A DNA stretch of 64,000 nt from Collinsella sp. An2 (GTDB lineage: Bacteria; Actinomycetota; Coriobacteriia; Coriobacteriales; Coriobacteriaceae): positions 1 to 64,000 of the forward strand of contig NZ_NFJW01000010.1 of NCBI RefSeq assembly GCF_002160065.1. Reading direction: 5' to 3'. Shown one piece after another: positions 1 through 64,000 of this stretch. Both the position numbers and the translations under genes were made by a program. The number at the start of each line of letters is the position of its first letter. Position 1 is the first letter of the stretch. The notes beneath the pieces were generated by a model, which worked only from the letters and a program-made list of their open reading frames with translations, searched no databases and had not been told where the DNA came from.

Positions 1-407
1 AAGGCGGGCAGCGACCGCTCCATGACCTCGAGGAGCCGGTGGCGCATCGAGAAGCTCGTCCGCAGCGACACGCCGCAGGCCGCCGCGCAGTCCCTGAGCG
101 TGGCGCCCGAGACCATGAGCGCGGCGTACTCCGCCCAGGTCGGGGCCTCGAGCTTGCTCGACGCGAGCACGCTGCCGGTCGTCCCGCGGAAGGTCCTGCC
201 GCACCCGCGGCACAGCCAGCGCTGGGCGCCGTCGGCGTCGCGGCCGCGCCTCACCACGCGCGGGCACCCGCACCTCGGGCAGCACGGGGCCTCCTCCCCG
301 CCCCCCGCCGCGTCCTCCTCCATGACGGCGAGCAGGGCCTCGAGCGCCGACCGCCTGTCGTCGCCCCTCATCGCCCTGAACATGCTCTCCCAGCCCATCG
401 CGGACAT
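1..407 (-). mobile_element. IS1595-like transposase, N-terminal part (runs off window)
   Basis: Reading the minus strand from an ATG at 407 gives about 135 residues with no stop before the window edge. Two CxxC-type pairs (CPRCG, then CRGCG about 20 residues later) form the N-terminal zinc ribbon, followed by GTTGSVL and a helix-turn-helix-like stretch (about residues 95-125) ending in the FSMRHRLL motif. This order is typical of IS1595/ISXO2-type transposases, which move the element by DDE chemistry; the catalytic core would lie outside the window. The element's outer end should be near 430-480, but I could not define its terminal inverted repeat. It is very GC- and CpG-rich. Whether the full gene is intact cannot be seen. 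Confidence 0.7.
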
Positions 408-502
408 CGCGGACCCCTCTCTCCCCGGGAACACCTTCAGGGGAGAGGCTACTCCGCCGTGCGGACGAAAATACAAATAGAGGGTTAACACAGCCATGAC
501 GT

Positions 503-530
503 CAAAGAAAAGCCCCGCCGGGGCGGGGCA
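503..530 (-). terminator. Rho-independent terminator after apt
   Basis: On the minus strand a GC-only stem (GCCCCGCC paired with GGCGGGGC) is followed by TTTTCTTT. It lies 22 bases past the apt stop codon and probably ends the pgsA-FHA-merR-apt transcript. Confidence 0.75.
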
Positions 531-551
531 AAGCATGCGATAAAACGGCTG

Positions 552-1076
552 CTAGTCGACCGAAACGAGGCTAAAGACCTCGTGTCCTTCGGTCTCAAGA
601 ACGTTGCGCGGGTGCAGGAAGGAAAGTTCGAGGATGCACCCGTAGCCAAGCAGCGTCGCTCCGGTCTCCTGGACAAGCTTGCCGACGGCGGCAAGGGTGC
701 CGCCGGTAGCGATAAGGTCATCGATCACGAGCACGCGGTCCTCGGGGGTCAAGGCATCGGCGTGAATCTCAAGCGTGTCGGTGCCGTACTCGAGCTCGTA
801 GCTCATGGAGATGGTCTTGCGAGGCAGCTTGCCAGGCTTGCGGGCCGGTACAAAGCCGGCACCAAGCTCAAGGGCGACCGGAACGCCAACCATAAAGCCG
901 CGCGCCTCGGGGCCGATGACCTTCGTCACGCCAAGCTCACGGAAATGATCGGCAAGTGCGTCGACCGTAGCACGAAGCGCCTCGGGATCGGCGAAGAGCG
1001 GCGTGATGTCCTTAAAGATCACGCCAGGCTCCGGGTAGTCGGGAATGTCCACGATCCGTGATGCGATATCTACCAT
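552..1076 (-). CDS. apt: Adenine phosphoribosyltransferase
   Basis: Salvages adenine with PRPP to AMP in the cytoplasm. The type I phosphoribosyltransferase PRPP loop VLVIDDLIATGGT lies at about residues 115-127, and the N-terminal DYPEPGVIFKDITPL segment is typical of Apt. About 174 residues, normal for the family. Two ATG codons compete: 1085 and 1076. The only Shine-Dalgarno-like tract (AAGGGAG) touches the first ATG but is about 10 bases from the second, so I chose 1076. It follows the MerR gene by 40 bases and appears to be the last gene of the pgsA operon. Confidence 0.93.
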   Translation of the reverse strand: MVDIASRIVDIPDYPEPGVIFKDITPLFADPEALRATVDALADHFRELGVTKVIGPEARGFMVGVPVALELGAGFVPARKPGKLPRKTISMSYELEYGTDTLEIHADALTPEDRVLVIDDLIATGGTLAAVGKLVQETGATLLGYGCILELSFLHPRNVLETEGHEVFSLVSVD

Positions 1077-1115
1077 CTTGTTCATACTCCCTTGGTCTCA
1101 GGTCGTCTGAATTTG

Positions 1116-1985
1116 CTACCGGCTGCGACGCGTAGTGCCAGACGTGGTTCGCTGGCGCTTGCTCAGGGGTTCGATGCCTCCGCTTGGCGGCTTCTGCGCG
1201 TCACGCGCGGCGTCGCGAGCCGCCTCGGACCGGGTGATCTCGTCATCGATCTGGTCGACGTCGGCATCCTCGACGACGGCATGCAGCGATTCGAAGACAC
1301 GGTTCTTCAGAAGCGCTGTCTGGACGCCGTCGGTAAGGTCGTGGAGTTTTTTGAACGCGCGCTCAAGCTTGGCGTCGCGGTCCTCATCGCTCGTGTCCAT
1401 GCCCAGCATGCCGATCAGCACCTGCTCGAACATCGTCGACTCGCGGTTGGCGGCAAGCACGTACTGGCGAAGGTTCCTGGGCTCGATATGGAAGCGTGAC
1501 AGCTCGGAGCAGTAGCGGATGATCTCGAAGTCGCGGCCGTCGATGAGCTCGCGGTTCTTGGGGCTCTTTACGATGCGCACGAGGTCGTTTTCGGCCAGCG
1601 AGCGGACGAAGGAGATGCTAACGCCCAGAAGGTCGGGGATGTCCTCGATAGGGTGCAGCTTCTGCTTCGTCTCCTTGGGCTGCTCCTTGATGGGAACGTC
1701 CGAAAGGAGCCCGACCTCGTACTGCAGGGTGCTGAGGTCCGTGGCGCTATCCAGTCGCTGCTTGATGACATTCAGGGGCATGTAGCGCGTCTTTTGGAGA
1801 TGTAGGATGACTTCGAGCCGGTCGATATCCTCCTTGGAATACTGGCGGTATCCCTTGGGGGTGCGATGCGGGGTTATCAAGCCCTCGTCTTCCAAAAAGC
1901 GAATCTTAGAGTTCGAAAGGTCTGGATACGATCCACGCAACAGATTGACGACCTGGCCGATGCTGTAGTAGTTGCGTTCGGCCAA
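1116..1985 (-). CDS. MerR-family regulator, FtsR-like
   Basis: 289 residues. The N-terminus (YSIGQVVNLL, then IRFLEDEGLI and the GYRQYS wing) is a MerR-type winged helix; a second helical segment follows with a possible second DNA-binding-like region around IPDLLGVSISFVRSL (about residues 117-131), and the tail is basic and low-complexity. The pairing with an FHA gene immediately upstream matches Rv1827-Rv1828 of Mycobacterium and odhI-ftsR of Corynebacterium, where the MerR protein affects cell-division gene expression; the same role here is inference. The start is TTG at 1985, two bases after the FHA stop, with only a weak ribosome site. Confidence 0.8.
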   Translation of the reverse strand: MAERNYYSIGQVVNLLRGSYPDLSNSKIRFLEDEGLITPHRTPKGYRQYSKEDIDRLEVILHLQKTRYMPLNVIKQRLDSATDLSTLQYEVGLLSDVPIKEQPKETKQKLHPIEDIPDLLGVSISFVRSLAENDLVRIVKSPKNRELIDGRDFEIIRYCSELSRFHIEPRNLRQYVLAANRESTMFEQVLIGMLGMDTSDEDRDAKLERAFKKLHDLTDGVQTALLKNRVFESLHAVVEDADVDQIDDEITRSEAARDAARDAQKPPSGGIEPLSKRQRTTSGTTRRSR

Positions 1986-1987
1986 GC

Positions 1988-2392
1988 CTATTCACCCGTT
2001 TCGATGCGCTCCGGCTTGCTTTCATGGTAGATCAGCGTGAAGGTGCCGATCTGCACGGACGAACCGTCATGGAGCGGTGCCGAGTTGACGATGGCGCCGT
2101 CGACCCACGTGCCGTTGAGCGAGCCGAGGTCTTCGATCACCGCGCCGCTCGGCGTGCGGAGAATCTTGGCATGGCTGCGGGAGACGGTCATGTCGTTCAA
2201 GAAGATGGCGTTCGCGGGGTCGCGCCCAATCGTGGTCTCGGTGTCGACAAGCTCAAAGGTGTTGCCGGTCTGCGGCCCCTTGATGATGGAGAGCACGGGA
2301 TTGGAAATGCGGGCGCTCCTCATGAGGTCGGGTGCGGTGGCATCGTCTATGGGCATGCGAAAGACACGCGTGGAATCAGTCTGGTTGGACAT
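1988..2392 (-). CDS. FHA-domain protein, GarA/OdhI-like
   Basis: 134 residues. The FHA domain spans about residues 40-120 with the phosphothreonine-binding signature IGRDPANAI, SRSHA and LGSLNGT. In GarA/OdhI this domain binds 2-oxoglutarate metabolism enzymes and is switched by kinase phosphorylation of an N-terminal ETTSVFR motif. Here residues 6-12 read DSTRVFR, a plausible equivalent. The gene sits between pgsA and the MerR gene, the actinobacterial arrangement. The start at 2392 has AGGGG five bases upstream. The binding partner in this organism is unknown. Confidence 0.85.
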   Translation of the reverse strand: MSNQTDSTRVFRMPIDDATAPDLMRSARISNPVLSIIKGPQTGNTFELVDTETTIGRDPANAIFLNDMTVSRSHAKILRTPSGAVIEDLGSLNGTWVDGAIVNSAPLHDGSSVQIGTFTLIYHESKPERIETGE

Positions 2393-2483
2393 TGCTACCC
2401 CTATCGAACATACCCGGCGACATCCGGGCGGAAAGCTTTACGTTCCATTCTACCCCAAAGGCATCACAGGCCGGCTGCAAGGC

Positions 2484-3200
2484 TTAGGAGGTCTCCTCCG
2501 ACTCCACGATTTCGGGGTTGAGGAAGTCGATGTCCTCGTCTTCGGGGTGGTCGATGGCATGCTTGATGGCTATCGCTCCCTTGATGGTGTAGATAACCGC
2601 GGTGAGCAGGGAGCAGATGATACCGAGGTAGATAAAGAAGATGCCCAGCGGAGCCGAGCTGCCGTTGAGGCCGGGAAGGGCGGAGACGCCGGGGAACCAC
2701 GAGAGGCCGTCAACCACGGGCAGACCCAGCAGCATGAGCGAGAATCCCGTCATGAGGAGCGCCGTGGCGGCCTTGCCGGTGTAGACGACGTCGATGGGGC
2801 GCTTGTGGAAGTGGCGGACAACCAGGTTGCCGCAGGCAAGGTAGACGTCACGCCCGATGACAAGAATGCACATCCACAGGGGAAGCTCGCCGCGGGCAAC
2901 AAGGCCCAGCACGCCGGTGAAAAGCAAGGCGCGGTCGACGATGGGGTCCATCATCTTGCCAAGCCAGCTGACGGTCTTCGTCATGCGGGCGATCTGGCCG
3001 TCCAGCCAGTCGGTGGAGGCGGCGACGGCATAGATGGCAAGTGCTACGTAGCGGTTGAAGTCGGTGACGAACAGGTACAGGAACACCACGGTAAGGACAA
3101 GCCGTATCGCGGTGATGCAGTTCGAAATGGTGAAAATCTTATTGGAGGGATAGTCGGAGGTGCCGATGAGCTCCCGTCTGATCTTCTTCTTGAGACCCAC
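2484..3200 (-). CDS. pgsA: CDP-alcohol phosphatidyltransferase (PgsA-like)
   Basis: Integral membrane enzyme that transfers a phosphatidyl group from CDP-diacylglycerol to an alcohol, most likely glycerol-3-phosphate. The complete catalytic signature D-x2-DG-x2-AR-x8-G-x3-D-x3-D runs from DWLDGQIAR to DPIVD at about residues 63-88. There are about five or six hydrophobic segments and an acidic tail. 238 residues is slightly long. Start is GTG at 3200, with GGGGAG five bases upstream. It heads the four-gene cluster with the FHA protein, MerR protein and apt. Substrate could differ, as other members use inositol phosphate. Confidence 0.85.
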   Translation of the reverse strand: MGLKKKIRRELIGTSDYPSNKIFTISNCITAIRLVLTVVFLYLFVTDFNRYVALAIYAVAASTDWLDGQIARMTKTVSWLGKMMDPIVDRALLFTGVLGLVARGELPLWMCILVIGRDVYLACGNLVVRHFHKRPIDVVYTGKAATALLMTGFSLMLLGLPVVDGLSWFPGVSALPGLNGSSAPLGIFFIYLGIICSLLTAVIYTIKGAIAIKHAIDHPEDEDIDFLNPEIVESEETS

Positions 3201-3300
3201 GCTACTCCCCTGTCGCTCGTTTCGTGCACGCTAGGGCATGTACACACTAGGGCTACTATACCCACTGCGTAGGGACGAACAGCGACGAATGCTGTATACG

Positions 3301-3324
3301 AAAAGGGCGCCATAAAGGCGCCCT
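3301..3324 (-). terminator. Terminator after tRNA-Pro
   Basis: On the minus strand GGGCGCC, a 5-base loop and GGCGCCC are followed by TTTT, ten bases after the tRNA CCA end. A perfect 7-bp GC-rich stem. Confidence 0.8.
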
Positions 3325-3333
3325 GCAAGCTTC

Positions 3334-3410
<77 letters not shown>

Positions 3411-3443
3411 AAGCAAACGCTGTTGTCCTGAACAGCAAAAGAT

Positions 3444-3472
3444 ACTTTACTCAACTCGTCCGCTCGATGCAA
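3444..3472 (-). promoter_or_regulatory. Promoter of tRNA-Pro
   Basis: Minus-strand TTGCAT (3467-3472), a 17-base spacer and TAAAGT (3444-3449), ending 34 bases before the tRNA 5' end. A close match to a sigma-70-type housekeeping promoter. Confidence 0.7.
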
Positions 3473-3490
3473 GGACTTTTTTGCGCAATC

Positions 3491-4699
3491 TTACAAATCG
3501 TATGCGCGGCGCAGGACGGCGCGGGCAAGGTCCGCCTTGGCAAGCGTCGGCAGCTCCTCCGCTCCGTCGCTGGTAACCCACCATGCCTTGTCGGTATCCG
3601 AGCCGAATCCGGAGTCCGCGCGCGAGACATCGTTGGCAACGATCGCGTCGCATCCCTTGCGCTCAAGTTTGGCTTGGGCGTGCTCCAGGAGGCGGTCGGT
3701 CTCGGCGGCAAACCCGATGACGCGTCGGCCCCCTTTATGGGCAGAGATCTCGCCTAGGATGTCGGGGGTTTGGACGAGCTCCACGGAATCGAGCGGCTCG
3801 GCAGACTTCTTGAGCTTGTGGTCTGCGGGGTGAGCCGGGGTATAGTCCGCGACGGCGGCGGCGCAGATGACGATGGTGCTCGCGTCAAAGGCGTCGATCA
3901 CAGCGTCGTGCATCTGCTGTGCGGTCTCGACCGGAATGCAGGTCACGCCGCGCGGAGGCTCAAGCGAGGTAGGGCCAAGCACCAGGGTTACCTGGGCGCC
4001 CATGTCCCGTGCCGCCTCGGCAAGGGCGATGCCCATCTTGCCTGAAGAGCGATTGCCGATGTAGCGCACCGGATCGATGGGCTCATGCGTGGGGCCAGCC
4101 GTGATGAGCACGCGCTCCCCTGCCAGAAGCTTGGCGTCTGGCGATGAGGAGCGGGCAAGAACGTCAAGGGTCGCCTCGACGATCTGCTCGGGCTCGGCAA
4201 GGCGGCCTTTGGCGACGTCGCCACATGCCAGATAGCCCTCGCCAGGCTCGACCACGTTGACGCCTCGACGACGGAGGGTCTCAAGGTTCTCCTGGGTGGC
4301 CGGGGCCTCCCACATCCCTACGTTCATGGCCGGTGTTACCACGATGGGAGACGGGGTGGCGAGCAACGTCGTCGACATGAGGTCATCGGCGATGCCGTGG
4401 GCCATCTTGGCAAGGATGTTGGCCGTGGCTGGCGCAACAAGTACGACGTCCGCCTCTTGGGCGAGCGAGATGTGATGAATGGGGTCCTCGGGGTCGTCGA
4501 AGAGGCCGACCGCGACCTTCTCGTGCGTGAGCGACCGGAAGGTCGTAGGCCCCACGAATTTTGTCGCATGCTCGGTCATGAGCACCTTGGCGCGGCATCC
4601 ACGCTTCTGCAGCAGGCGAACGATCTCGCATGCCTTATACGCGGCGATGCATCCCGTCACACATACCAGGACGCAGGGCTCATCCGTCCGATCGGACAT
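3491..4699 (-). CDS. coaBC: Bifunctional phosphopantothenoylcysteine decarboxylase / phosphopantothenate-cysteine ligase
   Basis: Two consecutive steps of coenzyme A synthesis. The N-terminal half (about 1-185) is the FMN-dependent CoaC decarboxylase: VCVTGCIAAYKA at the start and the PAMNVGMW substrate clamp. The C-terminal half (about 195-402) is the CTP-dependent CoaB ligase with ITAGPTHEPIDPVRYIGN and SSGKMG. 402 residues is the usual length. The start at 4699 is preceded by GAGGAGG with good spacing. It follows the zinc-ribbon gene with one base between stop and start and is the last protein gene of the long minus-strand run. Confidence 0.97.
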   Translation of the reverse strand: MSDRTDEPCVLVCVTGCIAAYKACEIVRLLQKRGCRAKVLMTEHATKFVGPTTFRSLTHEKVAVGLFDDPEDPIHHISLAQEADVVLVAPATANILAKMAHGIADDLMSTTLLATPSPIVVTPAMNVGMWEAPATQENLETLRRRGVNVVEPGEGYLACGDVAKGRLAEPEQIVEATLDVLARSSSPDAKLLAGERVLITAGPTHEPIDPVRYIGNRSSGKMGIALAEAARDMGAQVTLVLGPTSLEPPRGVTCIPVETAQQMHDAVIDAFDASTIVICAAAVADYTPAHPADHKLKKSAEPLDSVELVQTPDILGEISAHKGGRRVIGFAAETDRLLEHAQAKLERKGCDAIVANDVSRADSGFGSDTDKAWWVTSDGAEELPTLAKADLARAVLRRAYDL

Positions 4700-4700
4700 C

Positions 4701-5414
4701 TTAGGCCTCCTCGGTCACGATGAGCATGCGATGGCAGTACGGGCAATGCGTGATGCCTTCGACGCGCGAAAGGTCGGCGAGCGAGGACTCGGTAAGCGTC
4801 ATGCGGCAGGTGGAGGGCACGGCGCCCACCAGACGCTCGACCGCAAGGCCGTTGAAGCGCTTGAGGCAGCGGTCATACTCGGCAAGGATGTCTTCGGGAA
4901 TCCGCGCACGAAGGGCGGTCTGGCGACGCTCCGCCTGGTCAATGTCCGCCTGGATGGATTGGGCCTTGTTACGAGCTGCCTGGGCGTCGGCCTTGATGGC
5001 GCGCTCGCAGCGGGAGAGGAAGTCGGATGCCTGGGCCTCCTGCTCTTTGACCTCGGCGAGGTTGCGCAGATGCTCCTCGCGGGCAAAGGCGATCTTGTCG
5101 AGCTCCTTGGCAAGGTTGGACAGGTCGATCTCGAGCTGCTGGACAGCGTCGTAGTCGGAAGGGTCGACGCATCCGCGCTGGACGTCTTCGACGGCCTGCT
5201 TGCAGTCGCGTTCGTCTTCCTCGAGCTCTGCGAGTTCCGTCTCGAGGTCTTTGCGACGGCCTACGATGCGCAGGGTATCGTCCTTGACCTTGAGATACGC
5301 CTTGCGCTTGCGCGCAAGTGCCTTGATTTCGGGCAGGTCGGCAAGATCTGCCCGGCTACGGGCCAGCGCGAGATCAAGCTCTTGCAGATCAAGCAGGTCT
5401 GTTCCAACGCTCAT
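4701..5414 (-). CDS. Coiled-coil protein with C-terminal zinc ribbon (DUF164/zf-RING_7 family)
   Basis: 237 residues. About residues 10-175 are a long charged helical hairpin; the tail ends in HCPYCHRML, one knuckle of the C4-type zinc ribbon found in this widespread family of unknown function. The first knuckle, normally CxxC, reads PSTC here, so one zinc ligand appears lost. The ATG at 5414 overlaps the NIF3 stop as ATGA, implying translational coupling. A NIF3-like gene next to this family is a recurring bacterial arrangement. Longer reading frames upstream of 5414 are not credible because they overlap NIF3. Confidence 0.88.
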   Translation of the reverse strand: MSVGTDLLDLQELDLALARSRADLADLPEIKALARKRKAYLKVKDDTLRIVGRRKDLETELAELEEDERDCKQAVEDVQRGCVDPSDYDAVQQLEIDLSNLAKELDKIAFAREEHLRNLAEVKEQEAQASDFLSRCERAIKADAQAARNKAQSIQADIDQAERRQTALRARIPEDILAEYDRCLKRFNGLAVERLVGAVPSTCRMTLTESSLADLSRVEGITHCPYCHRMLIVTEEA

Positions 5415-6220
5415 GAGCGCACTCCTTCGTTCGTCGTCCACCATTGGCGGGGGCAATCCATTGTAGCGATGCTGGCGGCTTCGATGCCGGCCGACTCGGC
5501 GGCCACAGAAAGGATATCTACAAACGGCTGCTCGGAGCGATCGTGCCCCAGCAGCACGACGCTGCAGCCGCGAAGCGCAAGGTCCTGGCAGACGTGATAG
5601 CCGGCCTCGCCGGTCACGACCACCTGCGCGCCCGCGGCAAGGGCGAGCTCGCCTAAGTCTCCAAGTGAGCCACCGAGAACCGCGGCACGCTCGATCTGCT
5701 GCGCGGGGTCTCCCCACACGCGAGGCGTGGTTCCAAAGGCCGTCGCGCAGCGCTGGGCAAGCGTTTCGAGGGCGCACGGCTCAAGCGTGCCCACGGCGCC
5801 AAGCCCGGCAAGCGTGTCGTCGTCGGGATGCTCAAGCGAACCTTCCGGCGTCACGCCCGCGAGTGTAGCAAGGTGGGCGCGGGCCTCGCGGGAGCGATCG
5901 AGGTTCGTATGAAGCGAGATCACCGAGACACCGAGGCGTGCTGCCGCAAAGACGGCAGACGAGCAGGCGACATTTGTTGCCGAAGGAGCCGGCTCGAAGC
6001 TTGCCGGCGCCTTTATGTAGACAGGGTGATGCGTGAGCAGGACGTTGGCACCCATGGCCGCGGCGGCCTCGACGTTGGCGAGCGTGGGGTCTAGCGCGAC
6101 GGCGATGCGGCCCACCTCCTGAGCCGGATCTCCCACCGAGAGGCCTATGTGGTCCCACGACTCGGCCGTATCGGCTGGAAAGCGCTCGAGCAGGCGTTCC
6201 AGAAGTGTTGCGACGTTCAC
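5411..6220 (-). CDS. NIF3-like dinuclear metal-binding protein (DUF34, YbgI-type)
   Basis: 269 residues. Metal-ligand motifs of the family are all visible: LLTHHPVY (about 60-67), SLHTNLD (about 101-107) and the C-terminal GHDRSEQPF (about 225-233), plus the GEAGYH motif. Members are toroidal hexamers sometimes labelled GTP cyclohydrolase 1 type 2; their true reaction is uncertain, with suggested links to damaged cofactors or metal handling. Coupled by ATGA to the zinc-ribbon protein and 9 bases downstream of the cysteine desulfurase gene. Confidence 0.9.
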   Translation of the reverse strand: MNVATLLERLLERFPADTAESWDHIGLSVGDPAQEVGRIAVALDPTLANVEAAAAMGANVLLTHHPVYIKAPASFEPAPSATNVACSSAVFAAARLGVSVISLHTNLDRSREARAHLATLAGVTPEGSLEHPDDDTLAGLGAVGTLEPCALETLAQRCATAFGTTPRVWGDPAQQIERAAVLGGSLGDLGELALAAGAQVVVTGEAGYHVCQDLALRGCSVVLLGHDRSEQPFVDILSVAAESAGIEAASIATMDCPRQWWTTNEGVRS

Positions 6221-6229
6221 GATCGTCTC

Positions 6230-7411
6230 CTATCCAATGAGCTTGGCCAGGGCATCGGCAAACGCATCGAGGTCGTCCGAGCGCACGCGGTCGTCGAACG
6301 AGATGCGCAGCGACCCCTGGGCGGCCGCCGCATCCATACCCATGGCAGTGAGTACGTGGCTCGCTGCGGTACTGCCGCTCGAACAGGCGGAGCCTGCCGA
6401 TACTTCGAACCCGGCAGCGTCAAGCCGAAGCACCAGGGTCTCGGAGTCCCAGCCGTCTACGTAGATGGAAACGATTCCGGGCAGGCGGTCTTGAGAGAGG
6501 ATGTCCGGCACCGTTGGATGAATCTTGGGATGCGCGCAGAGCGTGCGATAGAGGCTGGCGGAAAGCTCCATGAGGCGTGCATGGTCTTTTGGAAGCCGCT
6601 TGGCGAGAGTATCGGCAGCCGCGGCGAGCGCGACGATGCCTCGGAGGTCCTGCGTGCCCGCTCGGCGTCCCGCCTCCTGTCCCCCGCCGAAAACGCGGGG
6701 ACGCAGGGGCGTGCGGCCTTTTAGGTAGAGAAAGCCCGAGGCAACCGGTCCGCCGATCTTGTGCCCGGCGACAGACAGGGCGTCGATGCCAAGGCTGCAG
6801 ACATCGATAGGCATATGGAGGTATCCCTGAATCGCGTCGGCATGAAAGAAGGCTCCGACACCATGGGCGAGCGTGGCAAGCTCTTGGGTGGGCTGCACGA
6901 CGCCGGTCTCGTTGTTGGCAACCATGATCGAGACGAGCGCGACGTCCGTATCGAGGGCATCCGCCAGTCTTTCGGATCGAACCGTGCCGTCGCGATCGGG
7001 GTCGACGACCGTGACGGAAAAGCCGGCCTCGCGCAACAGCGGCAGGTTGTCGAGAATCGCATCGTGCTCGATGGACGAGGTGATCACGCGCGTGCGCTTG
7101 CGGTCGCGTGCCCGAACGCCTTCAGAGATACCGAGGAGGGCGAGCTGATCGGACTCGGTGCCGCCGCCCGTGAAAATGACCTCGCTGGGGCGAACGCGAC
7201 CGCCGAGGGTCTTTGCGATGACGCGGCGGCAGCGCTCGAGCTCTTGTGCCGCCTGCCTGCCGAGCGTGTGGAGCGAGTTGGGGTTCGCGCCGGCGATCGG
7301 CGAGGCATCGTAGACGCGCTGGGCCTCGATCGCCTCGGGGCGCATGGGCGTCGAGGCGGCGTAGTCAAGCAGAACGAGATGGTCGGGCACGGTGCTCACT
7401 GCACGTTCCAT
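6230..7411 (-). CDS. Cysteine desulfurase (NifS/IscS class)
   Basis: PLP enzyme that removes sulfur from cysteine as a protein persulfide for Fe-S clusters or tRNA thiolation. The PLP lysine lies in SVAGHKIGG (about residue 204) and the catalytic cysteine in SAGSACSSG (about 340). 393 residues, normal length. The ATG at 7411 overlaps the rpe stop by 16 bases. No scaffold gene (iscU) or mnmA is adjacent, so the sulfur acceptor cannot be assigned. Confidence 0.93.
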   Translation of the reverse strand: MERAVSTVPDHLVLLDYAASTPMRPEAIEAQRVYDASPIAGANPNSLHTLGRQAAQELERCRRVIAKTLGGRVRPSEVIFTGGGTESDQLALLGISEGVRARDRKRTRVITSSIEHDAILDNLPLLREAGFSVTVVDPDRDGTVRSERLADALDTDVALVSIMVANNETGVVQPTQELATLAHGVGAFFHADAIQGYLHMPIDVCSLGIDALSVAGHKIGGPVASGFLYLKGRTPLRPRVFGGGQEAGRRAGTQDLRGIVALAAAADTLAKRLPKDHARLMELSASLYRTLCAHPKIHPTVPDILSQDRLPGIVSIYVDGWDSETLVLRLDAAGFEVSAGSACSSGSTAASHVLTAMGMDAAAAQGSLRISFDDRVRSDDLDAFADALAKLIG

Positions 7412-8082
7412 GCTGCAAGGCCGGGCGTGCCGAGGGTGCGTAGGCGCGTGACCTCGGAGGCGGGGTCATCCGACTTGAAGACGGCCGAGCCGGCTACGAT
7501 GACGTCTGCGCCGGCTGCCACGACGGTCTCGACGTTGGCAGCGGATACCCCGCCGTCGACCTCGATGAGGGGCTCGACGCCGTGCTCGCGCGCCATGGCG
7601 CGCACCTGGCGAATCTTGGAGAGGGTGGTCTCGATGAAGGACTGACCGCCGAAACCGGGGTCGACGCTCATGAGGAGGACCATATCCACGTCCTCGATGA
7701 TGCTCTCGAGGACGCAGGCGGGGGTGCCGGGATTGAGCACCACGCCCGCCTGCGCGCCATGTGCGTGCACCTGCGAGACGATGCGGTGCAGGTGGCGCGC
7801 AGCCTCGTAGTGAACCGTGACCATGTCGGCGCCGGCATCAAGGTACCAGCCGACGGTCTCGTCGGGGTTAGTGACCATCATGTGCACATCGAGCGGAACC
7901 GAGCTTGCGCGCTTGCAGGCGCGCACCGTGTCGACGCCAAAGGTGAGGTTGGTCGTGAAATGCCCGTCCATAACATCGATGTGGATGAAGTCGGCGCCGG
8001 AGATGGCGTCGAGGTCGCGACCAAGATGCAGCAGGTCAGCGGACAAGATGGACGGTGCGATGCGGACGACGTGGTCTGCCAT
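7396..8082 (-). CDS. rpe: Ribulose-phosphate 3-epimerase
   Basis: Interconverts ribulose-5-phosphate and xylulose-5-phosphate in the pentose phosphate pathway. TIM-barrel signature PSILSADLLHLG near the N-terminus, metal-binding HIDVMDGHF (about 35-43) and DVHMMV (about 65-70), second-half DPGFGGQSF and IEVDGGV. 228 residues, normal. Start ATG 8082 with GGAG upstream; 35 bases after gpsA. Confidence 0.96.
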   Translation of the reverse strand: MADHVVRIAPSILSADLLHLGRDLDAISGADFIHIDVMDGHFTTNLTFGVDTVRACKRASSVPLDVHMMVTNPDETVGWYLDAGADMVTVHYEAARHLHRIVSQVHAHGAQAGVVLNPGTPACVLESIIEDVDMVLLMSVDPGFGGQSFIETTLSKIRQVRAMAREHGVEPLIEVDGGVSAANVETVVAAGADVIVAGSAVFKSDDPASEVTRLRTLGTPGLAAWNVQ

Positions 8083-8117
8083 GGATGCTCCTTTCGCGGG
8101 CGACGGTGGTGCGGGAA

Positions 8118-9125
8118 TTAGCGGTCGAGGCCGTAGAACTCTTCGTTCGGGATGCGGTCCAGCAAGAGCCGCAGGGCCTCTTCAAGTCCGACGCCTTGAT
8201 AGAGCGCCGACTCGAGCGCGAACGTGATGGGAGCGTCGACGCCCAGCGAGCGGGCGAGCTGGGCGGTGCTGCGGGCAGCGGCGGCGCCCTCGACGACCAT
8301 GTGCGTACGGCGCTGATAGTCCTCTAGGCTCTCGCCGTGGGCAAACGCGACGCCGAAGGAGCGGTTGCGCGAATGCGGCGAGGTGCAGGTGGCCACGAGG
8401 TCGCCCATGCCGGCAAGTCCCATGCAGGTGATGGGCTCACCACCTCGGGCGTTGACGATGCGGCTGATCTCGGCCAGGCCGCGGGTCATGATGAGGGCGA
8501 GTGTGTTGTCGCCATAGCCGGCGCCGGCAGCGATGCCGCAGACGATGGCGATGACGTTTTTCACCGCAGCGCAGGTCTCGATGCCCACCATGTCGCGCGT
8601 GACATAGATGCGGAATTCCGGCGAGATGAGCAGCGTGCGGAAGAACTCAGCGACCTGCGGGTCTTCCGAGGCCACGACGGCGGCCGAGAGGCTTCCCTTG
8701 CAGATCTCTTCGGCGTGGTTGGGGCCCGAGAGTGCGGCGACGCGTTCGGGGTGGCCGATCTCGTCGGCCACGACCTCGCTCATAAGCTTGCCGGTCCCCT
8801 CTTCGATGCCCTTCGTCAGGCAGAGGACGGGCACGTCGGCAGGAATAGAGGGGGCCGCCCCACGAATCGTGGAGCGCAGGAAGGGCGAAGGCACGACGAC
8901 AATGATGCCGTCCGCCTCGGCCAGTGCCTCCTCATAGGAGCCGCTGGCGCAGACGTTGTCAGGCAGCGTGTAGTCGGTCAGATAGAGCGGGTTCACGTGG
9001 CGTTCGTTGATGCCCGTCGTGGACTCTTCGTCGTGCGACCACAGCGTTACGCGGTCGGCACGCGCCGCGGCGACGCCGGCGATCGCGGTACCCCACGAAC
9101 CGGCTCCGATCACGGTGATGTTCAT
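8118..9125 (-). CDS. gpsA: Glycerol-3-phosphate dehydrogenase [NAD(P)+]
   Basis: Makes sn-glycerol-3-phosphate from dihydroxyacetone phosphate for phospholipid synthesis. Starts MNITVIGAGSWGTA, the Rossmann nucleotide-binding loop; LSGPNHAEEI and the catalytic-lysine segment CAAVKNV are present. 335 residues from ATG 9125, which overlaps the plsY stop as ATGA. The neighbour PlsY uses its product, so the pair forms a lipid-precursor module. Confidence 0.96.
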   Translation of the reverse strand: MNITVIGAGSWGTAIAGVAAARADRVTLWSHDEESTTGINERHVNPLYLTDYTLPDNVCASGSYEEALAEADGIIVVVPSPFLRSTIRGAAPSIPADVPVLCLTKGIEEGTGKLMSEVVADEIGHPERVAALSGPNHAEEICKGSLSAAVVASEDPQVAEFFRTLLISPEFRIYVTRDMVGIETCAAVKNVIAIVCGIAAGAGYGDNTLALIMTRGLAEISRIVNARGGEPITCMGLAGMGDLVATCTSPHSRNRSFGVAFAHGESLEDYQRRTHMVVEGAAAARSTAQLARSLGVDAPITFALESALYQGVGLEEALRLLLDRIPNEEFYGLDR

Positions 9126-9817
9126 CGAGCGTCCTCCTTCTTGCTGCCAAACGAGAGCTTGGACTCGTTGCCATGCACAAGCTTCTTGATGTTGGAACGA
9201 TGCGCCCACACGACGAGGATAGCGAGCACGGCAAACGCTACGCGCATCTCGATGGAGGACGCGGGATACCAGAACCAGATAAGAAACGGCAGGGAGATGG
9301 CCGCGAGCATGGAGCCAACCGAGACGTAGCGGGTGATGATGACACCGATAAGGAACGGGACCCACAGCGACAGGCCGACCGGCGGGATGAAGGTGACACA
9401 AACGCCGAAGCCGACTGCGATGCCCTTGCCGCCCTTGAAGTGAAGGTACGGCGTGAACATATGGCCCGCGAGCGCCGCGACACACACGAGAGACAGCGCC
9501 CAGTCACAGGGCTGGCCGGCATCGAGCAGCGTCGGCGAGGGGTCGCAGAACATCGCCATGACGGTGCGCGACGCAAGCACGCAGACGACGCCCTTGAGCA
9601 CGTCGCACAACAGGGTGAGCGCGCCCATCTTGGCGCCGCCCACGCGCAGGGCGTTCGTGGTGCCGATGTTGCCGGAGCCCGACTTGCGGATGTCTCCTTT
9701 GCCAAAAAGCTCGCCGAAGATGAATCCGAAGGGGATGCCGCAGATGAGATAGGTCACAAGCATGCAGCCGACGGTGACGCCCACGGTGATGGGCATGCTG
9801 GGATTGAATGGCATCAT
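9122..9817 (-). CDS. plsY: Glycerol-3-phosphate acyltransferase PlsY
   Basis: Integral membrane enzyme that acylates glycerol-3-phosphate from acyl-phosphate. Motifs: GSGNIGTTNALR (about 46-57) and GHMFTPYLHFKGGKG (about 115-129). Five or so hydrophobic segments. 231 residues, slightly longer than usual because of a basic C-terminal tail. Coupled by ATGA overlaps to der upstream and gpsA downstream. Confidence 0.96.
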   Translation of the reverse strand: MMPFNPSMPITVGVTVGCMLVTYLICGIPFGFIFGELFGKGDIRKSGSGNIGTTNALRVGGAKMGALTLLCDVLKGVVCVLASRTVMAMFCDPSPTLLDAGQPCDWALSLVCVAALAGHMFTPYLHFKGGKGIAVGFGVCVTFIPPVGLSLWVPFLIGVIITRYVSVGSMLAAISLPFLIWFWYPASSIEMRVAFAVLAILVVWAHRSNIKKLVHGNESKLSFGSKKEDAR

Positions 9818-11154
9818 GCCCGCTCACTTCCCTCGTCCTTGGTCTTTGCACGGAAGCGCAGGCGCAGCGGGGTTCCCTTGAAGTCAAAGCTCGCACGCAT
9901 GCGGTTCTCGACGTAGCGGCGATAGGAGTCGGTCACCAGGTCGGGATGGTTGACAAAGAACGTGAAGGTGGGCGGCTTTGTGCCCGTCTGGGTGACGTAG
10001 TGCATGCGCAGACGGCGTTTGCCGTCCACGATGGTGTGGCCAAACTCGCGCAGGTCAGTCAGGAACTGGTTGAGCTTCGAGGTCGAGACCTTCGAGGCAC
10101 GCTTGGCGGCAGCGTCGTCGACCAGTGCCCAGATCTTTTCCACCGAGCGTCCCGTCAGCGCCGAGATGCGCAGGACCGGCGCCCACGTGGCAAACGTGAG
10201 TCTGCGGTCGACGGTCTCGAGGACGTGCTCACGCTCCCGCTCCTCCTTGAGCAGGTCCCACTTGTTGAGCAGCACCACGAGGGCGCAGCCGCGGTCGATG
10301 GCGAGGTTCGCGACCTTCTGGTCCTGTTCGGTGACGCCCACGGTCGAGTCCACGACGAGCAGCGCGACGTCGGCACGGTCGATGGCGCGCAGGCCGCGCA
10401 CCATGGAGTAGTACTCGATGTTCTCGTAGACGGTGCTCTTCTTGCGGATGCCGGCAGTGTCAACCATGCGGTAGTGGCGCCCGTCGCGCTCAACGATGGT
10501 GTCGATGGCATCGCGCGTGGTGCCGGCAACGTCGGACACGATGGAGCGGTCGGAGCCGATGACCTTGTTGAAGAGCGACGACTTGCCTGCGTTGGGGCGG
10601 CCGATGATGGCCACGCCGAGCGCGTCGGGGAACTCATCGACCTCTTCGGTGTCCTCGGGAAGCAGCGGCACGATCTTGTCGAGCAGGTCGCCCGTGCCGT
10701 GACCGTGGTGCGCCGAGATGGGCATGGGGTCGCCGATGCCAAGCGAGTAGAACTCCCAAAGAAGCTCCTGCTCGCGTGCGGGGTTGTCGAGCTTGTTGAC
10801 CAGGAGGAACGTGGGCTTGTGGACGCGCTTGAGCAAGCGGGCGACGGTCTCGTCCTCTTCGGTGACGCCGGTGGTGCCGTCCACGACGAACAGGATGACG
10901 TCGGCTTCCTCGGCGGCGGCCAGCGCCTGGTCGCGAATGGAGGTGGAGAAGACGTCCTCGCTCTTGAGCGGCTCGATGCCGCCGGTGTCCACGAGGGTGA
11001 ACTCGCGTCCGTTCCAGTCGGCGTCATGATACGAGCGGTCGCGCGTGACGCCGCGGCTCTCGTGCACGATGGCGTCAGATGTCTGGGCAAGCCTGTTTAC
11101 CAGGGTCGACTTGCCCACGTTCGGGCGACCGACAACGGCTACGATGGGTTTCAT
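9814..11154 (-). CDS. der: Ribosome-assembly GTPase Der (EngA)
   Basis: Essential double-GTPase acting in 50S assembly. Two G domains in tandem: GRPNVGKST at about 8-16 and GRPNAGKSS at about 185-193, each with DTGG/DTAG switch motifs and NKLD/NKWD specificity motifs, followed by the C-terminal KH-like domain. 446 residues, normal. Only 3 bases separate it from the DUF512 radical SAM gene upstream. Confidence 0.98.
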   Translation of the reverse strand: MKPIVAVVGRPNVGKSTLVNRLAQTSDAIVHESRGVTRDRSYHDADWNGREFTLVDTGGIEPLKSEDVFSTSIRDQALAAAEEADVILFVVDGTTGVTEEDETVARLLKRVHKPTFLLVNKLDNPAREQELLWEFYSLGIGDPMPISAHHGHGTGDLLDKIVPLLPEDTEEVDEFPDALGVAIIGRPNAGKSSLFNKVIGSDRSIVSDVAGTTRDAIDTIVERDGRHYRMVDTAGIRKKSTVYENIEYYSMVRGLRAIDRADVALLVVDSTVGVTEQDQKVANLAIDRGCALVVLLNKWDLLKEEREREHVLETVDRRLTFATWAPVLRISALTGRSVEKIWALVDDAAAKRASKVSTSKLNQFLTDLREFGHTIVDGKRRLRMHYVTQTGTKPPTFTFFVNHPDLVTDSYRRYVENRMRASFDFKGTPLRLRFRAKTKDEGSERA

Positions 11155-11157
11155 GCA

Positions 11158-12582
11158 TCACTCCTTGGCAGTATGTACGTGCGCAGCGAGCCCCAGGGCG
11201 CCTTCGAGGGCGCACAGAAGGTCGGTAGGCATCGTTGAGGCGATATGGGTCTCTGCGCCGCGTGTGGTGAGGTCGGCGACGAGCCGCTTTTGATGATAAC
11301 CGTCAAGCGTCAGGGCGTCGGCGTTGAACATGACCTCAGGCACAAAGAGCATAACCCCTCCCAGGTCGTCGTCGAGCTGGGCAAGGAGGTCTTCGCCGCA
11401 GATGAGTCCGGTCACGTCGACGTTGCCGCCGAAGTAGTTGTTCTTGATGCCTGCGACGCGCCCCTCGAGCGGTTTGGCCTCGACAAAGCCGGCGATGATG
11501 TCCCGTGCCGCCATGCCCGAGACCACGACGAGCCGCATGCCGCGCCGGTCGAGCTCAGAGCGTACCGCAGAAAGCCGCTCCTGCTCGGCTTCCTGCACGG
11601 CGCGGGTCTCGTCAAGGTAGGTGCGCACCATGCCGATGCCGTCGTAGTACTGCGGGTAGCCGTCGTAGTGCTCCGCGGCGGGCGGCTCGATGCCGGCGTC
11701 CAGATAGAACTCATCGGCGAGCTGAAAGACGGTGCGTCCACACGCGGCACGCATGCGCTCCTGGTACGGTTCGACCTGCGCGATGACGGCGCGTGCCGCG
11801 GCAGGGTCGTCCGAGTACGACGAGGTGAATCGATGCTGGAAGCGCGTATAGCCAAGCGGTACGATGCCGAGGCTCGTGATGGCGGGATGCTCCTCGCAGT
11901 AGGTAAGCGTGCGCTCAAGCTCTTCGCCGTCGTTTATGCCGGGGCAGAGCACGATCTGGGCGTGGACCTCGATGCCGGCGGCCATGATCTGCTCGAGCAC
12001 CTCCATGCCGCGCCCCGCGTTCTTTCCCATAAGGCGACGGCGAACTTCGGGCGTGACCGCATGGAGCGACACGTTCATAGGGCTCAGGCAGTGGTCGATG
12101 ACGTCGGCCACGTCCGAGTCGTCCATGTTCGTGAGCGTTACGAAGTTCCCCTGTAAAAAGCTCAGTCGGTAGTCGTCGTCGCGGATGTAGAGAGTTCCAC
12201 GCATATGCTTGGGCAGCATGGTCATGAAGCAGAACACGCAGGCGTTGACGCAGGTGCGCATGCCGTCGAAGACCGCGCCGTCAAACTCCAGGCCCCAGTC
12301 CTCCCCCGGCATGCGTTCAAGCTCGCAAGGGCAGACCGTTTCGTCGGACGGGTCGAAGACCTCAAGCTCAACGGTCTCGTCATCGGCCTCCCACAGCCAT
12401 ACGGTCATGTCGGTGAGCGGGCGGCCTGCAACCGTGAGAACGCGCATGCCGGGCTCGATGCCGGCGTCATAGGCCGGAGAATCGGGCCGCACGGCCACGA
12501 CGAGGGCGCCACGCGAGGCGTCGGCGTCGCGGGTCCTGCCGTAGTCGGCACCCGTCTTGGCATAGGGCGTGTTCGCGGTCAT
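11158..12582 (-). CDS. DUF512-type radical SAM protein with PDZ-like N-terminus
   Basis: 474 residues. N-terminal PDZ-like segment (about 25-75, PDSPAYDAGIEPGMRV), then a radical SAM core whose cluster motif is CVNACVFC (C-x3-C-x2-C) at about 112-119, then the DUF512 region. Family members of the TIGR03279 type are commonly beside der; their reaction is unknown. Its start ATG 12582 overlaps the ispH stop as ATGA. Confidence 0.9.
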   Translation of the reverse strand: MTANTPYAKTGADYGRTRDADASRGALVVAVRPDSPAYDAGIEPGMRVLTVAGRPLTDMTVWLWEADDETVELEVFDPSDETVCPCELERMPGEDWGLEFDGAVFDGMRTCVNACVFCFMTMLPKHMRGTLYIRDDDYRLSFLQGNFVTLTNMDDSDVADVIDHCLSPMNVSLHAVTPEVRRRLMGKNAGRGMEVLEQIMAAGIEVHAQIVLCPGINDGEELERTLTYCEEHPAITSLGIVPLGYTRFQHRFTSSYSDDPAAARAVIAQVEPYQERMRAACGRTVFQLADEFYLDAGIEPPAAEHYDGYPQYYDGIGMVRTYLDETRAVQEAEQERLSAVRSELDRRGMRLVVVSGMAARDIIAGFVEAKPLEGRVAGIKNNYFGGNVDVTGLICGEDLLAQLDDDLGGVMLFVPEVMFNADALTLDGYHQKRLVADLTTRGAETHIASTMPTDLLCALEGALGLAAHVHTAKE

Positions 12583-13427
12583 GATCGCTCCAGAATGGCT
12601 TGGATGCGCTCGCAGGTGCGGTGGATATGGGACGAAGGCGTTGACGCGCCGGCGGTGACGCCGATGTTCTGAGACGTTGCAAACCAGGCGTCTTCAAGCT
12701 CGTCTGCATCTTCGATGTGATGCGTGTTGTCGCAGCGCTCTGCGCAGATCTGGGCGAGCCGGCGGGTGTTGGCGGAATTCTTGCCGCCAACGACGACCAT
12801 GCAGTCGCAGGTGTCGGCAAGCTCCGCCGCGGCGCGCTGCCGTTCGCTCGTTGCCTCGCAGATGGTGTTGACCACATGGAGCTCGGATACACGCGGCGCG
12901 ATCGCTGCCACGACATCGCTCAAGGCGGATGCGGTCTGAGTGGTCTGCACCACGACGCCCACTTTTTGGGCAAGGTCGATCTGAGTGAGGTCGGCAGGGG
13001 TCTGCACCACGACGGCGCCCTCCCCGGCCGCGCCCAGGATGCCCTCGACCTCGGGATGGCCTGCCTCGCCGACAACGATGAGCTGACAGCCATCGGCAAC
13101 CAGGCGACGCGCGGCGTGGTGCACTTTCTTGACGTAGGGGCAGGTGGCGTCGATCACGTTCAGGCCCTTGGCGCGAGCCGCGTCGATGACCTGCGGAACC
13201 ACGCCGTGGGTGCGGACGATGACCGTGCCGTCCGAGACGTCGTCGACGCTCTCGACGACGTCGACGCCCGAGGCTTCAAGGTCGGAGACGACTAGAGGGT
13301 TATGGATGAGCGGACCCAGGGTATGGACGGGTCCCTGGGCATCCCGCGCAGCGGCAAACGCCTTCTCGAGCGCTCGCTCAACGCCGTAGCAGGCGCCGGC
13401 GTAGGCAGCGACGCGCACGGTTGCCAC
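12579..13427 (-). CDS. ispH: 4-hydroxy-3-methylbut-2-enyl diphosphate reductase
   Basis: Last step of the MEP pathway, giving IPP and DMAPP from HMBPP using a [4Fe-4S] cluster. The three cluster cysteines are seen in AGACYGV (about 11-17), DATCPYV (about 93-99) and NTICEAT (about 187-193); histidine motifs VRTHGV and GHPEVEG are intact. 282 residues. Two bases after plsC. Works with dxr and ispG elsewhere in this window. Confidence 0.97.
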   Translation of the reverse strand: MATVRVAAYAGACYGVERALEKAFAAARDAQGPVHTLGPLIHNPLVVSDLEASGVDVVESVDDVSDGTVIVRTHGVVPQVIDAARAKGLNVIDATCPYVKKVHHAARRLVADGCQLIVVGEAGHPEVEGILGAAGEGAVVVQTPADLTQIDLAQKVGVVVQTTQTASALSDVVAAIAPRVSELHVVNTICEATSERQRAAAELADTCDCMVVVGGKNSANTRRLAQICAERCDNTHHIEDADELEDAWFATSQNIGVTAGASTPSSHIHRTCERIQAILERS

Positions 13428-13429
13428 CG

Positions 13430-14155
13430 CTATCGCCTCCCCGGATGCTCGACGCGCAGCTCGTCACGGATGGCGTACATGCGCCGGATCGCCTCGTCCT
13501 CGACCCACTGCAGGCGCTCCTTACGCTTGAGGTCGCGCGGGGCGTCGTCAAGATGCACCGGCTCACCGACGCGAAGCCACGTCTTCACGGGACGCATGAG
13601 GTGGTGTCCGTCACGGGTGATGTCGCGAAAGCCGCAGACGGCCATCGGCACGATGTCGGCCTTGGCCATGCTCGCAATGAGGGCGAAGCCTCCGTGGACC
13701 TCGACCTTTTGGTCATCGGTGCGGATGCGCGTGCCCTCCGGATAGATGAGCACGTCCTCGCCGCGCTGGAGCGCGTGCTGGGCGCGGCGAAGCGACTTCA
13801 TGTCGGCCGTGTCACGCTCGACAGGAATGCCTCCGACGCGGGCAAAGAACCAGCGCACGATGGGGTTCTTGTTGAACTCGGACTTCATGATGGGGCGCAC
13901 GCGCCTCCCTTGCCGCACGATATGGGTCACCGTGACGACGACCTCGGCCATGGAGGTGTGGTTGGAAATGATGACCGAGCCGGTCTTCCCTTTGGGGACG
14001 AGCTTCTCGGTGTTGTCAACCTTCCAACGCCACATGACCTTCGAGAAGATGTACAGGACGGCGATGACGACGTAGTAGAGGATGCGTATGGGCAGCGCGT
14101 TTTCGCGCATGCCCTGGTCGTAATAGTGGTCCTCGGTCTGGAAGAGCTTGATCAT
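13430..14155 (-). CDS. plsC: 1-acyl-sn-glycerol-3-phosphate acyltransferase (PlsC family)
   Basis: Acylates lysophosphatidate to phosphatidate at the membrane. One N-terminal hydrophobic segment, then the catalytic block NHTSMAE, in which the usual HX4D acid is glutamate, then GGIPVERD and YPEGTR, the glycerophosphate-binding motif. 241 residues. ATG 14155 overlaps the cmk stop as ATGA. Together with gpsA, plsY, cdsA and pgsA it makes an almost complete phospholipid route. Confidence 0.92.
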   Translation of the reverse strand: MIKLFQTEDHYYDQGMRENALPIRILYYVVIAVLYIFSKVMWRWKVDNTEKLVPKGKTGSVIISNHTSMAEVVVTVTHIVRQGRRVRPIMKSEFNKNPIVRWFFARVGGIPVERDTADMKSLRRAQHALQRGEDVLIYPEGTRIRTDDQKVEVHGGFALIASMAKADIVPMAVCGFRDITRDGHHLMRPVKTWLRVGEPVHLDDAPRDLKRKERLQWVEDEAIRRMYAIRDELRVEHPGRR

Positions 14156-14838
14156 GCTCGCTGGGCCTCCTCGATAAGGGCAGAGATCTGATCCACGACC
14201 TCTTCGATGGAATAGGCGGTTGAATCGATGCGCACGGCGTCTGCGGCGGCTACGAGCGGCGCCACGTCGCGCGAGGCGTCCAGGGCATCGCGCCGCTCGA
14301 TGGAGGCGAGGGTCTCCGCGATCTCTGGTTCGAGTGCGGAGAGGTCGACCTGTTCGCCTTCATGGCGCTGGAGGACGCGACGGCGTGCGCGTTCGCGTGG
14401 GTCGGCGGTGAGGAACACCTTGACGTCGGCATCGGGGAACACGACCGTGCCGATGTCACGGCCCTCCGCAACCACGTCGTGCTGGCGTGCGACTGCACGC
14501 TGGGGAGCGAGCATCGCTACACGGACGTCGGGATAGGCAGAGACCTTCGAGACGCCGGCGTCGACCTCTGGCGTGCGAATCTGGCTCGAGACGTCCTCGC
14601 CGTCCAAAAAGACACGCGTCACGCCGCCCGGCTGGGGCTGAAAGACGATGTTGACCAGACGGGCAAGGTGGCAGACGCCGTCCTCGTCGGCAAGGTCGAT
14701 GCCGCGGCTCAAGGCGGCAAACGTCACCGCCCGGTACATGGCCCCGGTGTCGAGCTTTTCGAACCCGTGCCGACGGGCGATCTCGCGGGCAATGGTCGAT
14801 TTTCCAGAACCTGCAGGTCCATCAATGGCGACGATCAC
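14152..14838 (-). CDS. cmk: Cytidylate kinase
   Basis: Phosphorylates CMP/dCMP. Walker A IDGPAGSGKST at residues about 5-15, and the family motifs KLDTGAMYRA and GRDIGT(V)VFP. I chose GTG at 14838 because the protein then begins at the P-loop strand and AGGAGGGG lies just upstream; upstream codons would add an unrelated 53-residue arginine-rich leader inside rluB. 228 residues, normal. It overlaps the end of rluB by 17 bases. Confidence 0.95.
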   Translation of the reverse strand: MIVAIDGPAGSGKSTIAREIARRHGFEKLDTGAMYRAVTFAALSRGIDLADEDGVCHLARLVNIVFQPQPGGVTRVFLDGEDVSSQIRTPEVDAGVSKVSAYPDVRVAMLAPQRAVARQHDVVAEGRDIGTVVFPDADVKVFLTADPRERARRRVLQRHEGEQVDLSALEPEIAETLASIERRDALDASRDVAPLVAAADAVRIDSTAYSIEEVVDQISALIEEAQRA

Positions 14839-15694
14839 GACGCCCCTCCCCTCCTGACGCGCTGCCCGATGCCGCGCGCCGATCACAAATCGTATCGGTG
14901 GCCGAACCCACAGTCGCGTGCTTAAGCGCCTGGATTTCGGCGTCCGAGAGTTTTCTCCAGCTTCCTTCGGGAAGACCTTTGAGCTCGAGCGGGCCAAACC
15001 GAGGCCTGTGAAGGCGAAGCACCGGATGATGGATGGCGCCGAGCATGCGCTTCACCTGGTTTTTCCGCCCTTCCCGAATGATGACCTCGACACAGCTCGT
15101 GCCGCTCGGCACGCCGTCCGGCCAAACGGGGCGAGTGGCGGACGGACGCAAAAGGCGGCAGCGTGCCGGCTGGCACGGACCGTCGTCGAGCATGATGCCC
15201 CGCCTCAGTGGTTCGAGCTCCTTGTCCGAGACGTTGCCGTCCACATGGGCGATATAGGTCTTCTCGACGTGGCCTGAAGGGTGAAGCAGCACGTTTGCAA
15301 GGTCGCCGTCCGTCGTAAAGAGCAACAGGCCGGTGGTGTCCTTGTCGAGCCGGCCGACCGGAAAGAGCCCGGGATAATCGTCCCGCGGCACAAGGCTTGC
15401 CACGCAGGGTCTTCCTTGCGGATCGCTCATGGTGGTGAGGAATCCCGCGGGCTTGTTGAGCATGAGATAGACCGGGGACGCGGCAAACGATACCGGTATG
15501 CCGTCGACCTCGACATGGTCGCGGTCGGGGTCGACCTTCGTACCGAGCTCGGTCGCGACCTGTCCGTTCACCGTCACGCGACCGGCTGTCATGAGGTCTT
15601 CGGACCCGCGCCTGCTCGCCACGCCCGACCGCGCGAGAAAGCGCTGCAGGCGCATGGTGCGCGGATAGTCGTTTTGTTCGGTGTCAGGCGTCAT
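14822..15694 (-). CDS. rluB: rRNA pseudouridine synthase, RluB/RsuA family
   Basis: Modifies a uridine in rRNA. N-terminal S4 RNA-binding domain (MRLQRFLARSGVASRR), then catalytic GRLDKDTTGLLL with the conserved aspartate at about residue 117, and EGRKNQVKRM near the C-terminus. 290 residues from the ATG at 15694, which overlaps scpB by 11 bases; an earlier in-frame start at 15712 would overlap by 29. The scpA-scpB-rluB-cmk order is common in Gram-positives. Confidence 0.95.
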   Translation of the reverse strand: MTPDTEQNDYPRTMRLQRFLARSGVASRRGSEDLMTAGRVTVNGQVATELGTKVDPDRDHVEVDGIPVSFAASPVYLMLNKPAGFLTTMSDPQGRPCVASLVPRDDYPGLFPVGRLDKDTTGLLLFTTDGDLANVLLHPSGHVEKTYIAHVDGNVSDKELEPLRRGIMLDDGPCQPARCRLLRPSATRPVWPDGVPSGTSCVEVIIREGRKNQVKRMLGAIHHPVLRLHRPRFGPLELKGLPEGSWRKLSDAEIQALKHATVGSATDTICDRRAASGSASGGEGRRDRRH

Positions 15695-16394
15695 GGTCGT
15701 CGTCCGTCGCATCGCCGACGATCATGAGGTCATCGTCATCGTCGTAGTCGTCTTCAAGCAGGTCGCGCTCTTCTTGGAGGTCGCTCTCCGTCTCCTCGAG
15801 CGTCGATTGGATTGAGCGGCCCGACAGGCGCTCGCGGATAAACTGGCGGGACTGTTCGTCCGGAGCGAACTGCTCAAGGTCGGGCAGGTCCTTGGTGGAG
15901 CGCAGGCCAAACTTCTCGAGGAAGGCGTTGGTGGTTCCGTAGAGGATCGCCTGGCCGTGCTGTGCATCGCGACCCAGCTCGCGGACGAGCCCTTTATCCA
16001 CAAGCGACGAGATAACGCCGTCGGAGTTGACGCCGCGCACGCCCTTGACCATCTCGCGGGTGACCGGCTGGTGATAGGCGATCACGGCAAGGGTCTCGAG
16101 CGCGGCCTGGGAGAGCTTCTGGGTATCCCAGGAAAGCACGTAGGTCTCGACCTGGTCGTGATAGGCGGGGTGCGTGAAGAGGCGCCATCCGCCGGCAACC
16201 TCGCGCAGCTGGAAGCCGCGGTTGGCCTCGCGGTATTCGACGCTCAGCTCGGCTAAGAGTGAGGCGGCCTCGCCCGGCGTGATCGAGAGGGCCTGCCCCA
16301 GGGCGCTTGCGCTCACGGGGTCGCTTGAGGCCAGCAGCAGGGCCTCGAGGGCGCCTTTTAGCGAGTCGGGTTCGAGTCGCTCAAGATCTTCCAT
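15684..16394 (-). CDS. scpB: Segregation and condensation protein B
   Basis: Winged-helix partner of ScpA in the SMC condensin complex. Tandem winged-helix region from about 10 to 180, with typical ETLAVIAYHQPVTR (about 99-112) and LGRDAQHGQAILYGTT. The tail from about 180 to 236 is unusually acidic, with runs of Asp and Glu. Immediately follows scpA (stop and start adjacent). Confidence 0.95.
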   Translation of the reverse strand: MEDLERLEPDSLKGALEALLLASSDPVSASALGQALSITPGEAASLLAELSVEYREANRGFQLREVAGGWRLFTHPAYHDQVETYVLSWDTQKLSQAALETLAVIAYHQPVTREMVKGVRGVNSDGVISSLVDKGLVRELGRDAQHGQAILYGTTNAFLEKFGLRSTKDLPDLEQFAPDEQSRQFIRERLSGRSIQSTLEETESDLQEERDLLEDDYDDDDDLMIVGDATDDDHDA

Positions 16395-17201
16395 CTACTC
16401 CTCCTCCAGAGAGAGGTCCTCACCGGGATGGTACTCCGGCGCACCCTCGACGCGATCGATATCGATGGTGCCAAAGAGCTCGTCTTGACGCAATGTCACC
16501 GATCCGCGCTTGGCGAGTTCCAGCATTGCCAGGAAGGTGACAACCACCTGGCTCACGTCGGAGCCGTCGTCGAGCAGGTCGCGGAAGGTAAGGTGCGGAC
16601 GCGCGATGGTGAGACGGTCGACCGAGGCAACCGTGAGCTCGAGCGGGACGCGATGCGGCGCCACGTGCTCGGCTTCGAGCAGAAACGTCTCGCGCCGGCT
16701 GTCGAGGTCGGCGCAGATCACGGCAAGGCCGCGCAGCGTGATGCCGGCAAGATAGTCCGGCATGAGGTTCAAGAACTCCGGATCGGGTCCGGCGACGCGC
16801 GGGTGCATGCGGCTTTCGGCCTCCATGCGCGCGCCAAGGGCGGCTGCGGCCCCTTTGAACTGTTTGTAGGCGATCAGCCGTTGGATCAGGACCTCGCGCA
16901 TGGCGTCGCCATCGAGGTTGGAGAGCTCGTCGAGCTCCTCGTCGTCTTCGTCGTCGCGATGACGGTCGGTGTCATCCGGCACGAGCGAGGCGGCCTTGAT
17001 GTCCAGCAGGGTCGCGGCGACAAGCAAAAAGTCGCTAGCGACGTCCAGGTCGAGGGCCTCGAGTCGCTCAACTTCTTGGAGGTACTGCTCGGCGACCTCA
17101 GAGATGGAGATGGCCCCGATATCGACCTTTTGGCGGGATACCAGCTGCAACAGCAGATCGAACGGCCCGGAATAGGCTTGCGTGGACACTCGATACGACA
17201 A
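16395..17201 (-). CDS. scpA: Segregation and condensation protein A
   Basis: Kleisin subunit of bacterial condensin. Begins YRVSTQAYSGPFDLLLQLV, a clear ScpA N-terminus, with DIGAISISEVAEQYL and the C-terminal winged helix with FLAMLELAK. I chose TTG at 17201 because AAAGGAGG stands five bases upstream; the ATG at 17237 would add 12 residues ahead of the ribosome site. 268 residues, normal. Confidence 0.95.
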   Translation of the reverse strand: MSYRVSTQAYSGPFDLLLQLVSRQKVDIGAISISEVAEQYLQEVERLEALDLDVASDFLLVAATLLDIKAASLVPDDTDRHRDDEDDEELDELSNLDGDAMREVLIQRLIAYKQFKGAAAALGARMEAESRMHPRVAGPDPEFLNLMPDYLAGITLRGLAVICADLDSRRETFLLEAEHVAPHRVPLELTVASVDRLTIARPHLTFRDLLDDGSDVSQVVVTFLAMLELAKRGSVTLRQDELFGTIDIDRVEGAPEYHPGEDLSLEEE

Positions 17202-17272
17202 CGCGCCCTCCTTTCCTCGACCGTCTGTGTGACGCAACCGTACAGTTTAGCGTATGTGCCGTTTGGCACGCG

Positions 17273-17947
17273 TCATGCCATGGCGAAATCGAGGAGCAGG
17301 TTGGCAAGCGGGTAAACCGTGTAGTCGAAATAGATGCCGACGATATCGATGTGCAAGACCATGGGGAGTAGATAGAGCACCACGATGAGGATGGGCATGG
17401 CGTATTGCTGGAGACGGTAGTAGCTCTGCAGCGCCTGGCCTTTCAAGAAGAGCACGAGCACAGACGAGCCGTCGAGCGGCGGCAGCGGGATGAGGTTGAA
17501 AAACGCCAACGACAGGTTGACGACGATGCTTGTGACACAGAGCTGCATTACAAGGTTTGCTACAGCAAGGCTCACCACGCCGGAGGATGCGGCGGGCATG
17601 AGGGCGCGAAGCAGCAGGGCGAACACTGCGGCAAGCAGGATGTTGGAGGCAGGCCCCGCGAGCGCGACGATCACCTCGTCGCGTTTGGGATGCTTGAGGT
17701 TGCCCAGATAGACCGGCACGGGCTTCGCGAATGCGAAGACGGGACCGCCGGCAAGGATCATCAAGAGGGGCAGCAGGATGGTGCCGAAGGGGTCGATATG
17801 GTTGAGTGGGTTCAGCGAGACGCGGCCGCGGCTGCGCGCCGTTGAGTCGCCCAAGGCGTAGGCGGCAAGGGCATGTGCGCTCTCATGGACCACGATGCCC
17901 ACGATGACGGCAAGGGCGTTGATGATGAGATATTGGATCTGATTCAC
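17273..17947 (-). CDS. Site-2 protease family membrane metalloprotease (M50)
   Basis: 224 residues, about six hydrophobic segments. Zinc motif HESAH (about residues 24-28) in the first membrane helix, NPLNHIDPFG further on, and the second conserved membrane segment NLIPLPPLDGSSV supplying the third ligand aspartate. This is the compact rhomboid-like S2P group without PDZ, usually next to scpA and rluB; substrates unknown. Start GTG 17947 with AGGAG five bases upstream. Confidence 0.92.
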   Translation of the reverse strand: MNQIQYLIINALAVIVGIVVHESAHALAAYALGDSTARSRGRVSLNPLNHIDPFGTILLPLLMILAGGPVFAFAKPVPVYLGNLKHPKRDEVIVALAGPASNILLAAVFALLLRALMPAASSGVVSLAVANLVMQLCVTSIVVNLSLAFFNLIPLPPLDGSSVLVLFLKGQALQSYYRLQQYAMPILIVVLYLLPMVLHIDIVGIYFDYTVYPLANLLLDFAMA

Positions 17948-17955
17948 GGGGACTC

Positions 17956-18252
17956 CTAGCGTAGGGCGCGCGCGATGCGGGCGCATAGGTAGTCAAGCAG
18001 AAAGAGTATGACGGCAACGATGGTGAAATCCAGGCGGAACACGCCTCCAAATGGCGACGAGATGACGCCGTAGCCGGCGATGATCTGCGGTATGGCGCGC
18101 GACAGGTCGGTCACGAGCCCCACGATGCCGATGCGTGCGGCAAGGCCCGAGAAGCAGAGCACCACCACAAGGGCGCACATGGCGATCGCGAGCACGCGCA
18201 GGGCATATGAGATCAGAGTGAGCGCCACGGCGGCGGCTCTACGCACGTCCAC
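17956..18252 (-). CDS. Small membrane protein, unknown
   Basis: 98 residues with three hydrophobic segments (about 8-35, 40-60 and 74-92). Start GTG 18252, within the last 14 bases of the ABC-F gene, preceded by GGAGGAGA at suitable spacing, so it looks translationally coupled. I recognise no family. Conserved strand, coupling and hydrophobic pattern support a real gene. Confidence 0.65.
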   Translation of the reverse strand: MDVRRAAAVALTLISYALRVLAIAMCALVVVLCFSGLAARIGIVGLVTDLSRAIPQIIAGYGVISSPFGGVFRLDFTIVAVILFLLDYLCARIARALR

Positions 18253-20257
18253 GTTCGGTCTCCTCCTCGATAGTCGTGGAGAGTTCGAGCCATTCGTCCT
18301 CGAGGGTCGAAATGGTCTTCTTGAGGCCGTTGTACTCGGAGAGCGCCTCGGCAAAGCGGTCCTGGTCGGCGTAGAGCTCCTCGGACGCCATGAGCGCCAT
18401 GAGCTCGTCGTAGCGGGCGCGCTTCTTTTCGAGGTCGGCTTCGACCTTCTTTAGGCGGTCGCGGGTCTTCTTGAGCCTGCGGTTGAGCTCAGCGCGGGCC
18501 TCGGCCTCGGCGCGGCGCTGCTCCTTGGTCTTTTTGCCCTCATGCTGCGGCGTCGCGGACGACTGTGCCACCTGCTTGGAGCGGGTGCTCGCGGCGGTCG
18601 TCGCCTGTGCCTGGCCGGCGGCCTCCTGGGCCGCACGCGCAGCGAGGTCCTCGCGCTTGAACAGGTAGTAGTCGTAGTCGCCATCGATCACGGTCATCTT
18701 GCCGTCGCGGATGTCCACGACGCGGTTCGCGACCGCGCGCACAAGGTGCTCGTCGTGGCTGATGAGCACGATCGTGCCCGGGAAATTGCGCAGCGCGTTC
18801 TCGAGCATATCGACCGAGTCGATGTCCAGGTGGTTCGTGGGCTCGTCCAGGCACAAAAGCGCCTCGGGCGCCACGAGCATCTTGGCGAGTGCAAGACGGG
18901 CCTTCTCACCGCCCGAGAGCACGCCGACGCGCTTATCGACGTCCTCTCCCGAGAACAGGAAGGCGCCGAGGAGGCTGCGCTGCTGGGGCACGGTCCACGT
19001 GGGTGCAACCGAGTCGATCTCCTGTAGGACCGTGTTGGACTCCTTCAGGCCTTCGAGCTGATGCTGGGCGTAATAGGCCACCCCGACGTTCACGCCGAGC
19101 TCGCGCGTGCCTGCCGTGGGCTGCTCGATGCCGGCGAGAATCTTCATGAGCGTCGACTTGCCCGCGCCGTTGGGGCCTACGAGCGCCACGTGGTCGCCAC
19201 GATAGAGCGTGAGGTCGATACCGTCGTAGATATGGTGGTCGCCATAGCTTTTCACCACGCCTTCGAGCTTCACAACCGTATCGCCCGAGCGCGGCGGGTC
19301 GGGAAACTTGAAGTCGACGTGCTTGTGGCCCTCGGGAAGAATCACGAGCTCGTTTTTAATCTGCTCGATGCGCCGCATGCGCTCCTGGGCCTGCGCGGCC
19401 TTGGTGGGCTTGTAGCGGAACTTGTCCACGAAGACCTGCATGTGTGCAATCTCGCGCTCCTGGGCAGCACGCTTGGCGCGCATCTGCTCCAGGTTGTCTT
19501 CGCGCTGCTTGAGGTAGGCGCTGTAGTTGCCGGTGTAGGTCGTCACGCGGCGATTCTCGATTGCCGCCACATGGTCCACGCAGGCGTCCATGAAGGCGCG
19601 GTCGTGGGAGACGATGAGTACGGCGCCCTCGTAGTTTGCAATGAAGCTGCGGAGCCACTGGACGCTCTCGAGGTCGAGATGGTTGGTGGGCTCGTCAAGC
19701 AGCAGCAGGTCCGGATGGCGCAGGAAGAGCTTCGCCAACGCGATGCGCATCTGCCAGCCGCCCGAGAACTCGCGACAGGGCTTGTCGAACTCGTCGACGG
19801 GAAAGCCGAGGCCGGCAAGGATCTGGCGGGCATTGCTGTCGAGCTCATAGCCGCCCAGGCGCTCAAAGCGGTCCTGGACCTGTCCGTATTCTTTCATGAG
19901 GGATTCGGGTACATCGCCACGCTCCCCCGCTTCGGCAATCTGGAGCTGAAGCTCCTCGGCGCGCTCGCCCAAGGCCTTGATCTCCACCGCCGAGGCGGTC
20001 ACCTCGTCGATGACGGCGCGGTCGCTGGCGAGATTCGTCTCCTGCTCCAGGTAGCCCACGTTTACATCTTTGGCAAACGTGATCGTGCCGGCGTCGGGGG
20101 CGTCGATCCCCATGATGATCTTGAGAAGGGTCGTCTTGCCTGCGCCGTTGGGGCCTACGAGGGCGAATCGGTCGCCGGGGTTCACCTGAAAGGAGGCTCC
20201 CGTAAAGAGCGTACGGGCTCCAAAGCTCTTTTCGATCTTGTCGACGTTCAGAATCAT
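18239..20257 (-). CDS. ABC-F family ATPase
   Basis: 672 residues with two ABC cassettes and no membrane domain. First Walker A GPNGAGKTT and signature FSGGWQM; second Walker A GPNGAGKST and signature LSGGEKAR. Between them is the basic linker characteristic of ABC-F (about 240-310), and after the second cassette an Ala/Gln-rich stretch and a coiled coil (about 590-665). ABC-F proteins act on the ribosome, some giving antibiotic protection. Overall shape is nearer YdiF/Uup than a dedicated resistance factor. ATG 20257 has GGAGAGAG upstream. Confidence 0.92.
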   Translation of the reverse strand: MILNVDKIEKSFGARTLFTGASFQVNPGDRFALVGPNGAGKTTLLKIIMGIDAPDAGTITFAKDVNVGYLEQETNLASDRAVIDEVTASAVEIKALGERAEELQLQIAEAGERGDVPESLMKEYGQVQDRFERLGGYELDSNARQILAGLGFPVDEFDKPCREFSGGWQMRIALAKLFLRHPDLLLLDEPTNHLDLESVQWLRSFIANYEGAVLIVSHDRAFMDACVDHVAAIENRRVTTYTGNYSAYLKQREDNLEQMRAKRAAQEREIAHMQVFVDKFRYKPTKAAQAQERMRRIEQIKNELVILPEGHKHVDFKFPDPPRSGDTVVKLEGVVKSYGDHHIYDGIDLTLYRGDHVALVGPNGAGKSTLMKILAGIEQPTAGTRELGVNVGVAYYAQHQLEGLKESNTVLQEIDSVAPTWTVPQQRSLLGAFLFSGEDVDKRVGVLSGGEKARLALAKMLVAPEALLCLDEPTNHLDIDSVDMLENALRNFPGTIVLISHDEHLVRAVANRVVDIRDGKMTVIDGDYDYYLFKREDLAARAAQEAAGQAQATTAASTRSKQVAQSSATPQHEGKKTKEQRRAEAEARAELNRRLKKTRDRLKKVEADLEKKRARYDELMALMASEELYADQDRFAEALSEYNGLKKTISTLEDEWLELSTTIEEETERGRA

Positions 20258-20348
20258 GGCAACTCTCTCCAGAACGACCAGCGTGTGGTGTCGCAGCGTG
20301 ATAGATAACAAAAAGGCCGAGGATTGCTCCCCGGCCCCGTTCTGTTGA

Positions 20349-20423
20349 TGGTGGGCGTTACAAGATTTGAACTTGTGACCCCATCCGTGTGAAGGATGTG
20401 CTCTACCCCTGAGCCAAACGCCC
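20349..20423 (-). tRNA. tRNA-Val (anticodon CAC)
   Basis: Acceptor GGGCGTT pairs with AACGCCC, anticodon stem CATCC/GGATG encloses TTCACAC, T arm with GTTCAAATC, discriminator A and encoded CCA. 75 nt. Confidence 0.96.
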
Positions 20424-20444
20424 TTGTGCCTTTCGGCGAGAGAA

Positions 20445-20473
20445 ATACTAACACAGAACTATGAGTGCGCCAA
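20445..20473 (-). promoter_or_regulatory. Promoter of tRNA-Val
   Basis: Minus-strand TTGGCG (20468-20473), 17-base spacer, TAGTAT (20445-20450), ending 22 bases before the tRNA. Confidence 0.6.
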
Positions 20474-20940
20474 CCGAGAATTTTCTCAGACGAAAAGTTA
20501 TGGAGACTCCTTCGATAGCGTACATGTGAAGTGCTCCCGACGTTGACGCTTGTCCACTTAACGTCAACGCTCAGTAATGTTCAAGAATCGGAGTCAATTT
20601 TGAAGCATAACTGAGCGTCGGCGAAATTCGGGGTCGTCAATGCTCAGTTTTGTATGTCTCGTCCCCGCACATTGCCGTCGGTGTGCCTCGTCCTCGCTTC
20701 TCGCTGTCGGTCGGTATGCTTCGTCCCCCATCTCTTCCCGTCGGTTTGCATCGCCCATTGTCCTTCGCCGTCGCTATGCCCTAGCCATCTCTATCGTTTG
20801 TCCCTCTTTGCACTTTGGAATGCGGGGTGACTGTTGTAGTCCCGAGCGGACGAAGTTTAGTGGCAGGTGTCTCACCAACGCGGTATCTGTGTCATGCCAA
20901 TGATTGTTTCCTTCATTGCACTCGATACCTGGGTCGCATA
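20474..20940. other. Intergenic region with repeats, no convincing gene
   Basis: About 470 bases without a supported gene. It holds an 8-bp inverted repeat (CGTTGACG at 20541-20548 with CGTCAACG at 20562-20569) and a degenerate tandem array at 20653-20780. The plus-strand reading frame over the array (20640-20903) is Ser/Arg/Cys-rich, has no ribosome site and follows the repeat, so I do not call it a gene. Confidence 0.6.
20653..20780. repeat. Degenerate tandem repeat, about four 30-base units
   Basis: Four units of 29, 33, 30 and 30 bases plus a partial fifth, each built as TrTGcc-TCGTCC...-CCGTCGG. Conserved ends (TATGCC/TGTGCC/TTTGCA starts and CCGTCGG stops) enclose variable C/T-rich middles. 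Units are too divergent for a CRISPR. Confidence 0.6.
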
Positions 20941-20942
20941 GC

Positions 20943-20970
20943 AAAAAAGCCCCGCAATCGCGAGGCTTTG
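20943..20970 (-). terminator. Terminator after tRNA-Met
   Basis: 10-bp stem (one G-U pair) with a 4-base loop followed on the minus strand by TTTTTT; starts seven bases past the tRNA CCA. Confidence 0.85.
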
Positions 20971-20976
20971 AATAGT

Positions 20977-21052
20977 TGGTGGGCCCTGGGGGATTCGAAC
21001 CCTCAACCCAGGGATTATGAGTCCCCTGCGCTAACCGTTGCGCCAAGAGCCC
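20977..21052 (-). tRNA. tRNA with CAT anticodon (Met elongator, possibly Ile2)
   Basis: Acceptor GGGCTCT pairs with AGGGCCC (one wobble), anticodon stem GGGGA/TCCCT with loop CTCATAA, T arm GTTCGAATC, encoded CCA. The first acceptor pair is G-C and the anticodon stem lacks the three G-C pairs of an initiator, so elongator Met is favoured, but a CAT anticodon can be modified to read AUA (Ile). Confidence 0.9.
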
Positions 21053-21059
21053 GTATATG

Positions 21060-21084
21060 AAAACAGCCTCTGTAGAGAGGCTGT
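21060..21084 (-). terminator. Hairpin between tRNA-Ala and tRNA-Met
   Basis: Minus-strand ACAGCCTCT / AGAGGCTGT stem with 4-base loop followed by TTTC. The U-run is short and no separate promoter fits between it and tRNA-Met, so it may be a leaky terminator or processing hairpin in a two-tRNA transcript. Confidence 0.55.
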
Positions 21085-21095
21085 GTATCATACGA

Positions 21096-21171
21096 TGGTG
21101 GAGACGAGGGGGATCGAACCCCTGACCTCTTGACTGCCAGTCAAGCGCTCTCCCAGCTGAGCTACGCCCCC
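21096..21171 (-). tRNA. tRNA-Ala (anticodon GGC), copy 1
   Basis: Full cloverleaf: anticodon stem CTTGA/TCAAG around CTGGCAG, T arm GTTCGATCC, discriminator A and CCA. Two G-T wobbles in the acceptor stem. Base-for-base identical to the copy at 21637-21712. Confidence 0.96.
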
Positions 21172-21594
21172 ATCTGGTGCGGGAATTACTATACGGGATG
21201 CTCCGAATGAATGCAAGAACTTTTCAATAAACTTTTTCTGAGAGCTTGCTCGGCTTGTGGACTGTTGGATGTGCTGCAGCACGTTCAAAAGAGCTGGTAT
21301 CCAGGTTGTGCGGCAATGTACACGCTGAATTCTATATTGGAGCAATACACACGCTTGGAGGTGGTAAAAACGGCCTTGAGCGTGTGGATTGCTACAGAAC
21401 AATCAATAGCTGAATCTCAAGCGTGTGATATGCCACAAAACACAGGTGGCAGCCTATCGCAGATTCATTATTTGTCTTACAACCTCCCCACCAATCAATA
21501 TCTATGGAGAGGCTAGGCGATCGGCTTCGGTGCGTATCGAAGGATGTGTACCGATCATGCCTATAGGAAGGCACAAGGATGAACAGGCGCTAAA
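21172..21594. other. Non-coding spacer between identical tRNA-Ala genes
   Basis: Noticeably more AT-rich than the flanks. It holds the copy-1 promoter at 21188-21216. A plus-strand frame of 101 codons at 21211-21516 has no ribosome site, starts inside the promoter -35 and resembles nothing I know, so it is not called. No transposase, integrase or other gene is seen. Confidence 0.55.
21188..21216 (-). promoter_or_regulatory. Promoter of tRNA-Ala copy 1
   Basis: Minus-strand TTGCAT (21211-21216), 17-base spacer, TATAGT (21188-21193), ending 16 bases before the tRNA. The last bases before the -10 (ATCCCG) are shared with the copy-2 promoter. Confidence 0.8.
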
Positions 21595-21625
21595 CAAAAA
21601 GGACCTCGCAGAAGCAAGGTCCTTA
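21595..21625 (-). terminator. Terminator after tRNA-Ala copy 2
   Basis: Minus-strand AAGGACCTTGC, loop TTCT, GCGAGGTCCTT, then a T-run. Strong 11-bp stem with one wobble, 12 bases after the tRNA. Confidence 0.85.
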
Positions 21626-21636
21626 TCAGCTACAAG

Positions 21637-21712
21637 TGGTGGAGACGAGGGGGATCGAACCCCTGACCTCTTGACTGCCAGTCAAGCGCTCTCCCAGCTG
21701 AGCTACGCCCCC
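21637..21712 (-). tRNA. tRNA-Ala (anticodon GGC), copy 2
   Basis: Identical to the copy at 21096-21171 over all 76 bases, with its own promoter and terminator. Confidence 0.96.
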
Positions 21713-21726
21713 AAGCAACGGAAAAT

Positions 21727-21755
21727 ACTATACGGGATTCGTATCGGGTGTGCAA
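21727..21755 (-). promoter_or_regulatory. Promoter of tRNA-Ala copy 2
   Basis: Minus-strand TTGCAC (21750-21755), 17-base spacer, TATAGT (21727-21732), ending 14 bases before the tRNA. Confidence 0.8.
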
Positions 21756-21902
21756 GAGAAAAGTTGAGGCAATCGCAAACTTTGTTCTCGCACGGGCCGT
21801 GTCGAAAGATGAAATCCCCAGCACGACCCGTATACCACGATGTTTCATGGCCGGGCAGACGAGAGCCCCAGCCGCTATGCGCCACGCGCAGGTGACCAAG
21901 CG

Positions 21903-23627
21903 CTATCGGCACTCCCCCGCAATGCGCTCGGCGAGTTGGGCTACGACAGTATCGAGGGCGATGTCCTCGCGCTCCCCGGTGGCACGGTCCTTGAACTCGA
22001 CCGTGCCATTTGCAAGGCCGCGCTTGCCTACGATGACCTGATACGGGAAGCCCATGAGGTCGTTGTCGGCGAACTTCACGCCCGGGCGCTCGGCGCGGTC
22101 GTCGAACACGACCTCGACACCGGCAGCGGCCAGCTCATCGGCGATGCGCGCAGCCTCCTCGAATGCTTCGCCCTTCTTGTCGAGCGCGATGACCGAGACC
22201 TCGTAGGGAGCCACCGAGACGGGCCAGATGATGCCGTTTTCGTCGTTGTGCTGCTCAACGATAGCGGCCAGCGTACGGGACACGCCCACGCCGTAGCATC
22301 CCATGAGGAACGGCTTCTCCTCGCCGTTCTCGTCGGCGAAGGTGGCGCCCATGGCGGCGGAGTACTTGGTGCCAAGCTGGAAGACCTGCGAAACCTCGAT
22401 GCCGCGTGCGCCCGACAGCGGACGGCCGCAGTGCGGGCAGGGGTCGCCAGCCTTCACAGTCACCAGGTCGGCCCATTCGTCGACCTCGAAATCGCGGTCC
22501 GGGCAGGCGCCCGTGAAGTGGTAGTCCACCTCGTTGGCACCGCAGGCCCACTTCTTGGACTCGCGCAGGCTCTCGTCCACCACCAGACGGATGCCGGCGG
22601 GCAGGTTCACCGGCCCGATGAAGCCCTTGAACAGGCCGTTGGCCTCAAGCTCTTCGTCGGTCATCATGTGGTAGGCGCCGAAGAGGTGCTCGGCTTTGAC
22701 CTCGTTGAGCTCGTGGTCGCCCGGGACGATGCATACGACCGGCGTGCCGTCCTCGGCGATGAGCGCGAGCGATTTGCGGGTGCCGTTCTCCGGGAAGCCG
22801 AAGAACGCGGCGACCGCCTCGATCGTCCCAAGGCCGGGGGTGTGGACCTTCTGCAGGGTGCCGTCGCCGGGGCCCTCGGTGACGGGGACCGTCGTGGCGG
22901 CAGCCTCTTCGTCGGCGGCGAACCCGCACTCGTCGCAGTAGACGAGCGCCGCTTCGCCGGCGTCGGCCAGCGCCATGAACTCGACGGAGGTGTCGCCGCC
23001 GATCTGGCCGGAGTCCGCGACGACGGGCAGGGCGTGCAGCCCGCAGCGCTCGCAGATGTTCGCATACGCCTGCTTCATGGCGTCGTAGGTCTCCTGCAGG
23101 CTCTCCTGCGTGGCGTTGAAGGAGTAGCCGTCCTTCATGATGAACTCGCGGCCGCGCATGAGGCCGAAGCGGGGGCGCATCTCGTCGCGGAACTTGTCCT
23201 GGATCTGATAGAGGTTCACCGGGAGCTGCTTGTAGCTTCTGAGCTCGTTGGTGATGAGCGAGGTGACGGTCTCCTCGTGCGTGGGCCCGAGCACGAAGTC
23301 GCGGTCGTGGCGGTCGTGCAGGCGCATGAGCTCGGGGCCGTAGGCGTCCCAGCGACCACTGTCGCGCCACAGTTCGGCGTCGGTGAGGATGGGCATGAGC
23401 AGCTCCTGGGCGCCGGCAGCGTCCATCTCGTCGCGCACGATGTCCTCGATCTTGCGCAGGGAGCGCCAGGCGAGTGGCAGGTAGCTGTAGAGGCCGGCGG
23501 CCTGCTTGCGGATCATGCCGGCGCGCAGCAGCAAGCGATGGCTCGCGAGCTCGGCCTCGGCGGGATCCTCCTTCAGGGTGGGCGCATAGAGATTCGACAT
23601 CTTCATGACGCGGTTGGTGAGGGACAT
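21903..23627 (-). CDS. proS: Prolyl-tRNA synthetase (bacterial type with editing insert)
   Basis: Charges tRNA-Pro. Class II motif 2 is in FRDEMRPRFGLMRGREF (about 140-156); the editing INS domain fills about 220-400; the C-terminal anticodon-binding domain ends about 574. ATG 23627 opens MSLTNRVMKMSNLYAPTLK with GGAGAAG upstream; the open frame beyond 23627 runs through a repeat and is not part of the protein. A four-cysteine cluster (YCDECGF, later CPHCGRP) in the middle may bind zinc. Last gene of the rpsB-proS group. Confidence 0.96.
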   Translation of the reverse strand: MSLTNRVMKMSNLYAPTLKEDPAEAELASHRLLLRAGMIRKQAAGLYSYLPLAWRSLRKIEDIVRDEMDAAGAQELLMPILTDAELWRDSGRWDAYGPELMRLHDRHDRDFVLGPTHEETVTSLITNELRSYKQLPVNLYQIQDKFRDEMRPRFGLMRGREFIMKDGYSFNATQESLQETYDAMKQAYANICERCGLHALPVVADSGQIGGDTSVEFMALADAGEAALVYCDECGFAADEEAAATTVPVTEGPGDGTLQKVHTPGLGTIEAVAAFFGFPENGTRKSLALIAEDGTPVVCIVPGDHELNEVKAEHLFGAYHMMTDEELEANGLFKGFIGPVNLPAGIRLVVDESLRESKKWACGANEVDYHFTGACPDRDFEVDEWADLVTVKAGDPCPHCGRPLSGARGIEVSQVFQLGTKYSAAMGATFADENGEEKPFLMGCYGVGVSRTLAAIVEQHNDENGIIWPVSVAPYEVSVIALDKKGEAFEEAARIADELAAAGVEVVFDDRAERPGVKFADNDLMGFPYQVIVGKRGLANGTVEFKDRATGEREDIALDTVVAQLAERIAGECR

Positions 23628-23712
23628 GTGTTGCTTCTCCTCATGATTGTCGTGTTCGCATACGGGGGATATGGTAGCGCATCTTGCGCGCGTCTGGCCA
23701 TGTGCCACCGGG

Positions 23713-23816
23713 TTTGCCATTGGGGACGGGTACAGTTGGCAAACGGAGCGGCGGAGCTGCCCTGTCTGCCAACTGTACCCGTCCCCAATGGCAAACCGTA
23801 CCCGTCCCCAATGGCA
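23713..23816. repeat. 29-bp perfect inverted repeat with third partial copy
   Basis: The left arm 23713-23741 is the exact reverse complement of 23767-23795, with a 25-base spacer; a third copy of about 19 bases, in the same orientation as the right arm, follows at 23798-23816. The shared core is TGCCATTGGGGACGGGTAC. It lies between proS and ispG. It could be a REP-like or miniature element; it also gives a very stable hairpin on either strand. Confidence 0.85.
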
Positions 23817-23829
23817 CAATGGCGGATGG

Positions 23830-24891
23830 TTACAGCTTGTCGATTTCTGCCATGAGGGCATCGACGATTTCATCCTCGCGGATCTTGCCAACGACCTCTC
23901 CATGCTTGAAGAGCAGGGCGGTCCCGCGGCCGCAGGCAACGCCGACATCGGCGTCCGAAGCTTCGCCCGGGCCGTTGACCACGCAGCCCATGACGGCGAC
24001 AGAGATCGGTTTGGTACAGCTTTGCAGGCGCTCTTCCACAGCCTTCGCGATGGGAATGAGGTCCACCTGCGTGCGCCCGCACGTCGGACACGAGACGAGT
24101 TCGGGCCCACGGCGCCGAATGCCCAGGCACGAGAGAATGCCCCAGGCGACGGGCGGCTCCTCAACAGGATCGGCGGTTAGCGACACCCTAAGGGTGTCGC
24201 CGATACCCTCGGATAGCAGCACGCCAAGGCCCACGGCGCTCTTGATGGTTCCCTGCTGCACCGTTCCCGCCTCGGTCACGCCAAGGTGCAGCGGAATGTC
24301 GGGAAGTTCACGCGACAGGGAACGATAGGTCTCGATGGTCGTGGGCACGTCGTGCGCCTTAGCGGAAAGCACGATATCCGAGAAGCCGCGCTTCTCGAAA
24401 TGCCGCACAAACCGTATGGACGAGGCAACGAGCTTCTCTGGCAACGTGAGGTCGTCGCGTTCGGCCACCTCCTGCTCAAGCGAGCCAGCGTTCACGCCGA
24501 TTCGGATGACCGCTCCGGCAGACCCGGCAGCATCGATGACGGTATCCACACGTGACCAGTCGCCGATGTTTCCTGGGTTGATGCGCAGTTTCGCCGCGCC
24601 GGCGTCGATCGCAGCAAGGGCGAGGCGATAATCGAAATGAATGTCGGCAATGATGGGAACAGGGCTCTCCGCGCAGACACGTGTAAAGCTGGGAATCGCC
24701 TCGCGCGACGGCAAGGTGACGCGCACCAGGTCACATCCCGCATCGACAAGTGCTTGCACCTGAGCGAGTGTTGCCTCGGCATCTGAGGTCGGTGTGCACG
24801 TCATGGATTGGACGCGCACCGGCGCGCCACCACCCAGAGATACACCACCAATTGAGAGGCGACGGGTCTTTTCGCGCGGAAGCTTGTCCAT
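23830..24891 (-). CDS. ispG: 4-hydroxy-3-methylbut-2-en-1-yl diphosphate synthase
   Basis: Penultimate MEP step, [4Fe-4S] enzyme. N-terminal TIM-barrel with ADIHFDYRLAL, and the C-terminal cluster ligands SCPTCGR (two Cys) and GCVVNGPGE (third Cys and the Glu). 353 residues, the short two-domain bacterial form. ATG 24891 is 9 bases after rseP. Confidence 0.97.
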   Translation of the reverse strand: MDKLPREKTRRLSIGGVSLGGGAPVRVQSMTCTPTSDAEATLAQVQALVDAGCDLVRVTLPSREAIPSFTRVCAESPVPIIADIHFDYRLALAAIDAGAAKLRINPGNIGDWSRVDTVIDAAGSAGAVIRIGVNAGSLEQEVAERDDLTLPEKLVASSIRFVRHFEKRGFSDIVLSAKAHDVPTTIETYRSLSRELPDIPLHLGVTEAGTVQQGTIKSAVGLGVLLSEGIGDTLRVSLTADPVEEPPVAWGILSCLGIRRRGPELVSCPTCGRTQVDLIPIAKAVEERLQSCTKPISVAVMGCVVNGPGEASDADVGVACGRGTALLFKHGEVVGKIREDEIVDALMAEIDKL

Positions 24892-24899
24892 ACAACCTC

Positions 24900-26276
24900 C
24901 TAGAAGATGAAGCGAAGGATGTCGCCGCGCAGCAGGTAGATGAAGAGCACGGCGAATATGCCGACGCCGACATACGAGATGATGTTTTGAACGCGCAGCG
25001 GCAGCGGCCTGCGGATAATCGCCTGGATGATCTCGATGACAAGCTTGCCGCCGTCAAGCGGAGGAATGGGCAGTAGGTTCATGAACCCAAGCGAGAAGGA
25101 AATGAGCGCGCCCAGGGTGAGGAACGTCGCAGGTCCTGCCGCGGCGGCCTCGGCAGACATGACCGAGATGCCGACGATTGAAGTGGAGCCGTTCAGGACA
25201 TCGAGGGTGCGCGAGGGGTTGAGCAGCTGCGCGACTGACGTTGCGGTCATAACCACGTAGGACCCGGCAACACGCGCCGAATCGATGGGGTTGAGGTGTA
25301 CCACGGTGGTGCTTTCGGTGATGCCGAGCGACTCCCCTTCTGCGACATCGAGGGTCGCGACATTCTGGGCGCCGTCGCGCTCGTAGGTGATGGAGACCTC
25401 GCCGGCATCGACACTCTGTGCGGCGTTGACCAGGTCGGTCCACGAAGCGACCGGAGCATCGCCAAGGGCAATGACCGTGTCGCCCGCTTCAAGGCCGGCG
25501 GCCTCGGCGGGAGAATCCGCCTGGATAGAGCCGATAACATTGGAGTCGGTGGGAACCGACACGCCTACGATCGAGTAGATGCTCATGAGCAGCAAAAATC
25601 CCGAGAGGATGTTCACAGCGATGCCGGCGACGAGCATAAAGGCGCGCTTCCAAAAACCCTTGCCGAGGTAGGTTCGGGAACGCTCCTGCGCATAGAACGC
25701 CTCGTCGTCAAGCGTCGGTTCCCAGACGTCGCCCTCCGAGGTTGCGTGCGCGCGGTCGAAGAGCCGTCCATCGTAGATGGTATTACCCGCAGCGTCGCGC
25801 GGCATAGAGGCGTACGTCGTCGGATAGTACTTGCTCGAGGGGCCCTCCCCTTTCGACTCGTCGTAGACAGGAGACAGCGACCCCCATCCCATCAGATGGA
25901 CACAGGCCTCCATAGCTTCATCTTCTGTGATGTCGAGCTCATGGGCGATGTCCTCGACCGACATAGATCCGCGCCGATGCACAAGGCCGAGGACGGCGGG
26001 GGCATGCGCTGCCGGCGTGGGATCCATGCCGCAGATCATGGCATAGCCGCCCAGCAGCAGCGGGGTCACGCCAAATTTCGTGCCGACCTTGCGCGACACA
26101 TGATGCAGGTTGAAGCGACAGGGCAGGCCAAGGAAGAACTCGGTGACGCGCACACCGCAGGCGCGGGCAGCAAGAAAGTGCCCGCCCTCGTGTACGCCCA
26201 CGAGTACCGAAAGCATGAGAAGGCCCCAGAAGATGGGGCCGATGATGCCAAGCACTGCGTCCATACACACGTCCAA
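24900..26276 (-). CDS. rseP: RseP-type site-2 protease with an inserted domain
   Basis: Membrane zinc protease. HEGGH at about 29-33 in the first membrane helix, LLLGGYAMICGM, a PDZ domain at about 245-320 (GSIQADSPAEAAGLEAGDTV), and the third-ligand motif NLLPIPPLDGGKLV near the C-terminus. Between residues about 85 and 195 there is an extra soluble stretch, including MSVEDIAHELDITEDEA, which looks like a small winged-helix or HTH fold and is not part of classic RseP. 458 residues. ATG 26276 (or the next ATG, four codons later) fits; sits between dxr and ispG as usual. Confidence 0.92.
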   Translation of the reverse strand: MDVCMDAVLGIIGPIFWGLLMLSVLVGVHEGGHFLAARACGVRVTEFFLGLPCRFNLHHVSRKVGTKFGVTPLLLGGYAMICGMDPTPAAHAPAVLGLVHRRGSMSVEDIAHELDITEDEAMEACVHLMGWGSLSPVYDESKGEGPSSKYYPTTYASMPRDAAGNTIYDGRLFDRAHATSEGDVWEPTLDDEAFYAQERSRTYLGKGFWKRAFMLVAGIAVNILSGFLLLMSIYSIVGVSVPTDSNVIGSIQADSPAEAAGLEAGDTVIALGDAPVASWTDLVNAAQSVDAGEVSITYERDGAQNVATLDVAEGESLGITESTTVVHLNPIDSARVAGSYVVMTATSVAQLLNPSRTLDVLNGSTSIVGISVMSAEAAAAGPATFLTLGALISFSLGFMNLLPIPPLDGGKLVIEIIQAIIRRPLPLRVQNIISYVGVGIFAVLFIYLLRGDILRFIF

Positions 26277-26280
26277 TCAA

Positions 26281-27447
26281 TCAGAGCCTGCGGCTTCGCA
26301 GCAGGTGCTTAGCCGTGTCGCGAGCCCATGCGTCAATGTCAAGCAGCTGCTCGACGGACTCAACCGGCTGGGTGTCATGCGCGTCGAGGCATTCCTCGAC
26401 GACTGTGGGGATATCCATAAAACCGCACTCCCCCGACAAAAACGCCTGTACCGATACCTCGTTGGCCGCATTGAGTACGCAGGGCGCCGTGCCGCCGGTG
26501 CGACCGGCGTCCTGCGCGAGGCGAAGGCACGGGAAGGCATCGGTATCGGGTGCGGCAAATTCGAGCGAGGCCAGGGTGCGGAAGTCAAGGCGCTCGGCCG
26601 GAGTGTCCCAACGCTCGGGGTACGACAGCGCGTATTGGATGGGTATGCGCATGTCGGAGGCACCCAGGTGAGCGATAACCGAACCGTCGGCGAACTCGAC
26701 CATGGAATGGATTTTCGACTGACGGTGGATGAGGACACGAATATCATCGATGCCGCAGGAAAACAGATGCATGGCCTCAATGCACTCAAGACCCTTGTTC
26801 ATGAGGGTCGCAGAATCGACGGTGATCTTTGGCCCCATGCTCCACGTGGGATGGTTGAGCGTCTGCTCTACGGTCACCTGGGACAGCTCGTCGCGCGTCA
26901 TGCCAAAGAACGGGCCACCCGAGCAGGTGAGCCAGATGGCGTAGACCTCGCTGCGGGTTCCTGCCTGCATGCACTGGAACAGCGCGGAGTGCTCGGAATC
27001 GACCGGCAGCAGCTGGCCGGGCGCGACAAGAGGCATCAGCAGGTCGCCGCCGATGACGAGCGCCTCCTTGTTCGCGAGCGCCAGACGCTTGCCGCTTCGG
27101 AGGGCGGCAAGGCTGGGCAGCAAGCCTGCGGCACCGACCACCGAGACAAGTACGCAGTCGACCTCGTCAAGCGTGGAGAGTTCGCAGAGACCTGCGGTGC
27201 CGGTGTGAAGCGTGCAGCCGTCTGGAAGCAGGCTGGCGGCGTGCGCCGCGGCAGCTTCGTCGGTTACGCAGACGTGATGCACTCCGAATTCGCCTGCAGC
27301 ACGAGCAAGCGACTCGATACGGCTGTGTGCAGAGAGGGCTACAACCTGGAGCCTGTCGGAATGCTTGCGGCAGACGTCGAGCGCCTGTGAGCCCACAGAG
27401 CCCGTGCATCCCAAGATCGCCACGCGCATCCGAGCGCGATCCGTCAT
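26281..27447 (-). CDS. dxr: 1-deoxy-D-xylulose 5-phosphate reductoisomerase
   Basis: Second MEP step, NADPH-dependent. NADPH-binding GCTGSVGSQALDV near residue 13, metal/substrate motifs LLPVDSEHSAL and TSGG-like TCSGGPF, SMGPKITVDSATLMNKG, and NAANEVSVQAF. 388 residues, normal. Overlaps the cdsA stop as ATGA. Confidence 0.97.
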   Translation of the reverse strand: MTDRARMRVAILGCTGSVGSQALDVCRKHSDRLQVVALSAHSRIESLARAAGEFGVHHVCVTDEAAAAHAASLLPDGCTLHTGTAGLCELSTLDEVDCVLVSVVGAAGLLPSLAALRSGKRLALANKEALVIGGDLLMPLVAPGQLLPVDSEHSALFQCMQAGTRSEVYAIWLTCSGGPFFGMTRDELSQVTVEQTLNHPTWSMGPKITVDSATLMNKGLECIEAMHLFSCGIDDIRVLIHRQSKIHSMVEFADGSVIAHLGASDMRIPIQYALSYPERWDTPAERLDFRTLASLEFAAPDTDAFPCLRLAQDAGRTGGTAPCVLNAANEVSVQAFLSGECGFMDIPTVVEECLDAHDTQPVESVEQLLDIDAWARDTAKHLLRSRRL

Positions 27448-28331
27448 ATAACGCCTCCGATGATCAAAAGAAGCTGAGCGGTGATCGCGCCGAAAATGAG
27501 GGAATCGTTTCGGTCGAGCATGCCGCCATGTCCGGGTATCAGGGTACCCGAATCCTTGACACCCACACCGCGCTTGATGCGCGATTCGATAAGATCACCG
27601 AATACACCCAGGACGGACACGACGACGCCACAAAGGACGGCATACCAGAGGTCCATTCTGAAGAAACCGGTGGCGAAAAGGATGCACCATACAATGACAG
27701 AACCGAGAATTCCGCCGAAGAAGCCTTCCCAGCTCTTATGCGGAGAGATCTTGGGGACGAGCTTGTGGCGGCCGATCTTGCTTCCGACGAGGTATGCAAA
27801 GGAGTCGGAAACCCACAGCGAGGCACAGACGCCCACGGTGAGCAGGGCTCCTGGGAAGCCGGGGATGGCGTCACGCAGAAGTACGACCGACGAAAGCATA
27901 TAGCCTGTGTAGATGGGTCCCATAAGCGTTACGGAGACGTCGGAGATGCGGCAGCGCGGCGAGTAGACATACCAGAGCCCCACCGACAGGACAAGCAGGA
28001 AGAGCGCGGCGCTCAAGAAGTATGAGTCGCCAAGCGCCGCAAGCGGAAAGAGCGCCGCGGCAACCAGCCCCAGCGGGGCGTTGGGTACCTTGCCGTCGCG
28101 GCGCATCATGTCGAAGAATTCGCTGCAGCAGATCCAGCTTACAACCGCCATGAAGATCGCAGTGCTCAGCGTGCCGCCCAGCAGGCAGCCGATGAAGAGG
28201 CCGACATAGATGAGGCCGGAGACGACGCGCGTCATGAAGCGCGCAAGGGCACTCCCCTTTCCAGCTTCAGCCGGCTGCCCCGAGGTCTGCTCGGGACGAT
28301 TGGTCTGATGTTCCGAAGACTCCATGGTCAT
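27444..28331 (-). CDS. cdsA: Phosphatidate cytidylyltransferase
   Basis: Makes CDP-diacylglycerol, the substrate for PgsA. About seven or eight membrane segments; C-terminal signature SRIKRGVGVKDSG...PGHGGMLDRNDS matches the CdsA family. The first 30 residues are a soluble Gln/Pro/Glu-rich tail. 295 residues. Coupled to dxr and uppS by ATGA overlaps. Confidence 0.95.
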   Translation of the reverse strand: MTMESSEHQTNRPEQTSGQPAEAGKGSALARFMTRVVSGLIYVGLFIGCLLGGTLSTAIFMAVVSWICCSEFFDMMRRDGKVPNAPLGLVAAALFPLAALGDSYFLSAALFLLVLSVGLWYVYSPRCRISDVSVTLMGPIYTGYMLSSVVLLRDAIPGFPGALLTVGVCASLWVSDSFAYLVGSKIGRHKLVPKISPHKSWEGFFGGILGSVIVWCILFATGFFRMDLWYAVLCGVVVSVLGVFGDLIESRIKRGVGVKDSGTLIPGHGGMLDRNDSLIFGAITAQLLLIIGGVI

Positions 28332-29116
28332 CGTCCCTTAGCTGCCGAAAGCCCGCCGAACCGACGGTCGCGGTGCTGGAACGACAGAATAGCGTCGACA
28401 AGCCCCCAGCGATCGAAGTCGGGCCAGTAGGTATCGGTGACGTAGAACTCGGCGTAGGCGACTTGCCACAGCAGATAGTTGGAGAGGCGGAGCTCGCCAG
28501 AGGTGCGAATGACCAGCTCGGGGTCGGGAAGTCCAGCGGTGTAAAGGTGGTCGGCGACGACATCCTGGGTGATGTCCTCGGGGTCAAGCGTTCCCGCCTG
28601 GACGCGCTGGGCGATGAGACGCGCGGCACGCGTGATCTCGGCGCGGCCTCCATAGTTCACCGCAAGCGCGAGCACCATGCCGGTGTGATCGCGCGTCTGC
28701 TCAAGTCCGTATTCGAACACGCGACGGGTCTCGTCCGGAAGGGCCTCGATATCGCCAAGGAACACAACACGGACGTTCTCGCGATGCAGAAGCGGAAGCT
28801 CCTCGATGAAGGTCTTGGCAAACAGGTGCATGAGCAGGTTGACCTCGGCCTGAGGACGTGACCAGTTCTCGGTAGAAAACGCGTATGCCGAAAGCACGTC
28901 GACGCCCAGGCGGACGCACGCCGTAATGATCTCGCGCAGAGATACGATGCCAGCTTTATGGCCTTCACCACGGGAAAGGCCGCGAGACGTCGCCCAGCGG
29001 CCGTTTCCATCCATGATGCAGGAGATATGATGCGGAATCCGAGCGCGATCGAGCAGAGACATGTCGATCGTGCTCGGCGGATTCGCAAAGAATGTCTCGA
29101 AGGTCGAATCGTCCAC
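28328..29116 (-). CDS. uppS: Undecaprenyl diphosphate synthase
   Basis: cis-Prenyltransferase making the lipid carrier for cell-wall glycans. Catalytic IMDGNGRWA (about 34-42), VLSAYAFSTENW, and RTSGELRLSNYLLWQ with the second-half FGG ending. 262 residues. Adjacent to frr (stop and start touch) and coupled to cdsA. Its product would also serve the surface-glycan genes if they use a lipid carrier, though GT2 synthases usually do not. Confidence 0.97.
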   Translation of the reverse strand: MDDSTFETFFANPPSTIDMSLLDRARIPHHISCIMDGNGRWATSRGLSRGEGHKAGIVSLREIITACVRLGVDVLSAYAFSTENWSRPQAEVNLLMHLFAKTFIEELPLLHRENVRVVFLGDIEALPDETRRVFEYGLEQTRDHTGMVLALAVNYGGRAEITRAARLIAQRVQAGTLDPEDITQDVVADHLYTAGLPDPELVIRTSGELRLSNYLLWQVAYAEFYVTDTYWPDFDRWGLVDAILSFQHRDRRFGGLSAAKGR

Positions 29117-29650
29117 CTAGATCTCCATGACCTCAGCTTCTTTAGCCTTCAGAAGCTCCTCAATCTTCGCAATGTAGGCGTCGGTGTGCTTCTGCACCTT
29201 AGCCTGCTCACGACGAATCTCGTCCTCGGTGAGCTCCTCGTCGCGGTCGAGGCGGTTGTTGAAGTCGCGGCGAATGTTACGGATGGACACGCGCGCCTGC
29301 TCAGCAAGCTCGCGGCATTCCTTGACCAGCTCGCGACGACGCTCCTCGGTGGGCGCCGGGAACGGCAGACGAACGACGTTGCCGTCGGAGCTGGGGGTGA
29401 TGCCCAGGTCGGAGGCAGCGATGGCCTTCACGATGGCGTTGAGAAGCGCCTTGTCCCACGGCTCGACCATGAGCATATGGGCCTCGGGGACCTTGACGGC
29501 AGCGACCTGCGTGATGGGCGTGGCCACGCCGTAATAGTCGACCGTGATGTCGGAGAGGATGTTCGCGTTGGCGCGGCCGGTGCGGACCTTCGAGAAGTTG
29601 TGCTTCAGAGCCTCGATGGTCTTATCCATGTGTTCGGTGATGTCTGCCAT
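29117..29650 (-). CDS. frr: Ribosome recycling factor
   Basis: Splits post-termination ribosomes with EF-G. 177 residues; typical HNFSKVRTGRANANIL near 17-32, VRLPFPAPTEERR, and a C-terminal long-helix region KAKEAEVMEI. Two bases after pyrH. Confidence 0.97.
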   Translation of the reverse strand: MADITEHMDKTIEALKHNFSKVRTGRANANILSDITVDYYGVATPITQVAAVKVPEAHMLMVEPWDKALLNAIVKAIAASDLGITPSSDGNVVRLPFPAPTEERRRELVKECRELAEQARVSIRNIRRDFNNRLDRDEELTEDEIRREQAKVQKHTDAYIAKIEELLKAKEAEVMEI

Positions 29651-29652
29651 GT

Positions 29653-30375
29653 CTAATCCTCCTGTACGACGACGGTACCGACGGGTTCGCCCTTGAGGGC
29701 GCGCTTGATGTTGTCTTCGCCCTCGATGTTGAGCACGATAATCGGCATGCTGTTGTCCTGGCAGAGGGCGGCGGCGGTGGAGTCCATGACCTGGAGCCCC
29801 CGCACGAGCACCTCGTGATAGCTGATGTTGTCGAAACGCTTCGCATCGGGATGCGAGACGGGGTCCTTGTCGTAGATGCCGTCGACCTTCGTCGCCTTAA
29901 GCAGGCAGTCGGCCCCGATTTCGCAGGCGCGCAGGGCGGCCGCGGTGTCGGTCGTGAAGTACGGGTTGCCCGAGCCTGCGGCAAAGATCACGATATCGCC
30001 CTTTTCCAGGTGGCGCATCGCACGACGACGGATGTACGGCTCGCAGACCTCATTCATCTGAATGGCGCTCATGACGCGGCAGGAGCTTCCGGTGCGTTCG
30101 AACGCATCCTGAAGCGCGAGGGCGTTCATAACGGTCGCGAGCATGCCCATGTAGTCTGCCTGAGCGCGATCCATGCCCTGAGCCGCACCCGCCATGCCAC
30201 GGAAGATGTTGCCCCCGCCAACGACGATTCCCACCTCGACGCCGTCGTCAACAAGGTCTTTGACCTGACGAGCAAGACGATCGGTGACTTTCGGGTCGAT
30301 GCCGTAACCGCCATCTCCCATGAGGGCCTCACCGGAGAGTTTGAGCAGCACGCGCTTGTAGAGATACGTGGACAA
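29653..30375 (-). CDS. pyrH: UMP kinase
   Basis: Makes UDP from UMP; hexameric amino-acid-kinase fold. [11 protein letters not shown] at about 10-20, [10 protein letters not shown] at about 53-62, and [13 protein letters not shown] later. 240 residues. About 117 bases downstream of tsf, from which a strong terminator separates it, so it may have its own promoter. Confidence 0.97.
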
Positions 30376-30433
30376 GGGTCCTCCTTACATCGAAGCTTGC
30401 ACCATCATAGCAAAGAAGCAGATAGCACTCATG

Positions 30434-30470
30434 AAAAAGCAGGCTATAGGCGGAAACCTATAGCCTGCTT
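30434..30470 (-). terminator. Terminator after tsf
   Basis: Perfect 14-bp stem (AAGCAGGCTATAGG with its complement) around a 6-base loop, then TTTTT on the minus strand, 22 bases after the tsf stop. Separates rpsB-tsf from pyrH onwards. Confidence 0.9.
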
Positions 30471-30491
30471 GCATGTCATCTCTAGGAGATG

Positions 30492-31370
30492 CTAGTTGTT
30501 GTTCTCGCCACGCTCGAGACGGTCGAAGCCAACGACGGTGATGGTGTCGCCAAGCTCCTTGCTGACCTGGGCAGCGTACTGGTTGATGGTCATGCTGGAA
30601 TCCTTGATGAACTCCTGCTCGGTGAGGACGCAGCCCTTGTAGAACTTCTCAAGGCGGCCAACAGCCATCTTCTCCTGGATGGCCTCAGGCTTGCCGGACT
30701 CAGCGGCCTGCGCCTTGTAGATCGAAACCTCGTGATCGATGACGTCCTGCGGGACATCCTCGCGCACGGCGCAGATCGGCGCGGTGGCAGCGACCTGCAT
30801 GGCAACGTCATGGGCGAAGGTCTTGAAGGTCTCGGCGGAAGCGGTCTCGGGCTTCTCGAAAGCGAACTCGACGAGAACGCCGATCTTGCCGCCCATGTGA
30901 ATGTAGCTGGAGATGGCACCGTTCTGCGGCTTGCGCACGGCAAAACGGGTGATCTTCATGTTCTCGCCGATCACGTGGATGAGCTCGGTGAGTGCAGCCT
31001 CGACGGTCTCGCCGTCCATCTCGGAAGCAAGCAGGGTCTCGACATCAGCGGGCTCGGTGTCGGCGACCTGCTGGGCAACGCGGGCAGCGAAGCCGGTGAA
31101 CTTGGGGTTGGAGCCGACGAAGTCGGTCTCGCAGGCAACCTCGACGAGCGCGCCGGCGTGGGCGTCCTCGGAGACATAGGCGCCGATGGCACCCTCGTTG
31201 GTGGCACGGCCGGCCTTCTTCGCAGCGGCGGCAAGGCCGTTCTTGCGAAGAACGTCAACGGCGAGGTCCATGTCGCCGTCGGCCTCGACGAGGGCCTTCT
31301 TGCACTCCATCATCGGAGAGTCGGTCATCTCGCGGAGCTGCTTGACCATTGCGGCGGTGATCTGAGCCAT
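30492..31370 (-). CDS. tsf: Elongation factor Ts
   Basis: Nucleotide-exchange factor for EF-Tu. N-terminal UBA-like MVKQLREMTDSPMMECKKAL, the EF-Tu contact ACETDFVGSN (about 78-87), and a C-terminal module. 292 residues from ATG 31370, preceded by AAAGGA; an in-frame ATG five codons upstream lacks a ribosome site. 50 bases after rpsB. Confidence 0.98.
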   Translation of the reverse strand: MAQITAAMVKQLREMTDSPMMECKKALVEADGDMDLAVDVLRKNGLAAAAKKAGRATNEGAIGAYVSEDAHAGALVEVACETDFVGSNPKFTGFAARVAQQVADTEPADVETLLASEMDGETVEAALTELIHVIGENMKITRFAVRKPQNGAISSYIHMGGKIGVLVEFAFEKPETASAETFKTFAHDVAMQVAATAPICAVREDVPQDVIDHEVSIYKAQAAESGKPEAIQEKMAVGRLEKFYKGCVLTEQEFIKDSSMTINQYAAQVSKELGDTITVVGFDRLERGENNN

Positions 31371-31420
31371 GGGTGATCCTTTCAATCTATGACGAACGTT
31401 CGTGTAGATGCGGATACGTG

Positions 31421-32182
31421 CTACTCGGCAGCGGGGGCCTCAGCGGCCTCGGCCTCGGCTGCGGGAGCGGTGCCGACCATCTCGGCCTCGGTGACCTGCT
31501 CCTGGCCCGTGCCGGACAGGCAGGCGTCGGCCATGAGCTCGCACATGAGGGTGACGGCGGAAATGGCGTCGTCGTTGCAGGGGATGCCGTAGGTGACCTC
31601 GTCAGGATCGGAGTTGGTGTCGATGAGGGCGACGACCGGGATGTTGAGGCGACGGGCCTCCTTGATGGCGTTCTCCTCGCGCTTGGTGTCGATCACGAAG
31701 AGAGCTGCGGGCAGACCCTTGAGGTCGCGGGCACCACCGAGGTTGGTCTGAAGCTTCGTGAGCTCCTTGCCGAGGACAGCCTGCTCCTTCTTGGGCAGCA
31801 CGGCCATACGACCGTCGGCGACCATGGCCTCGAGCTCCTCCATGCGGTTGATGCGGGAGCGGATGGTGACGAAGTTGGTGAGCATGCCGCCCAGCCAACG
31901 CTGGTTGATGTAGGGCATGCCAGCGCGCTCGGCTGCGGCCTTCACCGGCTCCTGGGCCTGCTTCTTGGTGCCAACGAACAGCACCTTGCCACCCTTGGCA
32001 GCGTTGCGCAGGAAGGTATAGGCAGCGTCGGCGTTGACGATGGTCTGCTTGAGGTCAAGGATGTAGATGCCGTTGCGCTCACCGAAGATGAACGGCTTCA
32101 TCTTGGGGTTCCAGCGACGGGTCTGGTGGCCGAAGTGGCAGCCGGCCTCGAGCAGGGTACGGATGTTGATCTTGGTAGCCAT
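31421..32182 (-). CDS. rpsB: Ribosomal protein S2
   Basis: Small-subunit protein. ATG 32182 with AGGAGG five bases upstream; opens [30 protein letters not shown] and the [12 protein letters not shown] stretch are diagnostic. 253 residues with an Ala/Glu-rich acidic tail. Confidence 0.98.
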
Positions 32183-32322
32183 GTAAACCTCCTGTGGTTT
32201 GCCTCCGCGCGGGGTCGGCCTCCCGCGATCACCCCGGATATGGCTCGGTCCGGGGCACCACGACGTGGGAGTAGCCGCGCGTGTGTGATGAACATGCTGC
32301 CGCCTGTGCGGCAACCTTATGC
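32183..32322 (-). promoter_or_regulatory. Untranslated leader of rpsB
   Basis: About 130 bases between the predicted start site and the rpsB ATG. It can form a hairpin CCCCGGA / TCCGGGG with a 10-base loop about 65 bases before the ATG. S2 mRNAs are often autoregulated through their leaders; whether this fold does so is inference. Confidence 0.45.
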
Positions 32323-32350
32323 ATAATAGCAGCTGCCGGCCGCAATGCAA
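32323..32350 (-). promoter_or_regulatory. Promoter of rpsB-tsf
   Basis: Minus-strand TTGCAT (32345-32350), 16-base spacer, TATTAT (32323-32328): near-consensus housekeeping promoter. Confidence 0.75.
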
Positions 32351-32363
32351 CCGGCCAAGACAT

Positions 32364-32388
32364 AAATACAAAATCCCCCTGTGGGGTT
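32364..32388 (-). terminator. Possible terminator after xerC
   Basis: Short CCCC-ACA-GGGG stem followed by ATTTTG on the minus strand, just upstream of the rpsB -35. The stem is short, so efficiency is doubtful. The stretch 32389-32489 holds nothing else I can name. Confidence 0.45.
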
Positions 32389-32489
32389 ACCCGCCGGTTA
32401 CCCGCCGCGCACCTCCGGGATGTCTGCTTGCTCGGCGGGCTGCTTTTCTTCGGACGTCTCCCCGAAACAGGTCGCTTCTGCCCCCTTCC

Positions 32490-33452
32490 TTACCCTCGTG
32501 GGTGCGCCTGCCGCACGGCTGCCTTGAGGCGGTCGGGGGTGAGGTGCGTGTAGAGCTGCGTGGTCGAAAGGCTTGCGTGTCCCAGCAGCTCCTGGACGCT
32601 GCGCAGGTCGGCGCCGCCGGCAAGCAGGTCGGTCGCAAACGTGTGCCGCATCGTATGGGGCGTGACGTCGGGGGGAAGCCCCGCTTTGCGCGCGAGGACG
32701 CGAAAGCGATAGCGGAGCGAGTCGGCGCTCATCCGCTTTCCGTGGCGGCCTATGAACAACGGATGGTGGCCGGCAACATCCTCGGTTGCCTTTGCCTGCG
32801 CGAGGAGACGTCCACGCGGACCCGACAGATAGGACGCGACCGCCTGCCATGCCCGTCGATAGACCGGAACGATGCGCTCCTTCGACCCCTTGCCGAACAG
32901 GCGCACCGTGTGCTCCGAGCGGTCGAATGATTCGATATCAAGACCGGACAGCTCTGAGATACGAGCACCGGTGGCATAGAAGAGCTCAAGCATGGCAAGG
33001 TCGCGTGCCCCCTCGTCCGTGGAGGGATCAGGAGCGTTAAGGAGCCGCGCCATCTGCTCATGGGTGACGGTCGTGGGCAGAGAGCCAGGAACCTTCGGGG
33101 TCTGGATGGTCGACGCGACATCGGTGTCCACGAGCCCCTCGGCAAGCGCCCATCGGAAAAAGGAGCGAATGGCCGAAAGGTGTGCCGCCACAGTGCGCGG
33201 CGCATAGCGAGCCGCCTTGAGCTCGGCGAGGTATCGTCTGAGCTCACGTACGCTCACGTGGAGCGCATCGACGCCGTGGCGGCGGGCCCAAGCTGCAAAC
33301 GCATCCAAGTGACCCCGGTAGGCCCTCACGGTCTGGGGGGACATGCCCTCCATCTGTGCAAGATAGGCAAGGAACCGCTCGGAAGCATCCTCGAAGGGCG
33401 ACGTCGCGGCAGAGCCGTCGCACGCTGGTGAACCTGAAGGGTCCTTATGCAT
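32490..33452 (-). CDS. xerC: Tyrosine recombinase XerC
   Basis: Resolves chromosome dimers at dif. N-terminal SAM-like domain (about 20-105), catalytic domain with all key residues: Arg in GARISEL, Lys in GKGSKE, HxxR in HTMRHTF, His in LGHASLST and Tyr in QLYTHL. 320 residues from ATG 33452, which overlaps the trmFO stop by 8 bases. The trmFO-xerC pairing is the usual one in Gram-positives and argues against a mobile integrase. Confidence 0.93.
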   Translation of the reverse strand: MHKDPSGSPACDGSAATSPFEDASERFLAYLAQMEGMSPQTVRAYRGHLDAFAAWARRHGVDALHVSVRELRRYLAELKAARYAPRTVAAHLSAIRSFFRWALAEGLVDTDVASTIQTPKVPGSLPTTVTHEQMARLLNAPDPSTDEGARDLAMLELFYATGARISELSGLDIESFDRSEHTVRLFGKGSKERIVPVYRRAWQAVASYLSGPRGRLLAQAKATEDVAGHHPLFIGRHGKRMSADSLRYRFRVLARKAGLPPDVTPHTMRHTFATDLLAGGADLRSVQELLGHASLSTTQLYTHLTPDRLKAAVRQAHPRG

Positions 33453-34773
33453 GGAACAGGTCCTGGCGCGTGGCGAGATAGCCGTCCAGATCGTGCAGGG
33501 CTCGTTCCGCGTAGGCGGCGTAGCGCTCCCGCTTGCCGCGGCGGCGTTTGTCGACAAGAGGCGGCACCAGGCCGAAGTTCACGTGCATGGGCTGATAGTC
33601 CTGCGTCTCGGGGTCGGTGGCATAGTTGACAAGCGAGCCGAGCGCGCCGGTGCGGGGAAGCTCGACGGCAGGCAATCCCTCAAGCTGGGCATAGGTATTG
33701 AGCGCCGCGAGCAATCCAGAGGCCACGGCCTCCATATAGCCTTCGGTGCCGGTGATCTGCCCGGCGAGGCGCACCGTGGTGCCGGGGACGGCAAACGTGC
33801 GGTCAAGCACGTGCGGGGCGTCTACGAAGGTGTTGCGGTGCATGACGCCATACCGGAAGAACTCAGCGTTTTCCAAACCCGGGATCATGCGGAAGACGCG
33901 GCGTTGCTCGGGGAAGGTCAGGTTGGTCTGGAATCCCACGAGATTGTATGCGGTGCGCTCGGCGTTTTCGGCGCGCAACTGGACTGCAGCCCAGGGCCGC
34001 CTGCCGGTACGGGGGTCGGTGAGACCCACCGGCTTCATGGCTCCAAAGCGAATGGCATCCAGGCCCTTTCGCGCGACCTCCTCTGCCGGCTGGCACGCCT
34101 GGAAGAGATCCCCGCTTTCGAAGTCCTTGAGAACCACGCGCTCGGCGCCGACGAGCGCCTCGATGAAGGACTCATATTCTTCGCGATTGAGCGGTGCGTT
34201 GAGATAGTCCCCCTCCCCTGCCTCGTCATAGCGCGATTGGGTGAAAAGAATATCCATATCAAGCGTCGAGGCATCGACGATGGGCGCCGCGGCATCAAAG
34301 AAGGCAAGGGACTCGCCGCCCACGAGCTCATGCAACGCCTCGCTGAGGGCGGGCGAGCAGAGCGGGCCCGCTGCAATCACGACCGGGCCCGCGGGAACCG
34401 TTTGAACCTCCTCGTGGCGCACCTCGATGCGATCCTCGGCGGAAACGAGGGCCTCGACCTCGGCGGAAAAACGCTCGCGGTCAACGGCAAGCGCGCCGCC
34501 TGCAGGAACGGACGCGCGCTCGGCGCATGCAAGAAGGCAGGAACCCATGCGGCGAAGCTCCTCTTTGAGCAGGCCGGCGGCCGAGTCGAGCCGCGTGGCC
34601 TTGAAGGAGTTCGAACAGACGAGCTCGGCAAGGTGGCCGGTGTGATGCGCCGGGGATGAAACCTTGGGGCGCATTTCGTAGAGGGTTACCGATACGCCGC
34701 GCCGAGCGAGCTGCAGCGCACACTCGCTTCCGGCAAGTCCTCCGCCGATGATGGTCACCGTCTGTTCTGCCAT
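33445..34773 (-). CDS. trmFO: Methylenetetrahydrofolate-tRNA-(uracil-54) methyltransferase
   Basis: Folate/FAD enzyme forming ribothymidine 54 in tRNA. FAD Rossmann motif IIGGGLAGSECA at about 8-19, AHHTGHLAELVCSNSF and the C-terminal PMHVNFGLVPPL. 442 residues, normal. 16 bases after dprA. Confidence 0.97.
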   Translation of the reverse strand: MAEQTVTIIGGGLAGSECALQLARRGVSVTLYEMRPKVSSPAHHTGHLAELVCSNSFKATRLDSAAGLLKEELRRMGSCLLACAERASVPAGGALAVDRERFSAEVEALVSAEDRIEVRHEEVQTVPAGPVVIAAGPLCSPALSEALHELVGGESLAFFDAAAPIVDASTLDMDILFTQSRYDEAGEGDYLNAPLNREEYESFIEALVGAERVVLKDFESGDLFQACQPAEEVARKGLDAIRFGAMKPVGLTDPRTGRRPWAAVQLRAENAERTAYNLVGFQTNLTFPEQRRVFRMIPGLENAEFFRYGVMHRNTFVDAPHVLDRTFAVPGTTVRLAGQITGTEGYMEAVASGLLAALNTYAQLEGLPAVELPRTGALGSLVNYATDPETQDYQPMHVNFGLVPPLVDKRRRGKRERYAAYAERALHDLDGYLATRQDLFHA

Positions 34774-34789
34774 GAAATCCGTCCTCGTG

Positions 34790-35743
34790 TCATCGTTTCG
34801 TTTGATTGCTCACATTGTGCCCGAACGACGTCTGCGCGTGAAGCGTCGTCTCGGAAGCACCATAGCGGCCATCGGGCAGCTGAACGACCAGACCCTTGAC
34901 GACGAGGGAGCCTATGAGTTGTAAGCCTGAGAACGTGTCGAGCTTGGCGACGCGCGCGATGTCCTCCGAGCGCAGCGGCGACGCAGTCAAGGCCTCAAGC
35001 ACTGCTCGCTCGGCGGGGTCGCGCGTCGGAACCGCACCGGTGTGCGCGGCTGTTCGTCGCAGCGTACCGAAGATACGCGAAATCGCAACATCAAGCGACG
35101 CTTCATCGGCAATGCAGCACGCGCCCTCAGAAATGAGGTAGTTCGTGCCTCGCGACTGGGCAGAGAAGATGGAGCCTGGGACGGCAAGGACCTCCCGGCC
35201 AAGCTCTAGAGCCGTCTCTGCTGTTGAAAAGGTGCCCGAGGGAAGCCCCGCCTCGCCTATGAAGGTGGCCAGGGATAAAGCGGCGATGACGCGGTTGCGG
35301 CGTGGAAAGGCCCACCGTCGAGGCTCGGTGCCCCAGGGGTCTAGCGAGATGATGGCGCCGCCAGCGGCAAGGGTACGCTCGAAGAGCGCCGCGCTCGCCC
35401 GCGGATAGACGACATCGGCGCCGCATCCCAGCACGATGACGTGCTTGCCGCCGCGCTCGAGCGACTCGAGCCCGCCCGCTTGGTCGCATCCGATCGCTCC
35501 TCCCGAAACCACCAGGACGTCAGCCTCGACGGCGAAGCGCGCTGCCATCTGAGAGGCTGCGATGCCGTACGGTGTGGCCACGCGCGACCCTATGATGGCG
35601 AGCGCCGGCCGTCCCAAGAGCGTGGGGTCTCCGCGCCCATAGATACGCTGAGGAGCATCCGAAAGCTCCCGCACACACGACGGGTAGTCTTCGGAATCGC
35701 GTTCGATCACCCATCGGTCACCATGTCCGTACGCTGCGGTCAT
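34790..35743 (-). CDS. dprA: DNA-processing protein DprA
   Basis: Rossmann-fold single-strand DNA binder that loads RecA in natural transformation. IIGSRVATPYG (about 50-60), the variant SGGAIGCDQ loop (usually SGxARGID), LGCGADVVYP, FPRRNRVIAALS and SGTFSTAETALELGREV. A C-terminal winged helix (about 240-295) is present. 317 residues. Coupled to comM by ATGA. Confidence 0.94.
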   Translation of the reverse strand: MTAAYGHGDRWVIERDSEDYPSCVRELSDAPQRIYGRGDPTLLGRPALAIIGSRVATPYGIAASQMAARFAVEADVLVVSGGAIGCDQAGGLESLERGGKHVIVLGCGADVVYPRASAALFERTLAAGGAIISLDPWGTEPRRWAFPRRNRVIAALSLATFIGEAGLPSGTFSTAETALELGREVLAVPGSIFSAQSRGTNYLISEGACCIADEASLDVAISRIFGTLRRTAAHTGAVPTRDPAERAVLEALTASPLRSEDIARVAKLDTFSGLQLIGSLVVKGLVVQLPDGRYGASETTLHAQTSFGHNVSNQTKR

Positions 35744-37257
35744 TGCTCTCTCCTCCCCTGGTAAACTGCCGCCTCCAGCACATGCTGAGATGTCACCTGT
35801 TCCGATTCCTGCACGTCGGCGATGGAGCGGGCGATGCGTCCAAGCCGCATGATGCCGCGCCCGGTCAGGTGTGTGGCCCGCGCCATAGAGAGCACGGTCT
35901 CCTGGGCGTCGTCGGCAAGCTGGAAGCGCTGCGCCACGGCATCCATGACGGCGCGCCCTCCGCAGGCCAGGCGGTCCGACGCCTGCGAGCGCGCCTCCCG
36001 CCAGTGACGATACGCGCGCCCAGTCTCGACGAGGCGGGCCAGGTCGTTCGACGTGGCGCCCTCGGCTCCTTCCAGGATCACCTGGGGATCGGGTCTATGG
36101 ACATCAAGCACCATATCGATGCGGTCCATGAGAGGCCCTCCCAACTTCGACCGATAGCGTTCGACCGCAGCGGGCGGGCAGCTGCAGGGTATCTCGTCGT
36201 CGCCCAAGTAGCCGCACGGGCAGGGATTGCTCGCCGCGAGCAGTCGGAATCGGCACGGGAAGCGATAGAGCCCGTCGGCGCGCACGATCCGAACCTCATG
36301 GTCCTCCATGGGCTGCCTGAGCATCTGCAACACATGCGACGGGAACTCCGCAAGCTCATCCAGAAAGAGCACGCCACCATGGGCAAGCGAGACCTCCCCG
36401 GGCCGCACCGGCCGCCCTCCGCCAACGAGTCCCGCCGCCGATACGCTGTGGTGCGGGCTGCGAAATGGCCGATGACCCGCCAGAAGTCCCTCGATGCGCT
36501 CACCGGCGACCGAGTGTATGCATAGGGCATCCTGAAGCTCATGGGATTCGAGTGGAGGAAGGATCGTGGTCAAGCGCCGGGCAAGCATGGTCTTTCCCGA
36601 TCCCGGGGCTCCGATCATGAGGACCCCAAGGTCACCTGCCGCAGCAATCGCAAGCGCTCGCTTGACGACCTCCTGGCCCAAGACATCTGAGAAATCGATC
36701 GCGGCATCTTCGTCGGTCGCAGCGGTGCGCTCGGGGACTGCGCGGACAGCGTCCCGGATTCCGTGCGAAAGTCCATGAAGCCGGGCGAGGCAGGAATGTG
36801 CGACCCCGTCGAGTGCAACGTGTTGGCCGCCGAAGGCCCCGATGAACTCCAGGCCCGAGTCGCGTGCAAGAATCTGATACGCCACCTCGCCGTTCACAGG
36901 GGCTATATCCCCGTTGAGCGCAAGCTCGCCGGCAAAGAGGCATTCATCGATGCCGTTCAAGGGAATCTGTCCAGAAGCCGCCAGGATAGCGATGGCTATC
37001 GGCAGATCAAGGCTCGAGCCGGTCTTGCGAACGTCTCCTGGCGCAAGGTTGACCGTGATGCTCGCACGGGGCACCTCGAAGCCTGCCGACCTGAGCGCAC
37101 AGCGAATTCGATGCCGCGCATCCATGACGCTGCTGTCCGCCATGCCAACGAGGACGATGCTCGGCAGACCGCCGGATATGGACACCTCGACGGTGACCGG
37201 CTGAGCCTCTACGCCTCGGATGCAGGCGGCATGCACGGCGTAGACCTGGGCCGTCAT
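35740..37257 (-). CDS. comM: YifB/ComM family AAA+ ATPase
   Basis: 505 residues. N-terminal Lon-like substrate domain (about 1-160), AAA+ module with Walker A GAPGSGKTM (about 212-220) and Walker B VLFLDEL, a zinc-like cluster NPCPCGYLGD...CSC, and the C-terminal Mg-chelatase-type region. In Vibrio and Haemophilus ComM is a branch-migration helicase in transformation. ATG 37257 overlaps the yraN stop as ATGA. Confidence 0.94.
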   Translation of the reverse strand: MTAQVYAVHAACIRGVEAQPVTVEVSISGGLPSIVLVGMADSSVMDARHRIRCALRSAGFEVPRASITVNLAPGDVRKTGSSLDLPIAIAILAASGQIPLNGIDECLFAGELALNGDIAPVNGEVAYQILARDSGLEFIGAFGGQHVALDGVAHSCLARLHGLSHGIRDAVRAVPERTAATDEDAAIDFSDVLGQEVVKRALAIAAAGDLGVLMIGAPGSGKTMLARRLTTILPPLESHELQDALCIHSVAGERIEGLLAGHRPFRSPHHSVSAAGLVGGGRPVRPGEVSLAHGGVLFLDELAEFPSHVLQMLRQPMEDHEVRIVRADGLYRFPCRFRLLAASNPCPCGYLGDDEIPCSCPPAAVERYRSKLGGPLMDRIDMVLDVHRPDPQVILEGAEGATSNDLARLVETGRAYRHWREARSQASDRLACGGRAVMDAVAQRFQLADDAQETVLSMARATHLTGRGIMRLGRIARSIADVQESEQVTSQHVLEAAVYQGRREQ

Positions 37258-37739
37258 TGCTCGGCCTCCCACTGAAAGACATCGATGTGGTGCACGATGT
37301 CCGCATCGCTTCCGCCATGAATGGTGAGCGCGACCACATCGAAGCGCAGCGACATGACAGGAAAATGGTCCATGATGTAGCAGGCTGCGATACGTCGATA
37401 ACGCTGGCGCTTCTTGTAGTTCACCGCCTCTTCGGGAAAGGTGCCGTCACCTTTGGGGGCGCGCCGCGTCTTGACCTCGACAAGGACGATCTCCTCCGTT
37501 ACGGGGTCGTAGGCAATGAGGTCGGCCTCGCCTTCGGGACACCGATAGCTGTGCTCCAGCACATCGTATCCGCGGGCTTCGAGATAGCTTGCTGCCAGAA
37601 GCTCGCCTAACGCCCCCAGCTCGCGAGAGCTCAGCGTGGAGACATCCTGGGGATCGAGGTCTCCCAATGCATGCACGCCTGCATCTGCAAAGTCGTCATA
37701 GCTCCTTGATTCGGAGTGCTTGAGATGGTCCTGTGACAT
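37254..37739 (-). CDS. yraN: YraN family protein (UPF0102), nuclease-like
   Basis: 161 residues. Restriction-endonuclease-like fold motif GEADLIAYD followed by LVEVKTRR, the E-D-ExK arrangement of PD-(D/E)xK proteins. The N-terminus (GALGELLAASYLEARGYDVLEHSY) is typical. Function unproven; often between rnhB and comM as here, but separated from rnhB by 163 bases. Confidence 0.88.
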   Translation of the reverse strand: MSQDHLKHSESRSYDDFADAGVHALGDLDPQDVSTLSSRELGALGELLAASYLEARGYDVLEHSYRCPEGEADLIAYDPVTEEIVLVEVKTRRAPKGDGTFPEEAVNYKKRQRYRRIAACYIMDHFPVMSLRFDVVALTIHGGSDADIVHHIDVFQWEAEQ

Positions 37740-37902
37740 GGCCGCTCCTTTCCACGGGGTGGCCTCATCATCCAGGCCGGCCCTTACAGGATTCGTCGGT
37801 CTTTCTTACACAGACTTCTCCTCGATCTGCATTGATTCTTACCACGGGGGACTGTCGGCAGCTACTCCGTCTGATCGGTGCGACGATACGGGGGGCGGCG
37901 CG

Positions 37903-38691
37903 CTAAAACAGCCGTGCGGTTTCCAGGAAGTTTCCACAGAAGCTCACGCGGTGCTGGTCGGTAAGCCCATGCTCGCGGATGGCGGCGATATGTTCGGGCG
38001 ATGCGTATCCCTTACACTGTGCGAAGTGGTAGGCGGGGTACTCGGTGTCAAGCTCGACCATCAGCTCGTCTCGGGTCACCTTAGCCACGATGGAAGCCGC
38101 GGCGATGCAGGCGACGGTGGCGTCACCGTGTACCACGTCGCGCTCGTGCTCAACGGCGTGAAGCGGATTGCCGTCCATGAGCACGCAATCCGGCTCAAGG
38201 CCCGTGTCAGCGACGGCGCCAGCCACCGCACGGCGCAGCGCGGCGGCCATACCGATCTCATCGATCTGCGCGGCGGGAATATGGCAAATGCCGACGGCGC
38301 GTGCCACCTCGGCGATGCGTGCGGCCAGAACCTCGCGGCGTGCCGGACTCAGACGCTTGGAATCGTCGAGACCCCAAATGAGCGGCTCGTCGGGAAGGCA
38401 GACGGCGCAGACGGTAAGCGGACCTGCCACAGAGCCGCGGCCGACCTCGTCGACGCCCACCACAACACCTTCGCCGCCGAGCTCCCTCATCGAGGTATAA
38501 AGGCCGCGCACGCGCTCATGCTCGGCCTGTTCTCGCTCAAGTCGGCGCTTCGCGCGCTCGCAGGCTTTCATGACCTGCACTCGGGGGTCCTCACGATATC
38601 GCTCGATCAATTCGGGAAGGTCTTCAAGCGGCGCGCTTCCAAGCTCCGCGGAGATTTGTGCGGCCGGAGCCGAGCTTGTCATGTTCGCCAT
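37903..38691 (-). CDS. rnhB: Ribonuclease HII
   Basis: Removes RNA from RNA/DNA hybrids. Acidic residues in VGVDEVGRG, WGLDDSKRL, LMDGN and KVTRDE. 262 residues from ATG 38691 with AGGAGGGG upstream. An N-terminal extension of about 70 residues with a charged helix precedes the catalytic core, longer than many RNase HII. Confidence 0.96.
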   Translation of the reverse strand: MANMTSSAPAAQISAELGSAPLEDLPELIERYREDPRVQVMKACERAKRRLEREQAEHERVRGLYTSMRELGGEGVVVGVDEVGRGSVAGPLTVCAVCLPDEPLIWGLDDSKRLSPARREVLAARIAEVARAVGICHIPAAQIDEIGMAAALRRAVAGAVADTGLEPDCVLMDGNPLHAVEHERDVVHGDATVACIAAASIVAKVTRDELMVELDTEYPAYHFAQCKGYASPEHIAAIREHGLTDQHRVSFCGNFLETARLF

Positions 38692-38756
38692 GTCTCCCCT
38701 CCTGATTCCTATGCCTGGTTTGGAACGTACGCGTATGAGCATTGTTGCACGCGCTA

Positions 38757-38785
38757 TGAAAAAGGGCCACCCGAAGGCGGCCCTT
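38757..38785 (-). terminator. Terminator after rplS
   Basis: Minus-strand AAGGGCCGCC, TTCG tetraloop, GGTGGCCCTT, then TTT; 24 bases after the rplS stop. Confidence 0.85.
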
Positions 38786-38808
38786 GGCTTTGCGATGTGA
38801 GTCTCGAC

Positions 38809-39150
38809 TTAGCGCTTCTCGGGAATACGAGCAGCCTTGCCAATCTTGTTGCGCAGGTAGTACAGCTTGGCGCGACGCACGCGACCATGACGCACGACCT
38901 CGAGCTTGGCGATCTTGGGGCTGTGAAGCGGGAAGGTGCGCTCGACGCCGATGCCGAAGGAGATCTTACGAACGGTGAAGGTCTCACGCGAGGAGCCGCC
39001 GCTCATGCGGATGACGTCACCCTGGAAGACCTGGATGCGCTCGCGGTCACCTTCCTTGATGCGATAGTGCACCTTGACGTTGTCACCGACGCGAACCTGC
39101 GGAAGGTCCTCACGGATGTCCTGACGCTCGATGGCGCGAATGTAGTCCAT
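38809..39150 (-). CDS. rplS: Ribosomal protein L19
   Basis: 113 residues. [29 protein letters not shown] split motif and [13 protein letters not shown] are diagnostic. Usually follows trmD; here trmD lies about 24 kb away beyond the island. Own promoter and leader upstream. Confidence 0.98.
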
Positions 39151-39171
39151 AGTTTCCTCACTCTTCTAGAG

Positions 39172-39194
39172 GTGCCGCACGCGTGCGCCGGCAC
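39172..39194 (-). promoter_or_regulatory. Hairpin in the rplS leader
   Basis: GTGCCG and CGGCAC arms with an inner self-complementary GCACGCGTGC give a stable hairpin about 20 bases before the L19 start. May be an L19-type autoregulatory leader; not proven. Confidence 0.4.
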
Positions 39195-39216
39195 GTAGGT
39201 TGACAAACGAGAACAT

Positions 39217-39244
39217 ATTATACGCAAGGTCGCAGGTGGTGCAA
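39217..39244 (-). promoter_or_regulatory. Promoter of rplS
   Basis: Minus-strand TTGCAC (39239-39244), 16-base spacer, TATAAT (39217-39222). Strong consensus match. The rest of 39245-39423, shared with the divergent kinase gene, holds a TACAAT box at about 39375-39385 that may serve the kinase. Confidence 0.75.
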
Positions 39245-39423
39245 GCAGGAATTTGCCTTCTCCACAGGCATGTGGAGCAATGGTGAGCGACGTTGTGCAT
39301 CATGCTCTACTCCCCTGCTCAGACGTTGCCGATATCGTACCGCAATGCGTCTGACGAGGCGTCGGCCAACCTCAACTACAATAGAACAGACTTTTACCCC
39401 TCCCACATCTTTGAGAGGACGCT

Positions 39424-42006
39424 ATGGACGCAACACAGATCCACGAACCCTCCTCGGGCCGAAGGATGATGACGGCCATCGCCATCGTCCTTGCGCTGCT
39501 CACGGGATTTGGCGGATATCACCTGTTGCGAAACACCATTCTCTCGAATGCCCGCGGATTCGGCGACCAGCTTGCCCGAAGCTTTGCCGCCGAAGAGGAG
39601 GTGAGGCTCGAGGCGATGAGCCTTATGGTGGTAAACGGCGCAAACGACCTGGATACCCTGATGTCGTTCGGCGCGACCGAAGCGGACTTTCAGCGTCGCC
39701 TCGACGTGCTGGGCTCCTCCACGTCCCGTGTGCTTGACGGGGTGAGCACCAGCCCGTTTCTCATCGTCGACGGATCGATCATAACTTCAAGCTCGGAAAC
39801 TGCGGCAGACCACGCCGACGTCGATCGAGAGGCGTGGTATCGGGAACTTCGAGAGCAGAACGACCCGGTCATGATCTCTGACGCTTACCAAGGACGCGAA
39901 AGCGGCGCAGAGCTTCTTACCATCGCGACCCTTGTCGACGGGAAGGCGGACGTGCTGGGCATCGATGTCCCCGCAGGACAGTTCGAGGCGCTCAACAGCA
40001 GGTTTGAGCTCCCTGCTAACTCATCGTATTTCCTGTTCGACGGCGCCGGTGAGATCGTGGCGGCCGAAACGTCGGTCGATGTGGGCGACGGCCTGTCCGA
40101 TGAATACATGGACCGCCTGGGGGAGAGCGTTCTTGCCGGCAGACTTGATGACGAATCGACCACCTATGTGGGCACGGTCGGCGAAGAGCGCAGCATTTTC
40201 TATGCTGAGCTGGAAAACGGATGGTTGTCGGTCATAACCATACCGACCTCGGAAGTGCTCAGCAGCGGCTGGGATGAAAGCCTTACCGTGCTGGCGGGCA
40301 TCTGCCTGGTGCTCACGATCGTCATGGTTGGCGTGCTGGTTGCCTACCGGGTGCGGTCGGCACGCCTGCGCAAGGTCACCCATACGCTTCAGATCCTGGG
40401 AAATACCTTCTACGCAATCTACCTCATAGACTATAAGCGCGGCACGTATACCTCGATCAAGTCGCGCCCCGAGATCGCCGCACAGCTGGGAAAGCGCGGC
40501 AGCTACCGTCGATTCCAAGAGACGATGCGCACCGTTATGGAGCCGAAGACCTTCGAGGGCTTCAAGGAAAGCTTTTCGCTTGAGAACATGGCTCGCATAG
40601 CCGCCGAAAACGTGCAGCAGTTCGGCGGAGAATACCGACGCTACATAGACGGGGTACCTCGCTGGACCAGCATTCGACTCATCGCGGACCCCATCCTTTC
40701 GAAGCATGAGTTCATCCTGTGCTTTCGATTTGTCGACGACGAGTTGCGCGAGCGCGCCCAGAGCGTCGAGCTCCTGGAGAGCTCACTTGCTGCGGCGCGC
40801 GAGTCGGCAAAGCGCAAGGAGATCTTCTTTAGCAATATCTCTCACGACATGCGCACCCCGCTCAACGCCATCATCGGGCTGACGCGCCTGCTCCGCGAGC
40901 ATATGGATGAACCTCAGGAGGCCGAGCGCTACCTATCGCTTGTTGAGGATGCGGGCGAGCAGCTGAGCGGCCTTGTGGGCGATGTCCTTGATATCTCTCA
41001 CAGCGAGCACGTCGCCAGCGGCGTGCTCCACGTGGAGACAACGGACCTGGCGGAGGTCATCGAACGCGCTGTCGCACCCTTCCGCGATCGTGCGCAAGCG
41101 GAGAACAAACAGATCGACGTGTCGATTGAAACGGCGCATACCGTCGTCAAGGCCGACGCCCGCCGCCTGCGGCAGGTGCTCAACAACCTGATCTCCAACG
41201 CCTTGAAATACAGCTACGCGGGCGCTCGCGTGACCATTCGTCTGGACGCCGAAGAGCGCGACGAGAGCGATACGCGTCGCACGCGTGGGTATCGCATCAT
41301 CGTTGCGGACACCGGCATTGGAATGTCGGAGGAATTCCTCCCCCACCTCTTCGAGCCCTATGCACGAGAAGAGGTCTTCGCGCCGCGCGGCATTACGGGA
41401 ACGGGGCTTGGCATGCCCATCGTCAAGAACCTCGTAGAGCAGATGGGCGGCACGATCGACGTTGAAAGCACGCCGGATGTTGGCACGACATACTACCTGA
41501 ACATCCCCTTTGAAACGGTGGAGAACACAAGCGCCCCCACCGACGCCGGTGCTACCACAGCTGCGTCTGTAAACGCAGCCTGCGACGACAATCGGGCAGA
41601 CACCCCCATCACCGCCCTGGTCGCCGAGGACAACGTTGCCAACACGATTATCGTGCAGTCCCTTCTTGAGTCGCTGGGTGCGACCGTCGTCTGTGTGGAG
41701 GACGGACAGGCCGCGCTCGAAACGTTTGCGGAATCGGAGGAAGGCGCCTTCGACGTCATCCTCATGGATATGCAAATGCCTCGCATGGACGGCGCGGAGG
41801 CGACGCGGGCAATCCGGGCGCTCGATCGCGCGGACGCCAAGACCGTCGGCGTGGTGGCGGTGACTGCAAGCGCGTTTGCCGACGACGTGGCCCAAGCCAT
41901 GCGTGCGGGCATGGATTCGTTTACAACCAAACCGCTCTCGCTCGACGGCCTCAAACACGCTATCGAGGAGGCGCTGCGCCGGCGTCGCAAGAACAACCAT
42001 GTATAA
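39424..42006 (+). CDS. Hybrid sensor histidine kinase / response regulator
   Basis: 860 residues. Membrane segment about 15-36, an extracytoplasmic sensor of about 250 residues (Cache-like in length and shape), second membrane segment about 288-310, a PAS-like region about 320-440, HisKA with SHDMRTPLN and phospho-His474, ATPase with NLISNALKYS, DTGIGM and GTGLGMPIV, and a C-terminal receiver with acceptor Asp782 in LMDMQMP. Such proteins pass phosphate His to Asp and then to an Hpt protein; an Hpt gene lies at 58571 at the other edge of the island. Ligand unknown. Confidence 0.9.
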   Translation: MDATQIHEPSSGRRMMTAIAIVLALLTGFGGYHLLRNTILSNARGFGDQLARSFAAEEEVRLEAMSLMVVNGANDLDTLMSFGATEADFQRRLDVLGSSTSRVLDGVSTSPFLIVDGSIITSSSETAADHADVDREAWYRELREQNDPVMISDAYQGRESGAELLTIATLVDGKADVLGIDVPAGQFEALNSRFELPANSSYFLFDGAGEIVAAETSVDVGDGLSDEYMDRLGESVLAGRLDDESTTYVGTVGEERSIFYAELENGWLSVITIPTSEVLSSGWDESLTVLAGICLVLTIVMVGVLVAYRVRSARLRKVTHTLQILGNTFYAIYLIDYKRGTYTSIKSRPEIAAQLGKRGSYRRFQETMRTVMEPKTFEGFKESFSLENMARIAAENVQQFGGEYRRYIDGVPRWTSIRLIADPILSKHEFILCFRFVDDELRERAQSVELLESSLAAARESAKRKEIFFSNISHDMRTPLNAIIGLTRLLREHMDEPQEAERYLSLVEDAGEQLSGLVGDVLDISHSEHVASGVLHVETTDLAEVIERAVAPFRDRAQAENKQIDVSIETAHTVVKADARRLRQVLNNLISNALKYSYAGARVTIRLDAEERDESDTRRTRGYRIIVADTGIGMSEEFLPHLFEPYAREEVFAPRGITGTGLGMPIVKNLVEQMGGTIDVESTPDVGTTYYLNIPFETVENTSAPTDAGATTAASVNAACDDNRADTPITALVAEDNVANTIIVQSLLESLGATVVCVEDGQAALETFAESEEGAFDVILMDMQMPRMDGAEATRAIRALDRADAKTVGVVAVTASAFADDVAQAMRAGMDSFTTKPLSLDGLKHAIEEALRRRRKNNHV

Positions 42007-42160
42007 GCCGTTGACACATAGACGTGGCGGTATTCCCTGCATGTCCCTGTAGTTGACAGGACGAAAATAAAGGTACCCCTCCGCAACAATCAACTATAAT
42101 CGCCCTAGACGCATTCGCGATGAGCCTGCACCGCGGCGCGTCCGATCGTAAGGGGCGGCC

Positions 42161-45100
42161 GTGGGCCTAGAACATGCATCTCGACATACCAGCGTCGAAG
42201 AAGCGACGCAGCGCCACACGGCGTCTGCCGCGATGCATCCCCATGCCGAAGCTCCTGCCCCTACGAACGCGCCTGAAATGTCCCGTACAACTTCGCCTGC
42301 CGATTACGCGCTGTGGTGCCATGTGCTTCTGGGCGAGCTTGATGCCGAGCTTTGCAGCTATGACCTCGCCACGACCACGCTGACCGTTCATTTTCTTGAT
42401 GACCTCGGCATCATGCAGACGCGATCCTACGTGCATATGCCAGGCGTCGCCGTCGACGCGGGGCACGTGCATCCCGATTCCATCTCGACCTTCTGCGACA
42501 TATTTCAGCGCCTAGAAAACGGTGAAGACGGCGTGCAGGAGAACGTCATGCTCCTGAGCAGGCGCAACAATGCGTTTGGATGGTCGAACATCTCGTTTCA
42601 TATGCAGTATGACGATGCCGGCACGCCGGTGCGAGCGGTCGGGCTACGGCGTGACCTCGAGAACGATGAAGGCGTCCAATCGTGGTATGGGGAGCTTCCT
42701 GAAGCCCTCTGGCCGGATCTGGTTCGCACGGGAACGATCAACCTTGCCACCCGCATGATCGACGCCGCCCTGGTTCGACATCACGACAGCGCGAAGCTGC
42801 TCCGCAACATATCGCTCGAAGAGGGTATGCGGCGCATCGAGGTCTCCCTCTGCGGTTCGGTGGCTCTCGAGGCATACCGCCAGTTGCTCGACCCCGAACG
42901 TCTTGCCAAACGCTTCGAGGAGGGACGTCGCTGGTCGGTCGGCTGGTTTCGCATGATAGACGGCGGGGTCGTCAAACCGATGCGCATCGCCGTGAACGTG
43001 CGCAAAGGAAACCGTGGCAATCTGGTCGCCAGAACGTTTACCAGCTGCGTGCAGAAGCGCGACCACTGGGAGTCACAGACCGACCTATCCTGTATGCGCG
43101 ATGCCGAGAGCCTTCTGTATCGTCGGGACTACGCACGCGTGCTCGTACCATCGGTCTTGCGGGAGGTTGACGCCGGGTCGCTCAGCTCGCTGTCGGTGAT
43201 TCAGATCATCGAGCTCGAGCCTATGCCCAAACGTCTCAAGGCCGACCTTGCATGCGCTATCGGTGTGTTCCTTGGCGTCGATTGCATTCCCTATCGATTT
43301 GACGAAGAGTCCGTGGGCGTGCTCGTTCCCTCTGCGGGCTCCGACGATGAGCTATGGCATCGTCTTTCCGACGCCATAGCGGCCGCACGGGCAAGTCTCG
43401 TCGATGCCGATCAAGCGGATTCGCGGCGGTTGTCGAACGTTCGCATCATTGCCGAGTCGATCTATGCCACACCCGACTATCTTGATATCGTTTCGGCGGC
43501 GGATATGGCCCGATCTGCCTGCGAGCGGCGCGCGACGGCGCCGGACGGCCTGGCAGCCGACTTCGTACAGCCTCCGGTTTCTCAATACGAGCTGCTCGAA
43601 CAGGGTGGTTCTTCAACGAGCGACCGTGTGGTCGACAACCCCATGGCACTCGGCTCGTTAAGCGACGAAGAGATTCGGGCGTTTGCGCTCATTCTTTCGA
43701 CCATGTTGAATTCCGGCTCAACGCGTCAGGCTATCACCGCAGCACTGCGTGGGCTTGGGATGTACCATGGTGCGCGTCGTGTCTACCTCGTGATGGTGAA
43801 CGCTCATGACGGCTTGCTCAACATTCCGTTCGAATGGTCGGATGCTGGGACGATGTCGATCAAGGGCAGGCTGTCGGATACCCCGGCGCTGCGGTTCCCC
43901 TTCATTGCGCGCAACATCGGGGCGACCCATCCGGTCTATGTGAGCCGTCCTCGCATCCAGACCTATGCAGACGAGGGCACGATTAAAAACGATACCTGGC
44001 GATTTTGCATCGTGCCGGTTGAGGCAGACCATGAGGTGTCGCTTGCCATCTGCATCGATGACCCAACGCGTCATTTCGATAGCTGGGAGCTTGACCGCGC
44101 CCTTGCGGCACGCGTTTTCCGCGAGTGGAGACTCTTGCGGCATAGCCGGCACGGCAACCAGGAACATTCGCTGCAGGCGGCCGGCGAGCTGCCGGGACGT
44201 CATGACCTTGAGCGTACGATCGGCGAGGCGCTTGGAGAAGGATGGAGCTCGTGCGGGGCTTTGGCGATCTGCGTCCCTCATCCGGACCAGCTTGTCAAGG
44301 CAAAGGGACTTACCTACGCCATAGAGGTCGTAGCTTCCATCAAGGGGGCACTGAGCGCCCTTGACGATGAGAACGCAGCCTATCAGATCTCTGACACCGA
44401 GTTCGTGGTGCTCTTCTCCGACGTCTCGTATCGCACGTTTGTTCAGCGGTGTGCGGAGATTCGTACCATGCTCGTCACAGCGCATCCGTCGGCCATTCAT
44501 GTTGGTAGCGCTTGGACCGGTATTCCGGCAGAGGTGCGCAACGTTGTGGACGAGGCGCTCGCCATCGCGCAGCACGACAACGGCCTGGCGTATGACGGTC
44601 TTGGAGCTGCGAACAACGTCACGCGTCTTGATGATGTGGAGCAGGAGGGCGCCGAGCACGCTCTTGGAGCGAACATCGCCGAGCGATTCGTCGTGTACCT
44701 GCAGCCAAAGATCGACGCGCGCAGCGGTCAGATCGTTGGGGCCGAGGCGCTTGCCCGCTATGTTGATGTCGACGGACGGCCAATCTCTCCCGTCACGCAG
44801 ATCGACCATCTTGAGCGCAGCGATGAGGTTGCCGCGCTCGACTACTACGTATTCGACGAGACTCTGTCGCTCATGAGCGAATGGAAAGAGCGGGGCTATT
44901 CCACGATTCCGGTTTCTACCAACTTCTCGCGCGCCACGCTGCTCAGTCCGACCTCGCTTGCGTCGGTGCTGGCCATCATGAGCCGTCATCCAAACGTCGC
45001 CCCCGATACGCTGGAGATGGAAGTTACCGAAAGCGCGCTCGACCTGGGTACCGTAACGCTCAACGAGCTCGTGAGCCGCTTCCGGTCGCTTGGGCTGCGA

Positions 45101-45403
45101 ATCGCCCTCGACGACTTCGGCTCCCACTATTCAAGCATGTCGGTGCTGGCAAACGTGACGTTTGACACGATTAAGCTCGACCGAAGCTTGGTATACGGCC
45201 TTCCCGACAATCCCGTGTCGGCGAGCATGGTGAGAAGCATCTCCGAGATCTGCCACGAACAAGGCATGGCGTGTGTGGCCGAAGGCGTTGAATCCAAGGC
45301 CCAGGCCCGTATGCTCATTGATGCGGGATGCCCGATATGTCAGGGGTTCTACTACGACAAGCCCCTGCCGCCCGATCTCTTCGAGGAGAAGTACCTCGTC
45401 TAG
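42161..45403 (+). CDS. Multidomain EAL protein (cyclic-di-GMP phosphodiesterase, probable)
   Basis: 1080 residues, no membrane segment seen. C-terminal EAL domain (about 840-1080) keeps the catalytic set: AEALARY, STNFS, EVTES, LDDFGSH, IKLDRS, AEGVES, CQGFYYDKP, so hydrolysis of c-di-GMP is likely. Two upstream regions look like degenerate GGDEF folds (FDEES near 379 and SDTEF near 743), and a GAF-like domain lies about 507-660. The N-terminal 270 residues are PAS-like. Start GTG 42161 with AAGGGG upstream. A TATAAT box at 42095-42100 may be its -10; no matching -35 was found. Confidence 0.85.
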   Translation: MGLEHASRHTSVEEATQRHTASAAMHPHAEAPAPTNAPEMSRTTSPADYALWCHVLLGELDAELCSYDLATTTLTVHFLDDLGIMQTRSYVHMPGVAVDAGHVHPDSISTFCDIFQRLENGEDGVQENVMLLSRRNNAFGWSNISFHMQYDDAGTPVRAVGLRRDLENDEGVQSWYGELPEALWPDLVRTGTINLATRMIDAALVRHHDSAKLLRNISLEEGMRRIEVSLCGSVALEAYRQLLDPERLAKRFEEGRRWSVGWFRMIDGGVVKPMRIAVNVRKGNRGNLVARTFTSCVQKRDHWESQTDLSCMRDAESLLYRRDYARVLVPSVLREVDAGSLSSLSVIQIIELEPMPKRLKADLACAIGVFLGVDCIPYRFDEESVGVLVPSAGSDDELWHRLSDAIAAARASLVDADQADSRRLSNVRIIAESIYATPDYLDIVSAADMARSACERRATAPDGLAADFVQPPVSQYELLEQGGSSTSDRVVDNPMALGSLSDEEIRAFALILSTMLNSGSTRQAITAALRGLGMYHGARRVYLVMVNAHDGLLNIPFEWSDAGTMSIKGRLSDTPALRFPFIARNIGATHPVYVSRPRIQTYADEGTIKNDTWRFCIVPVEADHEVSLAICIDDPTRHFDSWELDRALAARVFREWRLLRHSRHGNQEHSLQAAGELPGRHDLERTIGEALGEGWSSCGALAICVPHPDQLVKAKGLTYAIEVVASIKGALSALDDENAAYQISDTEFVVLFSDVSYRTFVQRCAEIRTMLVTAHPSAIHVGSAWTGIPAEVRNVVDEALAIAQHDNGLAYDGLGAANNVTRLDDVEQEGAEHALGANIAERFVVYLQPKIDARSGQIVGAEALARYVDVDGRPISPVTQIDHLERSDEVAALDYYVFDETLSLMSEWKERGYSTIPVSTNFSRATLLSPTSLASVLAIMSRHPNVAPDTLEMEVTESALDLGTVTLNELVSRFRSLGLRIALDDFGSHYSSMSVLANVTFDTIKLDRSLVYGLPDNPVSASMVRSISEICHEQGMACVAEGVESKAQARMLIDAGCPICQGFYYDKPLPPDLFEEKYLV

Positions 45404-45450
45404 AGTATGCGTCTTCCCTGCCGTGATGCAGCGCTTTGCACGGCGACCCG

Positions 45451-45507
45451 AAGATAGCTGTGGGCGGGCATCGGTGCGGCGCGATGCCCGCCCACGTGCC
45501 TATCTTT
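45451..45507. terminator. Bidirectional terminator between convergent genes
   Basis: 14-bp perfect stem (45460-45473 with 45482-45495) extended by AAGATAG/CTATCTT flanks. It separates the EAL gene (plus) from the CheB-CheR gene (minus) and overlaps the latter's stop codon. U-rich tails are modest on both strands. Confidence 0.75.
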
Positions 45508-48037
45508 GGGCTCGTTCCCCGGCACCCAGGCTGTCGATTATGGTGATGACAAGCCCCTTGATGCTGTTTTCCGTTGTACGGTACGGCGCGATACGAACGG
45601 TATAGCACTTGCCGCTGAGGGCCTCGACCTCGCGATCGATAGGCGTCAAGTCACGCAACACCTGCTGAGCATCGCCCACGATATCCTCTCTCGGGAAGCT
45701 ATGGGCAAAGATCTGGATGGGGCGCCCCACGTCATGGTCCATGAGCTGGAACTCGCGCCCTACGTACTCGGTGAACTTGCGAATATTGAAGTTCTCATCG
45801 ATAAACAGGATGCCGATCATCGTCGAAGACAAGAAGTTCGAAAGGTCGTTCGTGGTCATCGTAAGCTCGTCGACCTTTTGCTGATACTCGGAGTTGACGG
45901 TGTAAAGCTCTTCGTTCACCGACTGAAGTTCTTCGTTGGAGCTTTGCAGCTCCTCGTTCGCGGTGAGCAGCTCTTCATTTGCGGCTTGAAGCTCCTCGTT
46001 GACCGTCTCGAGCTCGCCGATCGTCGACTGCAGGTTGCTCTGCGAATCGCGAAGCTCGGCTTCGAGGTCCGCGATGCGGCGGGCGGTGGTCTTGTCGATG
46101 TCGTACTTCTCAACAACGCCCGTAGGCGAGCTCAACCGATGTTCTACGAACAGCATCGCCGTCAAGGTAGCCTCGATGTTTCCCGGCATGGGGATGGGCT
46201 GTGCGATAAGGTCGATGACCCTGGTTCCCGAGGGGCAGTCCACGCTGATGTCCTGGTAGGTCACCGCGGTGTTCTCGCTGCGGCTGCGGGACAACGCCGT
46301 CGATGCCGCAAGGGAAAGCCCCGGATTGATGATGGTGAACAGGTTGAAGGTCGCCTTGCCCGGCGCGATGGCCACGTACTCAAGGTAGTCCCCGAAGAAA
46401 TGGATGACGTCGTTTGCCTCGTTGACAATCACAGAAGCAGGCAGGAAACGCTCGAGGAACTGCGTGTAGATGTTCTCCAGGCCATAGTCGGTCTGGCGTT
46501 GCCGCTCGATATGCTGGGTGCGCGGCGCGACGGAGGGTACAGCGGGAATGGTGAAGGTGGCAGGTGAGGGCCCTTCCATCTTCCCGGTCCCGTTGTGGAT
46601 GTAGATCTTCTCAGTCGAGCAGGCCGGCTGGAAGATGTTGGGGTATTCGTTAGCCGTCTCGCTTTTTCCCAGGAACAAGTAGCCGCCGTTTTTCAGCGCG
46701 GAATGGAAGATGGCGAACAGACTTCGCTGCAGCACCGGCTGGAAATAGATCATGACGTTGCGGCAGCAGATGAGATCGAGCTTTCCAAACGGAGGGTCCG
46801 AGAGCATGTTGTGCGGCGCAAAGATGACCATCTGGCGGATCTCTTTCGAGATGACATACGTGTCGCCGCGCTTCACGAAGAATCGGGCCAAGCGCTCAGG
46901 AGAGACGTCCTCGATGATGCTTTCGGGGAAGACGCCCTTGCCGGCACGCTCAATCGCGCTCACATCGATATCGGTCGCGAAGATCTTGATGTCGCGACGC
47001 ACCTGCAGCTCGTCAAGTACCTCTTTAAAGAGGATGGCGATGGAGTAGGCCTCCTCCCCTGTCGAGCAGCCGGCGCTCCAGACACGGATGGAGTCCTCAG
47101 GGATACTGGCACGCACGATAATATTGATGACGGTGTTCTTCAGCACTTCAAAGAACGGCGCGTCGCGGAAGAAGCTCGTGACGCCGATAAGAATCTCTTT
47201 TGCAAGCACGGCGACCTCATCGGGATTCTCGTCGAGCGAACGCGCATAGTCGGCAAGGCTGGACGCATGCGTGACCATGATGCGGCGCTCGATGCGACGA
47301 ATCACCGTCGAGCGCTTGTAATGCGTAAAGTCGATATCGCGCCGTTTTTTGAGCTCGCGATAGATGAGGGACAGGCTTTCTTCGTCGGTGAACAGCTCCT
47401 CTCCCGAGCTCGAAACGAGGTTCATATGGAAGCGTGCGAAGTTGACGATCTCGGCGGCGATTTGCTCTGGCGGCAAGACCCAGTCCACGAGGCCCGTCGA
47501 GATGGCGCTGCGCGGCATGCCGTCAAACTTCGCGCTTTCGGGATTCTGCACGATCGCGATGCCGCCCGCCTCCTTGACGGCGCGGATGCCCGAGGTGCCG
47601 TCGCTGCCGGTGCCCGAGAGCACGACGGCGACCGCACGCTCGTGGCACTCCTCGGCAAGCGATGAAAAGAAGATGTCGATGGGGTGATTCAGCACCTGGT
47701 GGTCGTAATCGGCAAGATGTAGGCGACCGCCGGCGATCGTCAGGTTTTTCTTGGGCGGAATCAGGTAGACCGTGTCGGCCTCCACCTTGCAGCCGTCCTC
47801 GGCCTGCACGACCGGCATATCGGTCTGTTTGCCAAGAATCTCGGACATGAGGCTGCGATGGTCGGGAGACAGGTGTTGGATGACGACGTACACCGCTCCA
47901 CTCTCCGTTGGAAGCGAGGCAAAGAGCTCCTGCAGCGCCTCCACCCCGCCCGCTGACGCCCCGATGCCGACGACGAACGGCGCGCGCCCACGGTTGTGCC
48001 CGCGCTCTGCGGTACTCTGTTCCACTTGTTGTGCCAT
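45500..48037 (-). CDS. CheB-CheR-PAS fusion protein
   Basis: 845 residues. Methylesterase domain with triad Ser28 (GASAGG), His55 (VIQHLSP) and Asp146 (SGTGSDG). Then a CheR-type SAM methyltransferase with SAGCSTGEEAYSIA, a long coiled coil of repeated NEELQ-type heptads (about 625-705) and a C-terminal PAS domain. No histidine kinase follows and there are no chemoreceptor or flagellar genes here, so it probably serves another signalling output. The start ATG 48037 has AAAGGA seven bases upstream; an ATG 48 bases earlier lacks one. Last gene of the glycan operon, 66 bases after the glycosyltransferase. Confidence 0.88.
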   Translation of the reverse strand: MAQQVEQSTAERGHNRGRAPFVVGIGASAGGVEALQELFASLPTESGAVYVVIQHLSPDHRSLMSEILGKQTDMPVVQAEDGCKVEADTVYLIPPKKNLTIAGGRLHLADYDHQVLNHPIDIFFSSLAEECHERAVAVVLSGTGSDGTSGIRAVKEAGGIAIVQNPESAKFDGMPRSAISTGLVDWVLPPEQIAAEIVNFARFHMNLVSSSGEELFTDEESLSLIYRELKKRRDIDFTHYKRSTVIRRIERRIMVTHASSLADYARSLDENPDEVAVLAKEILIGVTSFFRDAPFFEVLKNTVINIIVRASIPEDSIRVWSAGCSTGEEAYSIAILFKEVLDELQVRRDIKIFATDIDVSAIERAGKGVFPESIIEDVSPERLARFFVKRGDTYVISKEIRQMVIFAPHNMLSDPPFGKLDLICCRNVMIYFQPVLQRSLFAIFHSALKNGGYLFLGKSETANEYPNIFQPACSTEKIYIHNGTGKMEGPSPATFTIPAVPSVAPRTQHIERQRQTDYGLENIYTQFLERFLPASVIVNEANDVIHFFGDYLEYVAIAPGKATFNLFTIINPGLSLAASTALSRSRSENTAVTYQDISVDCPSGTRVIDLIAQPIPMPGNIEATLTAMLFVEHRLSSPTGVVEKYDIDKTTARRIADLEAELRDSQSNLQSTIGELETVNEELQAANEELLTANEELQSSNEELQSVNEELYTVNSEYQQKVDELTMTTNDLSNFLSSTMIGILFIDENFNIRKFTEYVGREFQLMDHDVGRPIQIFAHSFPREDIVGDAQQVLRDLTPIDREVEALSGKCYTVRIAPYRTTENSIKGLVITIIDSLGAGERAQR

Positions 48038-48103
48038 ATTCCAATCCTTTCCGTCCCCATACGAGACGTAACTCGCCTTTTTCATAGTGCGCTGAGCGCT
48101 TCC

Positions 48104-49516
48104 TCACTCGGCGTCGAGCGTATGCCGCTGCACCGTCTCCCACCTGCGTCCGCGTTTGCGGTAGCCAATGAGTGCGGCCATGCGCGTCACCGCAAGGATG
48201 AACCGCAACACCGTCACCTCGAAGAGCGACAGCAAGACGGCCCGCACGATGTCGAGGGCTGTCAGCCGCAGATCACGTGTCTGCACGCGAGAGAAGAATG
48301 CGGTAAGCGACATGACAGCCCCAAAGACCGCGTAGATTCCGAAGAACATGAGCATGAACGGAACGTTGATGAAGTTGAAGATGGCCGCAACGATCATCGT
48401 TACGATGCCGAAGAGCTCGATGACCGGAGACAGCAGTTCGTAGACAAGAAAGTATGTATAGGAGAGAACCGCGACCGGACCAAAGCGGAAGTTGGCGAAC
48501 AGACGCGTGTGCTTGACCATGGATTCGAACAGGCCCGTGTGCCAGCGCCGGCGCTGCCGCATGAGGTCGCCCAGGGTTTCGGGGGCTTGGCTCCAGCAGA
48601 TGGCATCCGGAGCGTACCGGATGCGATACGGAATGTCGTTGCCGCGGCAGAACACGTGCAGCCGTGTGACGAGCTCCATATCCTCCCCCACCGTCTGGGG
48701 GTCGTATCCGCCCACCGCAAGCACTAGATCTTTGCGGAACAGCCCAAACGCCCCCGAGATGATGAGGTTGCCGTTAAACTGGTCGAGCAGGATGCGGGCA
48801 GACAAGAACGAGCGGTCGTACTCGAGGACCTGCATGGCAGGGATAATCTTCTTGGGCAGCGAATAGGACTGCACCCAGCCGTCGCGCAGGGCGATGCCGT
48901 TGGCGGGACGCACCAGACCTCCCACGGCAACCACCGTATCGTCCTCGATCACGGGCGTGACGATCTCGCGCAGTGAATCCCGCTGCAGTGCCGAGTCGGC
49001 GTCGATGCAGATGAAGTACGGAAACCGCGAAACGTTGATGCCCGCGTTCAAGGCGTCGGACTTCCCGCCGTTCGCCTTGCGGACGAGCGTGAGGTGGACA
49101 CCCGACACCTCGGCCGTCCACAGGCTCTCGATGGGCTGGGTCGCGAGGCGGATCTGCACGGGGCGGTCCGTACGCTCGAGGCAGAAGGTGTCGATTACCT
49201 TGCGCGCGGTGTCGTCGGTGGAGCCGTCGTCAACGACCACGACCTCGTAGAGGCGGTAGTCGAGGGCGAGCAGGGACCGCACGGAGCTGACGATGGTGAC
49301 GCCCTCGTTGTGTGCGGGGACGATGATGCTTACCGGCACGTAGCAGTCCGGCGCGATATGGCTTAGGTAGTGCGCTTCGCGCGAACGGCGATTCAAGATG
49401 GAGGCGCCGACCGTCACGGAAAGGAACAGAAACGTGGCGTAGCCGATGAGGTAGATGATGAAGAAGACGCCCACGGCCCAAAGGAAAGCCTGCACGGAGG
49501 CAGCAAGCGGTGTCAT
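48104..49516 (-). CDS. Processive family 2 glycosyltransferase (surface polysaccharide synthase)
   Basis: 470 residues. One N-terminal membrane segment (about 12-36), GT-A domain with all processive-synthase signatures: DD at 96-97, DAD at 172-174, GED at 277-279 and QRRRW at 321-325, then about four C-terminal membrane helices. Resembles PgaC/hyaluronan/cellulose-type synthases, which polymerise and export a beta-linked glycan. There is no PilZ domain, so direct c-di-GMP binding is not evident. The sugar cannot be read from sequence. Coupled to the HEAT-repeat gene by ATGA. Confidence 0.9.
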   Translation of the reverse strand: MTPLAASVQAFLWAVGVFFIIYLIGYATFLFLSVTVGASILNRRSREAHYLSHIAPDCYVPVSIIVPAHNEGVTIVSSVRSLLALDYRLYEVVVVDDGSTDDTARKVIDTFCLERTDRPVQIRLATQPIESLWTAEVSGVHLTLVRKANGGKSDALNAGINVSRFPYFICIDADSALQRDSLREIVTPVIEDDTVVAVGGLVRPANGIALRDGWVQSYSLPKKIIPAMQVLEYDRSFLSARILLDQFNGNLIISGAFGLFRKDLVLAVGGYDPQTVGEDMELVTRLHVFCRGNDIPYRIRYAPDAICWSQAPETLGDLMRQRRRWHTGLFESMVKHTRLFANFRFGPVAVLSYTYFLVYELLSPVIELFGIVTMIVAAIFNFINVPFMLMFFGIYAVFGAVMSLTAFFSRVQTRDLRLTALDIVRAVLLSLFEVTVLRFILAVTRMAALIGYRKRGRRWETVQRHTLDAE

Positions 49517-50673
49517 GCGGCATCGCCTCCCAGGACAGGCACTTCTGTCTTATCGTTCGCGTCGCTGGCGCCGCCAAGCTTCCAGCGGAAGACGACCATA
49601 TCTCGCGCGAAGCGATCGTCGCCGCACATGATGTTGGCGAGCTCACGCTCAGGTGTCGCTCCAAGGCGGAAGAGGCTCTCGGCTGCGTTGTAGCGAACGT
49701 GGTAGACGGGGCTGTGAAGGCAGCGCTTCAGTGCCTGCACGGTCTTGTCGCATGGGTAGGAGCCCAGGACCGTTGCGGCCACGGCGGCGTACTCCCATGA
49801 AGCCGACGTGTCGGCCCGGGTGAAATCTACGATGGGATCCAATGCGGACTCCCAAGGATTGGTCATGAAGTAGCGCATGCAGGCAAGCCTGACCTCGAGG
49901 TTCGCGCGATCGTCCTGCATGAGGTCGAGCAGAAATTGATGGCGGTCGATCGGCGCGGGTTCGCATCCGTAGCGGGCTGTCCTTGCGTGACGCAGGAAGT
50001 TGATGATGCAGACCTGCATCTCGGGCGTGCGCTGTTTGAATCCTTCGAGGAGCGCGTCGGCAAGCTCGTTTCGGTCCCCCGGATAGGCAAGCAGCGTCTC
50101 CGAGATCAAGCGGTGTGCGCGCTTAGCACCGTCCGCATCGAGCAGCCGAACGGCACGTGCGATCTCGGTGGCCGTGCTGATATGCACCAGAGCCTCGAAG
50201 GCGTTCTGACGCGAATAGAGGGCTTTGTCGCTGAGGCACGCAAACAGGTCGGCTATGAGCGCCGAGGATGCGGGGCGCCCGCGGTACCAACGCGTGACGA
50301 TGGCCGCAAAGTAGGCGCGGCGCAACGAGTCCCTACCGGTAAACGAGGGCAGCAGCGTATCGAACACGCCGGAGATGTCTTCTAGATAGTGTTCGGCCTC
50401 ATCGGGCATCTCTGAGCTGAGCCGCTCCATGGTGCGGTCGAAGGACTCCATGCCCGAAAGCGTGCGCAGCCTTCGGCTCAGAAGCTGGCGATGCTCGGCG
50501 TCGGTTCCGTCGAGCCCGCGAGCAATCGCTGTCTCCAACAGGGTCGCCATGTGGCGCGACCGCCGCTCGAGCAAAAATGCGCGAACCGTCTCCCACTGCA
50601 GAAAAACGAGGTCGAATATGATCATGGCAAGGCTGACGATTGCGTAGAACGCGATGAAGATAGATGCTGTCAT
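49513..50673 (-). CDS. Membrane-anchored HEAT-repeat protein
   Basis: 386 residues. One N-terminal membrane segment (about 3-25) and then a series of helical pairs consistent with HEAT repeats, clearest at about 285-345 (ALKRCLHSPVYHVRYNAAES). HEAT scaffolds bind proteins, suggesting it supports the neighbouring synthase or CotH kinase. ATGA overlaps on both sides place it within the operon. No enzyme motif seen. Confidence 0.75.
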   Translation of the reverse strand: MTASIFIAFYAIVSLAMIIFDLVFLQWETVRAFLLERRSRHMATLLETAIARGLDGTDAEHRQLLSRRLRTLSGMESFDRTMERLSSEMPDEAEHYLEDISGVFDTLLPSFTGRDSLRRAYFAAIVTRWYRGRPASSALIADLFACLSDKALYSRQNAFEALVHISTATEIARAVRLLDADGAKRAHRLISETLLAYPGDRNELADALLEGFKQRTPEMQVCIINFLRHARTARYGCEPAPIDRHQFLLDLMQDDRANLEVRLACMRYFMTNPWESALDPIVDFTRADTSASWEYAAVAATVLGSYPCDKTVQALKRCLHSPVYHVRYNAAESLFRLGATPERELANIMCGDDRFARDMVVFRWKLGGASDANDKTEVPVLGGDAA

Positions 50674-52934
50674 GCCGCATCACCCGTCCACGCTTCTTGT
50701 AAGGCAGAGAAGACCGGCTTGAGGCGTTCATGGGTGGTAACTTCGGTGTCCCATCCGTCCAAAAGCAGCTCGGACATCTCTACGACATCTTGTGATAGAG
50801 CATTGTCGCCACCTACCGAAATACCAAGCGAAAGAGCGTCGATAGACATATCTTCGACGCCGTAGTGCTCGTAATAATCTTGGTGAACACGCATGGTCGA
50901 TGGATCGCTAAAGTTTAGGAGCTGCCAGGGAATGCGCACCTCCAAAACACCGTCTCCGTAACAATAATCTGCTAGGGAGTCGTAGTCGGGACTGTCCGGA
51001 TCGGCATTGCCCTGACGGAGCTTTCCCGTCGACGCATATGCGTCGGTGAGATCGTATTGAAAGTTCTCCATTTTCTCGAGACCGATTGTTCCATCATCCA
51101 AAGTGGGAAGCGGCTGATCAAGGGCAAGCAACGAAAGCGTCGTGCGAGCCATGGTCACAGGCTTGAATAACGGAGAATCCTTTGCAGGGATGGAGACATA
51201 CGGATCGCGGCCCTCGACGGTCATGAGCATCATTGCCCTCGTGACGTCATAGCGTTCCTGCACATATAAGCACGCATCGTTCCCATCGAAGAGAATCATA
51301 AAGTCGGCGGGCTGCTCAAAGACAAGGGGAAGCGTCGTCGCATCCACTTTCAACTCGGCATATGTGAGAATTCCGCTCAACGCTTCTGTATCGGGCAGAT
51401 AGCAAGCAGTTGTCGAACCGCTCATGCTGGTTACGTCGATGGGGATAATAGTCCTTTGTCCTTCAGCAACGTCATCACCAGAGATTTTGAGATACAGGTA
51501 GCGTTCATCATATTGTGCAAAGAGCTCAGACCCATGTGCCGAGATAATCGGGTCGATTCCATCCCACTCTTCGTCCGATCCGTCGACGATGCAGCATGGA
51601 AGCTCCTCGCCAGGATCAAACGCAAGAATTCCGTATCCCTGATCGACCGTCTGAGCATCGCTCCAATACGGTGTCCTCAGCTGATCGGTTGCAAAAACGG
51701 TATTCCATGTCCGTCTTCCCCACTCATCGTTCCACTCGTAGGCAAAGGAACCGGCACATTGCGCTTCTACGATGTCGCGATAGCACTGGACCATAAGCTC
51801 AGCCTGTTCGCGTTCGGAGAGGCCTCCTTGGTCACGGCCCGTTGTGTCTTCGGCGTATCCGGTTCCCCGTGAGGACGAAAGACCGTATTCCCCTATGACC
51901 ACAGGACAGGAATGATGTTCAACAAGAGCTGTAAGATACGGACGATAGCAATTGCCGTCGGCGTCGGCGCAAAATGGCGCCTCACCGGGTTCAAGATATC
52001 GAGCGTAATCAGGCTCAAACGGATACACGTGGTACAGAGCGAAGATTCCAGAATGAAGCTCATCGGTTCCGACAAGATGCTCGATATCGACCGAAGCGTA
52101 TTTATTGAACGTTTCGGCGATACGGTCTGGATATTCAAACGGATCGGTCGTCGGGCTGTTGACGATTCCTATGAGCCGTTGCTCATCATAACGTTGCGTC
52201 TCGTAGGCAACGGTTTCGTCGACGAGGCGGGCGAGCATGGATTCGAAGGCCGAGGAGTCTTGAGTTGAAGAAGCGTACCGACCGGTGTACGGAGCCATTT
52301 CGGCATCAACGCTGTCGGTATATGCAACCGCGCGCGTGTCCCACGGCACGCCAAGGGCGTATCCGACGACCCAGCTCGATACATCTACGGTATAGGAACC
52401 CGTTCCGGATACCTGTCTAAGCTCTAACGGAAGTCGGCCATGGATGGCATCGATGACCTTTTTGGCCCCATCCCGCAGCGAGCCGAAATAACCCTCATCA
52501 TAGGCATCCATGTGAGAGTATGCAGCGTAATCATCAAGATAGACTCCCTGCAGAAGATAGAGCGGCGTATCTGCCTGCTCATTGTATTCGCTCAAAGCCC
52601 GATAGAACGCATCGCCCATCAGCATGTAGACACGAATCGTATTAGCGCCCATATCCTGAATCTCAGAGAACCAACGCGTATACGTTTCTTCATCCACCGC
52701 ATAGTCGCTTACAAAAGCACCCGGCACGGAACCTGCAAGGTCTACACCACGCATGGTAAATGGTTCCCAGCCTTCCGAAGAGAGGGCCTGAGTCTCCTTG
52801 CCGTGCGTTCGCCACTCGCAGCTGATTTCTTCAGGAGAATCGAGAAGCAAATCGACTCCATGATTCCAGACAAGATAAAACGCAATGAATGCGAGCAGTG
52901 TCACAGCACACATCGCCAAGATGAATCGTTTCAT
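50670..52934 (-). CDS. Membrane-anchored glycoside-hydrolase-like protein with CBM9-like tail
   Basis: 754 residues. N-terminal membrane anchor (about 4-23, no lipobox), then a TIM-barrel-like region typical of clan GH-A: RGVDLAG, DMGANTIRVY, and the nucleophile-like Glu349 in VVIGEYG. The segment expected to carry the acid/base Glu reads IVNSPTTDP, with Ser at 260, so activity is uncertain. The C-terminal part (about 450-745) begins CCIVDGSDEEWDG and resembles CBM9/DOMON carbohydrate-binding folds. Possible roles are trimming, transferring or binding the glycan. Base composition is clearly lower in GC than its neighbours. ATGA overlap with the HEAT gene. Confidence 0.7.
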   Translation of the reverse strand: MKRFILAMCAVTLLAFIAFYLVWNHGVDLLLDSPEEISCEWRTHGKETQALSSEGWEPFTMRGVDLAGSVPGAFVSDYAVDEETYTRWFSEIQDMGANTIRVYMLMGDAFYRALSEYNEQADTPLYLLQGVYLDDYAAYSHMDAYDEGYFGSLRDGAKKVIDAIHGRLPLELRQVSGTGSYTVDVSSWVVGYALGVPWDTRAVAYTDSVDAEMAPYTGRYASSTQDSSAFESMLARLVDETVAYETQRYDEQRLIGIVNSPTTDPFEYPDRIAETFNKYASVDIEHLVGTDELHSGIFALYHVYPFEPDYARYLEPGEAPFCADADGNCYRPYLTALVEHHSCPVVIGEYGLSSSRGTGYAEDTTGRDQGGLSEREQAELMVQCYRDIVEAQCAGSFAYEWNDEWGRRTWNTVFATDQLRTPYWSDAQTVDQGYGILAFDPGEELPCCIVDGSDEEWDGIDPIISAHGSELFAQYDERYLYLKISGDDVAEGQRTIIPIDVTSMSGSTTACYLPDTEALSGILTYAELKVDATTLPLVFEQPADFMILFDGNDACLYVQERYDVTRAMMLMTVEGRDPYVSIPAKDSPLFKPVTMARTTLSLLALDQPLPTLDDGTIGLEKMENFQYDLTDAYASTGKLRQGNADPDSPDYDSLADYCYGDGVLEVRIPWQLLNFSDPSTMRVHQDYYEHYGVEDMSIDALSLGISVGGDNALSQDVVEMSELLLDGWDTEVTTHERLKPVFSALQEAWTGDAA

Positions 52935-52975
52935 ATGGTCCTCCCCTCAGAGCTCATGAAATGCGTGCTCGACAA

Positions 52976-54532
52976 TCAGTGGTTATCCATCTTTACTGCG
53001 GACTCATGTGAGTACTGTTTCAAGCTTTCAATGTGGGTGTCGAGCCAGGTGCCTCGTTTATCGATGAACGCCCTGAGCTCTCCGATTGCCTCCTCATAGC
53101 TTGTCGGATTTCTCTCAATAGGGATCAAGCGGTGTTCGGCCTTGAGGGTAGTGGGATCGAAGGTGGAACCCCAGACCTTCCAATTGCGCTCGATTGCAGG
53201 TCCCAAGAAGTCGAGTGCCGAATCGATAAAGTTGCCTAGATACTCGTCCGAAAGAACATCTTGACGCAGCTGACGATAACGATCGATGACGGCATCGATG
53301 AAATCCTCGTCCTTGACAAGCATGGTGAACCAAGGACGATTGACCATCGTGAACCCCGATGCGTCAGAGTAATCCGCTTCCGCATAGTTATCGAAAGCGC
53401 TGTTGAAATCCCAGATCGGTCCAAGTGATATACCGCTGCGCAGGTCGCGGGACAAATATGTCGAATAGAGAGCAGCATCGTAATTCATGCTGAACTCGTT
53501 CGCTATGAAATAGGAGACGAACGAGTCCACATCGATATAGTTCCAGTATCCGTAATCCGCAGTGTCATAGTCATATGAATAGAGAGCCTTTTCAAAGGCA
53601 CTGAAATCTTCCTCTATCCATTGAAGTTGCTCGTCGGTTAGTTCTTCCGCTTTGGGATACAAGACTTCAAGAGATGAATCAAGTAAGCCAACCTGAGAAC
53701 CGAGATTGTCGAGCGTGACGGCATTCATATCATATCGATCAAGCTTCAACATATAGCTTGTTTCCGGTCCACTATTCACACCCTGCTCTGTTTCGGTGAG
53801 GCTGACGCGACTTTCGGAAACATCAACCGCCTCCATACAAAGAAAGAGGCCACGATACTCATCGTTCACGAACAGCTCACAGAACCGAACCTCCGGGGTA
53901 TCTTCGCAAAAGGTTCCGAAGACGTTATACGCAAGATAGTTGCGAATAAGGGATTTATCGAGATAGGGTCCGTTAAGAATCCAACCGTTGTCCGCCGGCA
54001 TCCCCAGGACGCCCTCGTTCACAGGGTTGCCTTCCTCATCGATAAAATGAAGGGAGTAGTTTCGTTTGGGAAAGTCCCGCGACCGGTGTCCTCGGTAGCG
54101 GATACGAGTCTGAGATGAAAAGATCGGGTCATCGCTCAGCTGGTTAGCGCTTCCCTCATCGTAGATGATGTCGATATCTCCGATAATGTAGTCGAGGCCT
54201 TCTGCGGTTTTCGTTTCGTAGTATCGCCCGTCAGGACGAAGTTTGGCGTCTCCATCCTCCTCGGTAACCACGTCGCCCGGGACCTCCTGTCCGCGCGTGT
54301 CTATGGACACGACCGGCAGATGGCTTGCAAAGGTCTCGGGGTCGATGCTCGTCGAGCTCGCAGCGGCGCGGTCGGCCTCTGAGAGGTCGTCCAAGGAGGC
54401 CGCCTGCTCATGCTGAATGTAGCGCTGCTGGGTCCCGGTCTCCTTCTCAATCTCCCAGGTTCCCAGATGCGCCGCCACGGCAACGATAAGAGCGCAGACG
54501 CACGCTATGATGGCAATTGCTTTCGACCGCAT
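52976..54532 (-). CDS. CotH-like protein kinase family
   Basis: 518 residues. N-terminal membrane anchor (about 5-22). The CotH core shows RIRYRGHRSRDFPKRNYS with Lys156, GWILNGPYLDKSLIRN, VNDEYRGLFLCMEAVD with Glu234 and GPIWDFNSAFDN with Asp375, the set used for nucleotide and metal binding in spore CotH kinases. The second acidic residue of the usual WDFD motif is Asn here. Predicted to act outside the membrane. Like the preceding gene it is GC-poor (43 percent in the 60 bases from 53641, against 63 percent from 49021). Follows the DUF4956 gene by 14 bases. Confidence 0.85.
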   Translation of the reverse strand: MRSKAIAIIACVCALIVAVAAHLGTWEIEKETGTQQRYIQHEQAASLDDLSEADRAAASSTSIDPETFASHLPVVSIDTRGQEVPGDVVTEEDGDAKLRPDGRYYETKTAEGLDYIIGDIDIIYDEGSANQLSDDPIFSSQTRIRYRGHRSRDFPKRNYSLHFIDEEGNPVNEGVLGMPADNGWILNGPYLDKSLIRNYLAYNVFGTFCEDTPEVRFCELFVNDEYRGLFLCMEAVDVSESRVSLTETEQGVNSGPETSYMLKLDRYDMNAVTLDNLGSQVGLLDSSLEVLYPKAEELTDEQLQWIEEDFSAFEKALYSYDYDTADYGYWNYIDVDSFVSYFIANEFSMNYDAALYSTYLSRDLRSGISLGPIWDFNSAFDNYAEADYSDASGFTMVNRPWFTMLVKDEDFIDAVIDRYRQLRQDVLSDEYLGNFIDSALDFLGPAIERNWKVWGSTFDPTTLKAEHRLIPIERNPTSYEEAIGELRAFIDKRGTWLDTHIESLKQYSHESAVKMDNH

Positions 54533-54546
54533 GGAGACACCGCCGC

Positions 54547-55230
54547 TTAGCTGCCGATTTCATCGTTTTGAGCGACGATGTTGACATACTCCACGTCACC
54601 GAGGGCATAGATGCGCTCGGTGAGCACGACGCCGGCTCCCTTCTGGGCACGGTCGAGTGCGCCCTTGGTCACCTCGAAGATAAACTCGACGCTCGACTCG
54701 GTGGTGTTCTTGACGCGCAGGCTCGCCTTGGACCCGAGAAGCTCGAAGATCTTGCCCTCGATTTCAAGCTCGCGAGCACGGGCGGCGCGGATGATGATGA
54801 GGGTGCGCACATCGTTGCGGATACGGCCGAGCAGCAGCATGGTGACGAACACGGCGACGGTGCCCACAGCCGCAGCAAGGAACTGTGCCACACCACAGCA
54901 GATGCCGCAGATGATCGCCCAAAAGATATAGGTCGTATCGCGTGGGTCCTTGATGGCGGTACGAAAACGCACGATGGACAGAGCGCCCACCATGCCGAGG
55001 GACAGCGCGATCGAAGAGCCGATGACCATCATGACGGTCGCCGTGAGAACGGTGAGGGTCACGAGGTTCACGTTGAACTTCTGCGAATAGATGGTTCCCG
55101 CATGGCTCTCCCAATACGAGACGAAGATCACAAGTCCCAGGATGACGGCGCAACCCACGCGCAGTACCGCGTCCTCGAGGCCTACGACCGATGCCGATCC
55201 TTGCAGAAGCTGATAGAGCTCTTGTCTCAC
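54547..55230 (-). CDS. DUF4956 membrane protein
   Basis: 227 residues, four membrane segments in the first 150 and a soluble alpha/beta C-terminal domain. Family signature LGMVGALSIVRFRTAIKDP. Function unknown; commonly located with VTC-domain and CotH genes, as here. I chose GTG 55230 because AAAAGGGG is six bases upstream; an ATG at 55251 lies before this site. Confidence 0.88.
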   Translation of the reverse strand: MRQELYQLLQGSASVVGLEDAVLRVGCAVILGLVIFVSYWESHAGTIYSQKFNVNLVTLTVLTATVMMVIGSSIALSLGMVGALSIVRFRTAIKDPRDTTYIFWAIICGICCGVAQFLAAAVGTVAVFVTMLLLGRIRNDVRTLIIIRAARARELEIEGKIFELLGSKASLRVKNTTESSVEFIFEVTKGALDRAQKGAGVVLTERIYALGDVEYVNIVAQNDEIGS

Positions 55231-55290
55231 AATCCACCCCTTTTCCGTCATTGCATCCCGGCGAAAGATTTGTTGCCGATAGCATGGTTG

Positions 55291-55986
55291 CTAGAACTGA
55301 TAACCCATCGAGATGTCGCGCCCCAGACAATACTTGCTCACGGAAAGCGCTCGTTTCTCAACGGAGTTGAGCTGATCTTTGATGTAGCTCAACAGAAACC
55401 CGTTGTACTTCACCTCCAGGATGATGTTGAACGGGTCGAGCACCGGATGGAGAGGCAGATGTTCGTCAAACACGTTCACATTCGCCTCGGTCGCCCGTAT
55501 CTCCGAATCGAAGGTGATGCGAATCCGGTTCTCCTTCGCCACGTACGCGCGTCGTCGATACTCGATCACCGCCTTGGGGCGGTAACCGTTGCAGGCGATA
55601 AACGCGTAGAGCTCGCCGGCAAAGGCCTCGGGACGTTCCAGCATCCAAGAGAGGTCGCCTGCGACAAGTCGCTCTGCCTCTGTGCGGCACAGGGGTAGCG
55701 ACCGCTTGAGCTGATGCTCCCCTTCTTTCTGCTTCATCTCGAGCAAGGCGAAGTCTGCGGTGGGGTCATAGAGGCGAAGACGCAGCTTGCGCCTCGGATC
55801 AGTGCCGAAGAGCTTTTCGACGAAATCACGGTCCGAGACGGTGTCAAAATACAGGGAGCGAATACTATAGCCGCACGGCCCGTTGTGGTCATCCTCGTGC
55901 ATGACAGCGGCAAGGCGGCGCTGAAGCTTGGCCGCCGCAGTGGGATCGACCAAGAACTTCTTCTCCTGCCTCGTCACCTGCCGCAC
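55291..55986 (-). CDS. VTC-domain protein (polyphosphate-polymerase-like tunnel fold)
   Basis: 231 residues. Triphosphate-tunnel motifs: RQEKKF at 6-11, SIRSLYFDT, RRKLRLRLYD, ALLEMKQKEG, VIEYRRRAY and ILEVKYNG. Yeast VTC4 uses this fold to make polyphosphate; bacterial relatives next to CotH and DUF4956 lack a proven role. GTG 55986 has GGAGGG nine bases upstream. It is the first gene of the minus-strand operon. Confidence 0.88.
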   Translation of the reverse strand: MRQVTRQEKKFLVDPTAAAKLQRRLAAVMHEDDHNGPCGYSIRSLYFDTVSDRDFVEKLFGTDPRRKLRLRLYDPTADFALLEMKQKEGEHQLKRSLPLCRTEAERLVAGDLSWMLERPEAFAGELYAFIACNGYRPKAVIEYRRRAYVAKENRIRITFDSEIRATEANVNVFDEHLPLHPVLDPFNIILEVKYNGFLLSYIKDQLNSVEKRALSVSKYCLGRDISMGYQF

Positions 55987-56174
55987 GTGCCGGCACCCTC
56001 CCTATTTCATGCTTAAACACCAAACAAACATCCCTATACGCAGGAACATTTGTAGATAATCAGTATACCGTCAGAACTTTGAGGGGGAGTACAGATTTTC
56101 TCCGGCTACCTTTATGCTGGTACAGCGACAGCATATTCGTGGTCGAACAACCAAGCGTTGAAGGGAGATGCACG
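55987..56174. promoter_or_regulatory. Divergent control region between VTC operon and GGDEF gene
   Basis: 188 AT-richer bases. A GGTATACTGAT stretch near 56058-56068 can serve as a -10 on either strand because TATA is self-complementary. I found no clear -35 or operator palindrome. Its position makes it the likely switch for both transcripts. Confidence 0.4.
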
Positions 56175-57359
56175 GTGAGGGCTCTCGTGCATGCATATCG
56201 TACCTATCAAGCACGCGCAGCGGCGTACTTCAAGGACGGCGTACGCGAGATTGCAGCCGATAACTTCAAGTTTCTGCGCTTTGCGAGCATTGCGACGTTG
56301 CTTCTGCTTGTCTTCCTGCTCCTGCTGGCACCGGCGGTGATTCATGGCTGGAAGCCCTCTGTGTTCCATCTCGTCTTCCTCCCGGTCATGATCGTGTTCT
56401 GCGCGATCGCCTGGATGGGCCATCGGCGCGGCATGCTCCGCCATGCCCTTCCCATGTGCATCGCCTTTGAGATTGTGCTCTACGCCTTCATGATCTTCCT
56501 TGATACCGCAGCAGAGCCCGACTCACCAAGCACCTTCATGCAGCTCGTATGTATTGCCCTTCCCGCGCTCTTCATCATGCCCGACTTCATAACCTACGGC
56601 TTGCTCACCGCGGCCGAGGTCGTCTACCTTGTGTGCGTCATCACGCTGAAGGAGCCAGGAATCGCCCAGTACGACATCTTCGAGATGATCACGGGCTTTC
56701 TGTTCGCGCTCTGCGTGTCGCATCTCACCATGAACTATCGGTTGAGTGCCCATGAGATGCGCATGAAGTACGAGATCATGAGCAAGCGCGACACGCTTTC
56801 GAATCTCTATAACAAGCGCGCCTTCGTCGAAAAGGCACGTGCGTATCTGGAGAGCGTCAACCCACACTGCACCTGTTCTCTGGCATTTTTGGACCTCGAT
56901 GACTTCAAGGCGTTAAACGATACGCTGGGACATCCGGCAGGTGACGAGGTGCTCATCGACATGGGCCATCTCCTCAGCGAGCTCTTCCGCCCCACCGACA
57001 TCATCGGGCGCTTCGGCGGCGATGAATTCCTGGTGCTTGTTGAGGGTATGGCAGATATCGACTTGCTAAGACACCGCTTTGACGCGGTGCGTACGCGCCT
57101 GCGCGAGGCCTGTGAAAAGCAGCTGGGGTACGAGATCGGCTGCAGCGTGGGCATCGTTTATCTCAACAACGAGCCGGCAGATTTCGATGAACTCGTGGGC
57201 CAAGCGGATGCACAGCTGTATACCGCCAAGCGCGAAGGAAAGAGCCGTACGCGTATCGCCCACTACGTTCCGGCCGGAGTGGAGGCGGTGGACACCAACG
57301 TCAGACAGTCTCCGAACGGAGATGAAGCCGATAGGACGCATGGCTCATCAATAATGTAA
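56175..57359 (+). CDS. Membrane diguanylate cyclase (GGDEF)
   Basis: 394 residues. About six membrane segments (about 30-205), then a GGDEF domain with the intact motif FGGDEFLVL at about 280-288 and a canonical inhibitory I-site RPTD exactly five residues before it. Makes c-di-GMP from GTP with probable product feedback. I chose GTG 56175 with AAGGGAG upstream; a TTG 96 bases earlier is in frame but lacks a site. Divergent from the VTC operon. Confidence 0.93.
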   Translation: MRALVHAYRTYQARAAAYFKDGVREIAADNFKFLRFASIATLLLLVFLLLLAPAVIHGWKPSVFHLVFLPVMIVFCAIAWMGHRRGMLRHALPMCIAFEIVLYAFMIFLDTAAEPDSPSTFMQLVCIALPALFIMPDFITYGLLTAAEVVYLVCVITLKEPGIAQYDIFEMITGFLFALCVSHLTMNYRLSAHEMRMKYEIMSKRDTLSNLYNKRAFVEKARAYLESVNPHCTCSLAFLDLDDFKALNDTLGHPAGDEVLIDMGHLLSELFRPTDIIGRFGGDEFLVLVEGMADIDLLRHRFDAVRTRLREACEKQLGYEIGCSVGIVYLNNEPADFDELVGQADAQLYTAKREGKSRTRIAHYVPAGVEAVDTNVRQSPNGDEADRTHGSSIM

Positions 57360-57399
57360 GCAGCTGGAGCTGAGCAGAACCATCGTAGGGAGGGCGACC

Positions 57400-58578
57400 A
57401 TGGGCATCGTCTCACGAAGTGAATTCGAGACCTCGACCGCCGAGGCGTTCGACCGCGTCTGGGGTCTTGCAGACGACTACGGTCCCATACCTGCTCGCTC
57501 GCGTGACCCGCACGCCCTCCTGATTGCCGACGACGACGCGATCAATCGTCTCGTGCTTGCCAACCTGTTCGGTGACCACTACGAGATAGACGAAGCTGAG
57601 GACGGCACCCAGGCGCTCGCCATGGTGCTCAATGACCCTCTACGCTATGCCGCCATCCTCCTCGATTATCAAATGGAGGGCATGAACGGAATCGAGGTGC
57701 TGCAGGGCCTGGCAAGAGTCAGATTAGTCGAACGCATCCCCACCTTCCTCATCAGCGCTGAGGTCGACGATGCTGTGACCGAGCGTGCCTACGCGCTGGG
57801 CGTCATGGACGTCGTTGAGAAGCCAATCATCCCCTACGTCGTCAACAGGCGCGTCGGGTCCGTCATCGAGCTCTTCTCGGCACGCCGGCGTCTGAGTACC
57901 GTCGTGCAGGAACAACAAACCGAGCTCGTGCGCCGAGCGACAACGATCATCGAGCTCAACCGCGGTATGATCGAGGCGCTTGCCGCCGCCATCGAGTTTC
58001 GCGACGGCGAGAGCGGCGACCATGTGCGCCGCATTCACGACATCACGCATGCCCTGCTTACCGATACCGATCTGGGAAGCGGGCTTTCCTCTGACGACGT
58101 CTCGAACATCGCGCTTGCGTCCATCATGCACGACGTGGGCAAGATCGCCATCCCCGACGCCATCCTGTGTAAACCGGGCCGCCTCACGCCCGAAGAATTC
58201 GAAACCATGAAGACGCATACCGTGGTCGGCGCGGAGATGCTGGCGAAAATCCCGCAGATGCGCCGCAGCGAGGTCTATCGCTACGCGGTCGATATTGCCC
58301 GACACCATCATGAGCGCTGGGACGGACGAGGGTATCCCGACGGTATCGGCGGGTCGGAACTGTCAATGTGGGCACAGGTCGTCTCGATTGCCGATGTCTA
58401 CGACGCGCTGCGCTCAAAGCGCGTCTATAAGGATGCCTATGGACGCTCACAGGCACTGAACATGATCGAGGATGGCGCCTGCGGCACGTTCAATCCCAAG
58501 CTGCTCGCGACCTTCCGCGCAATCGAGCCGCGCCTGAACGCGATGTATGTCGGACAGAAGGAGGAAACCCGTGGATAG
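57400..58578 (+). CDS. Response regulator with HD-GYP phosphodiesterase domain
   Basis: 392 residues. N-terminal receiver with acidic pocket ADDD at 43-46 and acceptor Asp89 (LLDYQM), a helical linker, then HD-GYP with IMHDVGKIAIPD at about 241-252, HHHERWDGRGYPDG at about 303-316 and IADVYDALRSKRVYK. HD-GYP enzymes hydrolyse c-di-GMP to GMP. Expected to be switched by phosphorylation, probably through the Hpt protein directly after it. 40 bases after the GGDEF gene. Confidence 0.94.
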   Translation: MGIVSRSEFETSTAEAFDRVWGLADDYGPIPARSRDPHALLIADDDAINRLVLANLFGDHYEIDEAEDGTQALAMVLNDPLRYAAILLDYQMEGMNGIEVLQGLARVRLVERIPTFLISAEVDDAVTERAYALGVMDVVEKPIIPYVVNRRVGSVIELFSARRRLSTVVQEQQTELVRRATTIIELNRGMIEALAAAIEFRDGESGDHVRRIHDITHALLTDTDLGSGLSSDDVSNIALASIMHDVGKIAIPDAILCKPGRLTPEEFETMKTHTVVGAEMLAKIPQMRRSEVYRYAVDIARHHHERWDGRGYPDGIGGSELSMWAQVVSIADVYDALRSKRVYKDAYGRSQALNMIEDGACGTFNPKLLATFRAIEPRLNAMYVGQKEETRG

Positions 58579-58909
58579 GGCTGCATGCGAAGCTGCCGGC
58601 ATCGATGTCGACGAGGTGCTGGGGCGCGTCCTTGGCCGCGAGGATGTTGTCGAGAGGCTGTTTGCGGCATACCTACATGACGAATCGGTCACAAAGCTTG
58701 GAGACGCGCTTGAGACGGGCGATCTGAACGCCGCCGAACGAGCGGCCCATGCGCTCAAAGGCGTTTCGTCAAACCTTGCCATGGAGACGCTAAGCCAGAT
58801 GGCCGTGGAGACCCTCGCCTTGGTACGTGCCGGCGATGTAAAAGGAGCAAGAAGGCTCTACCCCACCCTGCTCGATGCCCATGGGCGCGTTGTTGCTGCC
58901 ATCTCCTAG
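58571..58909 (+). CDS. Histidine phosphotransfer (Hpt) protein
   Basis: 112 residues, all helical. Phospho-acceptor His60 in AAHALKG, the Hpt signature. GTG 58571 overlaps the HD-GYP stop and has AAGGAGG seven bases upstream, which decides it over an in-frame ATG at 58547. Likely relay from the receiver of the hybrid kinase at 39424 to the HD-GYP receiver. Confidence 0.88.
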   Translation: MDRAACEAAGIDVDEVLGRVLGREDVVERLFAAYLHDESVTKLGDALETGDLNAAERAAHALKGVSSNLAMETLSQMAVETLALVRAGDVKGARRLYPTLLDAHGRVVAAIS

Positions 58910-58964
58910 CACGGGTCACGGATCGCAAATCACGTTCAAAACCATTGGAAGTCATCACATGAAG

Positions 58965-59004
58965 CGGCCCCGGTGCGCAGCTCATCACGCGCGCACCGGG
59001 GCCG
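58965..59004. terminator. Bidirectional terminator between hpt and glyS
   Basis: 14-bp perfect GC-rich stem, CGGCCCCGGTGCGC and its complement, around a 12-base loop, between two convergent genes. U-rich tails are weak. Confidence 0.7.
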
Positions 59005-59029
59005 TTCGTTCAATACTTGGTTGAAGCGC

Positions 59030-61123
59030 TTACTTCTTTGCCAGAGCGCCCATGTCGGCAACGTCGGCAAAGACCGCCTCGAAGCGGTTGAGCAGACGCA
59101 GGCGGTTCTCACGAATTGCCTGGTCCTCATCCATAACGAGCACGTCCTCGAAGAAGCGGTCAATCGGGGCACGAAGCGCCGCAAGGCCAGAGATGAGCGC
59201 CTCGAAGTCGCGCTTTTCGATAGCCGTCGCCACCAGATCGTGCGCGGCGTCGGTCGCAAGCAGCAGGTCGTGCTCGGCCTCGCCCAGCAGCGCCTCGTCG
59301 ACGTCGGTTCCAAGGGATGCATCGGCAAGGTGGCTTGCACGTGCGTAGGCCACGGCGAGGTTCTCGAAGGTCTCCGGATCGCGCTGACGAGCGTCGGCAA
59401 GCGCGTGGGCAAGCGCGAAGAAGTCGGCAGGAGCGCAGATCTTCCCGGCGGAGACGGCGGCAACGACGTCGGCGGGAACACCCTCGTCGCGCACCATCTG
59501 CTCCATGCGACCCTTGATGAAGGCACACACCGCTTCGGTGACGGCAGCCTTGTCAAAGCTCAGTCCCTGCTCGGCATAGGCGTCGAGCGCCGGTCCCACG
59601 AGCTCAGCGTAGCCGCAGCCCAGGCGCTGGCGCAGAATGTTCACAACGCCGATGGCGCTACGGCGCAGCGCGAAGGGATCCTTCGAACCGGTGGGCGGCT
59701 CATCGATGGCAAACATGCCGGCGATAGTGTCGAGCTTGTCGGCAACGGCGACAATACAGCCGGCGGTTCCCTCGGGAAGCTCATCGCCGGCGAAGCGCGG
59801 ACGATAGTGGTCGCGAATCGCAGCCGCAACCTCGGGGGATTCACCAGCGGCAAGCGCGTAGTAGCCACCCATAACGCCCTGCTGGCTCGTGAACTCCACC
59901 ACGGCGGAGGACACGAGGTCGGCCTTGGCAAAGTGAGCGGCGCGCTGGGCGTCGGAAGCGGTCTGGGCGCCGATGCGGGCGGCATGGGCGATTGCCAGCG
60001 AGAGGTCCTCGATGCGCTCCGACTTCTGCAGAACGCTGCCCAGACTCTTCTGGAAGCCCACCTCGGCAAGACGGGAGCGGAACTCCTCGAGCGAGACCTT
60101 GAGGTCCTCGTCATAGAAGAACTTGGCGTCATAGAGGCGGGCGCGGACGACACGCTCGTTGCCGTCGATGATGCGCGCCGAATTCTCGGGACGGCCGTTG
60201 GAGACGACGACGAACTCACGCGTCAGGTTGCCCTCGGCGTCGTAGATGGGGAAATAGCGCTGGTTGGACAGCATGGACTCGCAGATGATCTCGTGCGGGA
60301 CCTTGAGGAACTCCTCGTCGAACATACCAACGAGCACCGTGGGCCACTCGCAGAGGTTCACGACCTCGTCGAGGACCTTCTTAGGGGTGTCCACATGGGC
60401 TCCGCCGCGCTCAGCCTCGACCTTCGCGATGCCCTCGGCGATCACCTCGCGTCGACGCTCCTCAGAAAGCACGCCGTTCTCCTCGAGCACCTGCTCATAT
60501 ACGGCAGGCTCGGCGACGACATGCTCGCCCGGCCCCAGCACGCGATGACCGCGTGTGGTGTTGCCGCTTGTGACATCGGCGTAGCTCACCGGCACGACAT
60601 CCGACCCCAGAAGGACGCAAAGCCAGCGGATGGGGCGCACAAACGTCTCGTGCGTAGTGCCCCAGCGCTGGGAGCGATAGTTGGGCCACTGCAGCGAGGA
60701 GATGACCTTGCGGCAAAGCTCGGACAGGATAGGCGTCGCCGGGGCGGACGGAATGTTCTTCTCGGCGAAGACGTACTCGCGCCCATCGGTGTCCTCACGA
60801 CGGATGAGGTCGGCGGCAGCGATGCCGCACTTGCGGGCAAAGCCCTCGGCAGCCTTCGTCGGGTTGCCATCGGCATCGAACGCGATGTTTGCCGCAGGTC
60901 CGCGCTTGATCTCGTGAACCTCATCGGTCGCGCAGGCAACGTCGTTTACCAGGGCGGCAAGACGACGAGGGGATGAGATGACACGCACGGCGCCGTGCGC
61001 GAGCCCTGCGGCCGTAAGGCCCTCGTCAACGAGGCGGCCGAACTGCTTGACGGCGTTGATGAGCGGAGCCGAGGGCATCTCCTCGGTGCCGATCTCAAAC
61101 AGAAAATCGCGAGTCTCGGCCAT
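59030..61123 (-). CDS. glyS: Glycyl-tRNA synthetase beta subunit
   Basis: 697 residues. Opens FLFEIGTEEMPSAPL, the GlyS N-terminus; LQWPNYRSQRWG and GSKDPFALRR are diagnostic, and the C-terminal DALR-like anticodon region follows. ATG 61123 with GGAGGTGG upstream, one base after glyQ. Confidence 0.97.
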   Translation of the reverse strand: MAETRDFLFEIGTEEMPSAPLINAVKQFGRLVDEGLTAAGLAHGAVRVISSPRRLAALVNDVACATDEVHEIKRGPAANIAFDADGNPTKAAEGFARKCGIAAADLIRREDTDGREYVFAEKNIPSAPATPILSELCRKVISSLQWPNYRSQRWGTTHETFVRPIRWLCVLLGSDVVPVSYADVTSGNTTRGHRVLGPGEHVVAEPAVYEQVLEENGVLSEERRREVIAEGIAKVEAERGGAHVDTPKKVLDEVVNLCEWPTVLVGMFDEEFLKVPHEIICESMLSNQRYFPIYDAEGNLTREFVVVSNGRPENSARIIDGNERVVRARLYDAKFFYDEDLKVSLEEFRSRLAEVGFQKSLGSVLQKSERIEDLSLAIAHAARIGAQTASDAQRAAHFAKADLVSSAVVEFTSQQGVMGGYYALAAGESPEVAAAIRDHYRPRFAGDELPEGTAGCIVAVADKLDTIAGMFAIDEPPTGSKDPFALRRSAIGVVNILRQRLGCGYAELVGPALDAYAEQGLSFDKAAVTEAVCAFIKGRMEQMVRDEGVPADVVAAVSAGKICAPADFFALAHALADARQRDPETFENLAVAYARASHLADASLGTDVDEALLGEAEHDLLLATDAAHDLVATAIEKRDFEALISGLAALRAPIDRFFEDVLVMDEDQAIRENRLRLLNRFEAVFADVADMGALAKK

Positions 61124-61124
61124 C

Positions 61125-62033
61125 TTAGGCCACCTCCTTCTTCGTGTCGGCGTCATCGGGCGTGACCACCTCGGCGAGATAGGCCTCGCAGCAGGCCTTC
61201 GCGAGCGTGCGGACGCGCAGGATGTAGTTGGCGCGCTCGACCGCGGACAGCGCGCCGCGGGCATCGAGCAGGTTGAAGGCATGGCTGCACTTCATGACGC
61301 AGTCGTATGCGGGCAACGGCAGCTTGGCGTCGAGGCAGCTATGGCACTCGCGCTCGTAGTCGTCGAACTTGCCGCGCATCATCTCGACGTTGGCAATCTC
61401 GAAGTTGTACGCCGAGAATTCACGCTCGTTCTCCAGGAAGACGTCGCCGTAGGTCATGGTCGTACCATCGGGGAGCTTGCTCCACACGAGGTCGTACACC
61501 GAGTCGACGCCCTGGATGTACATGGCAAGGCGCTCCAGACCATAGGTGATCTCCACGGGCACCGGATCGACCTCGATGCCGCCGACCTGCTGGAAGTAGG
61601 TGAACTGAGTCACCTCCATGCCGTTGAGCCAGACCTCCCAGCCAAGGCCCCAGGCACCGAGCGTCGGGCTCTCCCAGTCGTCCTCGACAAAGCGCACGTC
61701 ATGGTCGGCAGGGTCGAGGCCGATGGCCTTGAGCGAATCGAGATAGAGCTCCTGCGAGTTGGCGGGAGACGGCTTGATGAGCACCTGGAACTGGTAGTAG
61801 TGCTGCATGCGGTTGGGGTTCTCGCCATAGCGGCCGTCGGCGGGGCGGCGGCAGGGCTGGGCATAGCAGGTGCGCCACGAAGACGGACCCAGAGAGCGCA
61901 GCGTGGTGGCGGTGTGGAAGGTGCCGGCACCGACCTCAGAGTCGTAAGGCTGCATGATCACGCAGCCGTAGGAGCCCCAGTACCGCTGAAGCTCGAGGAT
62001 GATCTCCTGAAAGGTGAGGGCCTGTGTATCCAT
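61125..62033 (-). CDS. glyQ: Glycyl-tRNA synthetase alpha subunit
   Basis: 302 residues. Catalytic class II subunit: [35 protein letters not shown] split region, and [12 protein letters not shown] chose ATG 62033 with GGGGAG upstream over the ATG 30 bases earlier. No T-box leader was recognised in the 101 bases upstream. Confidence 0.97.
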
Positions 62034-62134
62034 GCCCCGTCTCCCCTCTCTCTTGATTGACATGACGACGGCGCCGGCCTAAGCCGAGCGCCGCATGGTT
62101 ACCGATGCTGCGTCGCGTGAGGACTCTGCCTGCC

Positions 62135-62698
62135 CTACACGACAGGACCGATTCGGTCGAGCGGCCACAACCTGAAGAGCGCGACCGCCACAAGGTTCTC
62201 CCGGGGCACGGCGCCGAAGTAACGCGAGTCGGCCGAGTCCTCACGGTTATCGCCCATCACCCAGATACAGCCCTCGGGAACCGTGAACGGGAAGGAAACG
62301 TCCGCACCGGGCGCCTGCGTGGCAAGCGGCCAGGACTCCCCCTGCGTATAGGACTCGTCGAGCGGCTCGCCGTCCACGACGACCTGGCCGCCCTCAAGGT
62401 CGACCGTCTGCCCCGCGGTCGCGATGACGCGCTTGACGAGGATATCATGCTCGCTGTCGGCCTGTGGGTTGCGGAAGACGACGATGTCGCCAGGAGCCAC
62501 GTCAATACCCAGCTCAAGCGTGACCTTCTGACCCATGATGGTATCGCCGATCTGAATCGTGGGCTCCATGGATCCTGTCGGAACCACATAGGGCTCGATC
62601 ACAAAGAACCGTACCAGCATCATGAGGGCAAAGGTCACCAAGAAGATGGCGATCCACTCCACAATGCCACGGATGACGGACATCTGATGCGTCTGCAT
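62135..62698 (-). CDS. lepB: Signal peptidase I
   Basis: 187 residues. One N-terminal membrane anchor (about 12-33), catalytic Ser43 in PTGSMEPT, catalytic Lys in ILVKRVIA, and GDNREDSADSRYFG. Removes signal peptides outside the membrane. 11 bases after trmD. Confidence 0.96.
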   Translation of the reverse strand: MQTHQMSVIRGIVEWIAIFLVTFALMMLVRFFVIEPYVVPTGSMEPTIQIGDTIMGQKVTLELGIDVAPGDIVVFRNPQADSEHDILVKRVIATAGQTVDLEGGQVVVDGEPLDESYTQGESWPLATQAPGADVSFPFTVPEGCIWVMGDNREDSADSRYFGAVPRENLVAVALFRLWPLDRIGPVV

Positions 62699-62709
62699 GC
62701 TCTCGTCTC

Positions 62710-63477
62710 CTATCCGTATGCCTTGTCCGACGAACCATGATAGCGCTCAAGCAGCTCGGCGGCCCGCGCGCGTTCAGATTCACTCAGGCGAGCATCCGCT
62801 ATAAGGTCGGGACGCCAGCGGCAGGTGCGATCGAGCGCGTTCTCGCGGCGCCAGGCATCGACCTTGGCGTGATCGCCAGAGAGCAGAATCTCGGGCACGC
62901 CCATGCCCCGAAACTCAGCGGGACGCGTGTACTGTTCGTACTCCAAAAGCCCGCCGTCGTCTCCCGTAGCGAAGGACTCGTCCTTGTTGCTCTGCTCATC
63001 GCCGAGCGCACCGGGAATGAGACGCACGACCGCGTCCATAACGACCATGGCGGGAAGCTCGCCGCCCGTAAGCACGTAGTCACCGATCGAGATGCATTCA
63101 TCGGCAAGCGTGTAGGCGCGCTCGTCCATGCCCTCATAGCGACCGCAGACAAATAACAGGCGGTCGTAAGTAGCCAGCCGCTCGGCGCACGTCTGATCAA
63201 ACGGCGCCCCGCAGGGCGTGAAGAAGACGACATGGGGCTTGGGGCCGGTCGCGGCAATGGACTCGACGGCCTCATAGATGGGCTCGACCTTCATGAGCAT
63301 GCCCTGGCCGCCGCCGTAGGGTTCATCGTCCACGGTGCGATGCCGGTCATGCGTCCAGTCACGAAGGTTATAGGCCGAAAACTCAAACAGTCCCGCACGG
63401 CGCGCACGGCCCAGAATCGAGGTGGACATGACGGGCTCGAACATCTCGGGAAACACTGAGAGCGCCTCTAGAATCAT
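62710..63477 (-). CDS. trmD: tRNA (guanine-N1)-methyltransferase
   Basis: Methylates G37 of tRNA; trefoil-knot SPOUT enzyme. YGGGQGMLMK, CGRYEGMDERA, ISIGDYVLTGGE and RPAEFRGM are all present. 255 residues from ATG 63477 with AGGTGG upstream; a GTG nine bases earlier lies in that site. Confidence 0.97.
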   Translation of the reverse strand: MILEALSVFPEMFEPVMSTSILGRARRAGLFEFSAYNLRDWTHDRHRTVDDEPYGGGQGMLMKVEPIYEAVESIAATGPKPHVVFFTPCGAPFDQTCAERLATYDRLLFVCGRYEGMDERAYTLADECISIGDYVLTGGELPAMVVMDAVVRLIPGALGDEQSNKDESFATGDDGGLLEYEQYTRPAEFRGMGVPEILLSGDHAKVDAWRRENALDRTCRWRPDLIADARLSESERARAAELLERYHGSSDKAYG

Positions 63478-63486
63478 GCAGACCAC

Positions 63487-64000
63487 CTAGCCCCGAGACG
63501 ACGTATCGATGAGGCCGTCCATGATATGCACCGGCAGCGGACCGTCATCCGGAATGGCATCGATCGCGTCGTCGATGACCGGGATGAGGACCTCGCCATA
63601 CGGTCCGCCTTCAACCACCCAGACGTCGTTGGCGGGCGTCTCCATGATGTCTGAAAGCACGCCCAGCGAACCAAAGCGTTCGTCGATGACCTCGCGGCCG
63701 CGCAGGCGGTCCAGCGAGACCTCGAGCGCGCCGAGGTCAAGGTCATCTTCGCGAGCAAGCAGATAGCAGCCCACGATGTCCACGGCGGCGGTAAGCGAGT
63801 CGATGCCGGCAAAGGCGACGACGAACTGGTCACCTTGATCGCGCACCGACTCGACCGTCATGAAGCGGTCGCGCTTGAGCGCCGGCGGCGTCAGAGCGAC
63901 TTCGAGCCCCGTCCGAACAACGAAAGGAAGGCCGCGCAGCGCCTCTGCGACGACCTCCCCACGTCTTCCGTGTGTGCGAACCACACGGGCTATGTTGCGA
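63487..64000 (-). CDS. rimM: 16S rRNA processing protein RimM (5' end outside window)
   Basis: The frame is open to the window edge, starting with RNIARVVRTHGRRGEVVAE, which is near the RimM N-terminus, so only a few residues are missing. N-terminal RimM domain, then a PRC-barrel (about 90-170). Assists 30S maturation. Nine bases before trmD. Confidence 0.95.
   Translation of the reverse strand, partial: RNIARVVRTHGRRGEVVAEALRGLPFVVRTGLEVALTPPALKRDRFMTVESVRDQGDQFVVAFAGIDSLTAAVDIVGCYLLAREDDLDLGALEVSLDRLRGREVIDERFGSLGVLSDIMETPANDVWVVEGGPYGEVLIPVIDDAIDAIPDDGPLPVHIMDGLIDTSSRG

Follow-up and report, generated by a model that had tools for sequence, protein, structure and literature searches.

What is made by an operon that couples a processive-type GT2 synthase, a HEAT-repeat protein and a GH-like protein to a phosphate trio of VTC-domain protein, DUF4956 membrane protein and CotH-family kinase, and what signal controls it? 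We addressed this question in a window of 64,000 nucleotides from Collinsella sp. An2 (contig NZ_NFJW01000010.1, positions 1 to 64,000). A sequence-only reading of the window had placed six packed minus-strand genes at 45500-55986 and called them an uncharacterised surface-glycan machine. Our analysis indicates that the operon is probably a c-di-GMP-induced, synthase-dependent exopolysaccharide (EPS) system of two modules. The features of the locus are listed below, with E-values in brackets.

42161-45403, plus strand: EAL phosphodiesterase, convergent with the operon (PF00563, 3e-56)
45500-48085, minus strand: CheB-CheR-PAS fusion, accessory (CheB 9e-61, CheR 4e-58, PAS_10 6e-22)
48104-49516, minus strand: GT2 processive-type synthase (PF13641, 1e-22)
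49513-50673, minus strand: HEAT-repeat protein (HEAT_2, 3e-10)
50670-52934, minus strand: GH-like extracellular protein (AlphaFold2 model, clan GH-A barrel plus C-terminal beta domain)
52976-54532, minus strand: CotH-family kinase (PF08757, 9e-61, model positions 1-322 of 322)
54547-55251, minus strand: DUF4956 membrane protein, MgtC-like, with C-terminal ACT-like domain (PF16316, 3e-14)
55291-55986, minus strand: VTC-domain protein of 231 aa without TM helices, first gene of the operon (PF09359, 5e-41)
55987-56078, no strand: intergenic region between the divergent VTC and GGDEF genes, presumed to hold their promoters
56079-57359, plus strand: diguanylate cyclase, divergent from VTC (PF00990, 2e-34)
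57400-58578, plus strand: response regulator with receiver and HD-GYP domains (profile match; HD and GYP motifs intact)

The six core genes occupy 48104-55986, and the wider span given earlier takes in a seventh gene, encoding a fusion of CheB methylesterase, CheR methyltransferase and PAS domains that begins 18 bp past GT2. Gaps of 39, 14 and 41 bp lie at the VTC/DUF4956, DUF4956/CotH and CotH/GH junctions, and 4-bp overlaps join GH to HEAT and HEAT to GT2. The six families named from the sequence were borne out, five by Pfam matches and the GH-like protein by its barrel model. The CheB-CheR fusion adjoins the operon in 3 of 85 other loci (L039, L129 and L151), plus G003, and we rejected it as a core member because it stands beside the operon in few relatives. 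The CotH and GH-like genes of the window have low GC3, and weakly similar dips occur in loci L079, L083 and L039; replacement of this segment may account for the signal.

We then compared the operon across the best 80 relatives (gut Clostridia, Eggerthellaceae and Bacilli). Among these, no untruncated locus departed from the arrangement of the six genes, in either order or strand. The gene order, foreseen as a check on the sequence-only reading, was identical, strand included, in 71 of 86 loci; the others end at contig edges, apart from two plasmid loci that lack the VTC-DUF4956-CotH trio. This conservation is far above chance. Intact operons occur in dozens of bacteria, mostly from the gut, and the operon is also found on a Planococcus plasmid. 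MT836222, listed as a phage carrying the operon, is really a bacterial contig whose GT2 is nearly identical to that of Oscillibacter sp. MSJ-31. The operon is present in Eggerthellaceae and other Coriobacteriia, which are non-sporeformers. This distribution, together with the c-di-GMP control described below, led us to reject a spore-coat role, an extremely improbable reading for which the name CotH is the one argument.

The operon consists of two separable modules, the phosphate trio and a synthase module of GH, HEAT and GT2. These also occur apart and so need not share one substrate, a point that was counted against the preferred reading. Within the synthase module, GT2 conserves the DADS, GEDMEL and Q(R)xRW motifs and has N-terminal and C-terminal TM helices, and thus carries the DxD, ED, Q(Q/R)xRW and C-terminal TM features of a processive polysaccharide synthase. 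The HEAT protein has one N-terminal TM segment at residues 5-23, with positive charges past it across 83 homologues, and its repeats are predicted to be cytosolic. The GH-like protein had no Pfam match above cut-off. Its AlphaFold2 model (pLDDT 80, pTM 0.83) is a TIM-barrel of clan GH-A with a C-terminal beta domain, and Foldseek returned the GH157/GH158 beta-1,3-glucanases (PDB 9fz9, 9g5g and 9p25) as best matches. The nucleophile positions align with these enzymes, whereas identity is about 10-13%, the C-terminal beta domain is additional and the acid/base Glu is missing from the window copy. The candidate acid/base and nucleophile residues are E/E in 81 of 88 alignment rows (the window being counted twice), and the window pair is P197/E349, with the candidate acid/base Glu replaced. 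The family as a whole fits clan GH-A. To judge from these residues, the window copy may be inactive, and we therefore call it GH-like only.

These data also bear on whether the locus is a plain PNAG- or chitin-like synthase operon in which the trio is a passenger. The best NCBIfam match of GT2 is PgaC/IcaA, the PNAG synthase of the same processive GT2 family; CE4 polysaccharide deacetylases are inserted in some of the operon loci, GH-HEAT-GT2 sets free of the trio occur in Deinococcus and Paenibacillus, and the GT2 of the C. perfringens locus NELoc-2 has been read as a chitin synthase. However, the PgaC/IcaA score of 139.6 bits falls far under the equivalog cut-off of 422.3, and we did not accept membership of that family. 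Moreover, every untruncated close relative has the trio, and the GH fold suggests beta-glucan enzymes rather than PNAG hydrolases. We consider this explanation quite unlikely.

The signal that controls the operon was indicated by the surroundings of VTC. A c-di-GMP riboswitch lies 42-252 bp upstream of VTC in 24 of 54 relatives' loci, and 24 of the 25 such riboswitches in the roughly 1 Mb scanned sit before VTC. In 22 of these 24 loci the 5' arm of a terminator is the aptamer 3' end, and in 21 the terminators scored at or below 2% of shuffles. A terminator built from the aptamer 3' end implies switch-on by c-di-GMP, and we therefore infer that c-di-GMP activates rather than represses the operon. 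c-di-GMP genes lie within 6 kb of the operon in 66 of 86 loci, a GGDEF or EAL gene adjoining it in most relatives; GGDEF and EAL genes were sought at 22 trio-only or pair-only loci and found at none. The linked elements of a c-di-GMP-regulated EPS operon are thus present, and the conserved loci, the riboswitches before VTC and the adjoining c-di-GMP genes together support the proposal of a surface-glycan machine.

In the window organism, the only GGDEF, the only EAL and the only HD-GYP (HD_5) of the near-complete 2.54-Mb genome flank the operon. The diguanylate cyclase has an intact GGDEF motif preceded by an RxxD I-site, and the EAL protein has intact EALAR, DDFG and EGVE motifs. The genome thus seems to hold one c-di-GMP circuit, wholly around the operon, and offers a natural minimal system for a receptor search; no PilZ domain was found in it. 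Rfam yielded no riboswitch in the window, the VTC/GGDEF intergenic region included, and a promoter and terminator consensus scan of that region stayed at background level. A genome-wide c-di-GMP-I search was blank, as was the control for the same search. The window's want of a riboswitch was counted against the preferred reading, as was the loss of the likely acid/base Glu from its GH-like protein. Neither the flanking EAL, GGDEF and HD-GYP genes nor control by c-di-GMP had a place in the sequence-only reading, and the division of the operon into two modules was likewise absent from it.

Turning to the phosphate trio, the VTC profile matches yeast Vtc4 structures. Vtc4 K200, R264, R266, K281, K294, R361 and R373 correspond to the invariant VTC residues K10, R69, R71, K85, K94, R145 and R156, and R253 is replaced by an invariant K58, so that all eight tested basic catalytic positions stay basic. 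VTC is therefore alike residue by residue to the catalytic domain of the yeast complex (PMC9911596), whereas it lacks the SPX and VTC1-type TM domains and is accompanied by a separate MgtC-like membrane protein. It is predicted to be a cytosolic polyphosphate polymerase. DUF4956 (AlphaFold2 pLDDT 80) has a C-terminal domain resembling the MgtC C-terminal structures 2lqj and 7qa5 (E about 2e-3 to 4e-3), and its membrane region carries the invariant residues R95, R97, K101 and R104. The yeast VTC channel is lined by basic residues (PMC9911596), and by this analogy DUF4956 is a candidate polyphosphate exit path. An alternative is that VTC and DUF4956 form an MgtC-like phosphate sensor or regulator, VTC being a triphosphate-tunnel enzyme without polyphosphate export. 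The MgtC-like topology and ACT-like domain of DUF4956 would suit such a role, as would the occurrence of the pair, without CotH, beside Cthe_2159 carbohydrate-binding proteins; we think it unlikely given the retained Vtc4 basic positions and the channel-like Arg/Lys residues of DUF4956.

CotH has a full-length CotH domain that matches the B. subtilis CotH structure 5jd9. In a search for the catalytic Asp of B. subtilis CotH (D228), an invariant WDxN Asp375 was seen; the 5jd9 alignment extends over the N-terminal part. A single hydrophobic segment at residues 5-23 with positive charge ahead of it (78 rows) predicts an extracytoplasmic protein with an N-terminal membrane anchor or signal. Together, these features allow a mechanism to be proposed. 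GT2 would polymerise a beta-linked glycan and extrude it, the membrane-tethered cytosolic HEAT protein would hold or activate the synthase, and the extracellular GH-A-fold protein would trim or bind the polymer; the product would thus be a beta-linked EPS. VTC would convert ATP to polyphosphate at the cytosolic face, DUF4956 would serve as its passage across the membrane, and on the outer side CotH would transfer phosphate to the glycan or a surface protein. A glycan or surface protein modified with phosphate or polyphosphate, as the sequence-only reading had suggested, would fit the catalytic residues kept by VTC. We infer all of the phosphate-transfer steps, and export of polyphosphate feeding the CotH kinase is plausible by analogy. 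The full proposal, in which polyphosphate made by VTC and exported by DUF4956 powers an extracytoplasmic CotH kinase that phosphorylates the c-di-GMP-induced EPS or its surface anchor, is rather doubtful. If true, the trio would be a general phosphate-decoration cassette common to unrelated synthases (GT2 and Pel).

It is possible, if somewhat doubtful, that the EPS machine is the same and the trio regulatory: the targets of CotH would be the synthase complex or proteins that are secreted, and the glycan would be free of phosphate. B. subtilis CotH is a protein Ser kinase (PMC7821199), and in S. intermedius deletions of the CotH and DUF4956 homologues change Pel amount and aggregation and abolish neither, while a VTC-homologue mutant still aggregates and still produces Pel (PMC12345266). 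That these genes modulate Pel and do not enable it was also counted against the preferred reading. A regulatory trio is, however, harder to reconcile with a membrane-anchored CotH predicted to lie outside, where ATP is scarce, and with an operon that encodes no conserved Ser-rich substrate.

The preferred reading, a c-di-GMP-induced EPS system of two modules, would make the operon a widespread system of gut Clostridia and Coriobacteriia, hitherto annotated piecemeal and now provided with a signal, c-di-GMP; it points to a widespread, essentially unstudied biofilm polymer. Besides the conserved gene order and the c-di-GMP elements, this reading is favoured by the motifs and TM helices of GT2, the GH-A fold nearest to beta-1,3-glucanases, the CE4 deacetylases of some loci, the catalytic residues of VTC and the effects of CotH and DUF4956 homologues on Pel level and aggregation in S. 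intermedius (PMC12345266). Among known systems, Listeria Pss (PMC4125290) is alike as a c-di-GMP-induced, synthase-dependent Gram-positive EPS with a degenerate-GGDEF partner, whereas no VTC/DUF4956/CotH/HEAT set is described for it and its receptor is PssE. The zetaproteobacterial stalk cluster, with a CotH domain in Sfz6 only, is a different system. The term uncharacterised comes close to the truth: the gene order had been published in C. perfringens with no function assigned, and Gram-positive Pel loci were already known to have the trio as an accessory (PMC7112168, PMC12345266). The Pel loci have CotH, polyphosphate polymerase, DUF4956 and DUF4832 alongside (PMC7112168) and share with our operon the trio and an extracellular GH next to the synthase; their synthase is pelDEADAFG, whereas ours is GT2 plus HEAT. 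We rejected Pel membership, since PelG (PF16933) and PelF-type DUF3492 (PF11997) had no match in the window genome. The trio was reported not to be found outside Pel loci (PMC12345266); in contrast, we found it outside them, and it is a portable module not confined to Pel loci. The published order is that of NELoc-2 (CP4_0463-0468), a necrotic-enteritis-associated locus described by Lepp et al. in 2010 (PMC2879425), which runs VTC, a 222-aa membrane protein, CotH (497), a hypothetical protein (685), HEAT (377) and GT2 (466) and carries in addition a resolvase, a sigma factor and a further pair of VTC and membrane protein. Our operon agrees with the published table in the family, size and order of the genes, the 222-aa protein being a candidate DUF4956, and the two are probably the same system. 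Its GT2 was read as a chitin synthase, with no EPS or c-di-GMP interpretation of the locus (PMC2879425); our comparison recasts NELoc-2 as a probable c-di-GMP-type exopolysaccharide operon.

The sequence-only reading had taken 45500-55986 to be a six-gene surface-glycan operon. Pfam and NCBIfam scans matched five of its six named families (VTC, DUF4956, CotH, HEAT and GT2), and the six minus-strand open reading frames are tightly packed as described, but the interval is not six genes long, for it also includes a CheB-CheR-PAS fusion that had not been named:

55291-55986, minus strand: VTC
54547-55251, minus strand: DUF4956
52976-54532, minus strand: CotH, full-length domain
50670-52934, minus strand: GH-like, the large protein between CotH and HEAT
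49513-50673, minus strand: HEAT
48104-49516, minus strand: GT2
45500-48085: CheB-CheR-PAS fusion
Plus strand, opposite to the operon: GGDEF gene, starting 93 bp from VTC
Plus strand, opposite to the operon: receiver-HD-GYP gene
Plus strand, opposite to the operon: EAL gene

Three of the operon junctions are gaps of 14-41 bp and the last two are 4-bp overlaps. VTC is single-copy in the window genome. Across 50670-54532, GC3 is 0.61 in CotH and 0.55 in GH, versus 0.75-0.83 in their neighbours, possibly reflecting segment replacement or fast evolution of extracellular parts.

We built a GH profile from three homologues in plasmid records and one in the genome G029, scanned it against named genomes (at least 538 relatives matched), kept the best 80 and then used per-gene profiles to read gene order at 86 loci. 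The order VTC-DUF4956-CotH-GH-HEAT-GT2 was complete on one strand in 71/86 loci, in line with the conserved order that the sequence-only reading had named as support; the remaining loci run off a contig end, apart from two on plasmids that lack the VTC-DUF4956-CotH trio. Ranking by GH similarity to choose the 80 biases this sample: the trio may be missing beside remoter GH homologues, as it is in Deinococcus radiophilus and Paenibacillus cellulosilyticus. Among the operon's hosts are Blautia, Eisenbergiella, Flavonifractor, Oscillibacter, Holdemania, Paenibacillus agaridevorans, Gordonibacter and other Eggerthellaceae, and Planococcus maritimus carries all six genes on a 67-kb plasmid. An 11.8-kb record labelled 'Bacteriophage sp.' (L157, MT836222) holds the whole operon; we rejected it as phage, since it is a bacterial contig close to Oscillibacter sp. 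MSJ-31. In the GT2 tree, the window and all Actinomycetota rows form a single clade (100/100) branching among Bacillota rows, a topology in keeping with one transfer, with the root unsure.

In the order-level sample for the window genome, GH was found in only 3/61 genomes. All six of the window's own genes have uninterrupted frames. In G003, from the same family, the operon is broken (L038 5747-12286): the VTC, DUF4956 and CotH frames are split, HEAT and most of GH are gone and GT2 is short, despite intact CheB-CheR, EAL, GGDEF and HD-GYP flanks. In G029, CotH is split by a stretch of about 1.2 kb resembling an IS transposase with a zinc-ribbon start (L039 9517-10689). Other loci carry additional genes: CE4 polysaccharide deacetylases inside the operon (L108 5984-7438, of a family common to 13 loci, and L110 9480-11171), three ATPase-like genes between GH and HEAT (L079 11506-15773; P-loop motif, by eye) and, in 17 loci, a weakly DivIVA-like 170-aa protein encoded about 21 bp downstream of GT2 on the same strand (in L087 at 9539-10051).

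An Rfam scan of 54 relatives (0.99 Mb) revealed 25 c-di-GMP riboswitches, 23 of class I and two of class II (L099, L126), and 24/25 precede VTC on the operon strand, 42-252 bp ahead of its start. In 22/24 leaders, the aptamer 3' end also serves as the 5' arm of a hairpin that precedes a T-run; in 21, the hairpin was equalled in at most 2% of shuffled leaders, and at some loci it shares only a few bases with the aptamer closing helix. Because aptamer closure and terminator compete in this architecture, c-di-GMP should permit read-through into the operon. No riboswitch was found in the window, and the control of a genome-wide search of the window genome came back blank.

Enzymes of c-di-GMP metabolism also adjoin the operon. 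A GGDEF, EAL or HD-GYP gene lies within 6 kb at 66/86 loci and within 1.5 kb at 63, and no GGDEF or EAL occurred in the stretch examined at 22 loci with VTC/DUF4956 but without GH-HEAT-GT2. The commonest neighbour is an EAL protein downstream of GT2 on the same strand; 51/53 keep the EAL motif and have lost the GGDEF signature. Such proteins (L088 13668-15554 and similar loci) comprise an N-terminal part outside the cell, a TM and, along with the EAL domain, a degenerate GGDEF. Some have degenerate EAL motifs as well and may therefore act as receptors instead of enzymes. In the window genome (99.87% complete), the GGDEF, EAL and HD_5 domains each occur just once, in genes that flank the operon, and PilZ is absent; the window GGDEF, EAL and HD-GYP enzymes have intact motifs. 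GGDEF is also missing from two genomes of the same genus that lack the operon, but other operon-less family members do carry GGDEF genes, and exclusive linkage is thus a property of the window genome.

GT2 has synthase motifs and TMs, and HEAT has a single N-terminal TM with its repeats predicted inside. GH has a clan GH-A fold, closest to GH157/GH158, and its Glu pair is present in 81/88 alignment rows; the window copy has P197 in place of a paired Glu and so may bind rather than cut. We infer with good support that the operon is a c-di-GMP-induced synthase-dependent exopolysaccharide system. GT2 plus GH-A hints at a beta-linked polymer, and lineages with inserted CE4 deacetylases might use an N-acetylated sugar.

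In an alignment with Vtc4 whose numbering was checked, K200, R264, R266, K281, K294, R361 and R373 are identical and invariant in operon VTC proteins, and the R253 position is an invariant Lys; the numbers K200, R253, K281, K294, R361 and R373 follow the Vtc4 structure work. Arg264 and Arg266 are essential in yeast Vtc4 (PMC8749416). DUF4956 combines membrane helices, with R95, R97, K101 and R104 invariant, and an ACT-like domain resembling MgtC (weak matches); its basic residues offer a suggestive parallel, at most, to the yeast VTC exit channel, which is lined by basic residues (PMC9911596). CotH has one N-terminal hydrophobic segment and is predicted outside. Polyphosphate might be exported, and CotH could conceivably use the exported phosphate, its target being equally tentative.

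The trio also occurs without GH-HEAT-GT2, in Pseudobutyrivibrio and several Actinomycetota, and the VTC-DUF4956 pair occurs near an LRR-CotH fusion or with Cthe_2159 carbohydrate-binding proteins replacing CotH, apparently as an alternative extracellular partner. In other Coriobacteriia (L040, L041, L046), VTC-DUF4956 adjoins Cthe_2159 proteins. Gram-positive Pel loci contain the trio too (PMC7112168). In S. intermedius, CotH loss lowers Pel and DUF4956 loss raises it, both reduce aggregation, and a VTC mutant retains aggregation (PMC12345266); that study's report of no trio beyond Pel loci is contradicted by the broader data used here. In the literature covered, with subscription papers and preprints outside its scope, we found no paper that treats these genes together as an exopolysaccharide system or ties them to c-di-GMP riboswitches. 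Their order matches that of C. perfringens NELoc-2 (PMC2879425; also PMC11677781), which was described as necrotic-enteritis-associated with no function given (PMC2879425). We place the operon among synthase-dependent exopolysaccharide systems, as a variant.
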